The position numbers and the translations under genes are program-made. From contig JAJFKW010000004.1 of NCBI GenBank assembly GCA_021773015.1, forward strand, positions 62,001-126,000: a stretch of DNA of 64,000 nt, in the 5' to 3' direction. Below, piece by piece: positions 1 to 64,000 of the stretch. Within the stretch, counting starts at the first letter, position 1. The number at the start of each line of letters is the position of its first letter. The DNA comes from Woeseia sp. (GTDB taxonomy: Bacteria; Pseudomonadota; Gammaproteobacteria; Steroidobacterales; Woeseiaceae). A model generated the notes under the pieces. That model ran no database searches, was not told the origin of the DNA, and saw nothing but the letters and a program-made list of their open reading frames with translations.

Positions 1-2
1 TT

Positions 3-347
3 ATACAAATCAATTATTCACTTGCGAATCAACGAAAATCGGCTGAGCGCATTTTGCCAATGGCCACAGACCGCGGAATGGCCGTTTTGGTAAATCGGCC
101 GTTTGGTGGCGGCGGCGTATTCAAGAAACTGTCGCAAGCATCGATGCCGGAGTGGGCAGCGGAGTTTGACGCAAATAGTTGGGCGCAGTTTCTTCTAAAG
201 TACGTCCTATCGAATCCGGCAGTGACATGCGCAATTCCCGGCATGACAAAGGAAAGACATGTTGTGGATAATCTCGCGGCCGCCGCTGGCAGACTGCCTA
301 ACGAGGACATGCGTCGCCGCCAAGAAGCGTTTTTTGACGGCCTGTAA
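3..347 (+). CDS. Aldo/keto reductase family protein, C-terminal part (cut by window edge)
   Basis: Only the last 114 or so residues are present; the reading frame is open to the left edge, so the start lies outside. The visible part begins in the QINYSLANQRKSAERILP region typical of this family, followed by AVLVNRPFGGG, and ends with an IPGMT segment that in aldo/keto reductases lines the NADPH pocket of the TIM barrel. These are family features, and the substrate cannot be told because the catalytic Tyr/Lys/Asp part is missing. An internal ATG at 54 is not the real start, since the homology continues upstream of it. No terminator is evident after the stop, and the next gene, mltF, starts 221 bases downstream. 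Confidence 0.8.
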   Translation: MQINYSLANQRKSAERILPMATDRGMAVLVNRPFGGGGVFKKLSQASMPEWAAEFDANSWAQFLLKYVLSNPAVTCAIPGMTKERHVVDNLAAAAGRLPNEDMRRRQEAFFDGL

Positions 348-568
348 TGGGTTTCGATCTTAGCCCGTCTGCGCTGTCGATTTTCTATACAACATAACCA
401 ATTCAACTTAATCGTCGAAGCTGCAATTGTGTGCAGCGTACGGTAGCCTATAGTTAAACATTTTGGCCGTCGCCGAATCCAACTGCTGCGAACTGTGCGA
501 CCCACTCGGTGTCTTAACAATCACAGGCATCGACAGAATGCGACAACTCTTTTAGCGGAGATATTTCA

Positions 569-1972
569 ATGCGTTATTTGCTCTACGTTTCGGTAGCAGT
601 TTTGGTGGGCACGTGCTCATCGGCGCCGCCGTTGGTAGATCAGATTCGTGATTTAGGCGAATTGCGTGTCGTTACGCGTACAACACCGAGCACCTACTTT
701 GTCGGGCCAGACGGTCCTGCCGGACCGGAATACGATCTCGTAAAAGGTTTAGCAAAAAGGCTCGACGTTGAGCTAGTTATTGAAACCGTCGACAGCGTAT
801 CCGAAATTGTTCCGCGTGTTGTGTCAGGCGAAGTTCATATGGCGGCTGCGGGGCTGTCTATTACTGATTCTCGGCGACAGCAACTAGACTTTGGTCACCC
901 CTACAACGCGGTTGACATGCACCTGATTTACAAGCTTGGCACCGGCCGACCGAGAAGTATCGCAGCGGCGGCTGGCCGCAGCATAGAGGTCGTTGCGGGC
1001 AGCAGTCATTCAGACATGATGGCAACACTTGACGAGCTGTATCCGGAGCTGGAGTGGTCAGAAAATGCGGACGTTGAGGTCGTCGATCTGCTTCGCAAAG
1101 TTGCGGAGGGCGAGCTGGATTTCACGGTTGCAGACAGTACTGAGTTCAATATTCAGCGACATTTCTATCCGGACCTTCGGGTCGCACTAGACCTGGAAAT
1201 CGCTGACCCGATCGCTTGGGCGTTCAAAAAGGATGATGGTGACAGTCTTCTTGCACTGGCGGACGAGTATTTGATTTCGTCTGATCGCGGCGGTTTGCTT
1301 GCACAAATACATGACCGTTACTTTGGTCATACAGAGAAATTTGACTACGTCGGAACGCGCGCTTTTATTCGCCATTTCGATAGCCGCTTCCCACGTTATA
1401 GACAGGTATTCGAAGACGCCGGCAGCGCACAGTCTGTCGACTGGCGACTTCTTGCTGCGATTGGTTACCAAGAATCGCATTGGCGGTCCCATGCAGTCTC
1501 ACCGACCGGCGTCCGTGGCATTATGATGTTGACTGAAGCGACCGCAGAATACCTGGATATTGAAGATCGGATGGATCCGCAAAGCAGTATTTATGGCGGT
1601 GCAGAGTTTTTTGCGCGGCAGCTCGAGCGCATTCCCGACAGCGTTAACTACCCAGACCGAACTTGGATGGCGCTTGCCGCGTATAACGTTGGTTTTTATC
1701 ATGTCAAAGACGCACGGCAAATTGTTGAATGGCAAGGCGGTGACCCTGATGCGTGGATTGATATCAGCAAAGCACTTCCGTTACTTGCAAAACAAAAATG
1801 GTACTCAAGAGTTCCGTATGGATATGCAAGAGGCTGGGAACCAGTTCTGTATGTCAATAATGTTCGTAGCTACCTAAATATATTGAACTGGATCACCGGC
1901 AATGATGAAACGCTACCCGAGGCAGATGAATCGGCAGACGAAGATAGCGCGGTCGAGATTGCGACACTCTAG
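569..1972 (+). CDS. mltF: Membrane-bound lytic murein transglycosylase F (MltF-like)
   Basis: Cleaves the MurNAc-GlcNAc bond of peptidoglycan, leaving 1,6-anhydro ends. The 467-residue protein has the MltF plan: a short hydrophobic N-terminus (residues 3-17) ending at Cys16, a solute-binding-protein-like domain (about 28-255) and a lysozyme-like SLT domain (about 285-400). The catalytic Glu is E302 in YQESHW; the RGIMMLT and AAYNVG motifs of the SLT fold are present. The sequence before Cys16 (LVGTC) is only a weak lipobox, so lipid anchoring is uncertain. Length fits the family. A purine-rich stretch (agcggagata) precedes the ATG. It stands alone; the next gene, tadA, converges from the other strand. 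Confidence 0.93.
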   Translation: MRYLLYVSVAVLVGTCSSAPPLVDQIRDLGELRVVTRTTPSTYFVGPDGPAGPEYDLVKGLAKRLDVELVIETVDSVSEIVPRVVSGEVHMAAAGLSITDSRRQQLDFGHPYNAVDMHLIYKLGTGRPRSIAAAAGRSIEVVAGSSHSDMMATLDELYPELEWSENADVEVVDLLRKVAEGELDFTVADSTEFNIQRHFYPDLRVALDLEIADPIAWAFKKDDGDSLLALADEYLISSDRGGLLAQIHDRYFGHTEKFDYVGTRAFIRHFDSRFPRYRQVFEDAGSAQSVDWRLLAAIGYQESHWRSHAVSPTGVRGIMMLTEATAEYLDIEDRMDPQSSIYGGAEFFARQLERIPDSVNYPDRTWMALAAYNVGFYHVKDARQIVEWQGGDPDAWIDISKALPLLAKQKWYSRVPYGYARGWEPVLYVNNVRSYLNILNWITGNDETLPEADESADEDSAVEIATL

Positions 1973-2080
1973 CTGTATTGGCCACTCAAGTTTGCGACCT
2001 TTGGATTGACATCAATATTCTCGCGTACACTTCCAATTCGTCGGTTTTCCGCCACCGGCCAACTACGCCTCGCCTGCCGG

Positions 2081-2551
2081 TCATAGACGACGCTTTGCTG
2101 CAAAAAACTCCTGCAGTTGTAGCGCGCACTCCGACTCCAGCAAGCCACCGTTTACTTCAAGTTTGTGGTTCAAGCCGCAATTGCCGCTAAGGTCAATTAC
2201 GCTACCTAAGGCACCTGCCTTTCGGTCGTATGCACCGAACACTATGCGCGAAATTCGCCCATGCAATAATGCGCCGACGCACATTGCGCAGGGTTCAAGT
2301 GTCACGTACAGCGTTGTGTTCGGCAGTCTATAATTTTGTGCGTATGTGCCGGCTTCTCTGATTGCGATGATTTCCGCGTGAGCACTCGCGTCGTGTCGCT
2401 CAATCGCCTGATTTCTTCCCTGCCCAATGATTTCTCGTTCGCGTACGAGGACGGCACCAACCGGAACTTCACCAGCCTTTTCTGCCTGTTCCGCGAGTGT
2501 CATCGCGTCTCGCATAAACTGAACGTCCTGCGCGGCCCAGCGGTCAATCAT
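2081..2551 (-). CDS. tadA: tRNA-specific adenosine deaminase TadA
   Basis: Zinc enzyme that converts adenosine 34 to inosine in the anticodon of tRNA-Arg(ACG), allowing wobble decoding. The 156-residue length is normal. The cytidine-deaminase-fold motifs are intact: HAE at residues 58-60 (zinc His and proton-shuttle Glu) and PCAMC at 87-91 (two zinc Cys). It lies 13 bases after guaA on the same strand and is probably the last gene of a guaB-guaA-tadA operon, an arrangement met in several gammaproteobacteria. Assignment is firm because the signature and length exclude free cytidine or guanine deaminases. Confidence 0.95.
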   Translation of the reverse strand: MIDRWAAQDVQFMRDAMTLAEQAEKAGEVPVGAVLVREREIIGQGRNQAIERHDASAHAEIIAIREAGTYAQNYRLPNTTLYVTLEPCAMCVGALLHGRISRIVFGAYDRKAGALGSVIDLSGNCGLNHKLEVNGGLLESECALQLQEFFAAKRRL

Positions 2552-2564
2552 GGGGAAGCCTCGG

Positions 2565-4169
2565 TTACTCCCATTCGATAGTCGCTGGTGGCTTACCCGA
2601 TATATCGTACGTCACGCGAGAAATACCGTCGATTTCGTTGATAATGCGCAGTGACACGTGTTCGAGAAAATCGTACGGCAGTCTGGCCCATCGCGCCGTC
2701 ATGAAGTCGACTGTCTCAACTGCTCGTAGGGCAATTACGTAATCGTATTTGCGGCCATCGCCCATCACACCCACCGAGCGCACAGGCAAGAAAACGGCGA
2801 ATGCTTGGCTCGTCTTATCGTAAAGATCGTTACGATGTAATTCCTCAATAAATATCTCGTCAGCCAACTGCAGCAACGCCGCGTAATCTTCACGAACTGC
2901 ACCCAATATTCTTACACCTAATCCAGGACCGGGAAAAGGATGCCGATAGACCATTTTCTTAGGCAAACCTAGTTCGATACCGATTTCCCTGACCTCATCC
3001 TTGAACAACTCACGCAATGGTTCAATTAATTTCATGCGCATATGCGCGGGCAGCCCGCCAACATTATGGTGAGACTTGATGACGTGCGCCTTGCCGGTAG
3101 CGGCGCCTGCAGACTCAATGACGTCTGGATAAATGGTGCCTTGCGCGAGGAAATCGATGTTTTGTAACTTATTCGCTTCCTCTTCGAATACTTCAATGAA
3201 CAATCGTCCGATGACTTTTCGTTTCTCTTCCGGATCGCCGACATCGCGTAGCGCTTTAAAAAATCGAGTTGCCGCGTTTACGCGAATGACATTCACACCT
3301 AAGTGGTCGGCGAATGTCTGCATCACTTGATCGCCCTCATTGCGGCGTAGCAATCCGTGGTCGACAAAAACGCAAGTCAATTGATCGCCGATCGCTTCAT
3401 GTAGTAGTGCTGCTACAACGGAAGAATCGACGCCGCCTGACAATCCCAACAAAACTTTGTTGCTACCAACATCGTCGCGTACCCGACTTATCGCATCGGC
3501 AACGATATTCCCTGGCGTCCAGTCGCCGCTACATGCACAAATCTCACGCACAAATCGTCTCAGTAAACGTGCACCTTGCAATGTGTGGGTAACTTCGGGG
3601 TGGAATTGCACACCGTAAAAACCCCGTTCGCAATCCTCCATCGCAGCCATCGGTGAGTTCTCACTGGTCCCCGCCAACACGAAACCCTTAGGTAATTCCG
3701 CGACTCGGTCACCGTGACTCATCCAGACTTTCAGCACGCGCTCGCTTTCGCCTGCTTCCGCATCATCCAGGCCTGCCAACAAGGTAGATTCCAGTGGGGT
3801 CACTTTTGCGTAGCCGAATTCTCGCTGCGCTGAGCTTTCGACCTTGCCACCAAGATGAGCTGCCATGGCCTGCATGCCATAACAAATGCCGAGTACCGGC
3901 ACGCCGAGTTCGAATACCGCTGACGCCACCGTCGGCGGTTGCTGCAGATTCACTGATTCTGGGCTACCCGACAAAACGACTCCCGACGCTTCGAATGACT
4001 GTATAGCGTCGGCTTGCATATCCCACGGGTGAATTTCCGAGTAGACGCCGCATTCGCGAATTCTGCGCGCAATTAGTTGTGTGTACTGACTGCCAAAATC
4101 GAGAATGAGAATCTTCTGCCGATGAATATCGGCAACCGGCACCATTGATGCCTCTGCACTTGCCGCCAT
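2565..4169 (-). CDS. guaA: GMP synthase (glutamine-hydrolysing)
   Basis: Amidates XMP to GMP with glutamine and ATP, the last step of de novo guanine nucleotide synthesis. The class I glutaminase domain (about 20-210) has the nucleophile C96 in GICYGMQ and the partners H190 and E192 in FHPEV. The ATP-pyrophosphatase P-loop SGGVDSS is at 243-249, followed by the C-terminal dimerisation domain ending in PPATIEWE. The 534-residue length is slightly above the usual 525 because of an N-terminal extension of about ten residues and a small insert near residue 138. It follows guaB by 18 bases, so the two steps from IMP are co-expressed. Confidence 0.98.
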
Positions 4170-4187
4170 CTTATTATTGCTCGGAAT

Positions 4188-5660
4188 TCATGAATTGCTA
4201 CTACGGTAGTTTGGCGCTTCCTTGGTGATTGAGACATCGTGAACGTGACTTTCACGCATACCAGCACTGGTTATTTTCACAAATTGTGGCTTGGTACGCA
4301 TTTCCGCAATATCGTGACTGCCCGTATAACCCATGGCCGCACGTACACCACCAACAAGTTGATGAACGATTGCAACCATGCTGCCTTTGTAGGCAACACG
4401 TCCTTCAATGCCTTCCGGAACCAATTTCTCGAGCTCTTCCGTCGCATCTTGGAAATAGCGATCCGAGGAACCATGTTTTTGGCCCATGGCCCCGACTGAA
4501 CCCATTCCACGGTAGGACTTATACGACCTTCCCTGAAAAAGCTCTACTTCACCGGGTGATTCTTCGGTGCCGGCGAACAGACTCCCCACCATGACAGAGT
4601 GGGCACCTGCGACCAACGCTTTGGCAATATCGCCGGAATATCGAATACCGCCGTCGGCAATGAGCGGAATCCCGCTTTTCGCCAGTGCTTTGGCAACTTC
4701 CGCAACCGCGGTTACTTGCGGTACACCAACACCGGCGACTACACGCGTCGTACAAATGGATCCTGGACCTATGCCTACTTTTACGCCATCAGCGCCTGAA
4801 TCAACCAGTGCTCGAGCCGCGTCGCCAGTGACGATATTGCCGCCAATCACCTGCAGATCGGGATATTGCTGCTTGGTACGTTTGATACGATCGAGTACGC
4901 CCTTGGAGAAACCGTGCGAGGTATCGACAATGACAACGTCGACCCCTGCGCGAACCAAAGCGGCAAGCCGTTCGTCGGTGTCATAACCGGTGCCGACCGC
5001 GGCACCGACCCGCAACGCACCACGTTCATCTTTACAGGCACGTGGGTAGTCGGTCGCTTTTTGAAAGTCTTTCGCGGTAATCATGCCGCGTAGTTCGAAA
5101 TTGTCGGCAACAACCAAAACTTTCTCAATTCTGTGCCGATGCAGGAGTGAGAGAACTTCCTCGTCATCCGCACCCTCTCGCACCGTCACGAGCCTGTCCT
5201 GTGGCGTCATCACACTGGATACCGGAGCATCAAGCTGCGTTTCGAAACGCAGATCGCGATGCGTAACAATACCAATAGTTGCGGCGCCATCGACGACCGG
5301 CACGCCGGATATGCTCATTGCGCGGGTCAATTCTATGACCTCGCGAATCGTCATTTCGGGCGCTACGGTAATCGGGTCGCGGACCATTCCAGATTCATAT
5401 TTCTTAACCTTCAGAACCTCAGAAGCTTGCTCGTCGGGCGTCATATTCTTGTGAATAATGCCAATACCGCCCTCTTGTGCGAGCGCGATTGCTAATCGCC
5501 CTTCCGTCACGGTATCCATCGCGGCGGATAACATCGGGATTTTGAGGTCAATCTCCGCTGTCAACCGTGTCGTCAAATCCACCTCACGCGGCAGCACGTC
5601 GGAATAATCGGGTTGTAGCAATACGTCGTCAAACGTCAATGCGTCTTTCGCTATGCGCAT
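4188..5660 (-). CDS. guaB: Inosine-5'-monophosphate dehydrogenase
   Basis: Oxidises IMP to XMP with NAD, the committed step to guanine nucleotides. The 490-residue protein is full length. The TIM barrel is interrupted by a tandem CBS pair (about 92-205), which in this family binds adenine/guanine nucleotides and regulates activity. The catalytic Cys is C303 in GPGSICTTR; the flap signature SYRGMGS and the AMGYTG segment near the C-terminus are present. First gene of the guaB-guaA-tadA operon; a good sigma-70 promoter lies upstream at 5696-5724. The ATG is preceded by GAGAG at suitable spacing. Confidence 0.98.
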
Positions 5661-5695
5661 AAGCTCTCAAGCCATTCAATCGGGTTAAACGATCA

Positions 5696-5724
5696 ATTGT
5701 ACGCCCCACAGAATTGCGGGTAAA
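5696..5724 (-). promoter_or_regulatory. Candidate sigma-70 promoter of guaB-guaA-tadA
   Basis: Reading the minus strand, a TTTACC -35 (plus-strand 5719-5724) and a TACAAT -10 (5696-5701) are separated by 17 bases. The -10 lies about 35 bases before the guaB ATG. Four of six and five of six positions match consensus. Seen in sequence; activity is inferred. Confidence 0.55.
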
Positions 5725-5780
5725 CGGCGACATAGATTTGGCCGACCGAAATTGCCAGCGTGCCGGCAGCCAAGCTGATT

Positions 5781-5786
5781 TATACT
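5781..5786 (+). promoter_or_regulatory. Candidate -10 element immediately before xseA
   Basis: TATACT lies six bases before the preferred xseA ATG at 5793, so transcription from it would begin at or next to the A of the start codon. No good -35 and no Shine-Dalgarno sequence is visible. It could be a weak promoter giving a leaderless message, or coincidence. Confidence 0.3.
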
Positions 5787-5792
5787 GCGGCT

Positions 5793-7166
5793 ATGCCAAT
5801 TACCGAAATAACTGATCAGCCGCAGACGATTTCCGTAACGGAACTCAACCAGCAAGCTCGACAGTTGCTCGAACAAGGACTTAGCAGGTTGTGGGTAGAA
5901 GGAGAGGTATCAAACCTTTCCCGGCCAGCATCCGGTCACGTGTATTTCACGCTCAAGGACAAATCGGCGCAGCTTCGCTGTGCCTGGTTTCGCCAGCGCC
6001 AGCGCGGCCCAACGTTGCAGGTCAAGAACGGCGACCAGATGATGGCATTGGGAAAAGTCAGTATTTACGAGACACGCGGCGACTATCAAATGATCGTCGA
6101 GCGTATGCGTACAGCGGGAAAAGGTGACTTAAAGCAAATATTTGAGGCGCTAAAGACTAAGTTGAGTGCGGCAGGCCTGTTCGACACAGAGCGAAAAAAA
6201 GGCCTTCCCAAAACACCGCAGAAAATCGGCGTGATCACCTCGCCATCCGGCGCTGCCATACGCGATATTCTAAGCATACTCAAACGCCGCTTTCCGGCAG
6301 CCTCCGTCGTCATTTATCCGAGCTCGGTACAGGGGGACGCTGCAGCTGGCGAACTTGTCACAGCCCTAGAAACTGCATCAACTCGTGCCGAGTGTGACGT
6401 ATTGCTGGTCACTCGCGGCGGCGGCTCGCTGGAAGATCTTTGGCCATTCAACGAAGAATTGGTTGCGCGCGCCATTGCCGATTGCCCGATACCCGTCGTT
6501 AGCGCGGTAGGCCACGAAATCGACTTTACAATTGCAGACTTCGTCGCGGACGTCAGAGCAGCAACGCCGTCGGCGGCTGCAGAATTGGTGGTGCCCGATG
6601 CGACTGATTGGATACGACAATTGGCGGCCACGGCGGATCGATTTAGACACCTGGCGCACAACATTCTGGAACGCCACTCGCAGACTGTCGATTGGTTAGG
6701 CAAGCGCCTCACCCAAAGTAGCCCCTCCGCAACGGTTGCTCGGCAGACGGCTTGGCTTGAAAACTTGAGTCAGATGATGGCAGCTGCAATGCGCCACAGT
6801 TTGGGCAACAAGGCTAATCGATATGAGCGAACGCGCGCGCACCTTCTACAGCAGTCACCTGCGTTAAAATTGCAAAGCAAAGTCGCAGAATTCAGCGCGC
6901 TAAAGCAAAGACTGAGAGCTGCTGTAAACGCGAAATTGCAGCGCACAGCTACGCAGTTGCAACTGGCAGCACGCGCTTTGCATTCCGTAAGTCCATTGGC
7001 AACATTGGATCGAGGTTATTCGATCATTAGCCTGCCGAATGATCGCGGTGTACTGACGAATGCCACAGATGCCGCCGTCGGCGACCTGATTGACGCGCAA
7101 CTGGCGGACGGCCGTATTGAGGCGAGGGTAATGGGCGTATCGCCCGTTGTGGATAGCGATGAGTAG
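5793..7166 (+). CDS. xseA: Exodeoxyribonuclease VII large subunit
   Basis: Large subunit of the single-strand DNA exonuclease that trims DNA to oligonucleotides in repair and recombination; it needs the small subunit XseB, not encoded here. From the preferred ATG the protein has 457 residues, normal for the family. The N-terminal OB fold (about 10-105) includes LWVEGEVSN. The catalytic part contains GVITSPSGAAIRDIL, TRGGGSLEDLWPFN and SAVGHEIDFTIADFVAD, all family signatures; a long alpha-helical region follows and DRGYSII marks the C-terminal segment. An ATG 11 codons upstream (5760) is open, but family alignment favours 5793. The end overlaps the next gene by eight bases. Confidence 0.95.
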   Translation: MPITEITDQPQTISVTELNQQARQLLEQGLSRLWVEGEVSNLSRPASGHVYFTLKDKSAQLRCAWFRQRQRGPTLQVKNGDQMMALGKVSIYETRGDYQMIVERMRTAGKGDLKQIFEALKTKLSAAGLFDTERKKGLPKTPQKIGVITSPSGAAIRDILSILKRRFPAASVVIYPSSVQGDAAAGELVTALETASTRAECDVLLVTRGGGSLEDLWPFNEELVARAIADCPIPVVSAVGHEIDFTIADFVADVRAATPSAAAELVVPDATDWIRQLAATADRFRHLAHNILERHSQTVDWLGKRLTQSSPSATVARQTAWLENLSQMMAAAMRHSLGNKANRYERTRAHLLQQSPALKLQSKVAEFSALKQRLRAAVNAKLQRTATQLQLAARALHSVSPLATLDRGYSIISLPNDRGVLTNATDAAVGDLIDAQLADGRIEARVMGVSPVVDSDE

Positions 7167-7980
7167 AATTTGGCTGGTCGCATACTGCCTGCTGGCTACG
7201 GCGCTGGCGCATGCGATGCCGCTACATTCGCCGAGGCCTGGTGGCATCGCAGTGCTCGAAATCGAGGCGCAGGCTGGGCAACCCGACGTAAAGCCGGAAG
7301 TAAGCTTTCACGGTACACCTGTCCTTACAGTGCAGTCTGCCGGGTCTTGGTTTGCAATTGTCGGTATACCGCTGACGCAGGACCCGGGCGACGCAGACAT
7401 TTCGGTGGATTATGACGCGACAGTCAATTACGACGTCAATTTCACGGTGCTCGAACATGCGTACCGTGAGCAGCATCTCAAAGTGAAAAAAAATTACGTT
7501 GATCTCAGCGAACAACAATTGAATAGAGTCAAGTCGGATCGCGAAATCATAGACTCTGCCTTGCAGAATTTTCGCGATTCGCGAGAGGTAACGACGACCT
7601 TGGTCGCACCTGTTACCGGACCGCGAAGCTCAAGTTTTGGTTTGCGCCGATTTTTTAATGGCCAGCCTCGATCGCCACATAGCGGAATGGATATTGCAGC
7701 CACCACAGGAACAGCAGTGATAGCCCCTGCGGACGGCATTGTTGGAACGACCGGTGATTTCTATTTCAATGGCAATACGGTATTCATCGATCACGGCCAA
7801 GGATTTGTAACGATGTATTGCCATCTCAGCGAAATTATGGCGAGCGAGGGACAGGCTATTTCGCAAGGCCAGCCGATTGGAAAAGTTGGTGCCACGGGCC
7901 GCGTCACCGGTGCCCATTTGCATTTTGGAACTTACCTGAATGGCAACGCGGTTGATCCCGCACTATTTATTGGTAATTAG
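7159..7980 (+). CDS. M23 family (LytM-type) peptidoglycan endopeptidase
   Basis: Secreted zinc endopeptidase of the LytM type, expected to cut peptide cross-links in peptidoglycan in the periplasm. From the ATG at 7159 it has 273 residues: a signal peptide (about 1-19, ending AHA), a beta-rich N-terminal domain (about 25-105), a linker and the M23 domain (about 145-270). Zinc ligands are visible: H174 and D178 in HSGMD, and H255 of the HLHFG motif (H253-x-H255). The ATG overlaps the last eight bases of xseA, suggesting translational coupling; an upstream in-frame ATG at 7147 would only lengthen the signal sequence. All catalytic residues are intact, so it is probably an active enzyme rather than an EnvC/NlpD-like activator. 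Confidence 0.9.
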   Translation: MSRIWLVAYCLLATALAHAMPLHSPRPGGIAVLEIEAQAGQPDVKPEVSFHGTPVLTVQSAGSWFAIVGIPLTQDPGDADISVDYDATVNYDVNFTVLEHAYREQHLKVKKNYVDLSEQQLNRVKSDREIIDSALQNFRDSREVTTTLVAPVTGPRSSSFGLRRFFNGQPRSPHSGMDIAATTGTAVIAPADGIVGTTGDFYFNGNTVFIDHGQGFVTMYCHLSEIMASEGQAISQGQPIGKVGATGRVTGAHLHFGTYLNGNAVDPALFIGN

Positions 7981-8017
7981 ACAAGAAAGTCTCAGGGCGT
8001 GCCGAACGCTCGCTCAA

Positions 8018-8560
8018 CTATTCGTGTACTACTGCGGAAGCCGGTCTGGTTCCCGCATATTTCACTCTGAGCAATAGATCGGAAAGCCCGTTTCGTGCCA
8101 ATACCAATGCCAAACCAACGATGATTTGCACAGCGTAGGTGGCACGACTGACAATGACCGCAAATGAAACTGCCTCATTGGGCAGATTCGCATTTTGGGC
8201 GAATCGATGCAGCAGAAACTGCGCCGTCTCAATACGAAACATATCGACGATTCCGTAGACCAGAGCAAATAATCCGAGTAGCGAAATCCCGACCGTTAGC
8301 AACTGAGAAGCACTAATCGGCTCGGCAGCCTGCGCGTTCGATGGCTGAGCGCCGATAAGCTTTTCTGGATGCGACCAGAGCGTCAACGCGATACCGATAG
8401 GTAGTGCAACGCCGAAAGTCAGCGTCGATAAGATAAGTGTTGGTGTTGCCGATACACTAGCCAGCAAGCTGCTCACCGAAGACAAGCCTTGCAACGCACG
8501 TACGAAAAGCAATACGGCAACGAGTCGAACCAAAACGAAACTGATGGTTAAAGTATTCAA
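8018..8560 (-). CDS. Uncharacterised four-helix integral membrane protein
   Basis: I do not recognise a named family. The 180-residue protein has about four hydrophobic segments (roughly 5-25, 35-62, 88-110 and 132-160) and a basic C-terminus. I chose a TTG start at 8560 because an AGGTGA ribosome-binding sequence lies just upstream and the protein then begins at the first membrane helix. The frame stays open to 8692, but that extension is not preceded by a clear ribosome-binding site and has an unlikely Cys/Ser-rich composition. It faces the M23 gene tail-to-tail. No neighbours suggest a function. Confidence 0.65.
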   Translation of the reverse strand: MNTLTISFVLVRLVAVLLFVRALQGLSSVSSLLASVSATPTLILSTLTFGVALPIGIALTLWSHPEKLIGAQPSNAQAAEPISASQLLTVGISLLGLFALVYGIVDMFRIETAQFLLHRFAQNANLPNEAVSFAVIVSRATYAVQIIVGLALVLARNGLSDLLLRVKYAGTRPASAVVHE

Positions 8561-8759
8561 TTCACCTAATCCTTGGCAATCGCCGTTCACTTTCGTCGCA
8601 CCGCAAAGTGAACATAACGTATGGCTAACCCATCCATTACCAAGGTAGACAATTGTCGTGCTGGATGCTGTGACGTAAGTCAATCTCAGCACATCAAGTT
8701 GAAAGATATAAAATATCTAACCTGTTGTTTTTTAGCCTATTTATCCAAAACCGCGCGTG

Positions 8760-9371
8760 TTATACAAAGAATTCCACGGTGCCCGTCTCGACTGCATATT
8801 CCGCGCCAACCACCAGCAATGAGCCGTCTCTTACCTGTGCCTCCAGTATCGAAGATCCATGCTGTAAGTGGTCAACGGACATTTGGATGTTGGCTCGCAC
8901 AGCCGCCGCCATCAGCAATCCTTTGTCATTACGAAGTTCGGTGTGCAGAAGCGGTTCAACGCACGGTCGCACGCGATCCACAATTGACCTAAGATTTATC
9001 GACTGCTCTTCCATTGGCTGCTGCATTTCACCGAGCGCCGCCATGACGGCTCCACATTGCGTGTGCCCCATTACGACGACTAGCTTGATACCAAACTGAG
9101 CCGCGGCGAATTCGACGCTGCCAATTTGCGATGGAGCGACCACGTTGCCCGCCACGCGAACAACAAATAGGTCACCTAATCCCTGATCAAAAACGATTTC
9201 TGCAGGCACTCTGGAATCAGAACAGCCCAAGATAACCGCAAACGGTTCTTGCTCATGCGGCATCGTCAACTGCGGCGAGCCTGCCACAGAATCTCCACCA
9301 CCACTCATCTTCTCGACGAATCGTTCGTTACCTTGCCGAAGTCGAAGGATTGCTTCTTGCGGTTCGGTCAT
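8760..9371 (-). CDS. Beta-class carbonic anhydrase
   Basis: Zinc enzyme that interconverts CO2 and bicarbonate in the cytoplasm. The family motifs are intact: CSDSR (zinc Cys with the Asp/Arg dyad) and HTQCG (zinc His and Cys about 50 residues later), plus the VRVAGN segment. I start it at the ATG at 9371 (203 residues) because a GGAG lies nine bases upstream; ATGs at 9380 and 9422 and a TTG at 9464 are open alternatives but have no ribosome-binding site at good spacing. It stands alone between an unknown membrane protein and a small secreted protein. Confidence 0.93.
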   Translation of the reverse strand: MTEPQEAILRLRQGNERFVEKMSGGGDSVAGSPQLTMPHEQEPFAVILGCSDSRVPAEIVFDQGLGDLFVVRVAGNVVAPSQIGSVEFAAAQFGIKLVVVMGHTQCGAVMAALGEMQQPMEEQSINLRSIVDRVRPCVEPLLHTELRNDKGLLMAAAVRANIQMSVDHLQHGSSILEAQVRDGSLLVVGAEYAVETGTVEFFV

Positions 9372-9527
9372 CTGTTTCATCTCCGAGTCCGGCGCTGCAA
9401 TGCGAGCGTCGGAACGATCCATCACTATTGACAATAGAATTGTAAAACACTTCGAGTGTGCCAATTAACACAATTTGGCGATTTTTGCGGTATTGATACT
9501 TATCCGTGATCGCGTAATGCTCTTCAC

Positions 9528-9767
9528 ATGCAATATTCACTCATCAAATATGCGGTGCTCGGAAGTTGTGTTTTGTTGCTCAACTTGTTCTCAAGTACAG
9601 ACAGCTATGCCCGCACTCGGTGTTGCGACGCCAAATGCGAAGAAACCAAACAGAAGATCGATCGAATCCAATCGAAAATGCGCCGCGGTTATAAAGTCGC
9701 GGAAGGCGAAAGATTGAAGGACGAACTACGCCGGCTGCGAAAACTGCGATCAAAGTACTGTCGCTAG
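9528..9767 (+). CDS. Small secreted Cys-containing basic protein, unknown function
   Basis: A 79-residue protein with an N-terminal signal peptide (about 1-28, cleavage likely after SYA) and a mature part of about 50 residues that is charged, predicted helical and rich in Arg/Lys. Four Cys (a CC pair, C-x-x-x-C spacing and one at the C-terminus) could form disulfides in the periplasm. I recognise no family. It ends seven bases before the hmgA stop, tail to tail. The clear signal peptide and the regular amphipathic pattern argue that it is real. An overlapping frame (9475-9717) lacks these features. Confidence 0.55.
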   Translation: MQYSLIKYAVLGSCVLLLNLFSSTDSYARTRCCDAKCEETKQKIDRIQSKMRRGYKVAEGERLKDELRRLRKLRSKYCR

Positions 9768-9773
9768 TATTGT

Positions 9774-11087
9774 TTAGCGCGACGATGGGAAATTGGCTTC
9801 CAGGCCCTGCCAGCAATCCCGATAATCTTTCTGCAACGAGTCAGATTGCATCGCAAATAATGTTGGCTCGATCGTCTGCCGCGACTCGAACATAAACGCC
9901 ATCGTATCGGCCAACTTTTGTGGTTTTAGATCAACGGACGATGCATTATTAAATGCATCGCTATCTGGGCCGTGAGGAGACATGCAGTTGTGCAGACTTG
10001 AGCCACCAGGCACAAAACCACCGCCCGTCTTGGCATCATAGTCACCGTAGATCAGGCCCATGTATTCTGACATGACATTTCTGTGATACCAGGGCGGCCG
10101 AAACGTTTCTTCCATGACCAACCAGCGCGGCGGGAATATAACGAAATCCAAATTGGCAACGCCGGCGGTATCGGATGGGGAAGTCAGCACGGTAAATATG
10201 CTGGGATCCGGATGGTCGTAGCTAATTGAGCCAATCGTGTTGAACAGCCGTAGGTCATACTTGTACGGTGCCAGGTTGCCGTGCCACGCCACGACATCCA
10301 ACGGAGAATAGCGTTGACTACTGGCGAATAAGTTGCCTGAAAACTTGCACAATAATTCACACACTGCCTCATCGGTGTCGTAGGCAGCCGTTGGATACAA
10401 GAAATCGCGGGAATTGGCCAAACCGTCGCTACCAATCGGTCCTCTTTCTGGTAGCTGAAGAATTTTGCCGTAGTTTTCGCAGACATAGCCGCGAGCCTCC
10501 TGAGCGCTCAATACAACGCGAAATTTCACGCCACGCGGAACAACCGCGATCTCGCCTGGCGTAACTTCCAATACGCCGAATTCCGTGTGAAGAACGATGC
10601 CGCCAAGTTCCGGTACCAACAGCATTTCGCCGTCCGCATCATAAAAATAGCGACGCTGCATGGATGTATTTGCACGGTATATATGAATAGCAATACCACA
10701 ATGCGCTCTGGCATCGCCGTTACTTGCTACTGTCGCTAGCCCATCAACAAAGTCAGTCTCTGACGAGGGCATCAAGAATGGATCCCAGCGCAATTGATCG
10801 GGCGTCGGTGGTAATTCTAACACCGGCGCGGTTCTGATTAGGCCACGGTCTATCTGATGATATTCTCCGTGGACCACCGACGGGCGAATTCGATACAGCC
10901 AACTTCGAAAATTTTGTGCGCGCGGCGCAGTGAACGCCGTCGCGCTGAACTTTTCTGCATATAGACCGTGCGCGACAACCTGCGGCGAATTGCGGCCGAC
11001 CGGCAGAGAACCTTCTACCGCTTCGGTGGAAAATTCATTGCCAAAACCTGACAGGTAAGACACGGACTGTGGATTCTGACTCGTCAT
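9774..11087 (-). CDS. hmgA: Homogentisate 1,2-dioxygenase
   Basis: Fe(II) enzyme that opens the ring of homogentisate to maleylacetoacetate in tyrosine and phenylalanine breakdown. The 437-residue protein matches the family over its whole length. It starts with the typical [13 protein letters not shown] segment, and the iron ligands are visible: H335 (YHRN), E341 (SEYMG) and H372 (SPHGPD), nearly the same numbers as in the human enzyme. It follows the fumarylacetoacetase gene by 12 bases on the same strand, so two steps of the pathway are co-transcribed. The maleylacetoacetate isomerase and 4-hydroxyphenylpyruvate dioxygenase genes are not in this window. Confidence 0.97.
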
Positions 11088-11099
11088 CGTCGCAATACA

Positions 11100-12083
11100 C
11101 TATTTGCTCGGCAGCACTTTTTGATCAATCGCACCGAAGATGCTGATACCGTTGTCATCGAACATTTCAACGCGTACTTGGTCACCATATTTCATGAATG
11201 ATGTCTTCGGCGATCCATGCTCTATGGTCTCGAGCATGCGAATCTCGGCAAGACAACTGGAGCCCTTCGAACGATCGTAATTTGACACTGTACCGGAACC
11301 GACGATAGTGCCCGCGCCAAGCCGACGCGACTTGCACACGTGTTCGATTAATTGGTGAAAGTTAAATGTCATATCGACATCACAATCTGGCGCACCAATT
11401 AACTTGTCATTCAAATGCGTGTGCAGCGGCAATTTAAAAACACCGTTTGCATAATTGTCGCCCAACTCATCGGGCGTCACGGCAACAGCAGAAAATGCAG
11501 TCGACGGCTTCCCTTGATAAAAGCCAAAGCCCTTCGCCAACTCGCCCGGAATCAAGTTTCTCAGCGAAACGTCATTAACAATCATCAGCAAGCGAATGTA
11601 CTTGCCGGCAGTGTCCGCCGTCGTGCCCATTGGTACGTCATCGGTGATGACAGCGGTTTCAGATTCCATATCGATACCAAACTCTTCGCTTGGCACCAAG
11701 ATATCGTCGTTAGGCCCGAGAAAATCGTCAGAACCGCCCTGGTACACCAAAGGGTCATGCCAGAAGCTTTCGGGCATCTCAGCGCCGCGCGCCTTACGAA
11801 CGAGTTCAACATGATTTACGTACGCACTGCCATCCACCCAGTGATACGCACGCGGCAATGGAGACGCACAATCAGCAATATTGAAAGCGAATTCACCGTC
11901 CACCGCCCCTTGCTCCAAAGCGCGGGCTACTACCTCAAGCTGCGGGTTAATTGTCGCCCAATCATCCAGCGCAGCCTGCATCGTCGCCGCAATCTGCTCC
12001 ACAACGACCGCTCTGGTCAGATCACGACTAACGACCAGCAACGTTCCGTCGCGCCCCCCACGCTTGAGACTTGCCAACTTCAC
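11100..12083 (-). CDS. Fumarylacetoacetase (FAA hydrolase family)
   Basis: Hydrolyses fumarylacetoacetate to fumarate and acetoacetate, the last step of tyrosine breakdown; the hmgA neighbour supports this substrate within a family that also acts on other beta-diketo acids. The protein has 327 residues with the bacterial-type N-terminus (MKLASLKRGGRDG), and acidic metal ligands in PSEEFGIDMESE and NDVSLRN; GSGTVSN is the conserved C-terminal segment. I chose the GTG at 12083, which has AAGGA eight bases upstream; the TTG one codon earlier is possible. It is the first gene of the pair. Confidence 0.93.
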   Translation of the reverse strand: MKLASLKRGGRDGTLLVVSRDLTRAVVVEQIAATMQAALDDWATINPQLEVVARALEQGAVDGEFAFNIADCASPLPRAYHWVDGSAYVNHVELVRKARGAEMPESFWHDPLVYQGGSDDFLGPNDDILVPSEEFGIDMESETAVITDDVPMGTTADTAGKYIRLLMIVNDVSLRNLIPGELAKGFGFYQGKPSTAFSAVAVTPDELGDNYANGVFKLPLHTHLNDKLIGAPDCDVDMTFNFHQLIEHVCKSRRLGAGTIVGSGTVSNYDRSKGSSCLAEIRMLETIEHGSPKTSFMKYGDQVRVEMFDDNGISIFGAIDQKVLPSK

Positions 12084-12222
12084 CAATGCATTCCTTATCG
12101 TAAATAGTTGATATAGCTAAATTTTTTTAGTTTCGTTTGAAACCTTTGGCATTTTAGCATAACAATTGTGATTGTCTAGCCCGACCGGGTCGCAATACTG
12201 GAATTGCTATTGCAATACCGCG

Positions 12223-12255
12223 AAAAAAAACCACGTCGAAATAGTACCGGCGCGG
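12223..12255 (-). terminator. Factor-independent terminator after the TonB/ExbBD/TPR operon
   Basis: On the minus strand a hairpin with arms CCGCGCCG and CGACGTGG (one G-T wobble, one mismatch, nine-base loop) is followed directly by eight T. It lies about 30 bases beyond the stop of the AgmX/PglI-type gene, closing the operon that begins near 21454. Confidence 0.7.
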
Positions 12256-12282
12256 CTTTGATTTTACAGCGATTGTTGGCTT

Positions 12283-13233
12283 TTAGGCTGGGAAAAAATC
12301 GATCGGCTTGGTTGTGGTGATGGCTTCAACATCTTTTGCCTGGAACTTGAACAATCGGACACGTTGCACCAACTTACGCTCAAGCTCGGCGTCGCCAAGT
12401 TCGCTAGACACCACCTCACAAAAGGTTACCAGTCCGTTTGGTGCGATGGTCAACCGCAGCACCAATTTTCCTTCCAGCGACGGATCCATCCGCAACGCAC
12501 GATTGTAGAGCGCGAAAATCGCACCTTTGTTCTTGTCGAATACCAGTTCGATTTCCTCACGGCTACGGGAAGCCTTACCACTGCTTCCAGTGCGACGCGC
12601 GCCTCCTGCGGATTCTCCAATACCTTTGACAGGACTAGATACAGTGGTCGTCGAACGGGCAACTAGGCCGCTGCCGCCGGTATTGCGGCTCATGTCGGCC
12701 GTATTGATACCACCACTCGCAGTGCCTACTTTGGAGGTAATCATCGAGCGTTCATTGCGAGCCGCTTCGCCAACGGATGTCGTCAGCTCACGATTGTCTG
12801 CAATTTGCTCTACCAGGTCATTGTCCCGCAGATCTGTCAGATCATCGAATGGTAGCAATGCGGCCCGCGCTTGTTCCCGCGCAATTTGTTCAAGATCCGG
12901 CTCAGGCTCGGGCTCAGGAATCGGTTCTGGTTCTGGTTCCGGCTCATTCTCAACCACCTTCTCGGGTTCCGGATCGTCCAAAGCTTCCGGCTCGGGCTCT
13001 GGTTCCGGTGGAGGTGGTGGCGGTGGCTTTTGCTCAAGTAACAGCTTCGCTATGCGCGGCGGAATCTCTTCGATCTCATTGGGGTCGACTTCAGGCACAG
13101 GAATAAATGGCCAAACAACACTCAGTACGAAGAACACCCCGAAAATCTGCGCCAGCAGGCGGCGAAATGCTCGCTCTTGCCCAGAAGAAGTACTCCAAGG
13201 CAGGGTGTATTCTCTATAAAAGGGAATATCCAA
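12283..13233 (-). CDS. TonB-like energy transducer with AgmX/PglI C-terminal domain
   Basis: Probable periplasm-spanning transducer. Cytoplasmic N-terminus (1-27), one membrane helix (about 28-46), a Pro/Glu-rich rod (70-112, EP repeats after seven Pro), a low-complexity Ser/Gly/Thr linker (about 150-225) and a C-terminal AgmX/PglI-type domain (about 226-316) with YNRAL, LRLTIAPNG and a final IDFFP. AgmX/PglI domains occur in the Myxococcus gliding proteins GltG and GltJ and are related in plan to TonB. It is the last gene of an operon with one ExbB/TolQ and two ExbD/TolR genes, which would supply the energising complex. The TPR partners in the operon suggest an envelope-spanning machine rather than nutrient uptake, since no TonB-dependent receptor is nearby. 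Confidence 0.85.
   Translation of the reverse strand: MDIPFYREYTLPWSTSSGQERAFRRLLAQIFGVFFVLSVVWPFIPVPEVDPNEIEEIPPRIAKLLLEQKPPPPPPPEPEPEPEALDDPEPEKVVENEPEPEPEPIPEPEPEPDLEQIAREQARAALLPFDDLTDLRDNDLVEQIADNRELTTSVGEAARNERSMITSKVGTASGGINTADMSRNTGGSGLVARSTTTVSSPVKGIGESAGGARRTGSSGKASRSREEIELVFDKNKGAIFALYNRALRMDPSLEGKLVLRLTIAPNGLVTFCEVVSSELGDAELERKLVQRVRLFKFQAKDVEAITTTKPIDFFPA
12898..13026 (-). repeat. Pro/Glu coding repeat in the TonB-like protein
   Basis: Codons for residues 70-112 form a degenerate hexanucleotide tract encoding Pro runs and Glu-Pro dipeptides. Such EP rods are expected to be stiff and extended and to bridge the periplasm, as in TonB. Confidence 0.8.
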
Positions 13234-13284
13234 TCCGTTACTCCTAACCTGAATTCCTATTCATTGCACTTACCATGGTTTCGC

Positions 13285-13815
13285 TTACCGAGTCGCCGCA
13301 GATATCTGATCGATGTTGTCAGAACTTTTCTGCAAAACTGCCAAAGATATTCGCCCATAATCGGACTGCGTGCAGGTAGCCATCACCTTTTTCAGCAGGC
13401 GGTACGGAATATCCTTATCGCCCATGATAGTAACTTCTCGACCGGCGATATCGTCTTGCGCTTCTTTGCGCAGCACGCGATCATTTTGTGACAACAACGC
13501 CTGACGCAATTCAGGGATGTCGTTACCCTTGCGGCGCATGACGTCCTCGACGCGTGCAACCGGCGTACCTTGCACGATGATGTCCTCATCACCGATCAGA
13601 ATCACAACCGTTTCCTTTGCCTTCTCTTCAGCGATGGACTCCGGTAATTGAATATCCTTGGCGTTCGGCAGCACCTCCACGTCAGATGAATTCACTAACA
13701 GGAAAAACACTAATATCGTAAATATATCCATCAGTGAAACCAGGTTTAGCGCCGCACCACGTTTTCCACGCTCGTGACGCTTTTCCATGCGAGTTGCTCG
13801 TTGCGACTTACGCAT
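13285..13815 (-). CDS. ExbD/TolR family protein (Asp-containing subunit)
   Basis: Small single-span subunit of a proton-driven ExbB/ExbD-type motor. The 176-residue protein has a very basic cytoplasmic N-terminus (1-20), one membrane helix (about 22-43) and a periplasmic ExbD/TolR domain. The helix begins LNLVSLMDIF, so the Asp that carries protons in ExbD (D25) and TolR (D23) is present. It is separated by three bases from a second ExbD gene that has Asn at this place. The C-terminal 25 residues go beyond the usual domain. Co-encoded with the TolQ-like channel and the TonB-like transducer. Confidence 0.88.
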   Translation of the reverse strand: MRKSQRATRMEKRHERGKRGAALNLVSLMDIFTILVFFLLVNSSDVEVLPNAKDIQLPESIAEEKAKETVVILIGDEDIIVQGTPVARVEDVMRRKGNDIPELRQALLSQNDRVLRKEAQDDIAGREVTIMGDKDIPYRLLKKVMATCTQSDYGRISLAVLQKSSDNIDQISAATR

Positions 13816-13818
13816 TAC

Positions 13819-14331
13819 CTAGGCACCTCCTGTAGTAACAGGTGCATCACCTATCGAGATATCCGGAAACAAGTCCGTACGTATGATGCTTTCCTCTTCC
13901 ACGGATTCCGCGACACGGACTCTGTCCATCACTTGGACCAACGTATCGTAAGGAATGTCTGATTCGAGCAAAATTGATGCATCGGTTTTCTCAGGGTAAT
14001 TTTTTTTCAGTTCCGTTAGCTTTTCGCTCAAAGCATCGAAGTCGTAGCCATCGCCATCGGTATTCGGGTATACCCCAAGTAGGCCGACGGTTCGATCACC
14101 GACTTCGATTTGTGCCTCTCTTACGATGACTTCCAGTTGAAAAGTCAGTTCCTGCGGGTCCGCGGGCTCGTTTGAGGAGCCTGGCAGATTCAATTCCAGA
14201 ATCGCCAGTCGCGAGAACACGGCTGTAATAAGCAGGAACGGAACCAGAATGACCATCAGGTTCATAAATGCCGTAATGTTGAGTTCAGCCGTCTCTGCGT
14301 TGTGACGGCCGCCTCTGCGGCTACGAATCAT
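13819..14331 (-). CDS. ExbD/TolR family protein with Asn in place of the membrane Asp
   Basis: Second ExbD/TolR paralogue of the operon, 170 residues: basic N-terminus, one membrane helix (about 17-41) and a periplasmic domain that ends with PYDTLVQVMDRVR, the typical TolR-like last strand and helix. The helix reads LNITAFMNLMV. Aligned on ExbD (PFIDVM), the proton-carrying Asp is replaced by Asn. This makes it unlikely to carry protons itself; it may pair with the Asp-bearing subunit encoded next. It starts one base after the TolQ-like gene ends, consistent with coupled translation. Confidence 0.85.
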   Translation of the reverse strand: MIRSRRGGRHNAETAELNITAFMNLMVILVPFLLITAVFSRLAILELNLPGSSNEPADPQELTFQLEVIVREAQIEVGDRTVGLLGVYPNTDGDGYDFDALSEKLTELKKNYPEKTDASILLESDIPYDTLVQVMDRVRVAESVEEESIIRTDLFPDISIGDAPVTTGGA

Positions 14332-14332
14332 C

Positions 14333-14977
14333 TTAGGCTCCAGCTGGCTTTAGTTGGCGTTCAGTGATCGCATTCAGGAACTTGACGCTTGCCATTTCCA
14401 AACTGTCAACGATCTGATTCGTTTTTGTCTGCAATAGCGCATGAATAAGCAACAATGGAATAGCGACCATCAGTCCGAATGCGGTCGTGTTCATCGCCAC
14501 TGAAATACTAGCGGACAACAAATCGGCTTTGTCGGCTGGATTGGCGTTCGATACAGCCGTAAATGCCCGAATCAAGCCGATAATTGTTCCCAGCAAACCC
14601 ATCAACGTTGCAATGTTGGCCAAAGTCGCCAGGTAATGCGTTCGCTTTTCCAATCGTGGCAATACTTCCATCAAGCTTTCTTCCATTGCCTTTTCGACAT
14701 CGTCCCGTCGACGAGCAGATTTCACCCGATACAGGCCGTAGGTAAGAATTGAACCAATGGCCGCTTTGGATTTGCTGGTGACAGCCGCCGCTTCCTGAAA
14801 ATTACCGGCCTTCAGGAATGGCACGATCTTTTTCCACAACGCACGATTACTCGCACCGGACATGGTTAGATACATCCAACGCTCAACCGCTATTGCGAGG
14901 CCGAGGCAGAATACGATCAGGATCGGATACATAAACATACCGCCCTGTTGAAAAAAACTTACGATGGCGCCAAACAT
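14333..14977 (-). CDS. MotA/TolQ/ExbB family proton channel
   Basis: Membrane channel subunit that with ExbD/TolR partners converts the proton gradient to motion or force. From the ATG at 14977 (GAGGAG seven bases upstream) it has 214 residues with three membrane helices (about 10-32, 120-145 and 160-185). The conserved TLMGLLGTIIGLIRAF and MNTTAFGLMVAIP segments are family signatures. An upstream in-frame codon at 15001 is possible but lacks the ribosome-binding site. It precedes the two ExbD genes, the order also seen for aglR-aglQ-aglS in Myxococcus. Confidence 0.92.
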   Translation of the reverse strand: MFGAIVSFFQQGGMFMYPILIVFCLGLAIAVERWMYLTMSGASNRALWKKIVPFLKAGNFQEAAAVTSKSKAAIGSILTYGLYRVKSARRRDDVEKAMEESLMEVLPRLEKRTHYLATLANIATLMGLLGTIIGLIRAFTAVSNANPADKADLLSASISVAMNTTAFGLMVAIPLLLIHALLQTKTNQIVDSLEMASVKFLNAITERQLKPAGA

Positions 14978-15020
14978 TTGATTACTCCTCTTTTGAATCA
15001 AACAGTTTTGTTATCTCTCG

Positions 15021-15494
15021 TCACTCTTCGTCTTTTTCGTGCAAGTCGCCGTAGTAATCGACCTGCCGAATAAATTCTGATCTATCAATCGGTGTTAAAA
15101 TTTCATCAAGCAACGTATTGACAGGCCTACCCATCAAATCGCCGGGGTCCGATTTCTGCCAAGGTACGATATACAGTACTTTTGGTAGCTCTTGGTTTCC
15201 TGTAATTTCCGTTCGGCCCAAATCTAACTCGTCCATCACGCCATTTCTGGCTGAGGTCCGTCGCACATCCGCTGCCAGCACTTGGCTCGCCGGCGCCGGT
15301 TCGACTTCAATTCCAGCAGCGGCTAAATCCCCAGAAGAAACAGCGGGCTCGACTTCGTCTCGCTCCTCAATTACCTCCGACGTATTGACTGCTGGCTCCT
15401 CATCCGGAACGACCTCGTCAATCGGGTCCTGTGCCAACGAGGCGGCGCTGCCAAGCACGAGCAGCCAACATAATCTCGATAAATGCAAGTTCAT
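15021..15494 (-). CDS. Secreted acidic protein of unknown function in the ExbBD/TPR operon
   Basis: A 157-residue protein with a signal peptide (about 1-21, ending SLA), an acidic low-complexity region (about 22-75) and a compact C-terminal part (about 90-157) containing PKVLYIVPWQKSDPGDLMG and a final charged tail. I cannot name a family. GGAG eight bases before the ATG supports the start. Its position between the TPR lipoprotein and the TolQ gene suggests a periplasmic part of the same machine. The C-terminal part looks folded and is the best target for homology search. Confidence 0.7.
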   Translation of the reverse strand: MNLHLSRLCWLLVLGSAASLAQDPIDEVVPDEEPAVNTSEVIEERDEVEPAVSSGDLAAAGIEVEPAPASQVLAADVRRTSARNGVMDELDLGRTEITGNQELPKVLYIVPWQKSDPGDLMGRPVNTLLDEILTPIDRSEFIRQVDYYGDLHEKDEE

Positions 15495-15499
15495 GCACG

Positions 15500-16147
15500 T
15501 TACTCCGTCACATTTGCGGTTCTTTGATTAGCGCCGATGCGCCGTTTGAGATCTGCAATCCACTTTTCGACCTGTTTGTCGCTGCTATTGAGGGCCTGGT
15601 ATCGTTCAAAGTGCTGCAGCGCAATATCTAAGCGCTGAAAATATAGCTCATTCAGTACGCCCAAATTGTAATGTGCCAAAGCGTAGTCAGGATGTGCAGC
15701 GACGGCCCTCAAGTAAGCAGCTTCTGCCTCAGTGAACTTTCCCTGACGTCGCAGCAATATGCCCAATTGATTGAGCGCTGGAGCATGTTCTGGATCGATA
15801 ATCAGCGCATCGGTAATACTATTTTCTGCGCCGAGAAGATCACCGTTATTCGCGAAGATTATTGCCAGATTGACGTAGGCACCCGGGTAGTCCGGATGTT
15901 TGAGGATAAATTCCTGTAACTGAATTTGAGCATCTAAAAAATCGCCGGATGCCATTGCCGCGACGGCTTGTTCGTACATTGTTAACGCTTCCGGCGGCAC
16001 CTCGCGCAGCTCGATAGGCTGCCCGTCAGGGCTTACAGCGGCATTGTCGTTTGCAGAAGACAATTGTTTTGGCGACGCTGATCCGCACGCGCCCAATGAC
16101 ACCAGCACGCATAGCAACGCCGCGAACCGCGCAGGTAGACGTAACAT
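15500..16147 (-). CDS. TPR-repeat lipoprotein
   Basis: Periplasmic lipoprotein of 215 residues. The N-terminus has a clear lipobox (LGAC) at about residue 20, followed by a Ser/Asn-rich linker and about four tetratricopeptide repeats (about 60-185) with motifs such as HPDYPGAYVNLAIIFANNGD. I chose the ATG at 16147, which places the lipobox correctly and leaves an 11-base gap after the previous gene; a frame extension to 16186 would overlap that gene. TPR lipoproteins act as protein docking scaffolds; GltE of Myxococcus gliding is a comparable part. Confidence 0.85.
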   Translation of the reverse strand: MLRLPARFAALLCVLVSLGACGSASPKQLSSANDNAAVSPDGQPIELREVPPEALTMYEQAVAAMASGDFLDAQIQLQEFILKHPDYPGAYVNLAIIFANNGDLLGAENSITDALIIDPEHAPALNQLGILLRRQGKFTEAEAAYLRAVAAHPDYALAHYNLGVLNELYFQRLDIALQHFERYQALNSSDKQVEKWIADLKRRIGANQRTANVTE

Positions 16148-16157
16148 TGTCCGTGCT

Positions 16158-18977
16158 TCAATAAAGTGCTGTGACCACATCTTCACTACGCTCCAATTTC
16201 GCGTATCTTGCCGGCATCAAACTGGCCAACGCTGCAAAACTTTTTATTACCCACTCGTCGTATATACCGTCCGCCGCTCGTGCCGCGTTCGCCTCGTATA
16301 ACTCGATCGCTTTTTCTTCGAATGGGAATACTTGCTCCTCAAGCAGCAAGTCGTATTGTTCGAGTGCGAGCTCGTCTAGATTCGGCGGACGTTCCGAGCC
16401 CATAAGGTCAGTGCCAAATTGTTGATAAGCCTCGCCAAGTCTAAATGTCGCTGCGGTAGTGACTTCCGCCACTCCATATGCAGCAGCTTTGCCGTAGGCA
16501 TCCAAAACATCTTCCATCAACGACTTTTTGAGCTTCATGCTGTCTGCCAACGGCTGCTTGACCTTCATCACCATAAAGGTCTTGCGCGTCGGTTCGGCCA
16601 ACTCAAGGGATGCCATGGCTGCCAAGTAACGAGTACGATCACTGCGTTGCGCGCCTGCCGTTGCGTCGACTCGAATCAATTCATTCAATCGACTTGTGCG
16701 CAGCGCCGAATCACCGCGTTCCTCTGCAATTTCGAGCAGCCTGAACCTGGCCTCGATCGACTCTGCCAGCGGATCCGAATATTGTTCTATTATCGTGCCG
16801 AGAACGCGCTCCTCCGAACTAATAACCGCGCTATCCTTATATAATCCTGCAGCTTTCCACAACGCTTCTCGGCGAATCTCGTCGCTGCTGGACGGTGTGG
16901 CCGCGATTTTCTCAAATTCGGCAGCTGCATCGGCACCGCGGCCGGTCTCCTGGTAGGAAACCGCTAGTTTTTGCGTAATGTCGTCAGAAAACTCGCTGTC
17001 TGGGTAGTCATTCCGAAATGTTTCCAGCACGCTGGTCGCGCGACCCCATTCGGACATCGTAATTAGCACCGCTGCAGCATCGTATTCGGCCGTTGCTCGA
17101 ATATCCGAATCTGGAACTGCATCGCCCAGCCTGCTGAAGTGGTTGACCGCCGCCTCTAAATCACCACTCTCCCTAGCCAATTCACCTTGTTTGTAAATTG
17201 ATGAGGCAATTCGGTCTTTGATTTCCTGTTCTGCTGTGTCGTCATCAGCGGGCGTGAACGGCCGCAATTGGTAGTACGCACGTTCGGCTTCGGCGAATTT
17301 CTCGGTATCAAATTGAGAGTGTGCGATAACTGTCCACGCAGTTCGCGCTAATGAACTTTCCACAGCCGGTTCCTTTCCTACAACCATCTGCGCTACTGCG
17401 ATCGCCAAGTCGAATTGATTTTGTGAGAACAAATCCTCCGCGACAGTGGTCATCACCGCGCCCGACTCGGGGTGTTCTGGATGTGCGTCGGCAAATCGCA
17501 GGCCGCTATCGAGATATGCCTGGTGCCAACGGTCCCGGTCAGCGCCTCGCAGGTCCGTCTCGTGCTCGCGATACGAAAGAATCGCGGCGTAGCCTGCCTC
17601 TGCCGACTTTTCGTGCGCCGCGTACTCATAGGCTGTACGTTCGTATTCCGCCGTTGCCTGTGCGAAATCCTCGCTCTCAAACAATATTTCCGCCAACAAG
17701 AAGTTTGTATTTGCGCTATCGGCTTCGCCAGGGAAATAATTTAGGTATTTCCTGTACCACGTTGCGGCCTCTTGGTAGTCGCTCTTCTTGCCGCCCGATT
17801 GAGCTTCCGCGTGATAGTACTGAGCTAGATCAGTGAGATTATCCTTCAGATGAGATGCGACCGCGGCGTTAGACTCGCGAGGATTACGTACCCAAAATGG
17901 CGTGTCCATGCCATAGCGTTGCACAAAGGACTTCTTACCATCGAGAACCAAAGATGGAAAACCACCTTGCTTGTAGGCCTCAATGACCTCAACTTGCAGT
18001 AAAGGTGATTTCGGGTGATACGGATCCTGCTCGACAAACGCCTCATATGCTTCGGCGGCGTCTACGAATCGTTCTTTCTCAAGATACAAGTCACCGAGGT
18101 TCATATAAATGACATAGTCGTAGTCGGCGCCTTCACGACTGCTCAGAAAGCTTGTGATGCTCTCCGCGCCTTCCATGTAAGAGAAACTCAGGCTCAAAAC
18201 TCGAAATGTATCTTCCACGAGCTCACGCTCGGCGCGACTCAGGTCTTCCAAACGGTTTTCGCCATCGCGAATTTCAACATCGCGAACTTTGCGGTCCAAT
18301 AAGCCAAAAAATGGCACAAGGCTTTCTTCGTGCATTGCCAACTTGAATTGTGACCAGCCCAGCTTATACAGCGATTGCTCATAAAATCGCGAGCTGTCGC
18401 CGTAGTTGACCACAGATTGATATGCCGATTCGGCGTCGAAATAATTCTTGCGTAAAAACAGCATTTCGCCGCGGCGAAACTCAATTTCATCAATGAGCAC
18501 TGTATCTGGATAGCGTCCAACGAGTTCATCAAGTGTACGTAGCGCGTCTTCGCCTTCGCCGGCAGTCTCATAGGCTCTTGCCAACTGATAAAGGACCGTG
18601 TCGTTGCGACGATAATCCGGGTATGCCTCAAGTAATTGATGAAATAGGGAAACCGCATTGTCGTAGCCCGCATGGTTCAACGAATCAACGTTTTCAACCA
18701 GCTGCTGCGCTTCGGTAGCCTCGAGTTCCAGATCACCAAGGCGTCGCATTGCCTCTGCACGCAACAAAGGATCATCCGACACTAAATCCAAAAACGCTCG
18801 GTAATTGTCACGTGCCTTGTTGTTGCTGCTGGCAATGACTTTACCTGGACGTACCTTGTAGGTCTTTTTCTCTAAGCTCTTAATCGTGTCTTTTTTCTTG
18901 ACGTCTGCAGACACAGGAGATACCGCGAACAACGTCGCAGTACAGGCCGCAATCACGATAAGAGCTTTGCCGATCAT
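16158..18977 (-). CDS. Large periplasmic TPR protein
   Basis: A 939-residue protein with an N-terminal signal peptide (about 1-24, VSADV) and many TPR or TPR-like helical repeats along the whole length, e.g. near residues 145-180, 270-330, 380-440 and 590-680. It has no recognisable enzymatic motif. The ATG overlaps the stop of the preceding TPR gene by four bases (ATGA), so the two are translationally coupled. It probably forms a large scaffold in the periplasm. Multiple TPR proteins next to ExbBD and an AgmX/PglI protein recall GltD/AgmU, but identity with a given Glt protein cannot be shown by eye. Confidence 0.85.
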   Translation of the reverse strand: MIGKALIVIAACTATLFAVSPVSADVKKKDTIKSLEKKTYKVRPGKVIASSNNKARDNYRAFLDLVSDDPLLRAEAMRRLGDLELEATEAQQLVENVDSLNHAGYDNAVSLFHQLLEAYPDYRRNDTVLYQLARAYETAGEGEDALRTLDELVGRYPDTVLIDEIEFRRGEMLFLRKNYFDAESAYQSVVNYGDSSRFYEQSLYKLGWSQFKLAMHEESLVPFFGLLDRKVRDVEIRDGENRLEDLSRAERELVEDTFRVLSLSFSYMEGAESITSFLSSREGADYDYVIYMNLGDLYLEKERFVDAAEAYEAFVEQDPYHPKSPLLQVEVIEAYKQGGFPSLVLDGKKSFVQRYGMDTPFWVRNPRESNAAVASHLKDNLTDLAQYYHAEAQSGGKKSDYQEAATWYRKYLNYFPGEADSANTNFLLAEILFESEDFAQATAEYERTAYEYAAHEKSAEAGYAAILSYREHETDLRGADRDRWHQAYLDSGLRFADAHPEHPESGAVMTTVAEDLFSQNQFDLAIAVAQMVVGKEPAVESSLARTAWTVIAHSQFDTEKFAEAERAYYQLRPFTPADDDTAEQEIKDRIASSIYKQGELARESGDLEAAVNHFSRLGDAVPDSDIRATAEYDAAAVLITMSEWGRATSVLETFRNDYPDSEFSDDITQKLAVSYQETGRGADAAAEFEKIAATPSSSDEIRREALWKAAGLYKDSAVISSEERVLGTIIEQYSDPLAESIEARFRLLEIAEERGDSALRTSRLNELIRVDATAGAQRSDRTRYLAAMASLELAEPTRKTFMVMKVKQPLADSMKLKKSLMEDVLDAYGKAAAYGVAEVTTAATFRLGEAYQQFGTDLMGSERPPNLDELALEQYDLLLEEQVFPFEEKAIELYEANAARAADGIYDEWVIKSFAALASLMPARYAKLERSEDVVTALY

Positions 18978-20845
18978 CTAGACGCATCTCCCACCGTGGC
19001 AGATCGATCGTAGATTGCGGCCAGAGCAAATCTTGCTTGCACTGTGTAGGTCGCTAGACGTTGTTTCTGCGCCTGAAGTTCATCGACCGCTATGTCCTCA
19101 AGAAAACCGTGCTGCCGGGCCATTGCCTGTTCGACACGTATCTTCATTCCGTCTAGCTGCGGGCTTATGCCCTCCACACGTTGATCCAACTCGGCGAACA
19201 GGAGCGGCTCGGAGCGCATTTTTTCGTCAACTTGACGCCTTGATCTTTGCGTTTCAACTAGCGCTTCGCCTGCCTGTCGGAGATTTCTGCGAATCTTCCA
19301 GAGGCGTGCTTTGAATTCCTTATCCAACTGCCACTGAAGTACGCCCTTCAACAGCGCAACTTTCTTGCGAACCTCAGCAGCCTCGGGAATATCTGCATTC
19401 AACGCCGGGTGCCGCTCGATAGACGTGATTTCACCCCACAGCGCGAATTCGTCTTCCGTCGCCAGCCCCAGGGAATCGGTGTTTTGTTCGATATTGTTGA
19501 GCGTGGCGTCGAATTCCAATTTTCGATTGACCATGCCATTAAGATCGGCACCCGCCAAACTTTGTTCGATTCGCGGAAGTTTCTCGTTGTAAGCCAATTC
19601 TCGTGTGTCCACCATATTCCGATACACATCGACGCGCTGTTGCCACTCATCGAGGTTGCGAACAAGATAGGCAAGGTCTCGATAGTTTTTCAACCCTTCT
19701 TGAAATTCGTTAGTCGCCAAAAGGTGGAATAAATAACGCGACTCTGGACCTTCCGGCAGATTTTCCATCCGCCAAAACCATCCAGCACTCGAGTCTGTAT
19801 CTTGTTTTAGAAAGTCTTCGAAGAGTGCACCCGACTGGATTTTCTCAATGGTTTCGTCAAGTCGGCTCGTTTCTTCGTAAAATGCCTCGATCGCATTTAG
19901 ATAATGATCCGCCGCCTGACTGATCGACTCTAATTTTGCCATGGCATAGGGAATTGCCAGCATCGACTCCTGTACTGCGGGGTCAAGCAGGTCACGACCC
20001 TTGAGTTCGACCCACGGCACCAGGGCACGCTCATAGTCTTGGACTTCGGCATCGGCCCAGCCGACACCCAGCAGCGCCTTGTTTGAGAACGGCCCCTCAA
20101 GGCGAACTCTTTGTAACGGCGCTTTTGCAGCGGTTGGTTGCCCGTCCTGCAGATAGGCATATCCCAGTGCCAAATTCGCTTTGTCTCGGAGAGACGTCAA
20201 CTCCTCGTTGTAAGGATCGAGACTGCCTAGCTCGTCCAAAATACCAACTGCCGAATTGACCCGACCGCTGCGCACCATCGCAACACCCAAATTAAATTTT
20301 GCGTAGCTAGCCCACTCTGATTTACCGCGCCAATCCTGCAACATACTGACGGCTTGATCGTGTTCGCCGCGCTTGATGAATAACTGCGCCTGCAGCATGT
20401 TTCTTTCCGCCTCCATGTTTTCTGGAAGCGCCTGCTGAATATTGTCTAGCGCGTTCTGCGATTCGGCGAGGTAACCACGCTGTTGCCAAATTTTTGCTAA
20501 GAAAAACCATGTACGATCACGAATTTCCGGATTGACATTATCCGCCAGCAACCGTTCAAAAATCTCCGCCGCTTTCAAGTGATGGCCGTAAGACAGATAA
20601 AGGCCACCAAGCAGTAATTCCGACTCATCTTCGTGATTCGACATCTGGCCTTGTTGCTGCGCAGCCAGCAGTCGCACGATTGCCGGAAAATATTCTTCCT
20701 GATAAAAATAGAAAAGCACTTCGCCATAGTGCGCATCTTGGATAGTCGTCGGCTTCTTGACCGATTGCGCGTTAGCGAAATTGCCCGATATCGCTACGGC
20801 AAGCAACAACAGTTGGATTACGAATTTGTAGCGGGATGCGATCAA
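18974..20845 (-). CDS. Periplasmic TPR protein with C-terminal coiled coil
   Basis: A 623-residue protein: signal peptide (about 1-27, NFANA), TPR-like helices (about 35-320) including HYGEVLFYFYQEEYFPAI near the start, then a long charged helical region (about 400-610) with heptad-like pattern that may be a coiled coil. No catalytic motif. It starts three bases after the preceding small gene ends and overlaps the next TPR gene by four bases. Likely a structural partner of the other TPR proteins of this operon. Confidence 0.82.
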   Translation of the reverse strand: MIASRYKFVIQLLLLAVAISGNFANAQSVKKPTTIQDAHYGEVLFYFYQEEYFPAIVRLLAAQQQGQMSNHEDESELLLGGLYLSYGHHLKAAEIFERLLADNVNPEIRDRTWFFLAKIWQQRGYLAESQNALDNIQQALPENMEAERNMLQAQLFIKRGEHDQAVSMLQDWRGKSEWASYAKFNLGVAMVRSGRVNSAVGILDELGSLDPYNEELTSLRDKANLALGYAYLQDGQPTAAKAPLQRVRLEGPFSNKALLGVGWADAEVQDYERALVPWVELKGRDLLDPAVQESMLAIPYAMAKLESISQAADHYLNAIEAFYEETSRLDETIEKIQSGALFEDFLKQDTDSSAGWFWRMENLPEGPESRYLFHLLATNEFQEGLKNYRDLAYLVRNLDEWQQRVDVYRNMVDTRELAYNEKLPRIEQSLAGADLNGMVNRKLEFDATLNNIEQNTDSLGLATEDEFALWGEITSIERHPALNADIPEAAEVRKKVALLKGVLQWQLDKEFKARLWKIRRNLRQAGEALVETQRSRRQVDEKMRSEPLLFAELDQRVEGISPQLDGMKIRVEQAMARQHGFLEDIAVDELQAQKQRLATYTVQARFALAAIYDRSATVGDASR

Positions 20846-20848
20846 TGA

Positions 20849-21454
20849 TCACTCCCATTCTTGGATTACGAATTCCGGCTGCTGCTTTTTCGCGCGATCG
20901 CTAATTTCCAGCTCCAGATATTTGGCACCAATTCCTTTATTGAAATTCATCGTCGCGCCGCGACGGTAGTCGCGAATATGCGGACCCTCACCGGTGAAAA
21001 TCGCGACCAACTCATGTTCACCAACTTTCAAATTACCCATGTGTACACGATGTACTCCGCCGCGCAGCAGCGCCTTCGCCTCGCGGTCGGTGTATAAATA
21101 ATTCGCGACATCTTTGCCGTCAATTTTCAAATTGACAGAATCGAGTTCAAAATATTCACCAACATCAAGCGATATGAAAAATGCAACTTGAGAATTTGCC
21201 GGGAACAACAATTCTTCCTCGAGCAAAAAGAGATCACGATTCAGGTCCAGCACCTCTTTTTTCAGAGATTGAACGTCTTCATCGAGACTTCGAAACTTTT
21301 GCCGCGATACAGCCTCATCAACTTCTACCGATTGTGCGTTCGCCAGGGCAGCATCGGCGTCCAGTGACGCTACCTCTTCCGCGGACACAATCGAAAATCC
21401 CGCGAAGTAGGTAAACGCTACCATCAGCAAACTCACCAGGTTTTTTCTTAGCAC
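20849..21454 (-). CDS. Secreted protein with coiled coil and beta-rich domain, first gene of the ExbBD/TPR operon
   Basis: A 201-residue protein with a signal peptide (about 1-25, IVSAE), a helical segment rich in Glu/Leu (about 50-82) and a beta-rich C-terminal domain (about 88-195) with FFISLDVGEYF and VGEHELVAIFTG. Similar proteins have been loosely annotated as regulators in databases, but nothing here looks DNA-binding and the signal peptide argues against it. It heads the minus-strand operon down to 12283. Function unknown; probably a periplasmic component. Confidence 0.72.
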   Translation of the reverse strand: MLRKNLVSLLMVAFTYFAGFSIVSAEEVASLDADAALANAQSVEVDEAVSRQKFRSLDEDVQSLKKEVLDLNRDLFLLEEELLFPANSQVAFFISLDVGEYFELDSVNLKIDGKDVANYLYTDREAKALLRGGVHRVHMGNLKVGEHELVAIFTGEGPHIRDYRRGATMNFNKGIGAKYLELEISDRAKKQQPEFVIQEWE

Positions 21455-21504
21455 AACAAATCTCCTACTGCTACAGCTTGCGGGTCAAGGCCAGCGTTGT
21501 TCTA

Positions 21505-22005
21505 TTACTCGCGGAGCAATGACCGAATTTGCGTTAAATATTTATCTTCGTAACCGGGTTTATAACCATGATGCACATGCCTCACGTTACCCTCTCTATC
21601 GACCAGCACCGTCACAGGCATCGCATCTACTTCATATAACTTGCTCACTGACTTCGAATCATCGAATAGCACTGGAAAACTAACGCCGAGATCCTCAATC
21701 ATCTGCATTGCACGTCTGGAGTCGTCGTCAATATTGACACCGAGCAGACTGAAACCGACGCGTTGATACCGCGAATGCAATTCGTCAAGAAGCGGCATCT
21801 CCTGCCGGCATGGTCCACACCACGTTGCCCAAAAATTAATCATGACGACGTCGCCACGGTATTCGCTCAATCGAAGGTTTTCTCCGGTCGAGCTTTTCAG
21901 CACAAAGTCCGGCGCTTGCTGGCCGGTGAGGTCGGACGATGCGACTCCCGTTGCTGTCAATATCGTTAACAGTGCTCCTAGCACGATGCTTCTAAATCCG
22001 TTCAT
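21505..22005 (-). CDS. TlpA/ResA-like periplasmic thioredoxin
   Basis: Exported thiol-disulfide oxidoreductase of the TlpA/AhpC-TSA type. The 166-residue protein has a signal peptide (about 1-24) and a thioredoxin fold with the WCGPC active site (C63, C66) and the cis-Pro region AMPVTVLVD. It is expected to reduce disulfides in periplasmic partners, for example in cytochrome c maturation. AAGGAAGAGAG lies before the ATG. It is 50 bases upstream of the ExbBD/TPR operon on the same strand and may be co-transcribed, but the functional link is unclear. Confidence 0.9.
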   Translation of the reverse strand: MNGFRSIVLGALLTILTATGVASSDLTGQQAPDFVLKSSTGENLRLSEYRGDVVMINFWATWCGPCRQEMPLLDELHSRYQRVGFSLLGVNIDDDSRRAMQMIEDLGVSFPVLFDDSKSVSKLYEVDAMPVTVLVDREGNVRHVHHGYKPGYEDKYLTQIRSLLRE

Positions 22006-22458
22006 AATCTCTCTTCCTTGTTATGCAGCTTCTATAGCTGCCGCCCACGAAAGGAACTTCCGTTCCAGGCAGCCCGCAAACGGTCCCTTACCGACGCCAC
22101 CGCACCGGTCTTACATCGGTCTCGGAGATCACGTTCAGCGCCTAAATGCCGGCATTGATGCCACCGGCAAGCCAGCGTTAATCGACGCCAATCTCCGCAG
22201 GACTATGTTGACAGCACGGCCCCATAAAGAGCCGTGATGATCGTCACAAATGGCTGTTCCCGTCTAAACATAAGTTCCACCATGTTTCCGTTACACCGGA
22301 GTCAAAGGCGCCAGCTGACGGCGGATACAACCGCCCACGCTATTTTACATAAGCCATTTTCCAGCCAGGACGTCAACTAGAAGCGTAAGACCGACAGATC
22401 ACCAAGTAGTTGCTACCTCGTGACCCTATGATATCTGTATCGCTATGAATTTAAAGGG
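22006..22458. other. Gene-free stretch upstream of the TlpA-like gene
   Basis: No convincing open frame, tRNA or known riboswitch is seen. It holds small inverted repeats: GCAGCT/AGCTGC around 22025-22041 just before the TlpA-like gene's ribosome-binding site, GGAAC/GTTCC near 22051, and CACGGC/GCCGTG near 22215-22236. None is followed by a T-run. It should contain the promoter of the minus-strand operon. Confidence 0.5.
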
Positions 22459-22484
22459 AAAAAGCGTCGCCTTTCAGCGACAGC
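22459..22484 (-). terminator. Factor-independent terminator after apbE
   Basis: On the minus strand GTCGC-TGAAAG-GCGAC, extended by a GC pair around one bulged T, is followed by TTTTT. It lies about 40 bases past the apbE stop. The stem is short, so strength is uncertain. Confidence 0.55.
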
Positions 22485-22524
22485 ACAGCCCCCAGGCAAT
22501 TAGGAACGAAGCCTAATTGGCTGA

Positions 22525-23586
22525 TTATTCTGGTGGTTCTGGGGTCGCGGCGTTGTTTTCAGGGGGTTGTAATCCGTCAGAATAAAACAACTGCCCGGAC
22601 GCATCGATGACCATCCCCTCATAGTCCGGAAGCGTCGCGATCAAACGTAATCCACGGTCGACACCCATAACAAATACTGAAGTTGAAAGCGCATCTGTTA
22701 TCACCGCGTCTGGCCCAACGATTGTCGCACTATGCACGCCGATGACGGGCCGACCGGTTGTCGGTTGAATGATGTGGTGATAGCGAATTCCGTCCTCGTC
22801 GAAAAATCGTTCGTAATCACCCGACGTAGAAATTGCCTCATTTTCCAGCGGTATTCTGATTGCGACTCTATTTTCGTCCCGCGGATCTTTTACGCCGACG
22901 ATCCACGGTTTACCGCGACGATCGCCGAGTAATCTTGAATCACCACCGGCGGTCACGATCGCATTTTCAATGCCATGCTGGCGCAGGATTTCAACGCAAC
23001 GTTCCACCGCATAACCCTTCGCGATCCCACCAAGGTTGATGCGGACACCCTTTTTTGCGAACGCTACCGTTTGATTAGTCTTGTCCAAAACAACTAGGCG
23101 ATAACCGATGCTTGAGAGCTCACGTTCGATGACTGCCTCAAGTGGCTTCGCACGCTCCCGAAAGTCATAGTGCTGACCAACGCTGTCATAGCTAATATCG
23201 AATGCACCGAGCGTCAGGATCGATATATCGAGAGACCGCTCCAGCAATCCGAAAAGTTCGCCGCCGGCAGCAACGGGGCCGTCCGCAGCATCTTTATTGA
23301 TTCTGGAAATAAGACTTGCCGGCTTGTAGGTACTCATCAGTTCATCTATGCGTTGAACCTCAGCAAATACCGCGTCCACGGCCTGTATGCCGGTGAGCTG
23401 GTCGTCACTCCACAGGTAAACGGCAATATCCGTACCCATCATTGAGCGATTCTCGCCCATCCACTCTGCGCGCGAAGGTCTTGAATTTGCAGCAATTGAT
23501 ACCAAAACTAACGCTAGAGTTAGCGCCAGCCACGGTTTATCCTTGCCGTTAGGCTTTGTCCCCCAGGAGGTGGAACGTGACGTCAT
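22525..23586 (-). CDS. apbE: FAD:protein FMN transferase (ApbE family)
   Basis: Mg-dependent enzyme that attaches FMN to Thr of periplasmic or membrane flavoproteins such as NqrB/C and RnfG. From the ATG at 23586 it has 353 residues with an exported N-terminus (hydrophobic about 19-35), GGIAKGYAVE for substrate binding and the metal-binding DALSTSVFVMG motif. An ATG 13 codons upstream is open, but GAGGA lies ten bases before the chosen one. Remarkably this start lies inside the beginning of the divergent lemA gene. The substrate flavoprotein genes are not in the window. Confidence 0.92.
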   Translation of the reverse strand: MTSRSTSWGTKPNGKDKPWLALTLALVLVSIAANSRPSRAEWMGENRSMMGTDIAVYLWSDDQLTGIQAVDAVFAEVQRIDELMSTYKPASLISRINKDAADGPVAAGGELFGLLERSLDISILTLGAFDISYDSVGQHYDFRERAKPLEAVIERELSSIGYRLVVLDKTNQTVAFAKKGVRINLGGIAKGYAVERCVEILRQHGIENAIVTAGGDSRLLGDRRGKPWIVGVKDPRDENRVAIRIPLENEAISTSGDYERFFDEDGIRYHHIIQPTTGRPVIGVHSATIVGPDAVITDALSTSVFVMGVDRGLRLIATLPDYEGMVIDASGQLFYSDGLQPPENNAATPEPPE

Positions 23587-24167
23587 TCTTAATATTCCTC
23601 GCAATAGTTGTTGCTCTGGTCGCATATTTAATTGGCATCTACAACAATCTGGTCAATCTGCGTAACCGAGTCAAGAACGCATTCGCCCAAATCGACGTCC
23701 AGCTGACTCGTCGTTACGATCTTATACCTAACCTGGTTGAAGCAGTGAAAGGTTATATGTCACACGAACGAGAAACGCTCGAAGCTGTCATCAACGCGCG
23801 CAACGCGGCTTCATCAAGCCTAAGTAAAGCGAAGCAAGACCCATCAAATGCAGACGCAATCAAACAACTTGGGGCATCGGAAGGAATGTTGGGCAATGCC
23901 CTAGGGCGATTATTCGCATTATCCGAAGCGTATCCAGACTTGAAAGCAAATCAAAACATGATGCAATTCCAAGAGGAATTGGCCAGCACCGAAAATAAAG
24001 TCGCCTTTTCAAGGCAAGCATTCAATGACACCGTGTTGGGCTACAACAATGCGGCAGAGAATTTTCCTAACAATATTATTGCCGGAATGTTCAAGTTCGA
24101 ATCCGCTAGCTTTTTGGAAATTGACGCACCCGAAAAACGAGATGCGCCGGCCGTATCCTTTGGCTGA
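23577..24167 (+). CDS. LemA family membrane protein
   Basis: Small membrane protein of 196 residues: one N-terminal membrane helix (about 2-23) with the rest a helical bundle. The signature IYNNLVNLRNRVKNAFAQID and QLTRRYDLIPNLVEAVKGY is typical of LemA. Molecular role is unknown in general; LemA often sits next to M48 proteases or TPM-domain genes. I chose the GTG at 23577, with a strong AGGAGG seven bases upstream; this makes the gene overlap the start of apbE on the other strand by ten bases. The M48 protease gene follows after 49 bases. Confidence 0.9.
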   Translation: MTSFLIFLAIVVALVAYLIGIYNNLVNLRNRVKNAFAQIDVQLTRRYDLIPNLVEAVKGYMSHERETLEAVINARNAASSSLSKAKQDPSNADAIKQLGASEGMLGNALGRLFALSEAYPDLKANQNMMQFQEELASTENKVAFSRQAFNDTVLGYNNAAENFPNNIIAGMFKFESASFLEIDAPEKRDAPAVSFG

Positions 24168-24216
24168 GTCCACTACCACGTCCGGCCATTTGTAACAGCA
24201 AAACAATACGCCGGCC

Positions 24217-26151
24217 ATGAATTTCTTCGCAGCACAAAATCAGGCGCGCAAGGCGACGCGTTGGCTTGTAGTGATCTACCTACTAGCGACGGTATTGATC
24301 ATCGTCGGCACAACCGCAACGGTCGGTGTTGCCTTTTTTGGACTTGGCAATTCTACTACACCACCGCCAATTTCCCTGCTGTTGATGACTGCTCTGCTTA
24401 CTGGCGGCTTTATAGCCGCCGCGACACTCTATAAAACCAGCAGGTTGTCAGCGGGCGGCGGTCGCGTCGCACAGGACATGGGCGGCGTCCTTGTTGCACC
24501 CAATGTACAAGACCCGCTGCGGCGGCGCCTAAGAAATGTCGTCGAAGAAATGGCAATTGCGTCCGGCGTCCCGGTACCCGATATCTACGTATTAGAAGAA
24601 GAGAGCGGAATCAACGCATTTGCTGCAGGCTTTAGTCCGGAAGATGCAGTGGTTGCGGTGACACGGGGATGTTTGGAAACACTCAACAGAGACGAATTGC
24701 AGGGCGTCATTGCTCACGAATTTAGCCACATACTCAACGGCGATATGCGGCTGAACATTCGGATGATGGGAATTCTATTTGGTATCATGGCGCTGGGAAT
24801 CATCGGCCGATTCATCCTGCGCGGCAGTCATTATGGATTAGGACTTTCCGGCCGCCGAAATAGAGGCGCCCCCGTGGTGCTTGTAGGTCTTGGGCTAGCG
24901 ATCGTCGGTTGGGTTGGTGTGTTCATGGCGCGGCTAGTGAAAGCTGCAGTCTCACGGCAACGGGAATATCTCGCTGACGCGTCGGCGGTTCAATTCACCC
25001 GTCAGCCGACTGGCATAGCGAGCGCGTTAAAGAAAATCGGCGGCTTTGCAGAAAAGTCGTATATTAAGAGTGTCGACCCTGAAGAGGTCAGCCATATGCT
25101 CTTTGCTGGCGGTATCGCGAGGCTTACGTCACTATTTGCGACACACCCACCACTCGGTGATCGAATACGCGCCTTGGAGCCGGGCTTTACAGAGAACGAC
25201 TATCCGTCAATCGACAACACCATGCAGGCCGAGCGGAATTTCGAAAATACGCAACAAGAGCGGGCAAGCGCATTCGCAGGCAGCAATGTGCGACGCCTCG
25301 CAGTCGGTACCGATGCGGGAAGCACGATATCGGCGTCTGTCGGCAATCCGAATGCTCAGCACGTTAACTACGCACAGGAACTTCGGCCATCGATTCCAGC
25401 GAATCTCTACGACGCTGCGCATTCTATCGACGGCTCGTTTTTGTTGGCGATTGCACTAGTTGTGAGCCGACAGGAATCACACGCGACCAAGCAACTCAGC
25501 TTGGTTACAGAGCAAATCGGCAACCGACGAACAGCCATCGTCAATCGATTGTACAAAGGCGTCATAGCCGCAGGACCGAGGTTTCGTTTACCGTTGCTGG
25601 AAGTCGCATTTCCGGCGCTAAAAAATCGTCCATCATCTGAGCTTGAGTACTTGACTGAACTTGTCGACAAGCTTGTGCAACTTGACGGCCAAATCGAGTT
25701 ACGCGAATACTGCTATTCACGAGTATTACGAGGCCACCTGCTGCAATCGCAATTTCCCGCGGAGGCGGCGGCGCAGAGCCGCATAACAAAGCAAGCAGCG
25801 CAAAAGGCGGCGATTGAGCTGATACGGGTAGTCGCCGAAAATGGCGGCGATGCAGCTCAGAAGCAAGCCAGCGCGTTTGCCGCCGGAATTGAACCGTTCG
25901 GTAAATGGGCAGAATCGCATCCAGGATTCGCGGCCGGCGAAACTTCCGTTCAATTGCTAGATCGAAGCTTGGCTATTTTGGCGGGTTTAAATGCAGCGGG
26001 CAAAGAAAGCATGCTGCGCGCGGTAACGGCAGCTATTGCCGACGATGGTCAAGTTACCGTGGAAGAGGCAGAGTTGTTACGAACAATATGCGCCACCTTC
26101 GGCTGCCCGCTTCCGCCAATTATCGGCGATCTAAAAGCGACGGCCGATTAA
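24217..26151 (+). CDS. M48 family metalloprotease with long C-terminal extension
   Basis: HtpX-like membrane zinc protease of 644 residues. Two membrane helices (about 15-42 and 52-72) precede the catalytic domain, with zinc motif HEFSH at 167-171 and the downstream Glu ligand in QREYLADASAV (about 248). Two further hydrophobic segments (about 185-200 and 215-235) lie between. A C-terminal half (about 330-644) is not found in HtpX; its last 50 residues (SMLRAVTAAIADDGQVTVEEAE) resemble a TerB-like tellurite-resistance helical domain. It follows lemA, a frequent pairing. Probable role is membrane protein quality control; substrate unknown. Confidence 0.9.
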   Translation: MNFFAAQNQARKATRWLVVIYLLATVLIIVGTTATVGVAFFGLGNSTTPPPISLLLMTALLTGGFIAAATLYKTSRLSAGGGRVAQDMGGVLVAPNVQDPLRRRLRNVVEEMAIASGVPVPDIYVLEEESGINAFAAGFSPEDAVVAVTRGCLETLNRDELQGVIAHEFSHILNGDMRLNIRMMGILFGIMALGIIGRFILRGSHYGLGLSGRRNRGAPVVLVGLGLAIVGWVGVFMARLVKAAVSRQREYLADASAVQFTRQPTGIASALKKIGGFAEKSYIKSVDPEEVSHMLFAGGIARLTSLFATHPPLGDRIRALEPGFTENDYPSIDNTMQAERNFENTQQERASAFAGSNVRRLAVGTDAGSTISASVGNPNAQHVNYAQELRPSIPANLYDAAHSIDGSFLLAIALVVSRQESHATKQLSLVTEQIGNRRTAIVNRLYKGVIAAGPRFRLPLLEVAFPALKNRPSSELEYLTELVDKLVQLDGQIELREYCYSRVLRGHLLQSQFPAEAAAQSRITKQAAQKAAIELIRVVAENGGDAAQKQASAFAAGIEPFGKWAESHPGFAAGETSVQLLDRSLAILAGLNAAGKESMLRAVTAAIADDGQVTVEEAELLRTICATFGCPLPPIIGDLKATAD

Positions 26152-26357
26152 CTTCGCCGGTAGTCTATTTATAGTGCCAATTCTTAACTGGCCCGCCTTC
26201 AAGCTGAAGCTCAATTTGATGAGCAAAACGTCAAATTGTCGTATGATAACGATGGTTTGGGCACCATTCGTTCGGTACGCGGTCTGATTTGGCGACTGCG
26301 CCGTGCTCGCGTGGTTACCACTGGGCAATCAAATTCGACTTTATTTGGAAGAAAATC

Positions 26358-27173
26358 ATGCGTATACGCACATATTCAGCGCTTATTCTGCTATCAATGC
26401 TGCTGGCATTGCCGGCGCAGGCCGCTACCAAGCAGGAACGACGAGTCGCCGATGCGACGGACGTATTAGATCAACTCTTGCGAATACCTGAACAGTCTAT
26501 CCCGCCATCGCTACTTTCCAGGGCATACGCAATAGCGGTGATTCCTAATGTATTGAAGGTTGGCTTCGGCCTTGGCGCACGACGGGGAAAAGGCGTCTTA
26601 GTCGTTCGCCGTGACGACAATTCCTGGAGCAATCCGGCCTTCGTTACAATGACAGGGGGAAGCGTTGGATTACAGATCGGCGCCCAATCAACAGATATCA
26701 TTCTCGTTTTCAAAACTCGCAACGGCGTTGAGGGAATTGCCAACGGCAAGCTCACGCTTGGCGCCGATGCCTCGATCGCAGCCGGCCCCGTTGGACGGCA
26801 CACTGGTGCCGCAACAGACATCAAATTTCAGGCGGAGGTCTATTCCTATTCGCGCAGCCGTGGTCTATTTGCAGGAATCGCACTTGAGGGAGCCGGTGTA
26901 ACAATGGACCGCAAATCAAATGCTGCATTTTATGGATCGCCGAGCATTAAACCTGAGCAGATTTTTGCCAGCACTGGAAATGCGGCACCCGCCGTCGCAA
27001 ATACATTTGTGCAAATACTGACAGCACAGACACGTCGCCTACCGCGACAACCAGGGATGGGCAACGGCATCGCCTCTACAAATGCCACGCCTCGAAAAAA
27101 AGCTCGCACCTATGGAATCGGCGATCCGGATGCCCCGCAAGCTGATGACGCTGAGTACAGTCAAGACTTCTAA
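26358..27173 (+). CDS. SYLF (YSC84-like) lipid-binding domain protein
   Basis: Exported protein of 271 residues: signal peptide (about 1-22, AQAAT) and a SYLF domain (about 40-225) with the family features IPNVLKVGFGLGARRGKG, GGSVGLQIG and FAGIALEGAGV. SYLF domains bind phospholipids. A Pro/Arg-rich C-terminal tail of about 45 residues follows. I chose the ATG at 26358, which starts at the signal peptide; an earlier in-frame ATG at 26289 would add an unlikely extension. It lies between the M48 and MscS genes on the same strand, and all three concern the membrane. Confidence 0.88.
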   Translation: MRIRTYSALILLSMLLALPAQAATKQERRVADATDVLDQLLRIPEQSIPPSLLSRAYAIAVIPNVLKVGFGLGARRGKGVLVVRRDDNSWSNPAFVTMTGGSVGLQIGAQSTDIILVFKTRNGVEGIANGKLTLGADASIAAGPVGRHTGAATDIKFQAEVYSYSRSRGLFAGIALEGAGVTMDRKSNAAFYGSPSIKPEQIFASTGNAAPAVANTFVQILTAQTRRLPRQPGMGNGIASTNATPRKKARTYGIGDPDAPQADDAEYSQDF

Positions 27174-27200
27174 TCAGACTAAGAACGCGGATCTTAAGAA

Positions 27201-28274
27201 TTGTTGGAATATAGAGACCAGGTAATCGCGTGGGCGGCCGTACTCGGCCCGAACGTCTATTTGCAAGCTGCCGTCACGGTGCTGGGCTTCGTGTTGCTCG
27301 GCAAGATCGCGGAATTTATTCTCTCAAAAGTACTGACAAAAATAGCTGCCAAGTCTGACTCAAATATTGACGATGAGTTGATCGCTAACATACAGCGACC
27401 GATTTTTATATCGTTCACGCTCATCGGTCTAGCTGTCGCGACGCGCATCCTCGACCTCTCGGAGACGCCAGCGTTTATCACGTTGGGGGTAATTCGCACG
27501 ATCGCGATCGCCGTTTGGTATGGGTTTTTGCGGCGAGCAATCGCCATCGTACTGCGCGCAATTGTGCGAAACAGTTCGAGCGGCAGCGTATTCGTCAAGA
27601 TGCTGCCATTGGTGGAAACAATCATTCGCGTTGCGTTACTCGCGCTTGTTGTTTACTTCATATTTCTGGCTTGGAAAATCGATGTGACTGCTTGGCTCGC
27701 ATCGGCGGGAATTATTGGTCTCGCGCTAAGTTTCGCGGCCAAAGACACCCTATCTAATTTGTTTGCAGGAGTGGCGATCGCGGCAGATGCACCCTACAAG
27801 AAAGGTGATTTTGTCATTCTAGAGTCCGGGGAACGCGGCATGGTGACGCAGATCGGGATGCGCAGCACCAGAATTCTAACTCGCGACGACGTCGAAATTA
27901 CAATTCCAAACGGGATTATTGGCAACGGGAAAATTATCAATGAGGCGGGAGGACCGTCAGCGAAGCACCGAATTCGAGCTGCCGTCGGCGTTGCCTACGG
28001 CAGCGACATCGATCGTGTCATCGCTACTTTGGATTCCATTGCAGAGGAGAATGCAGAAGTCTGCTCGACTCCCGCGCCTCGCGTACGATTCAGACGCTTC
28101 GGCGACTCAAGTTTGGATTTTGAATTACTATGCTGGATAGAACAGCCGGTTGACCGCGGCCGAATTTCACATGAGCTGAATTGCACCATCTACAAACGGT
28201 TCGACACTGAGGATATTTCGATTCCGTTTCCGCAACGAGATTTACATGTTGTAAGCATGCCCGATAGTGGTTGA
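27201..28274 (+). CDS. MscS family mechanosensitive channel
   Basis: Small-conductance channel opened by membrane tension, protecting against osmotic downshock. The 357-residue protein has four membrane helices before and in the pore region; the pore-lining helix carries ASAGIIGLALSFAAKDTLSNLFAG, typical of MscS, followed by the beta domain with GDFVIL and ITIPNG and a C-terminal alpha/beta domain. The start is probably TTG at 27201 (a second TTG follows directly), with a weak AAGAA upstream. Ends 19 bases before the convergent lipoprotein gene. Confidence 0.92.
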   Translation: MLEYRDQVIAWAAVLGPNVYLQAAVTVLGFVLLGKIAEFILSKVLTKIAAKSDSNIDDELIANIQRPIFISFTLIGLAVATRILDLSETPAFITLGVIRTIAIAVWYGFLRRAIAIVLRAIVRNSSSGSVFVKMLPLVETIIRVALLALVVYFIFLAWKIDVTAWLASAGIIGLALSFAAKDTLSNLFAGVAIAADAPYKKGDFVILESGERGMVTQIGMRSTRILTRDDVEITIPNGIIGNGKIINEAGGPSAKHRIRAAVGVAYGSDIDRVIATLDSIAEENAEVCSTPAPRVRFRRFGDSSLDFELLCWIEQPVDRGRISHELNCTIYKRFDTEDISIPFPQRDLHVVSMPDSG

Positions 28275-28293
28275 TCCGCAGCGCACAAATGCG

Positions 28294-28899
28294 CTACTCG
28301 TTTTCACCTTCTTGGCGGCGCTTAAGTTCCTCGCGAATAGATTCAAGATCCGTTGGTTCAGCGGCTGTCTCAACAACATCATCGCCATTTGTACTCGGCT
28401 CAGGTTGCGAAACTACGACGCCGGGTAAATTGCCGGGCAATGGGTTGTCTGATGTTATTGGTAACTCTTGCTGGCCGGTTTGTTCGGTCGGGTCGAGAGT
28501 ACCCTCCGCGCCGGGAACTTCGTGAAATACGCCTAAATACTCGGCCTCCTCCCTTTGCCGCCGCAGTTCTGCAGCTCGCCGCCGCGCCTCAGAAGCAGCT
28601 TGCTGGGTGCGGCGCAAAGCTCGCCGCTTGCGCGTGGACTGTTCTTCCAGGGTTTTACTTCTTGCCGCTTCCTCGACGGCGGCAAGCCGATTCGCGGCTT
28701 CCCGGGCGTTGACACACTCAGCATCATATTTGGTCTTGGATCTGTCTTGAGCGCAGCGAACCATAGTCGCTTCCAGCACAATCGGATCGTCCAGAAATTC
28801 GTCGACGGAGCGCGCCGGTGGCGCTTCATTTTCGCACGCAGTAAGGGACCCGATCATGGATACGAGTATTGCGACAGTTGATATTCTTGACCGATTCAT
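28294..28899 (-). CDS. EexN-like lipoprotein with charged coiled-coil region
   Basis: A 201-residue lipoprotein: lipobox LTAC at about residue 21, then a short domain (about 25-65) with SVDEFLDDP and C-x(n)-ECVNAREAANR, reminiscent of the EexN entry-exclusion lipoprotein family. A long Arg/Glu/Ala-rich helix (about 65-120) and a Pro/Gly/acidic tail follow. The ATG at 28899 places the lipobox correctly. EexN-like proteins are found also outside conjugative elements, and no conjugation genes are here, so the function is unknown. Confidence 0.72.
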   Translation of the reverse strand: MNRSRISTVAILVSMIGSLTACENEAPPARSVDEFLDDPIVLEATMVRCAQDRSKTKYDAECVNAREAANRLAAVEEAARSKTLEEQSTRKRRALRRTQQAASEARRRAAELRRQREEAEYLGVFHEVPGAEGTLDPTEQTGQQELPITSDNPLPGNLPGVVVSQPEPSTNGDDVVETAAEPTDLESIREELKRRQEGENE

Positions 28900-29364
28900 G
28901 AATATTCGGGGTCCGAGTAATGTATCAACGCATTGGCTGCGATGCCGAGCATAATAGCATTCGCCAAATTTCCCAGTGTGCATGAGTTCGCATTTCCGAG
29001 CGTTAAATATCGACCCGCTCCCTGCAGATCGCCCGCAGTACCGCTAGACTGATGCGCTGGGTCCGTCAATACGCCATAAATGGGAATAATACCTATTTTT
29101 CTCAGTAACTTAGATCTCCTCTGGAATGCCGGTATTCATGCTATTGACTGCTGCCCACGCGGCCGCCGCTGACGGCATTGCCCGACCCGACTACGTTGGG
29201 TCGGCGCCTGACGATTGGCTTTGGAAACGTTCGGATCGTGGCACACAGACAACGTTGGCCAGTGAATCTTCGCCGCCATATTCGACCTAAAGATATCAGC
29301 CGTGTCTCATCATAATTGCTATTTGCTATAGTGCGTCGACCAGCTAGTCATGGGATCGTCGTAG
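28900..29364. other. Intergenic stretch between the EexN-like lipoprotein and the MFS-acyltransferase gene
   Basis: Mostly no recognisable feature. It contains a 54-codon open frame at 29126-29290 (listed separately) and a small inverted repeat CGACCC/GGGTCG near 29190-29213. TATAGT near 29328-29335 is a possible -10 for the MFS-acyltransferase gene, without a good -35. Confidence 0.45.
29126..29290 (+). CDS. Possible 54-residue small protein
   Basis: An ATG-initiated frame preceded in frame by a stop. It encodes a short hydrophobic start (MPVFMLLTAAHAAAA) followed by a polar, Ser/Thr/Asp-rich stretch. The hydrophobic part is too short for a confident signal peptide and no Shine-Dalgarno sequence is visible. 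I include it because it fills an otherwise empty region and its codon choice is not unlike that of neighbours. It may be chance. Confidence 0.2.
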   Translation: MPVFMLLTAAHAAAADGIARPDYVGSAPDDWLWKRSDRGTQTTLASESSPPYST

Positions 29365-31248
29365 GTGTCCGATAAAAGTCAGTTTGCGTTGCTTCGACAA
29401 AGGCGATTTTTGCCATTCTTCGTTACCCAATTTCTCGGTGCGTTTAACGACAACATTTTCCGAAATGGGCTGGTCATTCTCGTCACATTTCAAGGCGTTC
29501 TCGTTCTTGGGATGCAGCCTAGCGTACTTGCAAATGCCGCGGCTGCAATTTTCATATTGCCGTTCTTCTTGTTTTCCTCCACAGCAGGTCAACTCGCAGA
29601 CAAATATGAAAAATCTCTGCTTTTTCGACGCATAAAACTGGTTGAAATTGCACTAATGATGCTTGCGGCTACAGCATTTTTGACACATTCCTACGGCGGA
29701 CTGCTTGCTGTACTCTTTCTGATGGGTTGTCAATCGACGCTCTTTGGGCCAGTCAAGTACTCCTACTTACCACAGCAACTCGCGCCCGAAGAGTTAGTCG
29801 GAGGCAATGGCTTGGTCGAATCCGGGACATACGTTGCGATCATTCTTGGCCTGATTACTGGAATCATTGCTGTGAACACCGAGTCAGGCTCGCAGTCGCT
29901 TATTGCCGTACTTCTCATTGCTACTGCGACACTAGGTTATTTAGCCAGTCGCAAAATCCCGGCAACTCGTGCAGTAGACCCGCATTTGAAAATTAACTGG
30001 AATATTTTCAATGAAACCTGGCGAATGGTGGGCTTTGCACGCAAAGATCGAAGTGTATTTCTTTCTATCCTCGGCATTTCCTGGTTTTGGTTTTTCGGCT
30101 CTGCAATGACGCTGCAAATGCCGGCTTATACGAAACTGATTTTGATTGGCAGTAAGGATATCGCCACACTACTGCTTGTCGCATTCGCTATAGGCGTAGG
30201 TGTTGGCTCACTGTTATGCGAACGTATGTCTGGCCGACGAGTAGAACTTGGCCTCGTGCCATTCGGCTCAATCGGATTGAGTGTTTTCGCGCTGGACCTT
30301 TATTTTGCGCAGCCAAATATCAGCACAAATTCCGTCAGTAGCATCGGTGCATTCCTCTCGAATTCCGGCAGCTTGCGGATCTTAATGGACCTGACACTCA
30401 TAGGCATTTTCGGCGGTTTCTACAGCGTTCCACTTTACGCGATGGTGCAAGAACGAGCGGAACGGCGCTACATGTCGCGAATAATAGCGGCAATGAATAT
30501 TCTGAATTCGCTATTTATGGTTGGCGCAGCCGGATTGGCTATGGTTATTTTGTATGCCGGCATGACAATCCCGCAGTTGTTTGTAATTCTCGCGATTCTC
30601 AACGCGCTCGTTGCAATCTATATTTATTCGCTGCTGCCAGAATTCTTAATGCGCTTTGTCGTTTGGATTATGATAAACGTGTTTTACCGTATTCGAACCA
30701 GCGGAGCAGAAAACATACCAATTGAGGGGCCCGCCGTGGTTGTCTGCAATCACATCAGCTTTGTTGATGCTCTTTTGCTCGGCGGGTCAATACGTCGCCC
30801 AGTGCGTTTTGTAATGTATTATAAGATTTTCGAAACGCCATTGCTTCGGTCGATTTTCAAGACCGCCAAAGCCATTCCAATTGCATCTGCAAAGGAAAAC
30901 GAAGAGTTGCTGAACGAGGCATTTGAAAAAATTGATGCAGAGTTGGCGGCCGGTAATGTGGTCGGCATATTTCCAGAAGGTGCAATAACGAACGATGGAG
31001 AAATCCAGCCATTTAGAAATGGCATAGAAAAGATCATTCAGAGGCGACCCGTTCCGGTAGTTCCAATTGCCATTGGCGGCATTTGGGGAAGCTGGTTTAG
31101 CCGTATTAAGGATGCGGGAATCCGACGAATTCCGGGGCGATTATTTGCAAAGGTAAATGTCAGGATAGGCGAGCAGGTTCCTGCGTCCCAAGTCACTGCG
31201 CAGGGTATGGAGATGTTAGTTCGAACGCTTCGCGGAAATCAGAAGTAG
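29365..31248 (+). CDS. MFS (LplT-like) transporter fused to PlsC-type acyltransferase
   Basis: A 627-residue two-domain membrane protein. Residues about 10-420 form an MFS transporter of the LplT lysophospholipid flippase type (FFVTQFLGAFNDNIFRNGLVIL). Residues about 440-627 form a 1-acylglycerol-3-phosphate-type acyltransferase with the H-x4-D motif NHISFVD (H463, D468) and FPEGAIT (536-542). The inferred role is import and reacylation of lysophospholipids. Many related proteins carry a third, acyl-ACP/AMP ligase domain; it is absent here and the stop falls right after the acyltransferase. Start is GTG at 29365 with a weak ribosome-binding site. Confidence 0.88.
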   Translation: MSDKSQFALLRQRRFLPFFVTQFLGAFNDNIFRNGLVILVTFQGVLVLGMQPSVLANAAAAIFILPFFLFSSTAGQLADKYEKSLLFRRIKLVEIALMMLAATAFLTHSYGGLLAVLFLMGCQSTLFGPVKYSYLPQQLAPEELVGGNGLVESGTYVAIILGLITGIIAVNTESGSQSLIAVLLIATATLGYLASRKIPATRAVDPHLKINWNIFNETWRMVGFARKDRSVFLSILGISWFWFFGSAMTLQMPAYTKLILIGSKDIATLLLVAFAIGVGVGSLLCERMSGRRVELGLVPFGSIGLSVFALDLYFAQPNISTNSVSSIGAFLSNSGSLRILMDLTLIGIFGGFYSVPLYAMVQERAERRYMSRIIAAMNILNSLFMVGAAGLAMVILYAGMTIPQLFVILAILNALVAIYIYSLLPEFLMRFVVWIMINVFYRIRTSGAENIPIEGPAVVVCNHISFVDALLLGGSIRRPVRFVMYYKIFETPLLRSIFKTAKAIPIASAKENEELLNEAFEKIDAELAAGNVVGIFPEGAITNDGEIQPFRNGIEKIIQRRPVPVVPIAIGGIWGSWFSRIKDAGIRRIPGRLFAKVNVRIGEQVPASQVTAQGMEMLVRTLRGNQK

Positions 31249-31270
31249 CGCAGCAATGCGTTCACCCATA

Positions 31271-34200
31271 TTAGCGTCGACTATTTTCCGCAGCTAGCTT
31301 AGTTCTCCATTGCTGCAATAGTTCCTCGCGCGTACCAATGAGGCTTGCGCCCTTATCATGTTGAAAACTCAATTCCGCAACCTCTGCGGACCCTGTGTCC
31401 CTAGTCAAGACATACACACTACTGCCTAGCCCGTTTCCCGACTGGTCAGACCCAAATACCAATTCTGATCCATCGGCAATCTTTGGAATTCGAATGGCAT
31501 CAAGCCAGCCGATACCAGAGGGAGAAACACTTGCTCGGTGCACCCAACGTGGAGTTCGAATAAGCAGCCGAGTTTCGTTCGCGCTGAACAAGATCTCACC
31601 AACAACGCTCGGGAGCGAAATAGTATTCGCCCCAACAATGCCTTCTTTGATGTTCAGTATTCGAATGGTATTTTCGGAATCCACCATCGCGACCATCTGT
31701 CGATTCGGAGCGATGGCTAGCCGCAATTGTGCTAAGTCGCTTTTCCAAACGCTTCTTAGGAGCCAATTACCTGTGCGATCTTCAGATAAACTGCTCAGAC
31801 TTCCGAGCTGTCCAGACATGAAAATTTGCGAGTCGTTGCTAAAAACAATATCTGAGTGAATTTCTTCCAATTCGATGGCGCCTAACGCCTCCCCGCTTGT
31901 AGTTGCAATTATGCGAACCTTTTGCCCAGCTAGAATTGCAAGGCGCTGATTATTTGGAGAAAACGCCATTTCTTCGACAGCACTTGTAGAACTGGTCGAG
32001 CGAAATTTTCTAGGACGACCACTGTCCGCATCCCAGATTCGCACTTCACCATTCGTGTCAACACTCGCAATCAACGACTCGTCGTTGCTAAACATCAGCG
32101 CGGCAACTGGAGATTTATGGCCGATAAAATTCACATCCTCGCGCGCTAATTCTAATTCGGTATCACGCCCGCCGATACTTAATACATGAACATGTCCTTC
32201 AGAATCACCGACTGCGATACGGTGCCCGCTCGGAGAAAGTGTGGCAATCGAATCCCCAGATTTTTTCCACGCCTCGTGCCCCGAGACTATTTGCGCGTTT
32301 GCGGATTGAATAGACGGAGCACGCCAAAAACGCGAATTACTGTTTGTATTTGCCGTCAGCAACAATTCCTCGTCCTGGCTAAACGCCAACAGCGTAGTTT
32401 CCATTACGTTGCTCTCCGTACCCATAGGAGGGCCGACCGGTGAGCCATCGTCGCTTTGGTAGACTTGATAACCGTCTTCGCTATTACCTGCGACGACGAA
32501 GGTACCTGACGGCGAAAAGCTCAGGTTCCAATTGCTCCTGCCACCTCGCGAGAATAGAACAGTTTCGGGAGCATTTAGATTCCAAAATGATATGCCCTGC
32601 TCACCGTGAACGACACCCAATGACTTTGCATTTGGCGATATAGCAATGCGGCTAGGTTGAGACAGTAGCGCTACTTGCGCAACGAGATTCCCACTTTCAA
32701 ATTCCCAAATGCGAATTGTACGATCATAGTCTGCTACACCGATCAACCGTCCGTCTCGACTTACGTTAACCAGTGCCGGAGCGCCTGCGATGCTCAGTTT
32801 ATGTTTGCGCCTGTTATTCGTCAGGGACCAGACTTCGAAGGTGGTTTCAGTTTCGCTGTTGCGTTCAGTGAGTAGCGATTTCCCGCCTTCAATGAGCGAT
32901 AGTTGCGTCGCATTCCCATTAATCTCAAATGTCGATTGTCTGCGGCCGTCAGCGATTCGCCACAGACTTATTGCTTGTTGCCGCGCTGTCACAAGAAACG
33001 TTCTGCTCTCACTCAAGCCAAGAACATTCTCACTGGCAGGTACCGCAATCGTACGTGCCGGCTGCGCATACAATAAATCCCATAGCCGCGCGCTATCACT
33101 ATTTACTGCGCGCGCGACCGCATATCGGCCATCATCGCTAAACCACACATCGTTGGACTCTCGAGGAGCCGGGTCCGGAATATCGAGGTTGCGTTCCAAC
33201 GAATCGACGTACTCACGGCCGTTAAGCACCATCGACCAGCCACTAAGACTTCCCGGTACGGCACTCGCTTCGTCTCGCAAACTCAAACTCCACACTCCGC
33301 TCATCGCTTCGTTCAGCAAGGCGTTTAAGCTGTCACCAGCGAAACGATAGTCTCCGGAAGCAGCGGCCGACGATTGCAGATCAAGGTCAACGGCCCGTCC
33401 AGACGGCGCTGTTAGGCGAATACGTAAATCATCAAGGCGAGAATGCGAAAGTCCTACTGCGAGCGTAATTTGCCTGACGTTTCCTGTGCGCTCAACATCC
33501 ACTCTACGCACCAATGGCGTGACTTCCAGCGCCGATAGCGTCCATCGCGCGCGCTGCTGGGCCCGACCGTTTGACAATGACCATTGAGTTATCCTGGCCA
33601 CAGAAGCAAACGTCAGCAGATTATTTTCTGGATCAAACAGAACTCTATCGGCTTGTTGGGACGGGATTGTTCCTATCAGTCTAGGGTAGTCGTCGCCAAT
33701 AAGATTTGCGGCTACGCGACGGCGGGTTGCGGTGGGCACGACCAGCGATTCGAGCGCATTAGTGAGTGCTAAATCGCGATCTTCAAGTTGCAGGGCTGAC
33801 TTCGATTGCCGATCCCAAAATTCCGCAGCCAGTTGTGCACCAAAAGCATCGCCATTCGAAAGCTTGTTGGCGAACAATCGGATGCGGTCGATATCTTCTC
33901 GAGTTGACGCGGACCGCGCACGATTTTTCAGGCTATTTTCGAAGAGCTTTTCGGCATCACCTGCGTGACCGGGAAAAGATCGGTAGCTCTCATAGGTGTC
34001 AGATACAACCGCAAGATCGTTTTCTTGTGCAGATATAATCTGACTATAGGATTCCGGAAGCATCTGGGTGTACCAAAATGGTACCGCAGTCGCAATAACG
34101 ACGATCGCCGCAGCAATCGCTGGCCCTCGCCAATGTATCGGCAAATTCTCGTTTGCCCATTTAGCCGTGAATACGCTAGCGTAAATCTTGTTGCGAGGCT

Positions 34201-35302
34201 CCAATCTACCGTCTTTGCCGACAACGACGAGCCCAATAGCAATTAGTTCGCGTTGATGTCGCGCATCGGGTACGTACGGAACCGGCACTCCTTTGCGCAG
34301 TTTGCCGTAGAGATTCAGCAGTGCCTCGCTGTCTTTGCGGCCACTAGAGATAACTTTGTGAATATGATTCAAGTGCGGTTCGCTGCGAATTGCTGCCCGA
34401 CCGGCGAGTTGCTGCTGAGCGAGCTTATCCACACGAAATTCGACGTCATTAGATGTCGAGTCTCTCGATAGTGCCCTTGCGAGCTTTTGCGTTAGATAAG
34501 GCTGGCCATTTGTCCATTCGTAAATGCGATCCAAGGCCCGATTGGACTGTTCAGCCGGCAAATTCAACTCGGTGCTAAAGATAGTCAATTCATCGCGTGA
34601 AAAATCCGTCAACCGAATCGCGACGGAATCAACGAACGGTGACAGTCCGTCATGTGATACCAGCGATGATGCGTCACATTCACCGAGCATTACGAAGTTG
34701 AGGCGCCGCAGTTCAGGGTCGGTCATTCTCGAGTTTTGTACTGCTCTGATGCTAGCTGGCAGATGCTCCGCAAATGATAGTCTGCCCACACACTCCATGG
34801 CATCAACGAATATGACGATGCGACCAGCAACATTCTTGAGAATTATATCGATATAAAATTCGACCAGACGCTGCCGATTGCTCAGCATCGATTTATCATG
34901 CCACCAAGCCTGCAAGTCATTCTTTAGCCTTAGCTGCCGCAATAAACGGTAGGCGACGTTGTAATACCAGCGACCGGCATCCGAGCCACCATCGCGCTCA
35001 CCAATCTGCGCCAGGTCGATGACCGCAACGCTGACGTCGCTACTTTGGAGGCGTACAGAAGTCGCGGCAATTAGGCTGGACTTGCCGGACCGGTTTGGCG
35101 CAAGAACATGCGCATCACGACCACTATTTAGCGCATCGAATAATTGATCATCCGCAGCTCGGCGCACGTATCCGCTGCGTAAAGCGTGCAGCGGAGCTCC
35201 GACGCTAAAGAACTCACCTGTCGCATCAAGTTTCGCCGACGACCCGGATTTTCGATTTTCACTCAATACTATGCCCTGATTTCCAAGCAACGAATTCAGC
35301 AC
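31271..35302 (-). CDS. Large STAND-like ATPase with membrane helix, P/homoB domain and WD40 repeats
   Basis: A 1343-residue protein of unusual build. N-terminal AAA-like (AAA_35/STAND type) ATPase (about 32-290) with Walker A APNRSGKSSL (68-77) and Walker B RIVIFVDAME (161-170); a winged-helix-like part (about 310-380); one membrane helix (about 393-411); a helical linker; a first WD40-type blade (about 550-585); a P/homoB (proprotein convertase) domain (about 597-695) with LRIRLTAPSGRAVDL and GVWSLSLRD; then many WD40-like repeats (about 700-1300). No protease or toxin domain is visible. Such proteins are thought to sense or assemble on ligands via the propeller. Start is GTG at 35302 without a good ribosome-binding site, so the true start may be slightly internal. 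Function unknown. Confidence 0.82.
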   Translation of the reverse strand: MLNSLLGNQGIVLSENRKSGSSAKLDATGEFFSVGAPLHALRSGYVRRAADDQLFDALNSGRDAHVLAPNRSGKSSLIAATSVRLQSSDVSVAVIDLAQIGERDGGSDAGRWYYNVAYRLLRQLRLKNDLQAWWHDKSMLSNRQRLVEFYIDIILKNVAGRIVIFVDAMECVGRLSFAEHLPASIRAVQNSRMTDPELRRLNFVMLGECDASSLVSHDGLSPFVDSVAIRLTDFSRDELTIFSTELNLPAEQSNRALDRIYEWTNGQPYLTQKLARALSRDSTSNDVEFRVDKLAQQQLAGRAAIRSEPHLNHIHKVISSGRKDSEALLNLYGKLRKGVPVPYVPDARHQRELIAIGLVVVGKDGRLEPRNKIYASVFTAKWANENLPIHWRGPAIAAAIVVIATAVPFWYTQMLPESYSQIISAQENDLAVVSDTYESYRSFPGHAGDAEKLFENSLKNRARSASTREDIDRIRLFANKLSNGDAFGAQLAAEFWDRQSKSALQLEDRDLALTNALESLVVPTATRRRVAANLIGDDYPRLIGTIPSQQADRVLFDPENNLLTFASVARITQWSLSNGRAQQRARWTLSALEVTPLVRRVDVERTGNVRQITLAVGLSHSRLDDLRIRLTAPSGRAVDLDLQSSAAASGDYRFAGDSLNALLNEAMSGVWSLSLRDEASAVPGSLSGWSMVLNGREYVDSLERNLDIPDPAPRESNDVWFSDDGRYAVARAVNSDSARLWDLLYAQPARTIAVPASENVLGLSESRTFLVTARQQAISLWRIADGRRQSTFEINGNATQLSLIEGGKSLLTERNSETETTFEVWSLTNNRRKHKLSIAGAPALVNVSRDGRLIGVADYDRTIRIWEFESGNLVAQVALLSQPSRIAISPNAKSLGVVHGEQGISFWNLNAPETVLFSRGGRSNWNLSFSPSGTFVVAGNSEDGYQVYQSDDGSPVGPPMGTESNVMETTLLAFSQDEELLLTANTNSNSRFWRAPSIQSANAQIVSGHEAWKKSGDSIATLSPSGHRIAVGDSEGHVHVLSIGGRDTELELAREDVNFIGHKSPVAALMFSNDESLIASVDTNGEVRIWDADSGRPRKFRSTSSTSAVEEMAFSPNNQRLAILAGQKVRIIATTSGEALGAIELEEIHSDIVFSNDSQIFMSGQLGSLSSLSEDRTGNWLLRSVWKSDLAQLRLAIAPNRQMVAMVDSENTIRILNIKEGIVGANTISLPSVVGEILFSANETRLLIRTPRWVHRASVSPSGIGWLDAIRIPKIADGSELVFGSDQSGNGLGSSVYVLTRDTGSAEVAELSFQHDKGASLIGTREELLQQWRTKLAAENSRR

Positions 35303-35651
35303 CCGCAGACGCTACCTTACACTTTGGCTTTGGTGAACGATACAGTCGTACTCGCAACAGTAACTTATTGAAAAACGGCCTCTTTTTCTGAGACGATACC
35401 TCACCATCACTTCCAAAATTGGCATTCCGAGGGAAATGCCCTGCTTCATGGTTCAACGCCGTAATCCAGCGGCGCTTGTCAGCAACTGTCTCGCACAATG
35501 TCACTAAAGCCTTATCGATCTCGCCACGCTACACAATCAATACAACCGTTTCCGCCGGCGAGGGATGTTTATTGCCCAAATCTAGAGGCAAATAATCTGG
35601 TCATCAATGCAATCGTCGCCGCGTGTGCTGTGTCGCCGCAATGGAATTGCG
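35303..35651. other. Gene-free stretch upstream of the STAND-like gene
   Basis: No convincing coding frame, RNA gene or repeat. Expected to hold the promoter of the minus-strand STAND-like gene; no clear -35/-10 pair was found on that strand. Confidence 0.4.
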
Positions 35652-35683
35652 TTGTTACGTCCAATAATCAGACAATATATACT
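35652..35683 (+). promoter_or_regulatory. Candidate promoter of the small gene at 35718
   Basis: TTGTTA (35652-35657) and TATATA (35676-35681) are separated by 18 bases; an overlapping TATACT sits two bases further on. The start codon of the small gene is about 35 bases downstream. The surrounding sequence is AT-rich relative to neighbours. Confidence 0.45.
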
Positions 35684-35717
35684 GTACAAAATATGAATTT
35701 CGCGACGAGGAATTGAT

Positions 35718-35966
35718 TTGCAATTTTGTCATCGGCACAACTTGGTGGAACCAGAAAAGGCAGGAATCGAGCGGCGATTCGGCATCAAGGTGTCTTTGCC
35801 GGCAAACGATACCTTCTCTGCGATACTCGGTGAAACTTGGGAACGAATTCATTGGTATGCGACGGAACAACAGAGAGATGAAGCCTATCAGCAGATGGCA
35901 CAACGTCACGGCTACTACCGAGATTCCGATACCCCATCGCAGACGCTCATCAAGATCGTAAAATAG
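35718..35966 (+). CDS. Small conserved-looking cytoplasmic protein, unknown function
   Basis: An 82-residue protein without signal peptide or membrane helix. It contains ERRFGIKVSLPANDTF, LGETWERIHWYATEQQRDEA and a C-terminal RHGYYRDSDTPSQ segment; Trp/Tyr-rich strands alternate with charged helices. I recall similar short proteins in other gammaproteobacteria, without known function. The start is TTG at 35718 with GAGG upstream, and a promoter-like sequence precedes it. It ends nine bases before the convergent patatin gene. Confidence 0.6.
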   Translation: MQFCHRHNLVEPEKAGIERRFGIKVSLPANDTFSAILGETWERIHWYATEQQRDEAYQQMAQRHGYYRDSDTPSQTLIKIVK

Positions 35967-35974
35967 CGCGTTTA

Positions 35975-38188
35975 TCAATCAGGCGTATTGCCGATTGACA
36001 AGAATAGACTGGTTTCGCCGTTTTCGCCCAACCCTGCCGCGAGAAAAACCGGGCCAATAAATGTGTCTATTCCAGCAAAGAGACTACCACTCAATAGTGC
36101 GGAGTCGACGCTAATCGAAGACCGTGACTCCCAGACGTTGCCTATTTCAAGTGATGCGCCGATGTAAACCGGCGTATCTAAAGTACCTCTGATCTCTCCA
36201 GATCGTCGGTAGTAAATCAGTCTTGCAAGCGCTGCATGCGGGCCACTGATTTCGTCGCGTGCAAGACCTGACAGATTTAGAAACCCGCCCAAAGTAAAGA
36301 AGCCGCGCGGAATGTCGTCAGCGCCTTGTGAGGTTGAGTAACGTACGCCAGCATTGATCGTATGCCGCCCGTGAGTCCACGCATTGCTGACTGTCGCATC
36401 GAAACTATCGAATTTATCGTCAGCACCCAAGCCGCGTTGCGAGGACACCCATGCAAAACTTCCACGCATGCCATCGAGCGGTATTTGCGCATCGTCTTGA
36501 GTATCGATATTGAAACTGACGAAGGTGCCACCCGAGTCGAAGTTAATTCTTGGGAATGATGGATCACCGACTTTCAATCGAGCGTCACCAGTGCCGCGAA
36601 ATGCACCAATACGAATCTCGCCCCAACGCCCAAGTTCTCGCCCAAAGTCCAAGCCCAGCACAGACTCGGTCACTCGGTATCTGGCGAGGTTGTCGTTGTC
36701 GAGAAATACGTTGAAGTTGTTCTGCCGTACACGAAGTCGCGGCGCGACAAAATAGCGGGAATCAAAACTCAACGGTTGATAGAACTCAGTAAATGCAAAC
36801 GGATCAGTACCCAGTTGAATATCGGCCCGCCATTCTCCGCCTAACGAGTTGACGCCAGCCCTTGTGAGTCTCGATGCAACATTAAACGATGTATTGCCTT
36901 CCAGATCGTCTTGCAGCGACAACCCAAACTGCAGCAAATTGGGTCCCCAGCTCTTCGCCCTGGGCGTAAATTCAACACCTGCTTTGCCCGCGTCGCGGAC
37001 AATCTTGTAGTCCACTTGCTCGTATAACTGCAGCCCGTAAATATGCGCCGCATCTTCAGCAAGTTTCTCTGGTTCAATTGAAGTTCCGGCTCTTGATTGC
37101 AGTCTTGACTTCAACACTTTCTCAGAAATCCGGCCATCGTTACGCACTCGCACAAAATCGAGTGTTTGCGGCAGCAAAGCGCGTTGACGGCGCTGCATGT
37201 GACGTTTGAATTCACTGTCCGACAACGAAAGAGAACTCAGTCTTTGCGATTGAGCTTGCGTTGCGGCCGCGCCAGGCTCGACGACGGTCGATATTTCTGC
37301 GAAATTTGCCGAACCGAATTCTCCCAATTCTGGCCGAATTAGAAAGTCTTGCGGCCCGAGAAGTTCAAGCTGTCGAGACGTTTCTTTGCGAATTAGGATC
37401 GTTAAAACCTGGGCCGAAATGCTTATGGCGGACTCCAGCTGTTCCGGTTGATAGAGTGGAAATTCGACATCGACGGCAATGATGATGTCCACGTCCATTG
37501 CCTTGATGGCGTGTACCGGTACGTTGCCAACCAAGCCACCGTCAACCAGCGTTCTACCGCCTATTTTTGCCGGCGCAAATATGCCGGGTGCAGACATACT
37601 TGCACGCATCGCGACAGCCAAATCGCCCTGATCGAGTACGACCGCATCTCCGGTAGCGATATCTGCGGCAACGGCACGAAACGGCGTAGGTAGATTATCG
37701 AATTCTTCGATATGCGAAACGTGGGTCGTCAGACTTCGTAAGATCAGACCAATTTGTTGCCCTTGGACGACACCACTCGGAATCAGCAACTCGCCGTCGC
37801 GTAGTCCCAACTCCAAATTGATCGGCAGCGATGCATCGTCCTGTTTTCTCCGATAACGCAGGTGTTTGCGATTTGGCTTATCAGTGAACGCTGCATCCCA
37901 GTCCAGCCTGGCAATTAGCGCTTCCAACTCTGTCACTGTCATACCGGACGCGTAGAGGCCACCGACGAGTGCGCCCATACTGGTGCCAGCTATGGCATCG
38001 ATCGGTATATTTAGCCGCTCAAGTTCTCGCAGCACACCGATGTGAGCAGCGCCTCTCGCACCGCCCCCACCAAGCACTAGGCCAATTCTCGGTCGCTCTT
38101 CGCCAATTTCAACATCACTCGCGGTCACTCGCTGAGGCGCCGCGATCAATAACAGGCTCAGAATCGTTAGTTGCACGCTCGGTTTCAT
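35975..38188 (-). CDS. Patatin-like phospholipase with outer-membrane barrel (type Vd, PlpD-like)
   Basis: Single-chain secreted lipase of 737 residues: signal peptide (about 1-24), patatin domain (about 36-230) with the oxyanion motif GGGGARG, nucleophile Ser in GTSMG and the catalytic Asp in DGGLVGN, a POTRA-like linker (about 340-410) and a 16-strand BamA/TpsB-like barrel (about 415-737). This is the layout of PlpD, in which the barrel carries the lipase to the surface. The catalytic Ser/Asp dyad is intact. I begin at the ATG at 38188, next to the signal peptide; an ATG four codons earlier is possible. Confidence 0.93.
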   Translation of the reverse strand: MKPSVQLTILSLLLIAAPQRVTASDVEIGEERPRIGLVLGGGGARGAAHIGVLRELERLNIPIDAIAGTSMGALVGGLYASGMTVTELEALIARLDWDAAFTDKPNRKHLRYRRKQDDASLPINLELGLRDGELLIPSGVVQGQQIGLILRSLTTHVSHIEEFDNLPTPFRAVAADIATGDAVVLDQGDLAVAMRASMSAPGIFAPAKIGGRTLVDGGLVGNVPVHAIKAMDVDIIIAVDVEFPLYQPEQLESAISISAQVLTILIRKETSRQLELLGPQDFLIRPELGEFGSANFAEISTVVEPGAAATQAQSQRLSSLSLSDSEFKRHMQRRQRALLPQTLDFVRVRNDGRISEKVLKSRLQSRAGTSIEPEKLAEDAAHIYGLQLYEQVDYKIVRDAGKAGVEFTPRAKSWGPNLLQFGLSLQDDLEGNTSFNVASRLTRAGVNSLGGEWRADIQLGTDPFAFTEFYQPLSFDSRYFVAPRLRVRQNNFNVFLDNDNLARYRVTESVLGLDFGRELGRWGEIRIGAFRGTGDARLKVGDPSFPRINFDSGGTFVSFNIDTQDDAQIPLDGMRGSFAWVSSQRGLGADDKFDSFDATVSNAWTHGRHTINAGVRYSTSQGADDIPRGFFTLGGFLNLSGLARDEISGPHAALARLIYYRRSGEIRGTLDTPVYIGASLEIGNVWESRSSISVDSALLSGSLFAGIDTFIGPVFLAAGLGENGETSLFLSIGNTPD

Positions 38189-38372
38189 AGTTATCCACAT
38201 CTATTTTGTCTTCTGACCTACCGGCCCGCTTCGCTGCAGTGACCCGGTGTCCGCTAACCTGGCGCTCCCGGATGAAACTTTTACGGAGGCGCGAATACTA
38301 AGTAAGTTGATTATAATGCGTAATTCATGCCGTGCGGATTCGTCGGCAAAACCAGGGAAAATTGAGAGCAAC

Positions 38373-38570
38373 ATGGCAGAACCCAAGTGTCCCGATTGCG
38401 GCGCGATCGGTATTGAAAAGGTAGTGTCGTCGCCGAGTAAGGAAACATCTCGCACAAATTCAGCATGGTTCTATATCGCCCATTGCGATGATTGTGGTCA
38501 CGTATACGGGGTTTTTACCAAACACGTGTTTGGCACCAATGGGCCACAGTTGATTGTCGAAAAACGCTGA
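38373..38570 (+). CDS. Small zinc-ribbon protein
   Basis: A 65-residue protein with two Cys pairs, CPDCG near the N-terminus and CDDCG about 40 residues later, spaced to bind one zinc ion as a ribbon; AHCDDCGHVYGVFTKHVFG is the second half. The ATG at 38373 gives the length usual for such proteins; the frame is open further upstream, but the extra part is unlike the domain. Zinc ribbons of this type may bind nucleic acid or protein; no precise function is known. It lies between the patatin gene (divergent) and glpD (convergent). Confidence 0.75.
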   Translation: MAEPKCPDCGAIGIEKVVSSPSKETSRTNSAWFYIAHCDDCGHVYGVFTKHVFGTNGPQLIVEKR

Positions 38571-38589
38571 CCGACGCCGATTCCGTATT

Positions 38590-40191
38590 TTATGGATTCA
38601 GATCGCTATGCAAGCCCTTCAATCTGGCGTTATATGTTGCCAAATCCTCAAGTTGCTGGCGGCGTTCTCTCAAACTCCAGCCAAATCGTTGGCCGGCGAC
38701 CTCAGCGATAAACTCCGAATACTCAGCGCCCTGCGTTGAGCTCAAGCCGAGCATTGTTCTGCGATGAACGATGTCGACGAGTGTTTTCGCAAGCTCAGCA
38801 TCGATAGTGTGCATGATCTCGGCAGCAAGAACCTGCCCGTCGTCGCTTATGGGTTTTGCCAATTCGCCGTCAGATCTTGCGATGGATGCAATATTCGCGG
38901 CTCTGCCACCATAAATCGAAAGCAATCGATCAATCGCGCTCGGCGGCAATAACGCCATGTTCTGCAACTCGTCACGGGCGTTTTCAACAGCCACAGCGCC
39001 AGGTAGTGGCAGGCTTCTTGTTGTGCACGGCCGCAGTTGCGTCGCAATTTTTCGGTTGACGTAATCGACGGTCTGTTCAGCGAGATTACGATAGGTTGTC
39101 AATTTGCCACCAATGATCGAAATTAATCCCCGTGCGAGCACCCTATGTTTTTTGATGATGTGCTTTCGGGTAATTGCCGATTCCGGGCCACTTTCTCTAA
39201 ATGGCAAGGGTCGAACACCCGCATAGGCGAAGTTGATCGGCTTTTCGAGCAACCCTGAGTCGGGAAACAGGCGAGCAGTCTCGTTTCGCAAGTATTCAAT
39301 TTCGTCAGCCGAAGCAGTGACTTCCGCCGGGTCGCCCGAAAATCGAATATCGGTCGTGCCGATTAACAATTGGCCATTCCACGGGATAATGAAAAAGGGT
39401 CTGCCGTCCGCTTTCGCCTCCGCGTAGAGCGCCTCGGTCGGCGCACCAGGAAAGGTCGGCACAATAATATGGCTGCCTTTGGTACCACCCATAAATCGTG
39501 GCATTTTGCGGTTTAATGTATCCAGAACCCGGTCCACCCATGGCCCAGCGGCGTTCACTACAATAGATGCGCTGACCTCCGTCTCGTTGCCAGTTTCATT
39601 GTCAACATAGTGAACGCTTTGGATTCGGCTGTCTTTGACATTCAATCCAATGACTGGGCTGTAATTCTTGACAACAGCGCCTGCTTCAGACGCCGATATT
39701 ATGTTCTCGAGTACGAGTCGCTCGGCGTAAACGATCTGTGCATCGTAATACTGCGCGCCACCTTTCAAACCATCGCGACGGAGCGCGGGGACTGCGGCCA
39801 ACACCTCGTCCCGGCTAAGCATTTTGTGGCGAGGGATAGATTTGGTAATTGACAACAAGTCGTACGCAATCATGCCCAGCCGCACCAACCATAAACTACG
39901 CCGACTACTTTCGAATACCGGAATGGTCAGACGCAGCCGCCTAACCAGATGCGGGGCGATTAGCTGTAACAATCGGCGCTCTCGTAGCGATTCGTAAACT
40001 AAGGGAATTTCGGCGTATTCGAGATACCGTAACCCGCCGTGAATGAGCCGGCTTGACCAGCTTGATGTGCCACTACCGAAATCGTTTTTCTCAAGCAATA
40101 AGACGCGCAAGCCGCGCAAGGCCGCATCCCTGGCAATGCCGGCACCATTGATGCCGCCGCCAATTACCACCAAGTCGTAATCTTTCGACAT
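38590..40191 (-). CDS. glpD: Aerobic glycerol-3-phosphate dehydrogenase
   Basis: FAD enzyme of the inner membrane that oxidises sn-glycerol 3-phosphate to dihydroxyacetone phosphate and feeds electrons to quinone. The 533-residue protein starts with the FAD-binding VVIGGGINGAGIARDAA and SSWSSRLIHGGLRYLE segments; the C-terminal helical domain (about 390-533) is present. Last gene of the minus-strand run ilvH-proB-proA-glpD, eight bases after proA. No glpF or glpK is adjacent, so glycerol 3-phosphate from lipid turnover may be the source. ATG at 40191 chosen over a GTG one codon before. Confidence 0.96.
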   Translation of the reverse strand: MSKDYDLVVIGGGINGAGIARDAALRGLRVLLLEKNDFGSGTSSWSSRLIHGGLRYLEYAEIPLVYESLRERRLLQLIAPHLVRRLRLTIPVFESSRRSLWLVRLGMIAYDLLSITKSIPRHKMLSRDEVLAAVPALRRDGLKGGAQYYDAQIVYAERLVLENIISASEAGAVVKNYSPVIGLNVKDSRIQSVHYVDNETGNETEVSASIVVNAAGPWVDRVLDTLNRKMPRFMGGTKGSHIIVPTFPGAPTEALYAEAKADGRPFFIIPWNGQLLIGTTDIRFSGDPAEVTASADEIEYLRNETARLFPDSGLLEKPINFAYAGVRPLPFRESGPESAITRKHIIKKHRVLARGLISIIGGKLTTYRNLAEQTVDYVNRKIATQLRPCTTRSLPLPGAVAVENARDELQNMALLPPSAIDRLLSIYGGRAANIASIARSDGELAKPISDDGQVLAAEIMHTIDAELAKTLVDIVHRRTMLGLSSTQGAEYSEFIAEVAGQRFGWSLRERRQQLEDLATYNARLKGLHSDLNP

Positions 40192-40199
40192 CACAAAGC

Positions 40200-41462
40200 C
40201 TACGGCCTAACTTGACCGTCGCCGCGGACAACATACTTATAACTGGTCAACTGCTCCGCGCCAACCGGACCTCGCGCGTGAATCCGATCTGTCGCAATAC
40301 CGATTTCCGCACCCATGCCGAACTCACCGCCATCTGCGAATTGCGTCGACGCATTGTGCAAGAGAATTGCGCTATCAAGCTCATTTAAGAATCGACTTGC
40401 AGCGTGCGCGTCGGATGCGACAATGCTTTCTGTATGGCCCGATCCGTAGCGCTGAATATGCTCTATTGCCGCATCAACGCCTTCAACGATTCGAATTGAA
40501 ATAATCGCATCCAGATATTCGGTCGACCAGTCTGCCTCTTCGGCAGGTTTGGCATCTGGTACCAGTCGTCGAATTTCCTCATCACCGCGAATTTCGCACC
40601 CTGCCTGAGTCAGCTTTCTGCCAATCTGCGGAAGCAGTGTACTGGCAATTTCTCTGTCGATTAAGAGCGTCTCCGCAGAGCCGCAAATTCCAGTTCGCCG
40701 CATCTTTGAATTCAATGTCACCGATGCGGCCATTTCAGCATCGGCAGATTCATGAAGATATACGTGACACAATCCTTCAAGGTGGCCGATGACCGGAACC
40801 CGTGCATCCTGACGAACCCTTTCGATCAATCCCTTGCCGCCCCTGGGCACCACAACGTCCAGGTAATCCGCCATTGACGAAAGCAAATAGCCGACGGCAG
40901 CACGATCCGTCGTCGGAATCATTTGTATGGCTTCGGTGCTGATCCCAGCCACCGTGAGGCCCGTTTGCAGGCACGAAAATATTGCCATACTTGAGTGGAA
41001 ACTCTCCGAGCCGCCGCGCAGAATTACTGCATTCCCAGATTTTAGACATAGCGCTGCTGCATCTGAAGTTACATTGGGTCGGCTCTCGTAAATTATGCCG
41101 ATGACCCCGAGAGGCACTGATACGCGTTGAATATTGAGCCCATTGGGCCGCAGCCATTCTGCCATGACCCTACCGACCGGGTCGTCCGCCGCTTCGATAG
41201 TTTCAAGGCCTAACGCCATAGCTTCTACTCGCGACTCATCGAGTCGCAATCGGTCAAGCATCGACTGAGTCAGACCCTTAGCATTTGCAGCCTCCATATC
41301 CAGCCGATTAGCGTCGAGAATTTCTCCCATCTGTGCACGAAGCGCGCGCGCCGAACTCGACAATGCACGATTTCGGGAGTCAATACTTGCCCGCGCTAGG
41401 GTGGCAGCAGCCGCTCGCGCCTGCTGACCAATTGTCTGCATTGTCTTTTCTAATTCGTCCAT
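40200..41462 (-). CDS. proA: Gamma-glutamyl phosphate reductase
   Basis: Reduces gamma-glutamyl phosphate with NADPH to glutamate semialdehyde, the second step of proline synthesis. The 420-residue length is normal. Aldehyde-dehydrogenase fold with the catalytic Cys C260 in [35 protein letters not shown] for cofactor binding and [21 protein letters not shown] near the end, all family signatures. It follows proB by 26 bases on the same strand. Confidence 0.97.
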
Positions 41463-41488
41463 CTTGATTCAGCGCCAGCCGTTTATGA

Positions 41489-42616
41489 CTATTGGGTTTC
41501 GGGAAATAGGACTAAATCGTCTCGGTGCACCATGACGGAACGCCCCGCGTAGCCCAACTTAGCCTCTATTTGATCACTTCGGCAGCCCAAGATCGCATTG
41601 GCCTCGTCGCTCGCGTAGGCGGCAAGTCCGCGTCCCAGCTCACTGCCACTGGCATCGACCAGAGTAACGGCGTCGCCGCGCCGAAATGTGCCAACTATTT
41701 GCACAATCCCAACCGGCAGCAAACTCTTCCCATTGCGCAGGGCGGCGGCGGCCCCAACGTCGAGGCGCAGCTCTCCGCGCACCTCAAGAATGCCGGCAAG
41801 CCACTGCTTGCGAGCAGCTGCTGGCGACGCCGAACTTTCGAAGACTGTACATTTTCCGTCATTCGCCAAAGCATTTAGCGGTCTTTCGCAATCGCCACTG
41901 GCGATGATTGTAGTGCAACCCGCATGCGTTGCTATTCCCGCTGCAAGCAATTTCGTGCGCATGCCACCGCTGCCGAACTCGCTATTGGGTTTGCCTGCCA
42001 TCACAAACAGTTCATCCGTCAAGGTGTCAACTATCGGAATGTGTTTCGCGCTGGCATGAGCTTGCGGATCCGCCGTATAAAGGCCGTCAACGTCAGATAG
42101 CAAAATCAGGCCATCCGCCATCACGATTTGCGCGACGCGCGCAGCAAGTCGATCATTATCGCCATATTTCAATTCTTCGGTCGCAACCGTATCATTTTCA
42201 TTGATGACAGGAACAACGCCATATTCGAGCAACTTCTCTAAGGTATTTCTGGCGTTGAGAAAGCGCCGCCTAACCTCCGTGTCATCCGGGGTCAGCAAGA
42301 TCTGTGCGGCGTCAATTTTTTGCTTGCCGAGAGCTTCCTGGTAAGCGTGTACCAGACGAACCTGTCCCGCTGCAGCAGCCGCCTGTAACTCTTCTAAGCG
42401 GACCCGACGTGCGCTGAACCCAAGAATTCGCCCGCCGATGGCAACAGCACCTGATGAAACAACTAAAACCTGATGCCCGTCATTTCTCAGCAGTGCAATG
42501 TCTTCTGCAAGGTTCTCAAGCCAGGTCTTATCGACGTGTCCTGTTTCGTCGATGAGCAGCGCAGAACCGATCTTGATGACCAGCCGCCGCAGACCGTGCA
42601 ACGCAGCTTGTGTCAT
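41489..42616 (-). CDS. proB: Glutamate 5-kinase
   Basis: Phosphorylates glutamate, the first and feedback-controlled step of proline synthesis. The 375-residue protein has the amino-acid kinase domain (about 1-260; VIKIGSALL, SSGAVAIG, NENDTVAT, GDNDRLAA, GSGGMRTK) and the C-terminal PUA domain (about 280-370) characteristic of ProB. All substrate-binding motifs are intact. It lies eight bases after ilvH, linking branched-chain and proline genes in one transcript. Confidence 0.97.
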   Translation of the reverse strand: MTQAALHGLRRLVIKIGSALLIDETGHVDKTWLENLAEDIALLRNDGHQVLVVSSGAVAIGGRILGFSARRVRLEELQAAAAAGQVRLVHAYQEALGKQKIDAAQILLTPDDTEVRRRFLNARNTLEKLLEYGVVPVINENDTVATEELKYGDNDRLAARVAQIVMADGLILLSDVDGLYTADPQAHASAKHIPIVDTLTDELFVMAGKPNSEFGSGGMRTKLLAAGIATHAGCTTIIASGDCERPLNALANDGKCTVFESSASPAAARKQWLAGILEVRGELRLDVGAAAALRNGKSLLPVGIVQIVGTFRRGDAVTLVDASGSELGRGLAAYASDEANAILGCRSDQIEAKLGYAGRSVMVHRDDLVLFPETQ

Positions 42617-42624
42617 CGTAGTAG

Positions 42625-43146
42625 TCAGCCAGTCAGCCGATGATTTTTCGCGTACGACGACAAAGTCACTTCGCCTTTTGAAACCGCAACACTGCCGCTA
42701 CGGGCCACCGCCGATAATTTACCGATCTCTGACGCTTCGTTTATGAATTCGTCGATCTCCTGTAACTTGCCAGTCAATTGCATCGTGCAGCTATTCTGAG
42801 CCTCATCTAATATCTCGGCATCGAAAGCTTTGGCGACAGCCATGGCCTTCACCAAACCTCCCCTACCCAATTTCAATTTCACGATGACGAGTTCTCGTTC
42901 GAAGTGATCGCCGAGCGTCATATCGTGAATGTTGACAACGTCGACTAATTTGGCAAGCTGAGAATTGAGCTGCGCGATCGCCCAATCCGAACCAGACACT
43001 ACGAGCGTTACTCGCGACACCGCGGCATCGTCCGTTGGCGCGACGTTTAGTGAGTCAATATTGTAACCACGCGTCGAGAAGAGCCCTGTCATTCGCGTCA
43101 AAGCGCCAACCTCATTTTGAAGCAGCACTGAAATAGCATGTCGCAT
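42625..43146 (-). CDS. ilvH: Acetolactate synthase small (regulatory) subunit
   Basis: Regulatory subunit that activates the catalytic subunit and confers valine feedback. The 173-residue protein has an N-terminal ACT domain (about 1-80; RHAISVLLQNEVGALTRMTGLF and RGYNIDSL) and the C-terminal domain with QLTGKLQEIDEFI. Length normal for IlvH/IlvN. Unusually, it is transcribed away from ilvB rather than following it, and heads the proB-proA-glpD run. ATG preceded by a GGGAG at good spacing. Confidence 0.96.
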   Translation of the reverse strand: MRHAISVLLQNEVGALTRMTGLFSTRGYNIDSLNVAPTDDAAVSRVTLVVSGSDWAIAQLNSQLAKLVDVVNIHDMTLGDHFERELVIVKLKLGRGGLVKAMAVAKAFDAEILDEAQNSCTMQLTGKLQEIDEFINEASEIGKLSAVARSGSVAVSKGEVTLSSYAKNHRLTG

Positions 43147-43228
43147 CGATTCACTCCCGCGTTGATGCAGTTTCTAGTGTGACCATTTGCAGGCCTCGGA
43201 CAGGCAGATGGTGGCCCAGTTATTCGAG

Positions 43229-43243
43229 TATTGCAATGCAATA
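43229..43243. promoter_or_regulatory. 15-bp palindrome between divergent ilvH and ilvB
   Basis: TATTGCA-A-TGCAATA is a perfect 7-1-7 inverted repeat, 83 bases upstream of ilvH and 57 bases upstream of ilvB. Its central place in the divergent promoter region suggests an operator for a dimeric regulator; which regulator is unknown. Confidence 0.5.
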
Positions 43244-43299
43244 AGATTTAGTAAACACTCGGCCAATACTTCGGAATTTAACGAGTTTTCAATATTTCA

Positions 43300-45150
43300 A
43301 TGAATACGCATTCGACCGTCGAGCACGCCTCTGATCATCCACTGGCGGGAACCGCAATGAGCGGTGCCGATATGGTCATACAGGTATTAGCAGATGAGGG
43401 TGTCGACACTGTATTTGGCTACAGTGGCGGTGCCATCTTACCGACTTACGATGCTGTATTTCGTTATAACGAACAACATCGAAGTACAGCCGGTAAGTCC
43501 GCGATGCCGCTAGTTGTCCCAGCCAACGAGCAAGGCGCATGTTTCATGGCTGCCGGTTACGCGCGGGCAAGCGGTAAAGTTGGCGTCGTCATGGTGACGT
43601 CCGGTCCGGGTGCGACAAACACAGTAACGCCAGTGCGCGATTGCATGGCGGACTCAGTGCCGATCGTGGTCATTTGTGGTCAAGTTCCTACCAACGCCAT
43701 TGGTAGTGACGCCTTTCAGGAGGCACCCGTATCAGCGATTATGGGCGCCGTCGCCAAACACGTATTTCTCGTCACGGATCCCAGCCGTCTCGAAGCGACC
43801 GTGCGTACCGCATTTGAATTAGCCAGAACCGGTAGGCCAGGCCCTGTTGTCATCGATATACCGAAGGATGTACAAAACTGGGACGGCAGGTATCAGGGCA
43901 AGGGTACCCTGGAACTGACCGGCTACAGCCACCGCCTGCAGACGGTAATGGACAATCGGCTCAGCGACGATGCTTGCGAACGGTTTTGTAAGATGTTGGC
44001 AGAAAGCGAACGCCCGTTAATTTATGCCGGTGGCGGCGTAATTGTCGGCAACGCGACGAAACCAATGCGTCGTTTCGCCAGCGCGCTGGGAATTCCCGTC
44101 ACGACGACATTGATGGGCCTCGGCGCGAGCGATACGACACACCCGCTATCGATGCACATGTTGGGCATGCACGGACTGGCATCCGCCAACTATGCGGTCG
44201 AGGATTGCGACTTTCTTATCGCAATCGGCGCGAGATTTGATGATCGCGTTGCAGGCGATCCCGCTCGATTCGCGCCCAACGCAAAAAACATCGCGCATTT
44301 TGATGTTGATGTATCTGAGATTGGCAAAGTCAAGTCTGTCAATTGGCATCATGTTGGGGTGTTGCACCAAGACCTAAGTGACCTGGCGAATTTTGTCAGG
44401 CGAATCGATTTCAAAAAAGACTTCTCTGTTTGGCACGACGAAATTGCGAATCTCAAACAGAAACATTGTCTTAATTACGATCGTGACAGTGCGCTCATTC
44501 AGCCATACGCGGTTATTGAGGAGATAAATCGCCTGACCGGAGGTAACGCAATTATTTCGACAGGTGTTGGGCAACATCAGATGTGGGCCGCACAGTATTT
44601 CGATTTTAAAGAACCACGCCTTTGGCTTACGTCTGGAAGTATGGGAACGATGGGATTCGGATTACCCGCTGCCATCGGTGCGCAATTCGCAGAACCGCAG
44701 AGATTGGTCATCGACCTTGACGGTGACGCCAGTATTCGAATGAACATCGGAGAACTGGAGACAGCGACAACCTACAACGTACCGGTCAAGGTCATCGTTC
44801 TGAACAATTTCGGTGACGGCATGGTTCGACAATGGCAAAAACTTTATTACAAAGGCCGAATGAGCGGCAGTGATAAGTCTTTGCACCGTAAAGACTTCGT
44901 CAAGACCGCAGAAGCCGATGGATTTGAGTACAGCCGGCGCCTAGACAGTAAAGATGATCTACCCAAGGTTATAAAGGAATTTATTGAATTTCCGGGGCCA
45001 GCTTTTCTCGAAGTGATCATTGATCCAGACGCGGGGGTCTACCCGATGGTAGGACCGGGCTTGAGTTACGACAAAATGATAACCGGTGATTTCATCGTAA
45101 GTCGTGAAAAGCCGAGTGATGACGTGCCCGGGCCGAGCGAAATGTTTTAG
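43300..45150 (+). CDS. ilvB: Acetolactate synthase large (catalytic) subunit
   Basis: ThDP/FAD enzyme that joins two pyruvates to acetolactate, or pyruvate and 2-oxobutyrate to acetohydroxybutyrate, at the start of valine/leucine/isoleucine synthesis. The 616-residue protein has the N-terminal ThDP domain with the catalytic Glu E77 in PANEQGA, the central FAD domain (about 220-380) and the C-terminal ThDP domain with DLDGDASIRMN (metal/ThDP motif) and VIVLNNFGDGMV. About 40 residues longer than E. coli IlvI because of an N-terminal extension and inserts. Its partner ilvH is divergent. It could equally be called ilvI. Confidence 0.96.
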   Translation: MNTHSTVEHASDHPLAGTAMSGADMVIQVLADEGVDTVFGYSGGAILPTYDAVFRYNEQHRSTAGKSAMPLVVPANEQGACFMAAGYARASGKVGVVMVTSGPGATNTVTPVRDCMADSVPIVVICGQVPTNAIGSDAFQEAPVSAIMGAVAKHVFLVTDPSRLEATVRTAFELARTGRPGPVVIDIPKDVQNWDGRYQGKGTLELTGYSHRLQTVMDNRLSDDACERFCKMLAESERPLIYAGGGVIVGNATKPMRRFASALGIPVTTTLMGLGASDTTHPLSMHMLGMHGLASANYAVEDCDFLIAIGARFDDRVAGDPARFAPNAKNIAHFDVDVSEIGKVKSVNWHHVGVLHQDLSDLANFVRRIDFKKDFSVWHDEIANLKQKHCLNYDRDSALIQPYAVIEEINRLTGGNAIISTGVGQHQMWAAQYFDFKEPRLWLTSGSMGTMGFGLPAAIGAQFAEPQRLVIDLDGDASIRMNIGELETATTYNVPVKVIVLNNFGDGMVRQWQKLYYKGRMSGSDKSLHRKDFVKTAEADGFEYSRRLDSKDDLPKVIKEFIEFPGPAFLEVIIDPDAGVYPMVGPGLSYDKMITGDFIVSREKPSDDVPGPSEMF

Positions 45151-45238
45151 TCGGCGAAAATATCACGCATAGAATCCGCATTCACATTGCTAGGCGCACA
45201 CAAACAATGCCGATTGACCGGATAGAGATTCTAATCAT

Positions 45239-46090
45239 TTGCGGCTGAAACTCGTTCTCTTGGCAGTATTTTCGATGCTGGCATTTGCCGGCAACTCAAT
45301 CATCTGCCGCATCGCGTTACTTGACGGAACAATCGATCCTTACGCGTTCACCGCGATACGTCTATTGTCTGGATGCGCCGTGCTGCTAGCCATACTCGGC
45401 GCCAGAAAAGAAGTGGGCCTTTGCCGCGGACACGGAAGCTGGTTATCCGGCATGATGCTATTTGTCTACGCAATCATGTTTTCAGTTGCTTATGTCGAGA
45501 TCGCGACCGGAACCGGCGCACTGATACTATTTGGTACGGTGCAGGGCACAATGATCTTGGCCGCATTATATGCCGGCAACTCGCCTAGAAAAGTGGAGGT
45601 TGCAGGTTGGTCTGTCGCTCTCGCAGGTCTCATTTACCTTCTGCTACCTGGCGCGCGGGCGCCAAGTCTAGTGGGCGCCCTTTCTATGAGTGTCGCTGGC
45701 ATCGCTTGGGGAATCTACACAATTCGCGGCCGCGCAGAGACGAAGCCTATCGCAGCGACCGCTGGCAACTTCGCGCGTGCTTGTCTATTTGTCCCGATAT
45801 TGTTGCCATTCATCTATGGCACCGATGCATGGACCACTGACGGTGTTGTACTCGCGATCTCGTCTGGAACCGTTACATCAGGTCTGGGCTACGTCGCCTG
45901 GTACGCAACGCTGCGACAGATAACAACTATTCGCGCTGCAACGTTACAACTATCGGTCCCAGCTCTCGCGGCAATTGGAGGCGTTGTATTTGTCGGCGAG
46001 CCCTTTTCGACTCAGCTAATCACGTCGTTGGCGCTCATCTTGGGGGGTATCTATGCAGCACTCCATAGCAAAACAACGAGATCAGCCTAG
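45239..46090 (+). CDS. EamA/DMT superfamily transporter
   Basis: Inner-membrane carrier of 283 residues with about ten helices arranged as two EamA repeats. FAGNSIICRIAL near the start and TSGLGYVAWYATL in the second repeat are typical of drug/metabolite exporters. The substrate cannot be predicted; a position after ilvB invites the idea of amino-acid export, which is only inference. Starts at TTG 45239 with AGAGA ten bases upstream; no nearby ATG would keep the first helix. Confidence 0.85.
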   Translation: MRLKLVLLAVFSMLAFAGNSIICRIALLDGTIDPYAFTAIRLLSGCAVLLAILGARKEVGLCRGHGSWLSGMMLFVYAIMFSVAYVEIATGTGALILFGTVQGTMILAALYAGNSPRKVEVAGWSVALAGLIYLLLPGARAPSLVGALSMSVAGIAWGIYTIRGRAETKPIAATAGNFARACLFVPILLPFIYGTDAWTTDGVVLAISSGTVTSGLGYVAWYATLRQITTIRAATLQLSVPALAAIGGVVFVGEPFSTQLITSLALILGGIYAALHSKTTRSA

Positions 46091-46263
46091 TCGCCACACG
46101 CTAAGCATCTGGCCGCACAACATTATCCGGCACGGTCCGGTATTATGTGAACTAGCGCAAAGAACTATGATCTATAATATTTGACAGTAAGATGGAATGT
46201 GATCCTTCGGCACTGCATCGATTTTGAGTTGCTGTTGACAGCCAAAAATCAAATGATCGAATT

Positions 46264-47031
46264 ATGCTGATAACGCCCAATCGCGAAAATCTGAACCGCA
46301 TCGTCGTACTCAACCCGAAAGGCGGCTGCGGCAAAACCACGCTTGCGACCAACATTGCGAGCTATTACGCGAACCGGGGTCCGGTCCCGGCAATGATGGA
46401 TTGTGATCCGCAGGGGTCGACGATGAGCTGGCTGGAAAAACGCCCGCCCTCCAACGCGCCAATTCATGGAATTGCTGCATTCAAGAAATCAATGCAAGCG
46501 ACGCGAAGCTGGCAGCTTCGCGTTCCGAATGAAACAGCCAATCTCATTGTCGACTCGCCCGCTAGTTTGACGCACGACGATTTGCGCGAGCTGACACGAG
46601 ATGCCTCCAGCATTCTGGTACCGGTACTTCCGTCGTCGATTGATATTCACGCTGCGTCTCGATGCATCGCCGATCTATTGTTGGTCGCCAAAATTGATAG
46701 AAGGGATCGAAAACTTGCCGTGGTAGCTAACCGCACACGATCCAATACGAAAAGCTTCGACAAATTAATGCGCTTTCTGGATTCACTTGGTATACCCATT
46801 ATTGCCGTGGTACGAGATAGCCAAAACTTCGTGCACGCCGCTGAATCCGGTATCGGTATATGCGAGATGCCGCCCTATCGGGTTCGCAAAGACATCGAAT
46901 CGATTGAAAAATTAATTGAATGGCTTGACGGCTGGCAAGAGCGTAAACGCGATCCAGACGAAAAAAGACGAATTGAACAAGCCGCAAATGTAACGTTGCT
47001 AAGAAAGCCAGGTTTCGGCAACTCGCCATAA
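46264..47031 (+). CDS. Orphan ParA/MinD family ATPase
   Basis: Deviant Walker-type ATPase of 255 residues that may position a cargo on the nucleoid or membrane. The deviant Walker A motif PKGGCGKTT (with signature Lys), the Walker A' MDCDPQGS and the Walker B-like LIVDSPASL are intact. There is no ParB, chemotaxis, carboxysome or cellulose gene next to it, so the cargo is unknown. ATG at 46264 without a Shine-Dalgarno sequence; TATAAT at 46173-46178 and TTGACA at 46235-46240 lie upstream but do not form a clear pair. A basic C-terminal tail (about 220-245) could bind DNA. Confidence 0.88.
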   Translation: MLITPNRENLNRIVVLNPKGGCGKTTLATNIASYYANRGPVPAMMDCDPQGSTMSWLEKRPPSNAPIHGIAAFKKSMQATRSWQLRVPNETANLIVDSPASLTHDDLRELTRDASSILVPVLPSSIDIHAASRCIADLLLVAKIDRRDRKLAVVANRTRSNTKSFDKLMRFLDSLGIPIIAVVRDSQNFVHAAESGIGICEMPPYRVRKDIESIEKLIEWLDGWQERKRDPDEKRRIEQAANVTLLRKPGFGNSP

Positions 47032-47057
47032 ACACATCGTATCTTGTCGATGCGAAG

Positions 47058-48053
47058 CTAGTCACCGTCCGCCATAATTTCAGAAAACAGCTTATAGTCA
47101 ACGTTTCCGCCGCTTAGCACCACCAATGTCGTTTTTCTCGCAGTCTCAACCTTTCCAGCCAGGATTGCGGCCAAAGCAACGGCCCCGCCAGGTTCCACTA
47201 CAAGCTTCAAGTTTCTAAACGCAAAACGCATTGCCGACCTAACGTCGTCATCGCTCACCGTCAAGCCAGGTTCAAGTAATTTCTTATTGATCGGAAATGT
47301 GATTTCGCCAGGCGACTCGGTTTGCAAAGCGTCGCAGATCGAGCGCGCATTCTGGTGATTTTTTTCGCGCTGACCACTGCACAATGATCGCGCGGTATCG
47401 TCGAAACAAATAGGTTCAACCGGATAGATTTTTACATCGGAATTCAATGACTTCATTGCGATTGCCGAGCCTGCTATCAACCCCCCACCGCCACAGCACA
47501 CAAGTGCCTGATCGACCTCTGTATCCTGCGCTTGTGCCTGCAGCATCATTTCAAGTCCGACCGTGCCCTGCCCTGCAATGATATGCGGATGGTCATACGA
47601 CGGTACTATCGAAGCTCCGCGTTCGGCTGCAATACGCTTGGCAATCTTTTCCCGGTCGCCTTCGTACCGGTTGTAAAGAATTATCTCGCCGCCCAATCTC
47701 TGCGTGTTTTCGATTTTCGACTTTGGCGCATCTTCCGGCATCACGATTGCAGTACTAATACCTAGCATTCCACCAGCGGCCGCCACGCCTTGCGCGTGAT
47801 TCCCGGAAGACCACGCGACCACACCGTTCTTAGCCTGCATCTCGCCAAGCTGACTCAGCAAATTATATGCGCCACGAATTTTGAATGATCCAGTGACTTG
47901 GAGACACTCGGGTTTGACGTAGATTCGACCACCAGCAACCTGGTCCAATTCTGCACAACGAATGAGTGGCGTCTCTACCGCAACACCTCGCAGGCGCGTT
48001 GCGGCAGAAGATATGTCATCAATGCTGATCAATTCTCTGCTCGATCGAATCAA
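47058..48053 (-). CDS. Threonine dehydratase / serine racemase-type PLP enzyme
   Basis: Fold-type II PLP enzyme of 331 residues, expected to deaminate threonine to 2-oxobutyrate or act on serine. The PLP Lys is K58 in VTGSFKIRGAYN; the phosphate-binding loop CCGGGGLIAG is near 187; EPGGAVALAA near the C-terminus is also conserved. There is no C-terminal regulatory ACT domain, so it resembles the short catabolic TdcB/serine racemase type rather than biosynthetic IlvA. The ATG overlaps the phhB stop by four bases (ATGA). Confidence 0.88.
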   Translation of the reverse strand: MIRSSRELISIDDISSAATRLRGVAVETPLIRCAELDQVAGGRIYVKPECLQVTGSFKIRGAYNLLSQLGEMQAKNGVVAWSSGNHAQGVAAAGGMLGISTAIVMPEDAPKSKIENTQRLGGEIILYNRYEGDREKIAKRIAAERGASIVPSYDHPHIIAGQGTVGLEMMLQAQAQDTEVDQALVCCGGGGLIAGSAIAMKSLNSDVKIYPVEPICFDDTARSLCSGQREKNHQNARSICDALQTESPGEITFPINKKLLEPGLTVSDDDVRSAMRFAFRNLKLVVEPGGAVALAAILAGKVETARKTTLVVLSGGNVDYKLFSEIMADGD

Positions 48054-48409
48054 ATTTCCATCTTGGCGAGCAAGTCTACTTTTGCGGCGCAGATAAAGTC
48101 ATTGTCAGACAGGCCGTCAATCGCGGTCGTCCGATACTGAATGTCGCAGCTTCCGTAATTAATTGTCATTTGTGGATGATGCCCCTCGACCGATGATAAC
48201 CAGCCTATGGCGTTCGCAAAGCCCATGGTGCGAGCGAAGGTGGGAAACTCGAGGTGTCGGAAAATCAATGAGCGTGCCTCGTCATACTTCCAGTCAGCGT
48301 GCAATGCGGCCATGAGTTCTCGAACAGCATCTGTTGCCAAAGGTTCGACACCGCCTTCGCAGGGCTCACATTTTCGTTCCGTTAGTATCGCCGGCATCGA
48401 TGATTCCAT
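48050..48409 (-). CDS. Pterin-4a-carbinolamine dehydratase family protein
   Basis: PhhB-type protein of 119 residues, which in aromatic amino-acid hydroxylation recycles the pterin cofactor by dehydrating 4a-hydroxytetrahydropterin. The motif GHHPQM and FANAIGWLSSVEG are present, as is GLSDNDFICAAKVD near the end. The third active-site position (His or Trp of the family pattern, about nine residues after the conserved Tyr) appears to be Thr here, so activity is uncertain. Cysteines near the N-terminus (CEPCEGG) match the start of many PhhB proteins. Overlaps the dehydratase gene by four bases. Confidence 0.85.
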   Translation of the reverse strand: MESSMPAILTERKCEPCEGGVEPLATDAVRELMAALHADWKYDEARSLIFRHLEFPTFARTMGFANAIGWLSSVEGHHPQMTINYGSCDIQYRTTAIDGLSDNDFICAAKVDLLAKMEI

Positions 48410-48465
48410 TTTTTCATCTAATCTGCAGTGTGGCTACTATAGATGCAGATCAACACAACCGCCAC

Positions 48466-48492
48466 AAAAAGGCCGACCCTTACGGGCCGGCC
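48466..48492 (-). terminator. Strong factor-independent terminator after the OmpA-like gene
   Basis: On the minus strand GGCCGGCCC-GTAA-GGGTCGGCC (nine pairs, one G-T wobble) is followed directly by TTTTT. It lies about 70 bases past the OmpA-like stop and separates that gene from phhB downstream. Confidence 0.88.
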
Positions 48493-48560
48493 AGGCGGAG
48501 ACTCGAAACGAGCCTTTTGGGGAACGTATTCTCGCTTAGCGCACGAGCCTAGTTTGGTCG

Positions 48561-49286
48561 CTATGGATTGGCCGCGAATGAAGGTGTGTTTTGCACGTAG
48601 AGTGTGAGGCTCACGCGGCGCTCCAACGCAAAACTATCGATGTTTGGGTCCGCAGCTGGCGACTCACCATGGGCTGTTAACTTGATCCTATCAGGGCTTA
48701 CGCCATGCTCGATTAACAGGTCGCGAACGTGCTCGGCTCGCCGTACCGACAGTTGTTGATTGTACTTTGCATTTCCACGTTCATCGGCAAAGCCGTCAAG
48801 CTGCACGTAAATATCTGACGTTGTTGCCAAGCTCGTTGCCAATTGCTGCAACCGCGTATTCGTATCTACAACCAACACATCCTCATCGGTACGAAACAGC
48901 AAATCCATCGCAATACCGGCCTGCATCAGCTCGATTAACTCTGGGTTCGCGACTTGTCGCAACTGCTGCAATTCGACACCCATTTGATCGATGTCTTGAT
49001 TCAGTGATTCAACATTCGTCTGCAGAGCGCTTACACGCTGTTGCGACCCTGACAAATTTGCACTCAGCGCTTTTGCTTCGGCCTTTTTATCACCATACTT
49101 GTCGCCGATTTTTGCGCCAATGGCGGCACCAACGATAAATCCAACTGGACCTCCCGCGACAGCGCCAATAACAGCACCAGTTCCAACTCCGATGTTTTCC
49201 TCTTTGCTAGATTTGTTGCCAGCGGCCATCGCCGGTCCGGCGAACAAGCAAAGTGCACATCCAGCAATCGCGATTTTATTAAACAT
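48561..49286 (-). CDS. OmpA-family protein with glycine-zipper segment (PdsO-like)
   Basis: Envelope protein of 241 residues: signal peptide (about 1-21), a Gly-rich membrane-associating zipper (about 31-58; VGTGAVIGAVAGGPVG), a helical coiled-coil region (about 65-105) and a C-terminal OmpA-like peptidoglycan-binding domain (about 120-235) with LDGFADERGNAKYNQQLSVRRAEHVRD. The layout recalls PdsO, the OmpA-like partner of the proteobacterial dedicated sortase system, but no sortase is in the window. AAGGAGA lies at good spacing before the ATG at 49286. It has its own strong terminator and lies 237 bases downstream of the VWA/kinase cluster on the same strand. Confidence 0.85.
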   Translation of the reverse strand: MFNKIAIAGCALCLFAGPAMAAGNKSSKEENIGVGTGAVIGAVAGGPVGFIVGAAIGAKIGDKYGDKKAEAKALSANLSGSQQRVSALQTNVESLNQDIDQMGVELQQLRQVANPELIELMQAGIAMDLLFRTDEDVLVVDTNTRLQQLATSLATTSDIYVQLDGFADERGNAKYNQQLSVRRAEHVRDLLIEHGVSPDRIKLTAHGESPAADPNIDSFALERRVSLTLYVQNTPSFAANP

Positions 49287-49523
49287 TTTTGTCTCCTTGA
49301 ATTTGACGGCCAATGGTCTGGCCTCTCTCGGAGTCAATTAGGCGCCAGCTAGCTGCTGGGGATGAGACTTGGAAATGGCAGTCTTGAGATGAATTATGGC
49401 GAAATATGCTCGACCAATATTATGGAATTCGGAACTCTTTCTATAAATTGACAGAATCGCGGCCGCTGCTCAATCTAACCAACGTCGGTCCGCAAGGCGA
49501 AGTCGATGGGTACGATCCCCCGA

Positions 49524-50513
49524 CTATCGGTCAGCGTTGGTCAGCGCGACGAATGTACCACCGTTGCGTTCACACAAGATGCGCATCAGGCCAGCAAACT
49601 TGGTGGAGCTGTTAGGAATTTGAGCACCGCCGAAAGAATATGGAAAACCGATCGCATGAATTCTTACCCGTCGATTGCCGTCCTTGTCTTCAACGTTGAC
49701 TCTATCGATCTGACGTACAACGGCTGCGGCAGATGTACCTTGAAATTCATCACCCAATACGTAAATGCTGATCTTTTTCTCTGGTGACCAGAATGTCTCG
49801 ATGGCATATTGAATGCCGTCTGACGGGTCGCTATCGCTAAACGGCGCCCACACGCGCATCTGATTTTTGATCGATTGACGCACCTGCGGCGTATCCTCTA
49901 TCCAAACGCCATTGTGTTGCTGAAACATGTAAGTCCCATTGTCGTTCATGATTTGCAGGCCTTTGACACGAGGATAGACATTGAGAACTTCCGAGAGTTT
50001 TCTCTCTGCCCAACCCCACTTTGCCTGCATACTGCCGGATGTGTCGATTACGAAGATCACGTACTCGCTATCGACTGGAATGCCGCCGACGGCATCGTCA
50101 GGTGCGCGTTCGAATTTAGCCAAACGTTGCATTTCTTCCGTCAGCCGCTGTCTTGCAGCTCGGAGTTTGCCTTCGTCAACATTCAAGATTGGGTCGTCTT
50201 GATTCATCAGGTCGTATTGACCCTGTATTTTGTTCAGTTCTACTTGCAATTGTGCCAACGTTAATTTGGTTTCGGATGTTTCCAATTGAACGGCGGACAA
50301 CATACGGGTCACTACCGTTGTCTGCCCGCGGATGTCGAACAATTCTTCTTGAAGTAACGCAATGAGTTGGTCGAGGTCCTCCTGCGATTTCTCCAGTATC
50401 ACCGGTTCGTAGATTTTGCTGAGAACAAGCAACAATATGATCGCGCCAAAGCCACAACAAATGCAGTCGAGGAACGACAGACTGAACGCTTCGACATTTC
50501 TGCGGCGCTTCAC
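49524..50513 (-). CDS. VWA-domain protein with ExbD/TolR-like membrane segment (B)
   Basis: A 329-residue inner-membrane protein: short basic cytoplasmic N-terminus, one membrane helix (about 10-30) with SFLDCICCGFGAIILL, a coiled coil (about 35-130) and a VWA domain (about 145-325) with an intact MIDAS motif DTSGS. The Asp at the beginning of the helix sits where ExbD/TolR carry their proton-binding Asp. I choose the GTG at 50513, which overlaps the stop of the paralogue upstream by four bases (GTGA) and begins right before the membrane helix; a frame extension to 50570 has no support. Last gene of the cluster. Role inferred: stator-like or metal-dependent adhesion part in the periplasm. Confidence 0.8.
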   Translation of the reverse strand: MKRRRNVEAFSLSFLDCICCGFGAIILLLVLSKIYEPVILEKSQEDLDQLIALLQEELFDIRGQTTVVTRMLSAVQLETSETKLTLAQLQVELNKIQGQYDLMNQDDPILNVDEGKLRAARQRLTEEMQRLAKFERAPDDAVGGIPVDSEYVIFVIDTSGSMQAKWGWAERKLSEVLNVYPRVKGLQIMNDNGTYMFQQHNGVWIEDTPQVRQSIKNQMRVWAPFSDSDPSDGIQYAIETFWSPEKKISIYVLGDEFQGTSAAAVVRQIDRVNVEDKDGNRRVRIHAIGFPYSFGGAQIPNSSTKFAGLMRILCERNGGTFVALTNADR

Positions 50514-51607
50514 GGCCAATCCTTGCTGATGCTCATGAACGACCCGCCAGTACGATACGCCAGCAACCAATAGCCAATGGTTGCATTATAGTCGCCCTCC
50601 ATTGGATACAGCAGCACGTTCACCGGAATTCCGTTGGGTATCTCTTGTATCGCGTCGAAGTGTAATCGCTGCCGCTCGCCACCGGTTACGAACCCGCGGT
50701 CCGTTTCTGGCGCATCCATCGTAGGAAATCCGTCGACTAACAAAATGACGTTGTCGGGCGGTGGGTTCATCTTCTTAATAACGCTATAAGCGCCATGCAT
50801 GTTGGTACCGTTTTCAGGAACGGTACGCCGCAACAGCCGCACCGCTTCATCCAGTTGCTTGCCGTCGCCTACTTCCAGCCAAACACCGTCACTGCCCTTC
50901 AGCACAGCTTTCGGTTCGTTATTGAACGTATAAATCTGGAATTTGCTGTCTTCGGGAAATTGCGCGGAAAGCCAGTCGACGCTTGCGACGGCCTGACGCC
51001 ATTTTAGTGATCGCAATTTATTTGCGTCGGGCATCAAACGACGTCTGATAATGTTGATTATCTTACGATCTAACATGCTCGCGGAGGAGTCAACCAATAC
51101 CAATATTCGTTCGCCACCAACTTTGAGACCAGTCAAGTATTGCCGATCGCCATCGCCAGTAAAAGTTCGTACTTTCGCACCCGCCTCTTTGCTTTGTTGC
51201 TCGAGTGCAAGCAGCCGTTTGCGCCTTTCTTCTAGAGACTCGATGTCGGACTTCAATTTCTCGACTCGTTCAACCTTGGCAAGAGATTCCGAATCGAATT
51301 CTTTTAGCTCTTCTTTTAGCTGTTCGATTAAGGCAATAATCGCGGCAATCTGCTGATCTGCAGAGATCTTCTCGTCTTCCAAGTCTTCCATCGTGTTCTT
51401 GGCAAGAACAAGATTTTTTCGCTGCTGCAGAATCTCAAATTCCAACTTAGTCGTTTCACCCATCAGTTGATCGGGCGGCTTATCCGTTGTTCGCACAACT
51501 TGAGAATTGATGATCATGAAAAACAGAATGACCGCACCAAACCCACAGCTCATGCAGTCGAGAAACGACATGCTGAACACTTCCATGGGCCGTCTTTTTC
51601 TAGCCAC
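50510..51607 (-). CDS. VWA-domain protein with ExbD/TolR-like membrane segment (A)
   Basis: A 365-residue paralogue of the next gene. Basic N-terminus (ARKRRP), membrane helix (about 13-33) with SFLDCMSCGFGAVILFF, a long charged coiled coil (about 45-140) and a VWA domain (about 155-355) with MIDAS DSSAS and a downstream Thr in ENGTNMHGA. The same Ser-Phe-Leu-Asp-Cys entry as in the partner aligns with the ExbD/TolR proton-carrying helix. GTG at 51607 overlaps the end of the FHA gene by eight bases; an ATG eight codons later is possible. The pair presumably forms a heteromer with the TolQ-like protein of the cluster. Confidence 0.8.
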   Translation of the reverse strand: MARKRRPMEVFSMSFLDCMSCGFGAVILFFMIINSQVVRTTDKPPDQLMGETTKLEFEILQQRKNLVLAKNTMEDLEDEKISADQQIAAIIALIEQLKEELKEFDSESLAKVERVEKLKSDIESLEERRKRLLALEQQSKEAGAKVRTFTGDGDRQYLTGLKVGGERILVLVDSSASMLDRKIINIIRRRLMPDANKLRSLKWRQAVASVDWLSAQFPEDSKFQIYTFNNEPKAVLKGSDGVWLEVGDGKQLDEAVRLLRRTVPENGTNMHGAYSVIKKMNPPPDNVILLVDGFPTMDAPETDRGFVTGGERQRLHFDAIQEIPNGIPVNVLLYPMEGDYNATIGYWLLAYRTGGSFMSISKDWP

Positions 51608-52961
51608 CGCTGGTATCCGTTGTTATCAATCGAAACTCGAAGCCTGGAGAGCCGATACGTATGGAATCACCTATATGTAATATCGACGAGCCGTCAATTT
51701 TGTGTCCGTTGAGGAACGTTCCGTATCGACTGTGATCCTCAACAATACATTGGCAGTCTTTCAGCACCACTGAACAGTGCCGGCGGGAAACGCCTGGCAT
51801 TTCGGAGCCAAGCATTACCATTGCTCCACCGCTAACCTCTTCTGACCCGAAAACTAACGGCGAATTCCTTAATTCATATGCGATGTCGCCATATAGCAAA
51901 TGCGTTGGGGAACCGATGCTGGGTTTTTCGACCACCTCAGTGGCCAATTCAATCGCCGCCTGATCCCACGGCAGTTGGCGAATCAAATTGACTGCTCCAC
52001 TTTGAGCCTCAGAGCCCATACATCGTGCAAGCGCCCCGCGCGGCGTAGCGCCAGCCTCTAAACTAAATATCTCGCCGCCGACATGCGACGTCAACATGTC
52101 GGCCAATCCTGGGAGCCGAACCACACGATCTGTCACTTGCACTGCCGGCACGTCGTCGGCACGAAAAAGCGCGCGTAACTTGCTTGATATTTGCTGATAG
52201 ACCGGTGCAACGGCACCGATCAACCTCAAAGATTCAATTTCTGCTTCGTACTTTGAGGCACCATATTCCACTTGCATCTGCACAGAATCGGTCCGCGAGG
52301 CCTCCGCCAGCCACCCTGCCAGATTGTTCAACAGCAATTGTTCTGTTGCGGCCGTATGCAGCGGATCAAACCTTGACTGATCAACGAATGCTTCCGCAAC
52401 CACATTCAGCCAAATATCGAACAGTGCATAGGTACCACATTCAGCGACATTCTCAGTACGTTCAACTTGTGCGCGACCGGGCTGCGACATTCGAACAAGA
52501 TTTGCCGAGTGCAGGCCGATATCGACATGAACAGGAACCGCGCCGCGAAACTGCCGCCGTGTTGCCGCTACCGCACTATCAATCATCGATATAACGTTTA
52601 TGTCCTGCTCGTTCGCGATACCCAACAGCAAGCCAAGTTGCTGGGTCGTCATATGCGATGGCACGACAAAAACCCAATCACGCGACTCCGTTTGAGATTT
52701 CATCTGTTCCAGCTGCCGGCTTGCAAGGTCCGCCGCGGTGAGATGGGAAAATCGACTGTCCTGCAACGCTTCTGTCGATAATTCGGACCAGTAGCGATGT
52801 TGAATGAGACGCGGATTAATCCGTGCTTGCTTAAAAGCCTTACTGCCGGTCGTCAGATTTTCGTCTTCTAGAAGCGCGAATCCCGGCTCGCGATACAAGA
52901 CCCGCGAATTATCTATCAACGTGACGACAGCATCATTTAAGTGAACCGCAACGCTACTCAC
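51600..52961 (-). CDS. Actin/Hsp70-fold ATPase-like protein fused to a C-terminal FHA domain
   Basis: A 453-residue soluble protein. Residues about 1-345 look like an actin/Hsp70 (ASKHA) fold: VHLNDAVVTLIDN as a phosphate-1-like strand, AVPVHVDIGLHSANLVRM as a phosphate-2-like strand, and a C-terminal lobe; the motifs are diverged and ATP binding is not certain. Residues about 360-450 form an FHA domain with VSRRHCSV and DHSRYGTFLNG, expected to bind phosphothreonine. The kinase in the same operon is a likely source of the phosphate. GTG start at 52961; ribosome-binding site weak. Fusion of these two folds is unusual. Confidence 0.7.
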   Translation of the reverse strand: MSSVAVHLNDAVVTLIDNSRVLYREPGFALLEDENLTTGSKAFKQARINPRLIQHRYWSELSTEALQDSRFSHLTAADLASRQLEQMKSQTESRDWVFVVPSHMTTQQLGLLLGIANEQDINVISMIDSAVAATRRQFRGAVPVHVDIGLHSANLVRMSQPGRAQVERTENVAECGTYALFDIWLNVVAEAFVDQSRFDPLHTAATEQLLLNNLAGWLAEASRTDSVQMQVEYGASKYEAEIESLRLIGAVAPVYQQISSKLRALFRADDVPAVQVTDRVVRLPGLADMLTSHVGGEIFSLEAGATPRGALARCMGSEAQSGAVNLIRQLPWDQAAIELATEVVEKPSIGSPTHLLYGDIAYELRNSPLVFGSEEVSGGAMVMLGSEMPGVSRRHCSVVLKDCQCIVEDHSRYGTFLNGHKIDGSSILHIGDSIRIGSPGFEFRLITTDTSGG

Positions 52962-53077
52962 AGTGCACTACCACCATTCGCGACCCGTCAATAGTACAAG
53001 AAGCATTGCTTCCGTTAGATATCAGCCATTCACTGTTCACGATCAATGCGGTCCAGCTGGATATGATGCTCAAGCTT

Positions 53078-53878
53078 TTAGTCCGACTTCATATGTCTAA
53101 TCAATTTGTCGTCCAGGTAATTCTCACTGTCGAAAACAAGACGCTCCTGCAACAATTGAATCTGATACACCAAAAACATTAGAAAGATGCTGATCAGCAG
53201 CGCGATAAATGTTGAGTTGAATGCAACACCAAGGCTCTGGGTTACGCCAGCAATATCTCCCTGTACGGCTTTGTCAGCCTGCGCCAGCGCCTCACCGATG
53301 CCGCGAACGGTGCCAATAAATCCAATGGATGGAATAGCCCACGAAATATAGCGGATCATCGACAATTCAGACTCCAGTCGGTCAGCCTCCGATTCGAAAA
53401 TCGTGTGCGTGCTGCTTGAGACATCCTGGATACTGCGCGTCGTACTAAAGCGGCGTAAAGCGTTCAGCAGCGCACGTGGCAGCACCATGGTGCGCTGCTC
53501 GTCAGGAAGTGCCTGGACCTGTCGTGAAAACTCTCGAGTATCTTCGGGAAGTATCCGCATACCCTCAGCAATTTGCACCAGGTCAACATCCAACAACTTG
53601 CGCTCACTTAAAATTGTCGCTGACTTGTAGCCCATTATTGCCAATGCCCAAAACATCAGAATAAAACAGGCCTCTTGTTCGAAGTCCTTGATAAGAACCC
53701 AGGTCGAGCGTTCGCGAATAAAATCCGAATTCTCCTTCGCCCGCTCATTTTGTTCTACGATCACTTCAGCGGCATTTGGCCGGACAACAGAAACGTATAC
53801 AGCGTGCACCAAAATTACCGAAATAATCAGCGCAAATAGCTGATACACGAACTCGACTGGTATATTTTTTCTTTTCAT
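53078..53878 (-). CDS. MotA/TolQ/ExbB-like channel protein
   Basis: A 266-residue inner-membrane protein with about four hydrophobic segments (12-32, 70-88, 180-205, 218-242). The pair SWAIPSIGFIGTVRGIGEAL and VAFNSTFIALLISIFLMFLVYQ matches the conserved last two helices of the MotA/TolQ/ExbB family. The N-terminal part with two extra helices and a periplasmic loop differs from ExbB. In this operon the ExbD/TolR role would be taken by the two VWA proteins. ATG at 53878. This is the second, unrelated-looking motor channel in the window. Confidence 0.85.
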   Translation of the reverse strand: MKRKNIPVEFVYQLFALIISVILVHAVYVSVVRPNAAEVIVEQNERAKENSDFIRERSTWVLIKDFEQEACFILMFWALAIMGYKSATILSERKLLDVDLVQIAEGMRILPEDTREFSRQVQALPDEQRTMVLPRALLNALRRFSTTRSIQDVSSSTHTIFESEADRLESELSMIRYISWAIPSIGFIGTVRGIGEALAQADKAVQGDIAGVTQSLGVAFNSTFIALLISIFLMFLVYQIQLLQERLVFDSENYLDDKLIRHMKSD

Positions 53879-53940
53879 GTATTTGACATCAACTCAGGAT
53901 AATTCGCTAAAACGCGGAAATTACGCTCGCAAGATCGCGC

Positions 53941-54192
53941 TCAAATATTGGTCGGAAAAGCGATTGACTCATCAACCGAAATTTCCTCGGTTGGCGTGAA
54001 GTCATCTTCATTTTCCTCGTAGGTTTGCTCATCCAGATCCGCATCTTCGGCGTCATTCACTTCCTCCTCATCACCAGCAGCATCTTCCGCGGCGACTATG
54101 TTCTCCTCAGAAGTTGACCCGTCATTGTCCTGCGCTATTACAGCAAATGGCGCGGCTACCAGAAACAACAATACTATCAGTAGTCTATGCAT
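53941..54192 (-). CDS. Small acidic secreted protein
   Basis: An 83-residue protein with a signal peptide (about 1-20, AVIAQ) and a mature part dominated by Asp/Glu, likely disordered. No family recognised. Its place inside the cluster, between the FHA/PEGA/FGE gene and the TolQ-like gene, suggests a periplasmic accessory; an acidic peptide may bind Ca or the basic parts of partners, which is only inference. Confidence 0.6.
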   Translation of the reverse strand: MHRLLIVLLFLVAAPFAVIAQDNDGSTSEENIVAAEDAAGDEEEVNDAEDADLDEQTYEENEDDFTPTEEISVDESIAFPTNI

Positions 54193-54309
54193 CTCGATTC
54201 TCGATGTGTCGGTATTTATTGGACCTACAAACTAGCGAAAGGTCCCAGTAATTGTGCAGTGAATAGTTCAGATTGAACCTTGCTTGCGAAAGCAGCACAA
54301 ATTGCCCCG

Positions 54310-56736
54310 CTAATTGGCGTTCTTCGCGACTCGAAAACCGAGATCCACTCTTCCACCCGTGCCAAAGTCGCGATACGACAGGCGCAGTTCCGTCACCCCA
54401 GCGTGTCGCCAACTGGAGCCCCTGATCACCTTGTTGGAACCACGATTGGGGCCCATTGGATCGACAGTCGGCTCCTGTTGTCCCGGATTTGGCACAGAGT
54501 AGTTATCCTGCACCCATTCAGCAACGTTTCCGCCGCCATCGTGTATCCCTAACACGTTCGCGGGAAAGGTACCGACCGGTGCGCTTGACGCGTAACCGTC
54601 ATTAAAATTGGGCAGAATCGACGGTACCAGTGCGATTGCCGACTTATCGGCGTAGTTGCCGCTGTCTCGGCGCGGCGGAAGATTCTTGCCCCATGGAAAG
54701 TTTTGCGGCTGCGTGCGTCCCTGGTAACGAATGGCCCAAGACCATTCGGCCTCTGTCGGTAAGCGATAACCATTTGGCGTTGGTGTCACGGGCTGCCATT
54801 TTTCAAACTTTTTCTCATATGCCAGTGTCAAACCTTCCTGGGTACTCAGCCAATTGCAATATTCGACAGCTTCGACCCAACTAACGTTGACGACTGGATT
54901 TAGATCACCGGCCAAAGCCGCATGAACATTTTGTCCCGATATGTGATTCTTGCGGAATTTGAGAAAATCCCGATTGGACACTTCGTTCGCACCGATATAA
55001 AAAGCCTTCGTTAGTGTCACCGGCACCAGCACTTCGTTTGCCCGCCGACCTTGCCCACTCCGTGACGAACCCATGACGAACCCACCTGGCTCGACACGCC
55101 TCAATGTCTGGCCGCCTGCGCTGATTATCGAAGCGGAAGAACTCCTCGCCGCTACTTCAGCATCGGACAACAAACGGACTTGTATGGTTTGCGGATATCC
55201 TGGCCGCGGCGTAACACTCCTACTAAATGTTTGATAACCCGTGCGCTTAACTTCCAGTGTATGCGGCGCGGAAGAGAGGTTTAGATCTATCGAGCCAGAG
55301 CCACGTGCACTACCGTCGATATAGACCGTCGCATTCTTCGGCGTTGTCACTATTGATACTTTGCCAACGCGAGCACTTAAATCTACCGTAATCGCCTGCG
55401 ATGCAGCCGCGCGTAACCGCACTTGGCGCACCGTAGATCCGTACCCGGCCTTTGACAAGCCAATCTGGTAATCGATATCCGGCGACAATGCCAAGTTGAT
55501 CGGCGATTGCCCACGGTAGCGACCATTCACAGTGACGTTCGCGCCGCGCGGTACTGAGTTCACCTGCAGTTGTGCATTTGCCGGTTCCAGTTTGATTAAC
55601 GGAAGCAGCTGATGCTCGTTTGGCATGGTCTCGATACTGCCATCCCACGCCTTGAAGCCATCGGCGACGACACTAATTGGGTGGCTACCTTCCAGCAATT
55701 CCAAACGCAACGGTGTTTTGCCGACCGACGATTGACCTTGATAGACCGTCGCACCACTTGGCTCAGAAGTAATATCAATGTTCGCCCATTGGGGTACTAA
55801 TTGAATGTGGTAATCCACTTGTCGGCCGAGCCCCTCAACATTGAGACGATCGGCGAAGGGCAAATACCTTGGAGCCGAGACTGAAATGGAATGCGTGCCT
55901 GGCTCAACTTCAATCGGCCCATACGGAGCCTGTCCAACCTTGGCTTCGTCAACCGTCACCACCGCATCGACAACTGGGTCGGTACTAATCGTTAAACTTC
56001 CAGGAAGTTTCCGCATACTGATTAAAACCGTTCGGCTCGGCGTTTCGTCGACGACCAACGTTTGACTAACATCGTAGTAGCCAGCTTTCTTTACGTGTAC
56101 CGTATAGTTGCCCTCGCGCATCAACGTTCTGTCACCCAATGGCAACTTAAACCAGCCACCGGAGATCGAAAATTCGTCCGCGCCAACAGGCTGCACATCA
56201 AATTGCAACGAGCGAGCAGAAAATAACATCCACGATGCGATGGCCAACACCGCTAATCCTGCGCCAACGAGCGCTTTCCAATGATGTGCTTTTTCAGTTG
56301 CTTCTGCGGCGCGCGCTTCCGCAGCACGTTTGAATGCCATGGGCGCGATCGCTTCATTTGCAGCGATTCCATCGCCAGCGGCGGCATCAGGGGGCTTAGT
56401 AATGTACGCGCTTTGCTCTAGCTGAACCTGCAAGAGTAACGCGCTGTCTTGGGCCGAAACAACGACGCGGGTACCGTAAAATTCGATCGCATCGCCGACA
56501 GCCAACCTCTTAGATGCTGCCAGTGGCACCCCATTGACTGACATCGTGCCCGCGCGATCAACTGGCTGAATAAATGGTTCCCCATCCAGATCGTCGAGCA
56601 AGGCAACCGGGGCATTTCCGGGACCTGGCAGGCGGATATCGCAATCAATACCCGTACCGATTTTTAATGGTAAACGATCGCGCGGATACTGCTTTTCTCC
56701 GCTGTTGTCCCTTACAACTATGGACTGCAAATTCAA
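54310..56736 (-). CDS. FHA-like/TM/PEGA-repeat/FGE-fold protein
   Basis: An 808-residue membrane protein. An N-terminal FHA-like domain (about 1-100; IGTGIDCDIRLPG, VNGVPLAASKRLAVGDAIEF) is cytoplasmic; a helix (about 154-173) crosses the membrane; about four PEGA-type beta repeats (about 180-535) with PSGATVYQGQ and VPRGANVTVNGRYRG lie outside; a C-terminal FGE-sulfatase fold (about 545-806) has YRLPTEAEWSWA, GNVAEWV and VIRGSSW. The two catalytic Cys of formylglycine-generating enzyme are absent, so this is probably a binding version of the fold, as in TagR-like proteins. Overlaps the kinase gene by four bases (ATGA). Confidence 0.82.
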   Translation of the reverse strand: MNLQSIVVRDNSGEKQYPRDRLPLKIGTGIDCDIRLPGPGNAPVALLDDLDGEPFIQPVDRAGTMSVNGVPLAASKRLAVGDAIEFYGTRVVVSAQDSALLLQVQLEQSAYITKPPDAAAGDGIAANEAIAPMAFKRAAEARAAEATEKAHHWKALVGAGLAVLAIASWMLFSARSLQFDVQPVGADEFSISGGWFKLPLGDRTLMREGNYTVHVKKAGYYDVSQTLVVDETPSRTVLISMRKLPGSLTISTDPVVDAVVTVDEAKVGQAPYGPIEVEPGTHSISVSAPRYLPFADRLNVEGLGRQVDYHIQLVPQWANIDITSEPSGATVYQGQSSVGKTPLRLELLEGSHPISVVADGFKAWDGSIETMPNEHQLLPLIKLEPANAQLQVNSVPRGANVTVNGRYRGQSPINLALSPDIDYQIGLSKAGYGSTVRQVRLRAAASQAITVDLSARVGKVSIVTTPKNATVYIDGSARGSGSIDLNLSSAPHTLEVKRTGYQTFSRSVTPRPGYPQTIQVRLLSDAEVAARSSSASIISAGGQTLRRVEPGGFVMGSSRSGQGRRANEVLVPVTLTKAFYIGANEVSNRDFLKFRKNHISGQNVHAALAGDLNPVVNVSWVEAVEYCNWLSTQEGLTLAYEKKFEKWQPVTPTPNGYRLPTEAEWSWAIRYQGRTQPQNFPWGKNLPPRRDSGNYADKSAIALVPSILPNFNDGYASSAPVGTFPANVLGIHDGGGNVAEWVQDNYSVPNPGQQEPTVDPMGPNRGSNKVIRGSSWRHAGVTELRLSYRDFGTGGRVDLGFRVAKNAN

Positions 56737-59144
56737 ATCGCTTCCTCACACTGAACGACTATGGGACGCATTTCTATCTCGGGCGCCACTCTAAATTCTA
56801 TTCTGACATCTCGGTAGCCGGCCCGGCTTCCCACCGCGACATAAACGCCTGGTCGCAAACTCAGTTGGCGATTCTCGAACGAACCCAGTCTCGCCACCTT
56901 GAAAATATCCACGTTTGTGAGCGAGTCGGACACCAACAAAACGTCCAGCGGCGTCGCCGCGCGCTTCAATAATCGCGAAAGTGTATTTTTCTGGTTCTCC
57001 AGCCGCGGTCCGATTGGCGAAATGCGAGACATATCCAATAGCATGGTTGTTGCGCGCTGCATTTTACCAGGCGCGCTGAGCGAATCGGGATCATCGATAT
57101 AGGCATTCAACTGGTTATGCAAATTCGTCCTTTGACGGGCGTTCGCGAGTCCCGCCTGGGCGAATTGCAAGTCACCATCTATCTCGAGGATTTTCTCATA
57201 AGTGTTGATCGCAGACTCCCACTCTTCGTTATGCTCCAAATTCACTGCCTCTTTCTCGAACGACCGTATTTTCTCCAGTCGGATTTCCTGATCGACTTGT
57301 AATAGACCATCAGTGGGTTGACGGGAATTCGCGTCGAGTTTCTTCGCCGCCTCAAACGCTGCGCGCGCCGACAGAAAATCGCGTGCGGCCAGCGCATCGA
57401 GTCCTTCCGTCATACGCCGCTCGAACGAAAATTGCCGAACCAAGCCGCGCACGCGATCAAGTGCATCCTTTGCGGGTTGCCAGGCTCCGTCCAATGAGAC
57501 CGCTTGTTCTAACGCAATCTTGGCTGCTTCGTATTCTAGGTCATTTTCGAATTGCTGAGCTTGTTCAATTAGGTCAAGTACGGATTTTAGATTGAGCGCG
57601 CGCGCAAGGCCGGCTTCCGCCGGCACGTTGCCGGGCGTAATGGCAACCGCCAAATCGTAGAATTTGACCGCATCAATATGATCGGCACTGTCGAAAGCCG
57701 TTTTCGCCTGGTCCATTGCAGCATTGAATTCAGATTCGATCCGGTCAAAAAATGGGTCCAGTAGTTGTATAGCTTGTTGGTACCTACTCAGCGCTGAGCG
57801 GTGATCCTTTAGCAAGTAAGCACGATCTCCTTCTGCATACACATCTAATGCATCCAAATACGTTTGCCCGCCCCAGCGATCTATCGCGCGAAATTTGAGT
57901 CGTTCCAACCTCGACAATAGATCACCCAGCGCCTCGTCAGTCGCCGCTTTCAATTGCGCCGCGGAATCACCGGAAAATTGGCCGAGATTTTCGCTGAATC
58001 CTACCGGACCTTGATCATCGTCTGCCGCCTCCTGCGTATTCAATTGAAATCCCGGTTCGCTAGTATCGTCAGATGCAACCGCAGCCGAGTCAGACTCCTG
58101 CGCTGACACGGGATCGGGCTGGTCCGCTACTTCCTTTTGGATTTCGGGCTGCTGCTGATCAGTCACAGTGGCGGGCAGCACGAATAGGACGGCTAAAAGC
58201 ACAAGCAGCAGTAGCGCAAGGCCACCGTAAAGTGCACTCGCCGGGACGCCTTTCGATGTGGCCGGCGTCGAAGCGGCAGGCGCAACTTTCGCCGGACGAC
58301 GTTGCGGTCTGACAATTTCATTACCGTCGCGACGAATTTGCCGGTCAACTTTCACGGTACTGGAGACCTCGGCAGGGGCGGGCCCCGCCGGAAATCCCAT
58401 TTGCGTTAAACGAGAAGCAATTTCTTCAGCAGACGGTCGATTCACATCGCGTTCACTGAGCATTTCCGCTAACAAGCCATTTAATTGGCTGGGCAACGCG
58501 GCACCGCTGGCATCACGGAGCGTATCTAACTGCGCAATCGTCCTGACTGGCGATCCACCGATCAATTCGCAAATAAGCACGCCAAGCGAATATACGTCGT
58601 CCGCTGGCGCCGCAGGTAAAGCCGCAAGTTGCTGGGGGCTGGCCGAAATATCGGATCCGCCACCAATTTGCTCGCCTACAGCAGAGGCGACGCCAAAATC
58701 TAGCAAATACGGTACGCCGCGCGCGTCCAACGCAACGTTGCTTGCCTTGATGTCGCGGTGCACGATACTTTTGCCGTGTGCATATCGCAACGCGTCAGCG
58801 AGCAAACCGATAGGGCGCAGCAGCACTTCAATCGGTTGCGTGCTCAACACGCTAATGTTTGGCCCGTCGATATATTGCATGGCGTAAAATACGCCATCTG
58901 GCAAATCGTGAAACTCGAATACTCGAATTATGTTGGCATGCATTAGTCGACTGTTAATGCGCCACTCTGATTGCAGTTGATCGGGTCGTGCGCCACCGCC
59001 CGGAACGTCGGCGAACTTCAACGCTACCTTAGATTGCGCACGTTTATCGGTAGCCAACCAAACAATGGCATTTCCCACAGGGCCAACCGGTTTGATAAGG
59101 GTATACCTACCGGCAAGCAGCACACCTTCTGTCAGCTCGCGCAT
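56733..59144 (-). CDS. Membrane-anchored Ser/Thr protein kinase with TPR-like extracytoplasmic region
   Basis: An 803-residue protein. The N-terminal Hanks-type kinase domain (about 13-250) has the ATP Lys K43 (VALKF), Glu E60, HRDIKASN (129-136, catalytic D131) and DFG (149-151), so catalytic residues are intact; the glycine-rich loop is degenerate (VGPVGNAIVW). A Pro/Ala-rich linker leads to a membrane helix (304-324), an acidic linker and a helical, TPR-like region (about 400-700), then a small beta-rich C-terminal domain ending with PIVVQCEE. The inferred role is to phosphorylate cluster partners, read by the FHA domains. Start ATG at 59144. Confidence 0.88.
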   Translation of the reverse strand: MRELTEGVLLAGRYTLIKPVGPVGNAIVWLATDKRAQSKVALKFADVPGGGARPDQLQSEWRINSRLMHANIIRVFEFHDLPDGVFYAMQYIDGPNISVLSTQPIEVLLRPIGLLADALRYAHGKSIVHRDIKASNVALDARGVPYLLDFGVASAVGEQIGGGSDISASPQQLAALPAAPADDVYSLGVLICELIGGSPVRTIAQLDTLRDASGAALPSQLNGLLAEMLSERDVNRPSAEEIASRLTQMGFPAGPAPAEVSSTVKVDRQIRRDGNEIVRPQRRPAKVAPAASTPATSKGVPASALYGGLALLLLVLLAVLFVLPATVTDQQQPEIQKEVADQPDPVSAQESDSAAVASDDTSEPGFQLNTQEAADDDQGPVGFSENLGQFSGDSAAQLKAATDEALGDLLSRLERLKFRAIDRWGGQTYLDALDVYAEGDRAYLLKDHRSALSRYQQAIQLLDPFFDRIESEFNAAMDQAKTAFDSADHIDAVKFYDLAVAITPGNVPAEAGLARALNLKSVLDLIEQAQQFENDLEYEAAKIALEQAVSLDGAWQPAKDALDRVRGLVRQFSFERRMTEGLDALAARDFLSARAAFEAAKKLDANSRQPTDGLLQVDQEIRLEKIRSFEKEAVNLEHNEEWESAINTYEKILEIDGDLQFAQAGLANARQRTNLHNQLNAYIDDPDSLSAPGKMQRATTMLLDMSRISPIGPRLENQKNTLSRLLKRAATPLDVLLVSDSLTNVDIFKVARLGSFENRQLSLRPGVYVAVGSRAGYRDVRIEFRVAPEIEMRPIVVQCEEAI

Positions 59145-59160
59145 CGTATGATTTAGGGGG

Positions 59161-60393
59161 CTAGCCGGTTGGTTCCGTCGACCGGGCTGGTGCGCTCAGA
59201 TCCACGTCTTCAGTAAATCCCGTCTCCACCTGGTAGATTTCGTGAAGTAGCTTCCGCCAACTCTCATATTGAGCCTCGGCAGTGCCTGTCAAACGCCTCG
59301 ACTGTCCTTCAACCTGAATGACAAGTGGCGCAGCTTCGGCAACAAACGATTCCGACAACTCTTTTATATCCTCTCGATGTGCTCGAGTGGAGCGGCGAAG
59401 CCGATAGGCATCGATAATTGTTCTAACACCACGGTTAACACCCACAGCGCGGGCCGCGTTGCGTATACGAGGGTTGGAACCGCCGGTATTGATTTGCACT
59501 GATCCCGCCAACACTGCAGCACCCAATAGAGCGCGCATTGTTGCCGCGCGTTTCGTCTGTCGGATAGCGATTGACTGCTCACGCGCTCTCTTACGCCAGC
59601 CTTCATAAGGCAGCGCGATACCGTAGTAAAAATTGGCGTAGTGCTCATTCAATGTATCGATCACCAATCTATCTCTTTCACGGATCTGGCGTAAACGCCC
59701 AACCATCGGATCATTCTGTGCCGGTAATCGCAGAATGGTTGTATTGCCTTTTTCGTTTGTGGAAATATGATCGCCGAATGCGGTTGGTGCCATGTCCGCA
59801 AAAAACTTGAGTTCTGACGATTGCCGGATCCGGGTAATTTGCTGAGGGTCGAGCTGTGACGCATAGGCGCGTAGATCGTTCGCAATGTCGTTGAAAACTT
59901 TTTGATATGGATCGTTTCGTCGATCACGATATTCTGCGAATGACGTAAGTCCGGTTTGCATTGAGTAGCTATTTTCGTACCAGCGACTGCCCAGCGAATC
60001 TACCGCCCAAACTTTTAATGTGACGTACTCCCCGTCCGATTGGACAATCGACCCATTGAGAACAACATCTGTAAACACGTATTCGTTTGGAATGACGCGA
60101 ACAGCACCCCAATACCCTGTGCCTTGCAATGTCGTCTTGATGTGATAGGGCAAATAGCGCGCTTCTGCCATGCGAACTTCAGGATAAATACCGCTCTTGT
60201 CCGCATTGTTCTTTGCTGGTACGCCCGCATCGAAATTCATAATCCCCACATCGAGCAACAAGTTCTCTGAGATATCCAGCGATGCGACATCAAGTGTCGT
60301 CGACTCCGCCGTAATGACTTCCGAAACCGTACAACCCGTGGCACCCATCGCAATCAGGATAAAACCAAAAATTACATTGCCTGTTTTCTTCAT
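59161..60393 (-). CDS. Lipoprotein with CsgG/LpoB-like N-terminal part, unknown function
   Basis: A 410-residue lipoprotein; lipobox ATGC at about residue 21 when the ATG at 60393 is used (GGAG upstream). The N-terminal part (about 40-165) contains TGYWGAVRVIP and VLNGSIVQSDGEYVTLKVWAVD, a pattern resembling the CsgG/LpoB-type lipoprotein fold; this is a tentative reading. The rest (about 200-390) is basic and helical with a hydrophobic stretch near 290-302. It sits between the kinase and the Gly-rich lipoprotein genes, and is likely anchored in the outer membrane as part of the same complex. Confidence 0.7.
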   Translation of the reverse strand: MKKTGNVIFGFILIAMGATGCTVSEVITAESTTLDVASLDISENLLLDVGIMNFDAGVPAKNNADKSGIYPEVRMAEARYLPYHIKTTLQGTGYWGAVRVIPNEYVFTDVVLNGSIVQSDGEYVTLKVWAVDSLGSRWYENSYSMQTGLTSFAEYRDRRNDPYQKVFNDIANDLRAYASQLDPQQITRIRQSSELKFFADMAPTAFGDHISTNEKGNTTILRLPAQNDPMVGRLRQIRERDRLVIDTLNEHYANFYYGIALPYEGWRKRAREQSIAIRQTKRAATMRALLGAAVLAGSVQINTGGSNPRIRNAARAVGVNRGVRTIIDAYRLRRSTRAHREDIKELSESFVAEAAPLVIQVEGQSRRLTGTAEAQYESWRKLLHEIYQVETGFTEDVDLSAPARSTEPTG

Positions 60394-60471
60394 GAGATAG
60401 CGGCGTTCTCCATTTTCACTGTCTTGTATTGCGTTGCACCGTCGGCACCTGCTGCGATTACCCTGCAAGCG

Positions 60472-61539
60472 CTATAACTGATTGTATTTTCTATATTCTT
60501 CCCAGAGACGTTCGCGCAAATCCGGATCATCTTCACTCAGCGCCGCCTCCTTCAGCTGCTTAGCGACGATATCTTCGCTGACCAAATCCGGAATGTCGTC
60601 CGGCGTACGGTCTTTAATAACGTCCTCTGACAGGCCATCCATCGACGGCGTAGCTCGCGACTCGTCTTGCGGCGTTGTGTTCGCAGCCTCTCCAGTACCC
60701 TGCACGCCACCCTGAGACCCTAGTCCTACGCCACCACCGCCTGACCCGCCGCCTTCGCCGCCAAATCCTTCGGTGTTGCGGCCAACCGTGGATATTTCAC
60801 GTTGTTCGTCTGCCAGTACTCCGTCGAAATCACCAACCGACTTCTCAAGCGTACCTTCTAAACGGGCCTGTCGCTCGGCATCGGTTTCACCAGGAAATTG
60901 TCCCACACCGCCGGAACAGCCACCGTCCGCGCTGCCGCTGTCGCCGATGCCACCGATGCCTCCGGGATTGCCGCTACTACCGCCACAATTACCTTGGGTT
61001 GCACCGTTGCTGCCGCCTGATCCGCCGCCCGCACCACCACCGCCCACACCAGGCACCGCGCCGCCAAGGCCAGGAACTCCGCCACCGCCTGATGCGCCAC
61101 CCGATGCACCTCCAGATGCACCTCCAGATGCGCCACCTGATGCGCCACCTGATGCACCGCCTGGCATACCGCCAGAAGAACCACCCGACGAACCGCCCGA
61201 CGAACCGCCACCCGACATGCCGCCAGGCATACCGCCAGACGAGCCGCCCGATGAACCACCACCCGACATGCCGCCTGGCATTCCACCAGAAGAACCGCCA
61301 GACGAACCACCGGGCATACCACCGGATGAGCCGCCAGAAGAGCCGCCTGATGAGCCGCCGCCGGGAATGCTGACGCCGCCGCCGCCAGGCAACGATGTTC
61401 CAACACCACCACCTAAGCCGCCGGTACCAATGCCAATTGAACAACCTGCTGTCATTGCGGTGATCGATAGCGCCGCGATGCTAATTGCTGTCTTGCGCGT
61501 GAACTCAAACTGAAGCAAATTGCTGCCTGGATAATTCAT
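60472..61539 (-). CDS. Glycine/serine-rich repeat lipoprotein, first gene of the cluster
   Basis: A 355-residue lipoprotein (lipobox TAGC, Cys33) with a Gly/Ser/Met/Ala-rich tandem-repeat region (about 60-151; units such as SSGG, MPGG, ASGG), two more Gly-rich parts (about 152-215 and 265-290) and a non-repetitive charged C-terminus (about 295-355) that ends RERLWEEYRKYNQL. I recall similar C-terminal ends on conserved hypothetical proteins of other gammaproteobacteria. The long antisense frames over this region are artefacts of its skewed composition. It is the most upstream gene of the minus-strand cluster and probably a flexible surface or periplasmic component. Confidence 0.78.
   Translation of the reverse strand: MNYPGSNLLQFEFTRKTAISIAALSITAMTAGCSIGIGTGGLGGGVGTSLPGGGGVSIPGGGSSGGSSGGSSGGMPGGSSGGSSGGMPGGMSGGGSSGGSSGGMPGGMSGGGSSGGSSGGSSGGMPGGASGGASGGASGGASGGASGGASGGGGVPGLGGAVPGVGGGGAGGGSGGSNGATQGNCGGSSGNPGGIGGIGDSGSADGGCSGGVGQFPGETDAERQARLEGTLEKSVGDFDGVLADEQREISTVGRNTEGFGGEGGGSGGGGVGLGSQGGVQGTGEAANTTPQDESRATPSMDGLSEDVIKDRTPDDIPDLVSEDIVAKQLKEAALSEDDPDLRERLWEEYRKYNQL
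61087..61362 (-). repeat. Degenerate tandem repeats encoding Gly-rich units
   Basis: Codons for residues 60-151 of the Gly-rich lipoprotein form 12-15 base repeats (e.g. encoding SSGG, ASGG and MPGG). Such tracts can change copy number by slippage, which would alter length of the Gly-rich arm. Confidence 0.8.
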
Positions 61540-61928
61540 TGCCCTACCGCCCTATTTAATCGAAGTGGTTGCTGCGTATTCCGCTCAATCGCCGGTCGTC
61601 GCCACCCATAGCGTTATGTCTCTTGGAGGGCCGCACTCGCTCCAAGTTCCCCGAAATACCTGAATTGCAGGTGCGAAAGCCAACCGGTCTGGCTTCAGAC
61701 AATAATACGACCGGCATAGTGTCGCAACCGCCGACAATGAGTATCTTGACGGCTTCGTTAATGAAGCCGACCCAATCCGGCACGAGAACCGTATGTCGTT
61801 GTTTTGTTAGCGTGTTTGGGAAGGTTCTGAGCATCGCAGACAGCCCCGTCTGATGCTTTATACAACGCTAGTGAGCGCGATTCGTTGACCCGTTCGGGAC
61901 ATTGTCAAAGGGCGCAGAATATTTGCGC
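61540..61928. other. Gene-free stretch upstream of the kinase/VWA cluster
   Basis: No convincing gene. Overlapping open frames on both strands (61556-61853) have no ribosome-binding site or recognisable features. The stretch should contain the promoter of the nine-gene minus-strand cluster; no strong -35/-10 pair was identified. Confidence 0.4.
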
Positions 61929-61962
61929 AAAAAAAACTCCCGAACACCGAGGTGTCCGGGAG
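61929..61962 (-). terminator. Factor-independent terminator after the Spy-like gene
   Basis: On the minus strand CTCCCGGACACC and GGTGTTCGGGAG form a long hairpin with one mismatch and a tight loop, followed by eight T. It lies about 80 bases past the Spy-like stop and isolates that gene from the cluster downstream. Confidence 0.88.
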
Positions 61963-62044
61963 CAACAAGCTGCCTTTCGGCGGGAGAATTGTGCTGATCT
62001 ACAGCCGGGCATCGATTTCCAAATCGCCGCGTATTCAGTGTCGG

Positions 62045-62563
62045 CTAAGATTCCTGGTCGTCGCCACTATCGTCACCATGGCGGCGTCGACGATCTTTGA
62101 ATTTCTGCCGCATTTGCGCTTTGGCCTCATCCAATTGTTGAATTTGCTCCGGCGTCAACTTCGCATGAATGTCGTTGCGTATTTGGCTTCTCAGCAACGT
62201 CATCTCGGTTGCTAATTCGCCCCTTTCAGCCGCCAGCGCCTGTATCGTTTGTTCGTAGTCGGGCGCATCCGTGTCGATCTCTTTGAGTGCCGTCCTGTTG
62301 GCGCGACCGCGCTCTCGAAGCGAATCCATCTGTGGCTTTGCGGCCAGCACGACATTGTGCAATTCCTGAGTCTGCGTCTCATCCAAACCCAAATGCTCAC
62401 TCATTCGTTCCACCATCCGCTCTGGATTCCGCATATGTGCCATTTGGCGATGATGGTCGCCGGGCTTACCGTGATGTCGCCCGCGATCTCCTTCGCCAGC
62501 ATTGGCAAATGTGCCGATTGCAAGTAGCGCTGCTGCCAACGCAATTGACCGTTTGATATTCAT
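62045..62563 (-). CDS. Spy/CpxP-like periplasmic chaperone
   Basis: A 172-residue exported protein: signal peptide (about 1-22, FANAG), a His-rich segment (about 28-45), and an alpha-helical Spy/CpxP-type region with two LTXXQ-like motifs, a diverged LGLDETQTQEL (about 58-68) and LTPEQIQQLDEA (about 136-147). The tail is Arg/Asp-rich. Expected to bind unfolded envelope proteins and, as CpxP, to restrain the sensor kinase. Divergent from cpxR-like and cpxA-like genes, the usual arrangement. GGAG eight bases before the ATG. One GTAAA half-site of the CpxR box occurs upstream (plus-strand 62621-62625); a second half-site is not clear. Confidence 0.88.
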   Translation of the reverse strand: MNIKRSIALAAALLAIGTFANAGEGDRGRHHGKPGDHHRQMAHMRNPERMVERMSEHLGLDETQTQELHNVVLAAKPQMDSLRERGRANRTALKEIDTDAPDYEQTIQALAAERGELATEMTLLRSQIRNDIHAKLTPEQIQQLDEAKAQMRQKFKDRRRRHGDDSGDDQES

Positions 62564-62743
62564 ATTCGTAGCTCCGTGTCAGTCTTCATAACAGTGGCGA
62601 TTAGTCTATCTGTCGAAGTGTTTACAAACGCAAACATTGCCGCAACATTCGCCAAGATTTGTCAAGTCGCTACGCAGTAGCGTTGAACCTGACCACAGAA
62701 TGACACACGATGGACGACGAGCTATCCAGGATAATCAGTCACC

Positions 62744-63454
62744 GTGAACGGCAGAACGAAAAACGCTTCAATACTACTCATCGATGATGATCGAGAACTC
62801 GGCGGTATGCTACGCGATTTCTTACTCGCCGATCGGCTCGATTTGACGATCGCAATGGACGGGGAAACCGGTCTCGAAAGATTGTCAGACGATGTATTCG
62901 ATCTCGCCATTCTCGACATCATGTTACCGGGGATGGGCGGACTGGATGTATTAAAGGAACTTCGCAAGATCAGCGACATGCCGGTCATCATGTTGACCGC
63001 CCGAGGTGACGACATTGATCGCATCATCGGCTTGGAATTTGGTGCTGATGACTATCTAAGCAAGCCGTTTAATCCACGGGAATTGCTCGCCCGAATTCGT
63101 GCAATTCTTCGCAGAACGCAAATCGCCGCCCAACAAGCCGAGCTATCGATTGGTTCGATCTCGATTGACCTTGGAAGTCGCACGGCGCTGGTAAACGAAA
63201 ATGCACTCACGTTGACCGGAACGGAATTCGAAATTTTACGCTGTCTCGTCGCAACACCTGGGCAGGTAGTGAGCAAGGAACACCTTAGCGAAGTTGCACT
63301 GGGCAGAAGACTCTTGCCCTACGATCGCAGCATCGATACTCACATCAGTAATTTACGCAGCAAACTGGAAAAGGCCGGAAATCAAAGTGCAACCATCCAG
63401 AATCAGCGTGGCGTCGGCTATTTGCTCATTCCGGTTCGGCCAAAAACACCGTAA
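62744..63454 (+). CDS. CpxR-type response regulator (OmpR family)
   Basis: A 236-residue DNA-binding response regulator. Receiver domain (about 9-122) with acidic pocket IDDD, phospho-acceptor D58 (LAILDIMLPG) and K107 in YLSKPFNP; C-terminal winged helix (about 135-232) with LTGTEFEILRCLV and the recognition part DRSIDTHISNLRSKLE. The ALGRRLLPYDRSIDTHISNLR segment is typical of CpxR. Start GTG at 62744. The adjacent Spy-like and kinase genes support an envelope-stress role. Ends 20 bases before the kinase gene. Confidence 0.92.
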   Translation: MNGRTKNASILLIDDDRELGGMLRDFLLADRLDLTIAMDGETGLERLSDDVFDLAILDIMLPGMGGLDVLKELRKISDMPVIMLTARGDDIDRIIGLEFGADDYLSKPFNPRELLARIRAILRRTQIAAQQAELSIGSISIDLGSRTALVNENALTLTGTEFEILRCLVATPGQVVSKEHLSEVALGRRLLPYDRSIDTHISNLRSKLEKAGNQSATIQNQRGVGYLLIPVRPKTP

Positions 63455-63474
63455 GTCATTTGCGATGGGCAAAC

Positions 63475-64000
63475 ATGAATAACTTTCTCGTTCGCATATT
63501 TATTTCATTTTGGATGATTATTGGTATCACCGTGGGCGTCGCGGCGCTTGGCGGCTATTGGTACGCCGAACGTCTACGTAACGCATACGATGAATTCGAG
63601 ATTGGTGACGAGCTTCTGAATGCCAGCGCCGCACTCGAATCTGCCGGTCGCGACGGACTCAAGGTTTGGCTACAAAATTATCCGAAAACAGTTGGCGCCG
63701 AATTGATGGTACTGGATCAACACCGCCGCGACTTGTTGGGCAGACCGCTACCGATGACATTGCGGCGCATGGTGGAGCGCCATCGTCGAATTGTTCGGCC
63801 TGGCGAACGGCGATTTCGCGATCCAGCAAATCTCCGTCGTGCCAGACCACTGACGCAACTACTCGGACCGGACGGCGAGCGTTACACATTCGTACTCGTC
63901 CCCACGCGGACCGGCTCCGTTTTCGGTCGCGGCGCGCCGCCGGGTAGATTCGCGCTTGTCCTCGCGCTGGTTATCAGCGCCGCAATATCGTTAATGCTCG
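63475..64000 (+). CDS. CpxA-type sensor histidine kinase, N-terminal part (cut by window edge)
   Basis: From the ATG at 63475 the frame is open to the right edge (175 codons). A first membrane helix (about 6-29; FISFWMIIGITVGVAALGG), a periplasmic sensor domain (about 30-155) rich in Arg, and the beginning of the second helix (FALVLALVISAAISLML) are visible. RPLTQLLGPDGERYTFVLV is a CpxA-like feature. HAMP, His and ATPase parts lie outside the window. With cpxR-like and spy-like genes it forms an envelope-stress two-component module. Confidence 0.88.
   Translation, partial: MNNFLVRIFISFWMIIGITVGVAALGGYWYAERLRNAYDEFEIGDELLNASAALESAGRDGLKVWLQNYPKTVGAELMVLDQHRRDLLGRPLPMTLRRMVERHRRIVRPGERRFRDPANLRRARPLTQLLGPDGERYTFVLVPTRTGSVFGRGAPPGRFALVLALVISAAISLML

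Follow-up and report, generated by a model that had tools for sequence, protein, structure and literature searches.

A conserved gene unit of Woeseiaceae and distant bacteria that may encode a proton-driven trans-envelope machine

On the minus strand of a 64,000-nucleotide stretch of a Woeseia sp. genome (the window), nine open reading frames follow one another between positions 49524 and 61539, in the order g1 to g9. The original prediction took their products for an undescribed complex that spans the envelope, is driven by protons and is switched by threonine phosphorylation. Do these genes belong together, and what might such a set of proteins do? All nine reading frames were recovered on one strand, as had been described, and they are given here with a likely tenth gene of the window's family and two flanking hairpins.

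60472..61539, minus strand: g1, Gly/Ser-rich lipoprotein of 355 aa, lipobox MTAGC (read from the sequence)
59161..60393, minus strand: g2, outer-membrane-type lipoprotein of no known family
56733..59144, minus strand: g3, Ser/Thr kinase, transmembrane (TM) helix 309-327 and periplasmic TPR-like region
54310..56736, minus strand: g4, degenerate N-terminal FHA-like domain, TM helix 155-173, four PEGA repeats and a non-catalytic FGE fold
53941..54192, minus strand: g5, small acidic secreted protein of 83 aa, poorly conserved
53078..53878, minus strand: g6, MotA/TolQ/ExbB-type channel (PF01618, 5e-14)
51600..52961, minus strand: g7, Hsp70/actin-fold domain (about residues 1-345) and C-terminal FHA domain
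50510..51607, minus strand: g8, TM helix with Asp17, coiled coil and vWA domain
49524..50513, minus strand: g9, second vWA protein with the architecture of g8
48561..49286, minus strand: OmpA-domain gene, likely the tenth of the unit in the window's family; its secreted product has glycine-zipper and OmpA (peptidoglycan-binding type) domains
61936..61963, minus strand: terminator-like hairpin 5′ of g1, 12 bp stem with T-run (consensus match only)
48471..48492, minus strand: terminator-like hairpin 3′ of the OmpA-domain gene, 9 bp stem, 8 of them GC (consensus match only)

Three gene pairs overlap, in agreement with the prediction: g3 and g4 by 4 bp, g7 and g8 by 8 bp, and g8 and g9 by 4 bp, given a GTG start of g9 at 50513. 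This start is probable (the ORF finder gave TTG 50570), and ATG 60393 is the likely start of g2, whose reading frame itself extends to TTG 60468. Directly 3′ of g9 lies the OmpA-domain gene (PF00691, 3.6e-15), a homologue of which follows g9 directly and in the same orientation in 23 loci. The transcription unit probably takes in this gene too, because strong terminator-like hairpins precede g1 and follow the OmpA-domain gene, such sites being consensus matches only whose overall number is at chance level. The hairpin at 61963-61936 on the minus strand separates the unit from a Spy-like gene.

To follow the unit across genomes we used a profile of g2 as marker, chosen because g2 belongs to no known family, and scanned 185 genomes of the window's class. 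It was present in 11 of them, the window's own included. A g9 profile matched at <1e-100 in 10 of the same 185 genomes, every one of them among the 11 with g2; the eleventh (G098) carries g4-g5-g6-g8 on a separate short contig (L147). In one genome outside the 11 (G087), a 4.6 kb contig (L145) bears g4-g5-g6-g8 and ends before the expected g2. In the other ten g2 genomes the order of neighbours matches as far as the contigs extend, except at locus L034, where g6 follows g9.

An alignment scan with g9, limited to one genome per species, gave at least 533 confirmed relatives, and the best 80 were read with their flanks, many of these loci being MAG contigs cut at their ends. These best 80 came from Woeseiaceae, other Gammaproteobacteria, Desulfobacterota, Acidobacteriota, Myxococcales and a Phycisphaerales MAG. 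Among the 53 loci holding g2, g3, g4, g6, g8 and g9, 52 were collinear on one strand, L034 again being the exception; at L087, from Myxococcales, two halves of the set lie on opposite strands. Co-occurrence of the nine genes, proposed with the original prediction as a check that could refute it, was strongly borne out, with g2 and g9 in the same genomes and the core genes collinear. The nine genes are one conserved unit of hundreds of mostly uncultured bacteria. Its core set comprises two secreted proteins (lipoproteins in the window), a TPR membrane protein, a PEGA/FGE membrane protein, the channel and two vWA proteins.

Within the window's family and order, g2 was found in 51 of the 60 nearest genomes, and in 38 of the 43 of good quality; family and order genomes as small as 1.3-1.8 Mb still carry it. 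Since the marker is present in so many of the nearest genomes, small ones included, the unit is a core system of this family and order and not an island. A search for a plasmid copy of g9 found none.

ExbBD, TolQR, MotAB and GldLM are proton-driven motors in which a channel pentamer surrounds two axle helices that carry a proton-binding aspartate. The products of g6, g8 and g9 have the corresponding sequence features. The g6 protein has about four hydrophobic helices and a MotA_ExbB domain (PF01618, 5e-14), and over 76 sequences about 40 positions are at least 97% identical, among them two invariant threonines of the pore motif, T190 (WAIPSIGFIGTVRGIG) and T223 (FNST). Its profile found no match among PDB sequences. 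Both g8 and g9 encode a single TM helix starting SFLD...CGFGA, followed by a coiled coil and a vWA domain. Among 81 sequences of g8 and 88 of g9, at least 97% keep Asp17 (SFLDxMSCGFGA) and Asp35, respectively, the latter numbered from the ORF 49524-50570. The vWA domain matches are weak, and the DxSxS metal-site (MIDAS) signature is intact in both proteins. A domain search found no ExbD or TolR among the nine genes; the channel gene adjoins the vWA genes without tolR or exbD.

The unit thus has in common with the 5:2 motors ExbBD, TolQR, MotAB and GldLM a MotA_ExbB channel, a conserved Thr and a single-TM axle with an essential Asp. It differs in its axle, a heterologous pair that ends in a coiled coil and a vWA domain, whereas the axles of those motors end in peptidoglycan-binding, ExbD/TolR or GldM domains; compared with ExbB and TolQ, the g6 channel also has an extra N-terminal TM helix. 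A recent independent study (PMC12204202, 2025) modelled a TolQ-like pentamer and a heterologous vWA pair with AF3 and proposed that the assembly transmits force to the outer membrane; no function was reported for that trio. Its second vWA family, from an Idiomarina search, likewise has a TolQ-like gene without TolR or ExbD in Proteobacteria, and its two vWA proteins also differ from each other and carry an aspartate in the pore helix (TPH-vWA). From these shared features, and not from a sequence comparison, we infer that this family and our trio are the same. The predicted proton drive is supported by the invariant TM aspartate of both vWA proteins, the invariant channel threonines and this trio model. 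The proton-driven part is not undescribed, as the original prediction had it, because the 2025 study had modelled the same kind of trio; its section on the TPH-vWA pair describes the motor trio alone, and the lipoproteins, the TPR/kinase, PEGA-FGE and Hsp70-FHA proteins and the kinase/PP2C pair are missing from it. The literature that we searched, mostly without subscription papers so that an older description is possible, contains the motor trio in PMC12204202 only and no account of the whole set.

With Tol-Pal the unit has in common a TolQ-type motor, an outer-membrane lipoprotein and, in the window's family, an OmpA-domain neighbour. The unit has no orthologue of TolR, TolA or TolB, however, and the same genome holds a separate Tol-Pal locus, with TolB (481 bits) at position 75875 of contig C1 beside a MotA_ExbB gene at 74059, while the unit is on contig C4. 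We therefore ruled out the unit as the genome's TolQ/TolB locus, and it is not a replacement of Tol-Pal, which is present separately.

Of the two lipoproteins predicted, both stand in the window, g1 with its lipobox and g2, but several relatives of g1 have no lipobox; since the pattern occurs in just 9 of 21 longer g1 proteins, the term can safely be used of the window's g1 alone. Conservation of g1 is confined to its C-terminal part. No match to g2 was found in Pfam, NCBIfam or PDB sequences. In its AF2 model (pLDDT 87) a small alpha/beta domain is accompanied by a long helical hairpin, and the best solved structures in Foldseek were TolB (E 4e-3) and LptE, both weak, the alpha/beta domain being weakly TolB-N/LptE-like. 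Cys22, in the numbering of the alignment's first row, is nearly invariant. For g4, the predicted PEGA (PF08308, 9e-50) and FGE (PF03781, 1e-36) domains were clear, but its FHA-like N terminus is degenerate and has lost the conserved phosphopeptide-binding residues, and its FGE fold is non-catalytic. Over 68 sequences the catalytic cysteine pair near the C terminus is missing and only Cys627 is conserved, which rules out a formylglycine-generating enzyme; for the same reason the fold is probably a binding module. Its relatives of solved structure include FGE and PorK/GldK.

These relatives raise the question of whether the motor drives the export or movement of surface proteins as in type IX secretion and gliding, with the g4 protein in the place of the GldK/PorK ring. 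GldK/PorK is the top NCBIfam match of the FGE domain (1.2e-23), PorK in the PDB is a relative, and the GldK/GldN ring is itself driven by the proton motor GldLM (PMC8986121). PorKLMN/GldKLMN and the unit have in common a proton motor, an FGE-fold partner and an outer-membrane lipoprotein. The g4 score is nevertheless far from the GldK equivalog cut-off (84.1 of 350 bits), and the protein carries PEGA repeats and an inner-membrane anchor instead of being a lipoprotein. No translocon gene is nearby, and neither an outer-membrane translocon nor a recurring substrate gene was seen linked to the best 80 g9 loci. We regard this explanation as unlikely. A Zorya-like defence system, in which proton-motor proteins sense phage damage to the envelope and trigger an effector, is far less probable still. 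In its favour are weak ZorA matches of g6 (E 3.5e-4 in PADLOC; 13.8 of 500 bits in NCBIfam), and PADLOC otherwise returned only generic kinase matches and coiled-coil noise; no nuclease or helicase effector is among the nine genes, and the distribution is core and near-universal in the family and order, not patchy.

Phosphorylation had been proposed as the switch of the complex, so the kinase and FHA parts deserve closer attention. The g3 kinase (PF00069, 7e-22) keeps the catalytic K43, HRD and DFG. The predicted fusion of an actin fold and an FHA domain in g7 was borne out (AF2 pLDDT 90; Foldseek Hsp70 nucleotide-binding domain, E ~1e-17; FHA PF00498, 4e-11), and the nucleotide/phosphate motifs of its Hsp70-type domain are degenerate. 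As the g4 FHA-like domain has lost its binding residues and the g7 FHA is usually without the arginine, phospho-reading by these domains may be weak or absent.

Among 61 loci where g3 and g4 are both complete, a kinase domain is in or beside g3 in 38 and missing in 23; the N-terminal FHA-like domain of g4 is present in 38 and a recognisable g7 FHA domain in 43. All three occur together in 31 of these loci and none in 12, and five kinase domains have lost their catalytic residues. An unrooted tree of g6, g8 and g9 has deep branches without this phospho-layer, as well as a four-locus group without g7. Co-evolution of kinase and FHA domains appeared significant on raw counts (Fisher p 9e-7), but not in a tree-corrected test, which cannot support their co-variation because only 3-4 independent changes occurred. 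Regulation by phosphorylation is thus not a defining property of the unit, given the 23 of 61 kinase-less loci and the five kinases without catalytic residues; it is better supported in the window's own family. There, 15 of 15 family-level loci carry genes for a second Ser/Thr kinase and a PP2C phosphatase on the strand of g1 and 5′ of it, directly so in 8. In the other 7, the window included, the pair and g1 are separated by a Cpx-like cassette of response regulator and sensor, in most cases accompanied by a Spy-like gene. In window coordinates the PP2C gene is at 64834-65664 and the kinase gene at 65686-66972, about 3-5 kb 5′ of g1 and past the window's end. The pair was absent from both order-level loci examined. 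The pair offers supporting evidence for a phospho-switch in the window's family.

The threonine phosphorylation pathway of type VI secretion (PpkA, PppA, Fha, TagQRST; PMC10482370) likewise contains a membrane Ser/Thr kinase, PP2C, FHA, FGE fold and lipoprotein, a likeness that the original prediction pointed out for all of these but PP2C. The unit could accordingly be a relay of that kind, with the lipoprotein and FGE parts sensing envelope damage and passing it to kinase and FHA, and the channel as a sensor part only. The shared components are real, with the PP2C gene lying in the 5′ flank in the window's family, but the resemblance is an analogy: the unit is built round a proton motor, its kinase layer is dispensable, and motor and vWA proteins are retained where kinase and FHA are lost. 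No ABC transporter domain, and so no TagS/TagT, is among the nine genes. A search of the window's genome for TssK/VasE found none, which makes control of type VI secretion by the unit unlikely. We consider the relay improbable, more so than the gliding-like system and less so than defence.

We favour instead a proton-driven trans-envelope force machine with a housekeeping role at the outer membrane or peptidoglycan and a phospho-switch in some lineages, and put its probability at roughly 0.62. The nine genes would encode one machine, in which a g6 pentamer forms the proton channel around a dimeric axle of the g8 and g9 TM helices, as in 5:2 motors. Proton flow past the invariant aspartates would move this axle, whose motion would reach the vWA heads in the periplasm through the coiled coils. 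The heads may in turn act on an inner-membrane-anchored scaffold, made up of the g3 TPR region and the PEGA/FGE part of g4, and on the secreted or lipoprotein parts g1 and g2, together with the OmpA-domain protein in the window's family. The constant parts outside the motor are lipoproteins or periplasmic, from which we infer that the work is done on the outer membrane or peptidoglycan; the output might be moving, assembling or tethering surface components, beside Tol-Pal. Where present, the g3 kinase domain, the upstream kinase/PP2C pair and the g7 FHA domain could together switch the motor by phosphorylation in the cytoplasm. The tie of the g4 FGE fold to PorK/GldK, which belong to the proton-driven GldLM machine, also speaks for this reading. 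Gene set, order and conservation, the domains, the proton-path and MIDAS residues and the optional kinase layer are observed; complex formation, proton flux, the direction of force, the switch and the output are all read from these. It counts against this reading that no feature of the genes indicates what is moved at the outer membrane, as do the weak TolB match of g2, the residues missing from the FHA-type domains and the tree-corrected result on kinase and FHA.

A bolder version is possible, although we would sooner bet against it: a widespread, near-essential rotary proton motor of its own kind, headed by vWA domains, for building or moving some component of the outer membrane or surface that Tol, Ton, T6SS and T9SS do not serve, with a kinase-phosphatase-FHA/Hsp70 switch in some lineages.

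The best of the at least 533 relatives belong to uncultured marine and sediment bacteria (Woeseiaceae, other Gammaproteobacteria and Desulfobacterota). Beyond PMC12204202, the present analysis adds the envelope proteins constantly encoded with the motor, the parts that can be dispensed with, and a kinase/phosphatase pair specific to one family. A TolQ-vWA motor to which no function had been assigned thereby gains a full parts list, with candidates for the proteins that it pulls and, in one family, a possible switch.

At 62045-64000 in the window, a gene for an LTXXQ/Spy-like periplasmic protein adjoins a divergent response regulator and sensor kinase (Cpx-like), and in about half of the window-family loci these Spy-like/Cpx-like genes separate the PP2C/kinase pair from g1. 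In two relatives, a TPR gene lies immediately 5' of g1 (L153:14651-15946 and L154:15974-17251); its match to a TonB C-terminal domain was weak, with E values of 0.003-0.007, below the cut-off. In loci that do not belong to the window's family, g9 is followed downstream by two types of lipoprotein-like genes without a known family, exemplified by L031:827-1783 (13 loci) and L083:4120-4833 (6 loci), which are possible alternatives to the OmpA-domain gene.

On a Deltaproteobacterium MAG chromosome, the g3-like ORF (L063:422-3430) starts with an iron-containing alcohol dehydrogenase domain at the kinase domain's expected place, either a fusion or an artefact. Phycisphaerales and Acidobacteria MAG loci (L077, L095) were nested within proteobacterial loci in the g6+g8+g9 tree, whose root was not inferred, reflecting either horizontal transfer or binning error. 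Several relatives carried second, orphan g2-like copies distant from the motor genes, and no further operon gene was found among the neighbours of these four:

L203:10676-11752, orphan g2-like gene
L204:9975-11087, orphan g2-like gene
L205:8924-10339, orphan g2-like gene
L206:9004-10164, orphan g2-like gene

Another gammaproteobacterium harbored a sister module of the operon in which g1-g4 are missing (locus L146, on G090:C1):

7122-11750, MotA-like channel, vWA protein (TM motif SALDLFASAMGA), FHA-like protein, PP2C phosphatase and trypsin-FHA protein

This module is a further vWA motor linked to phospho-signalling.
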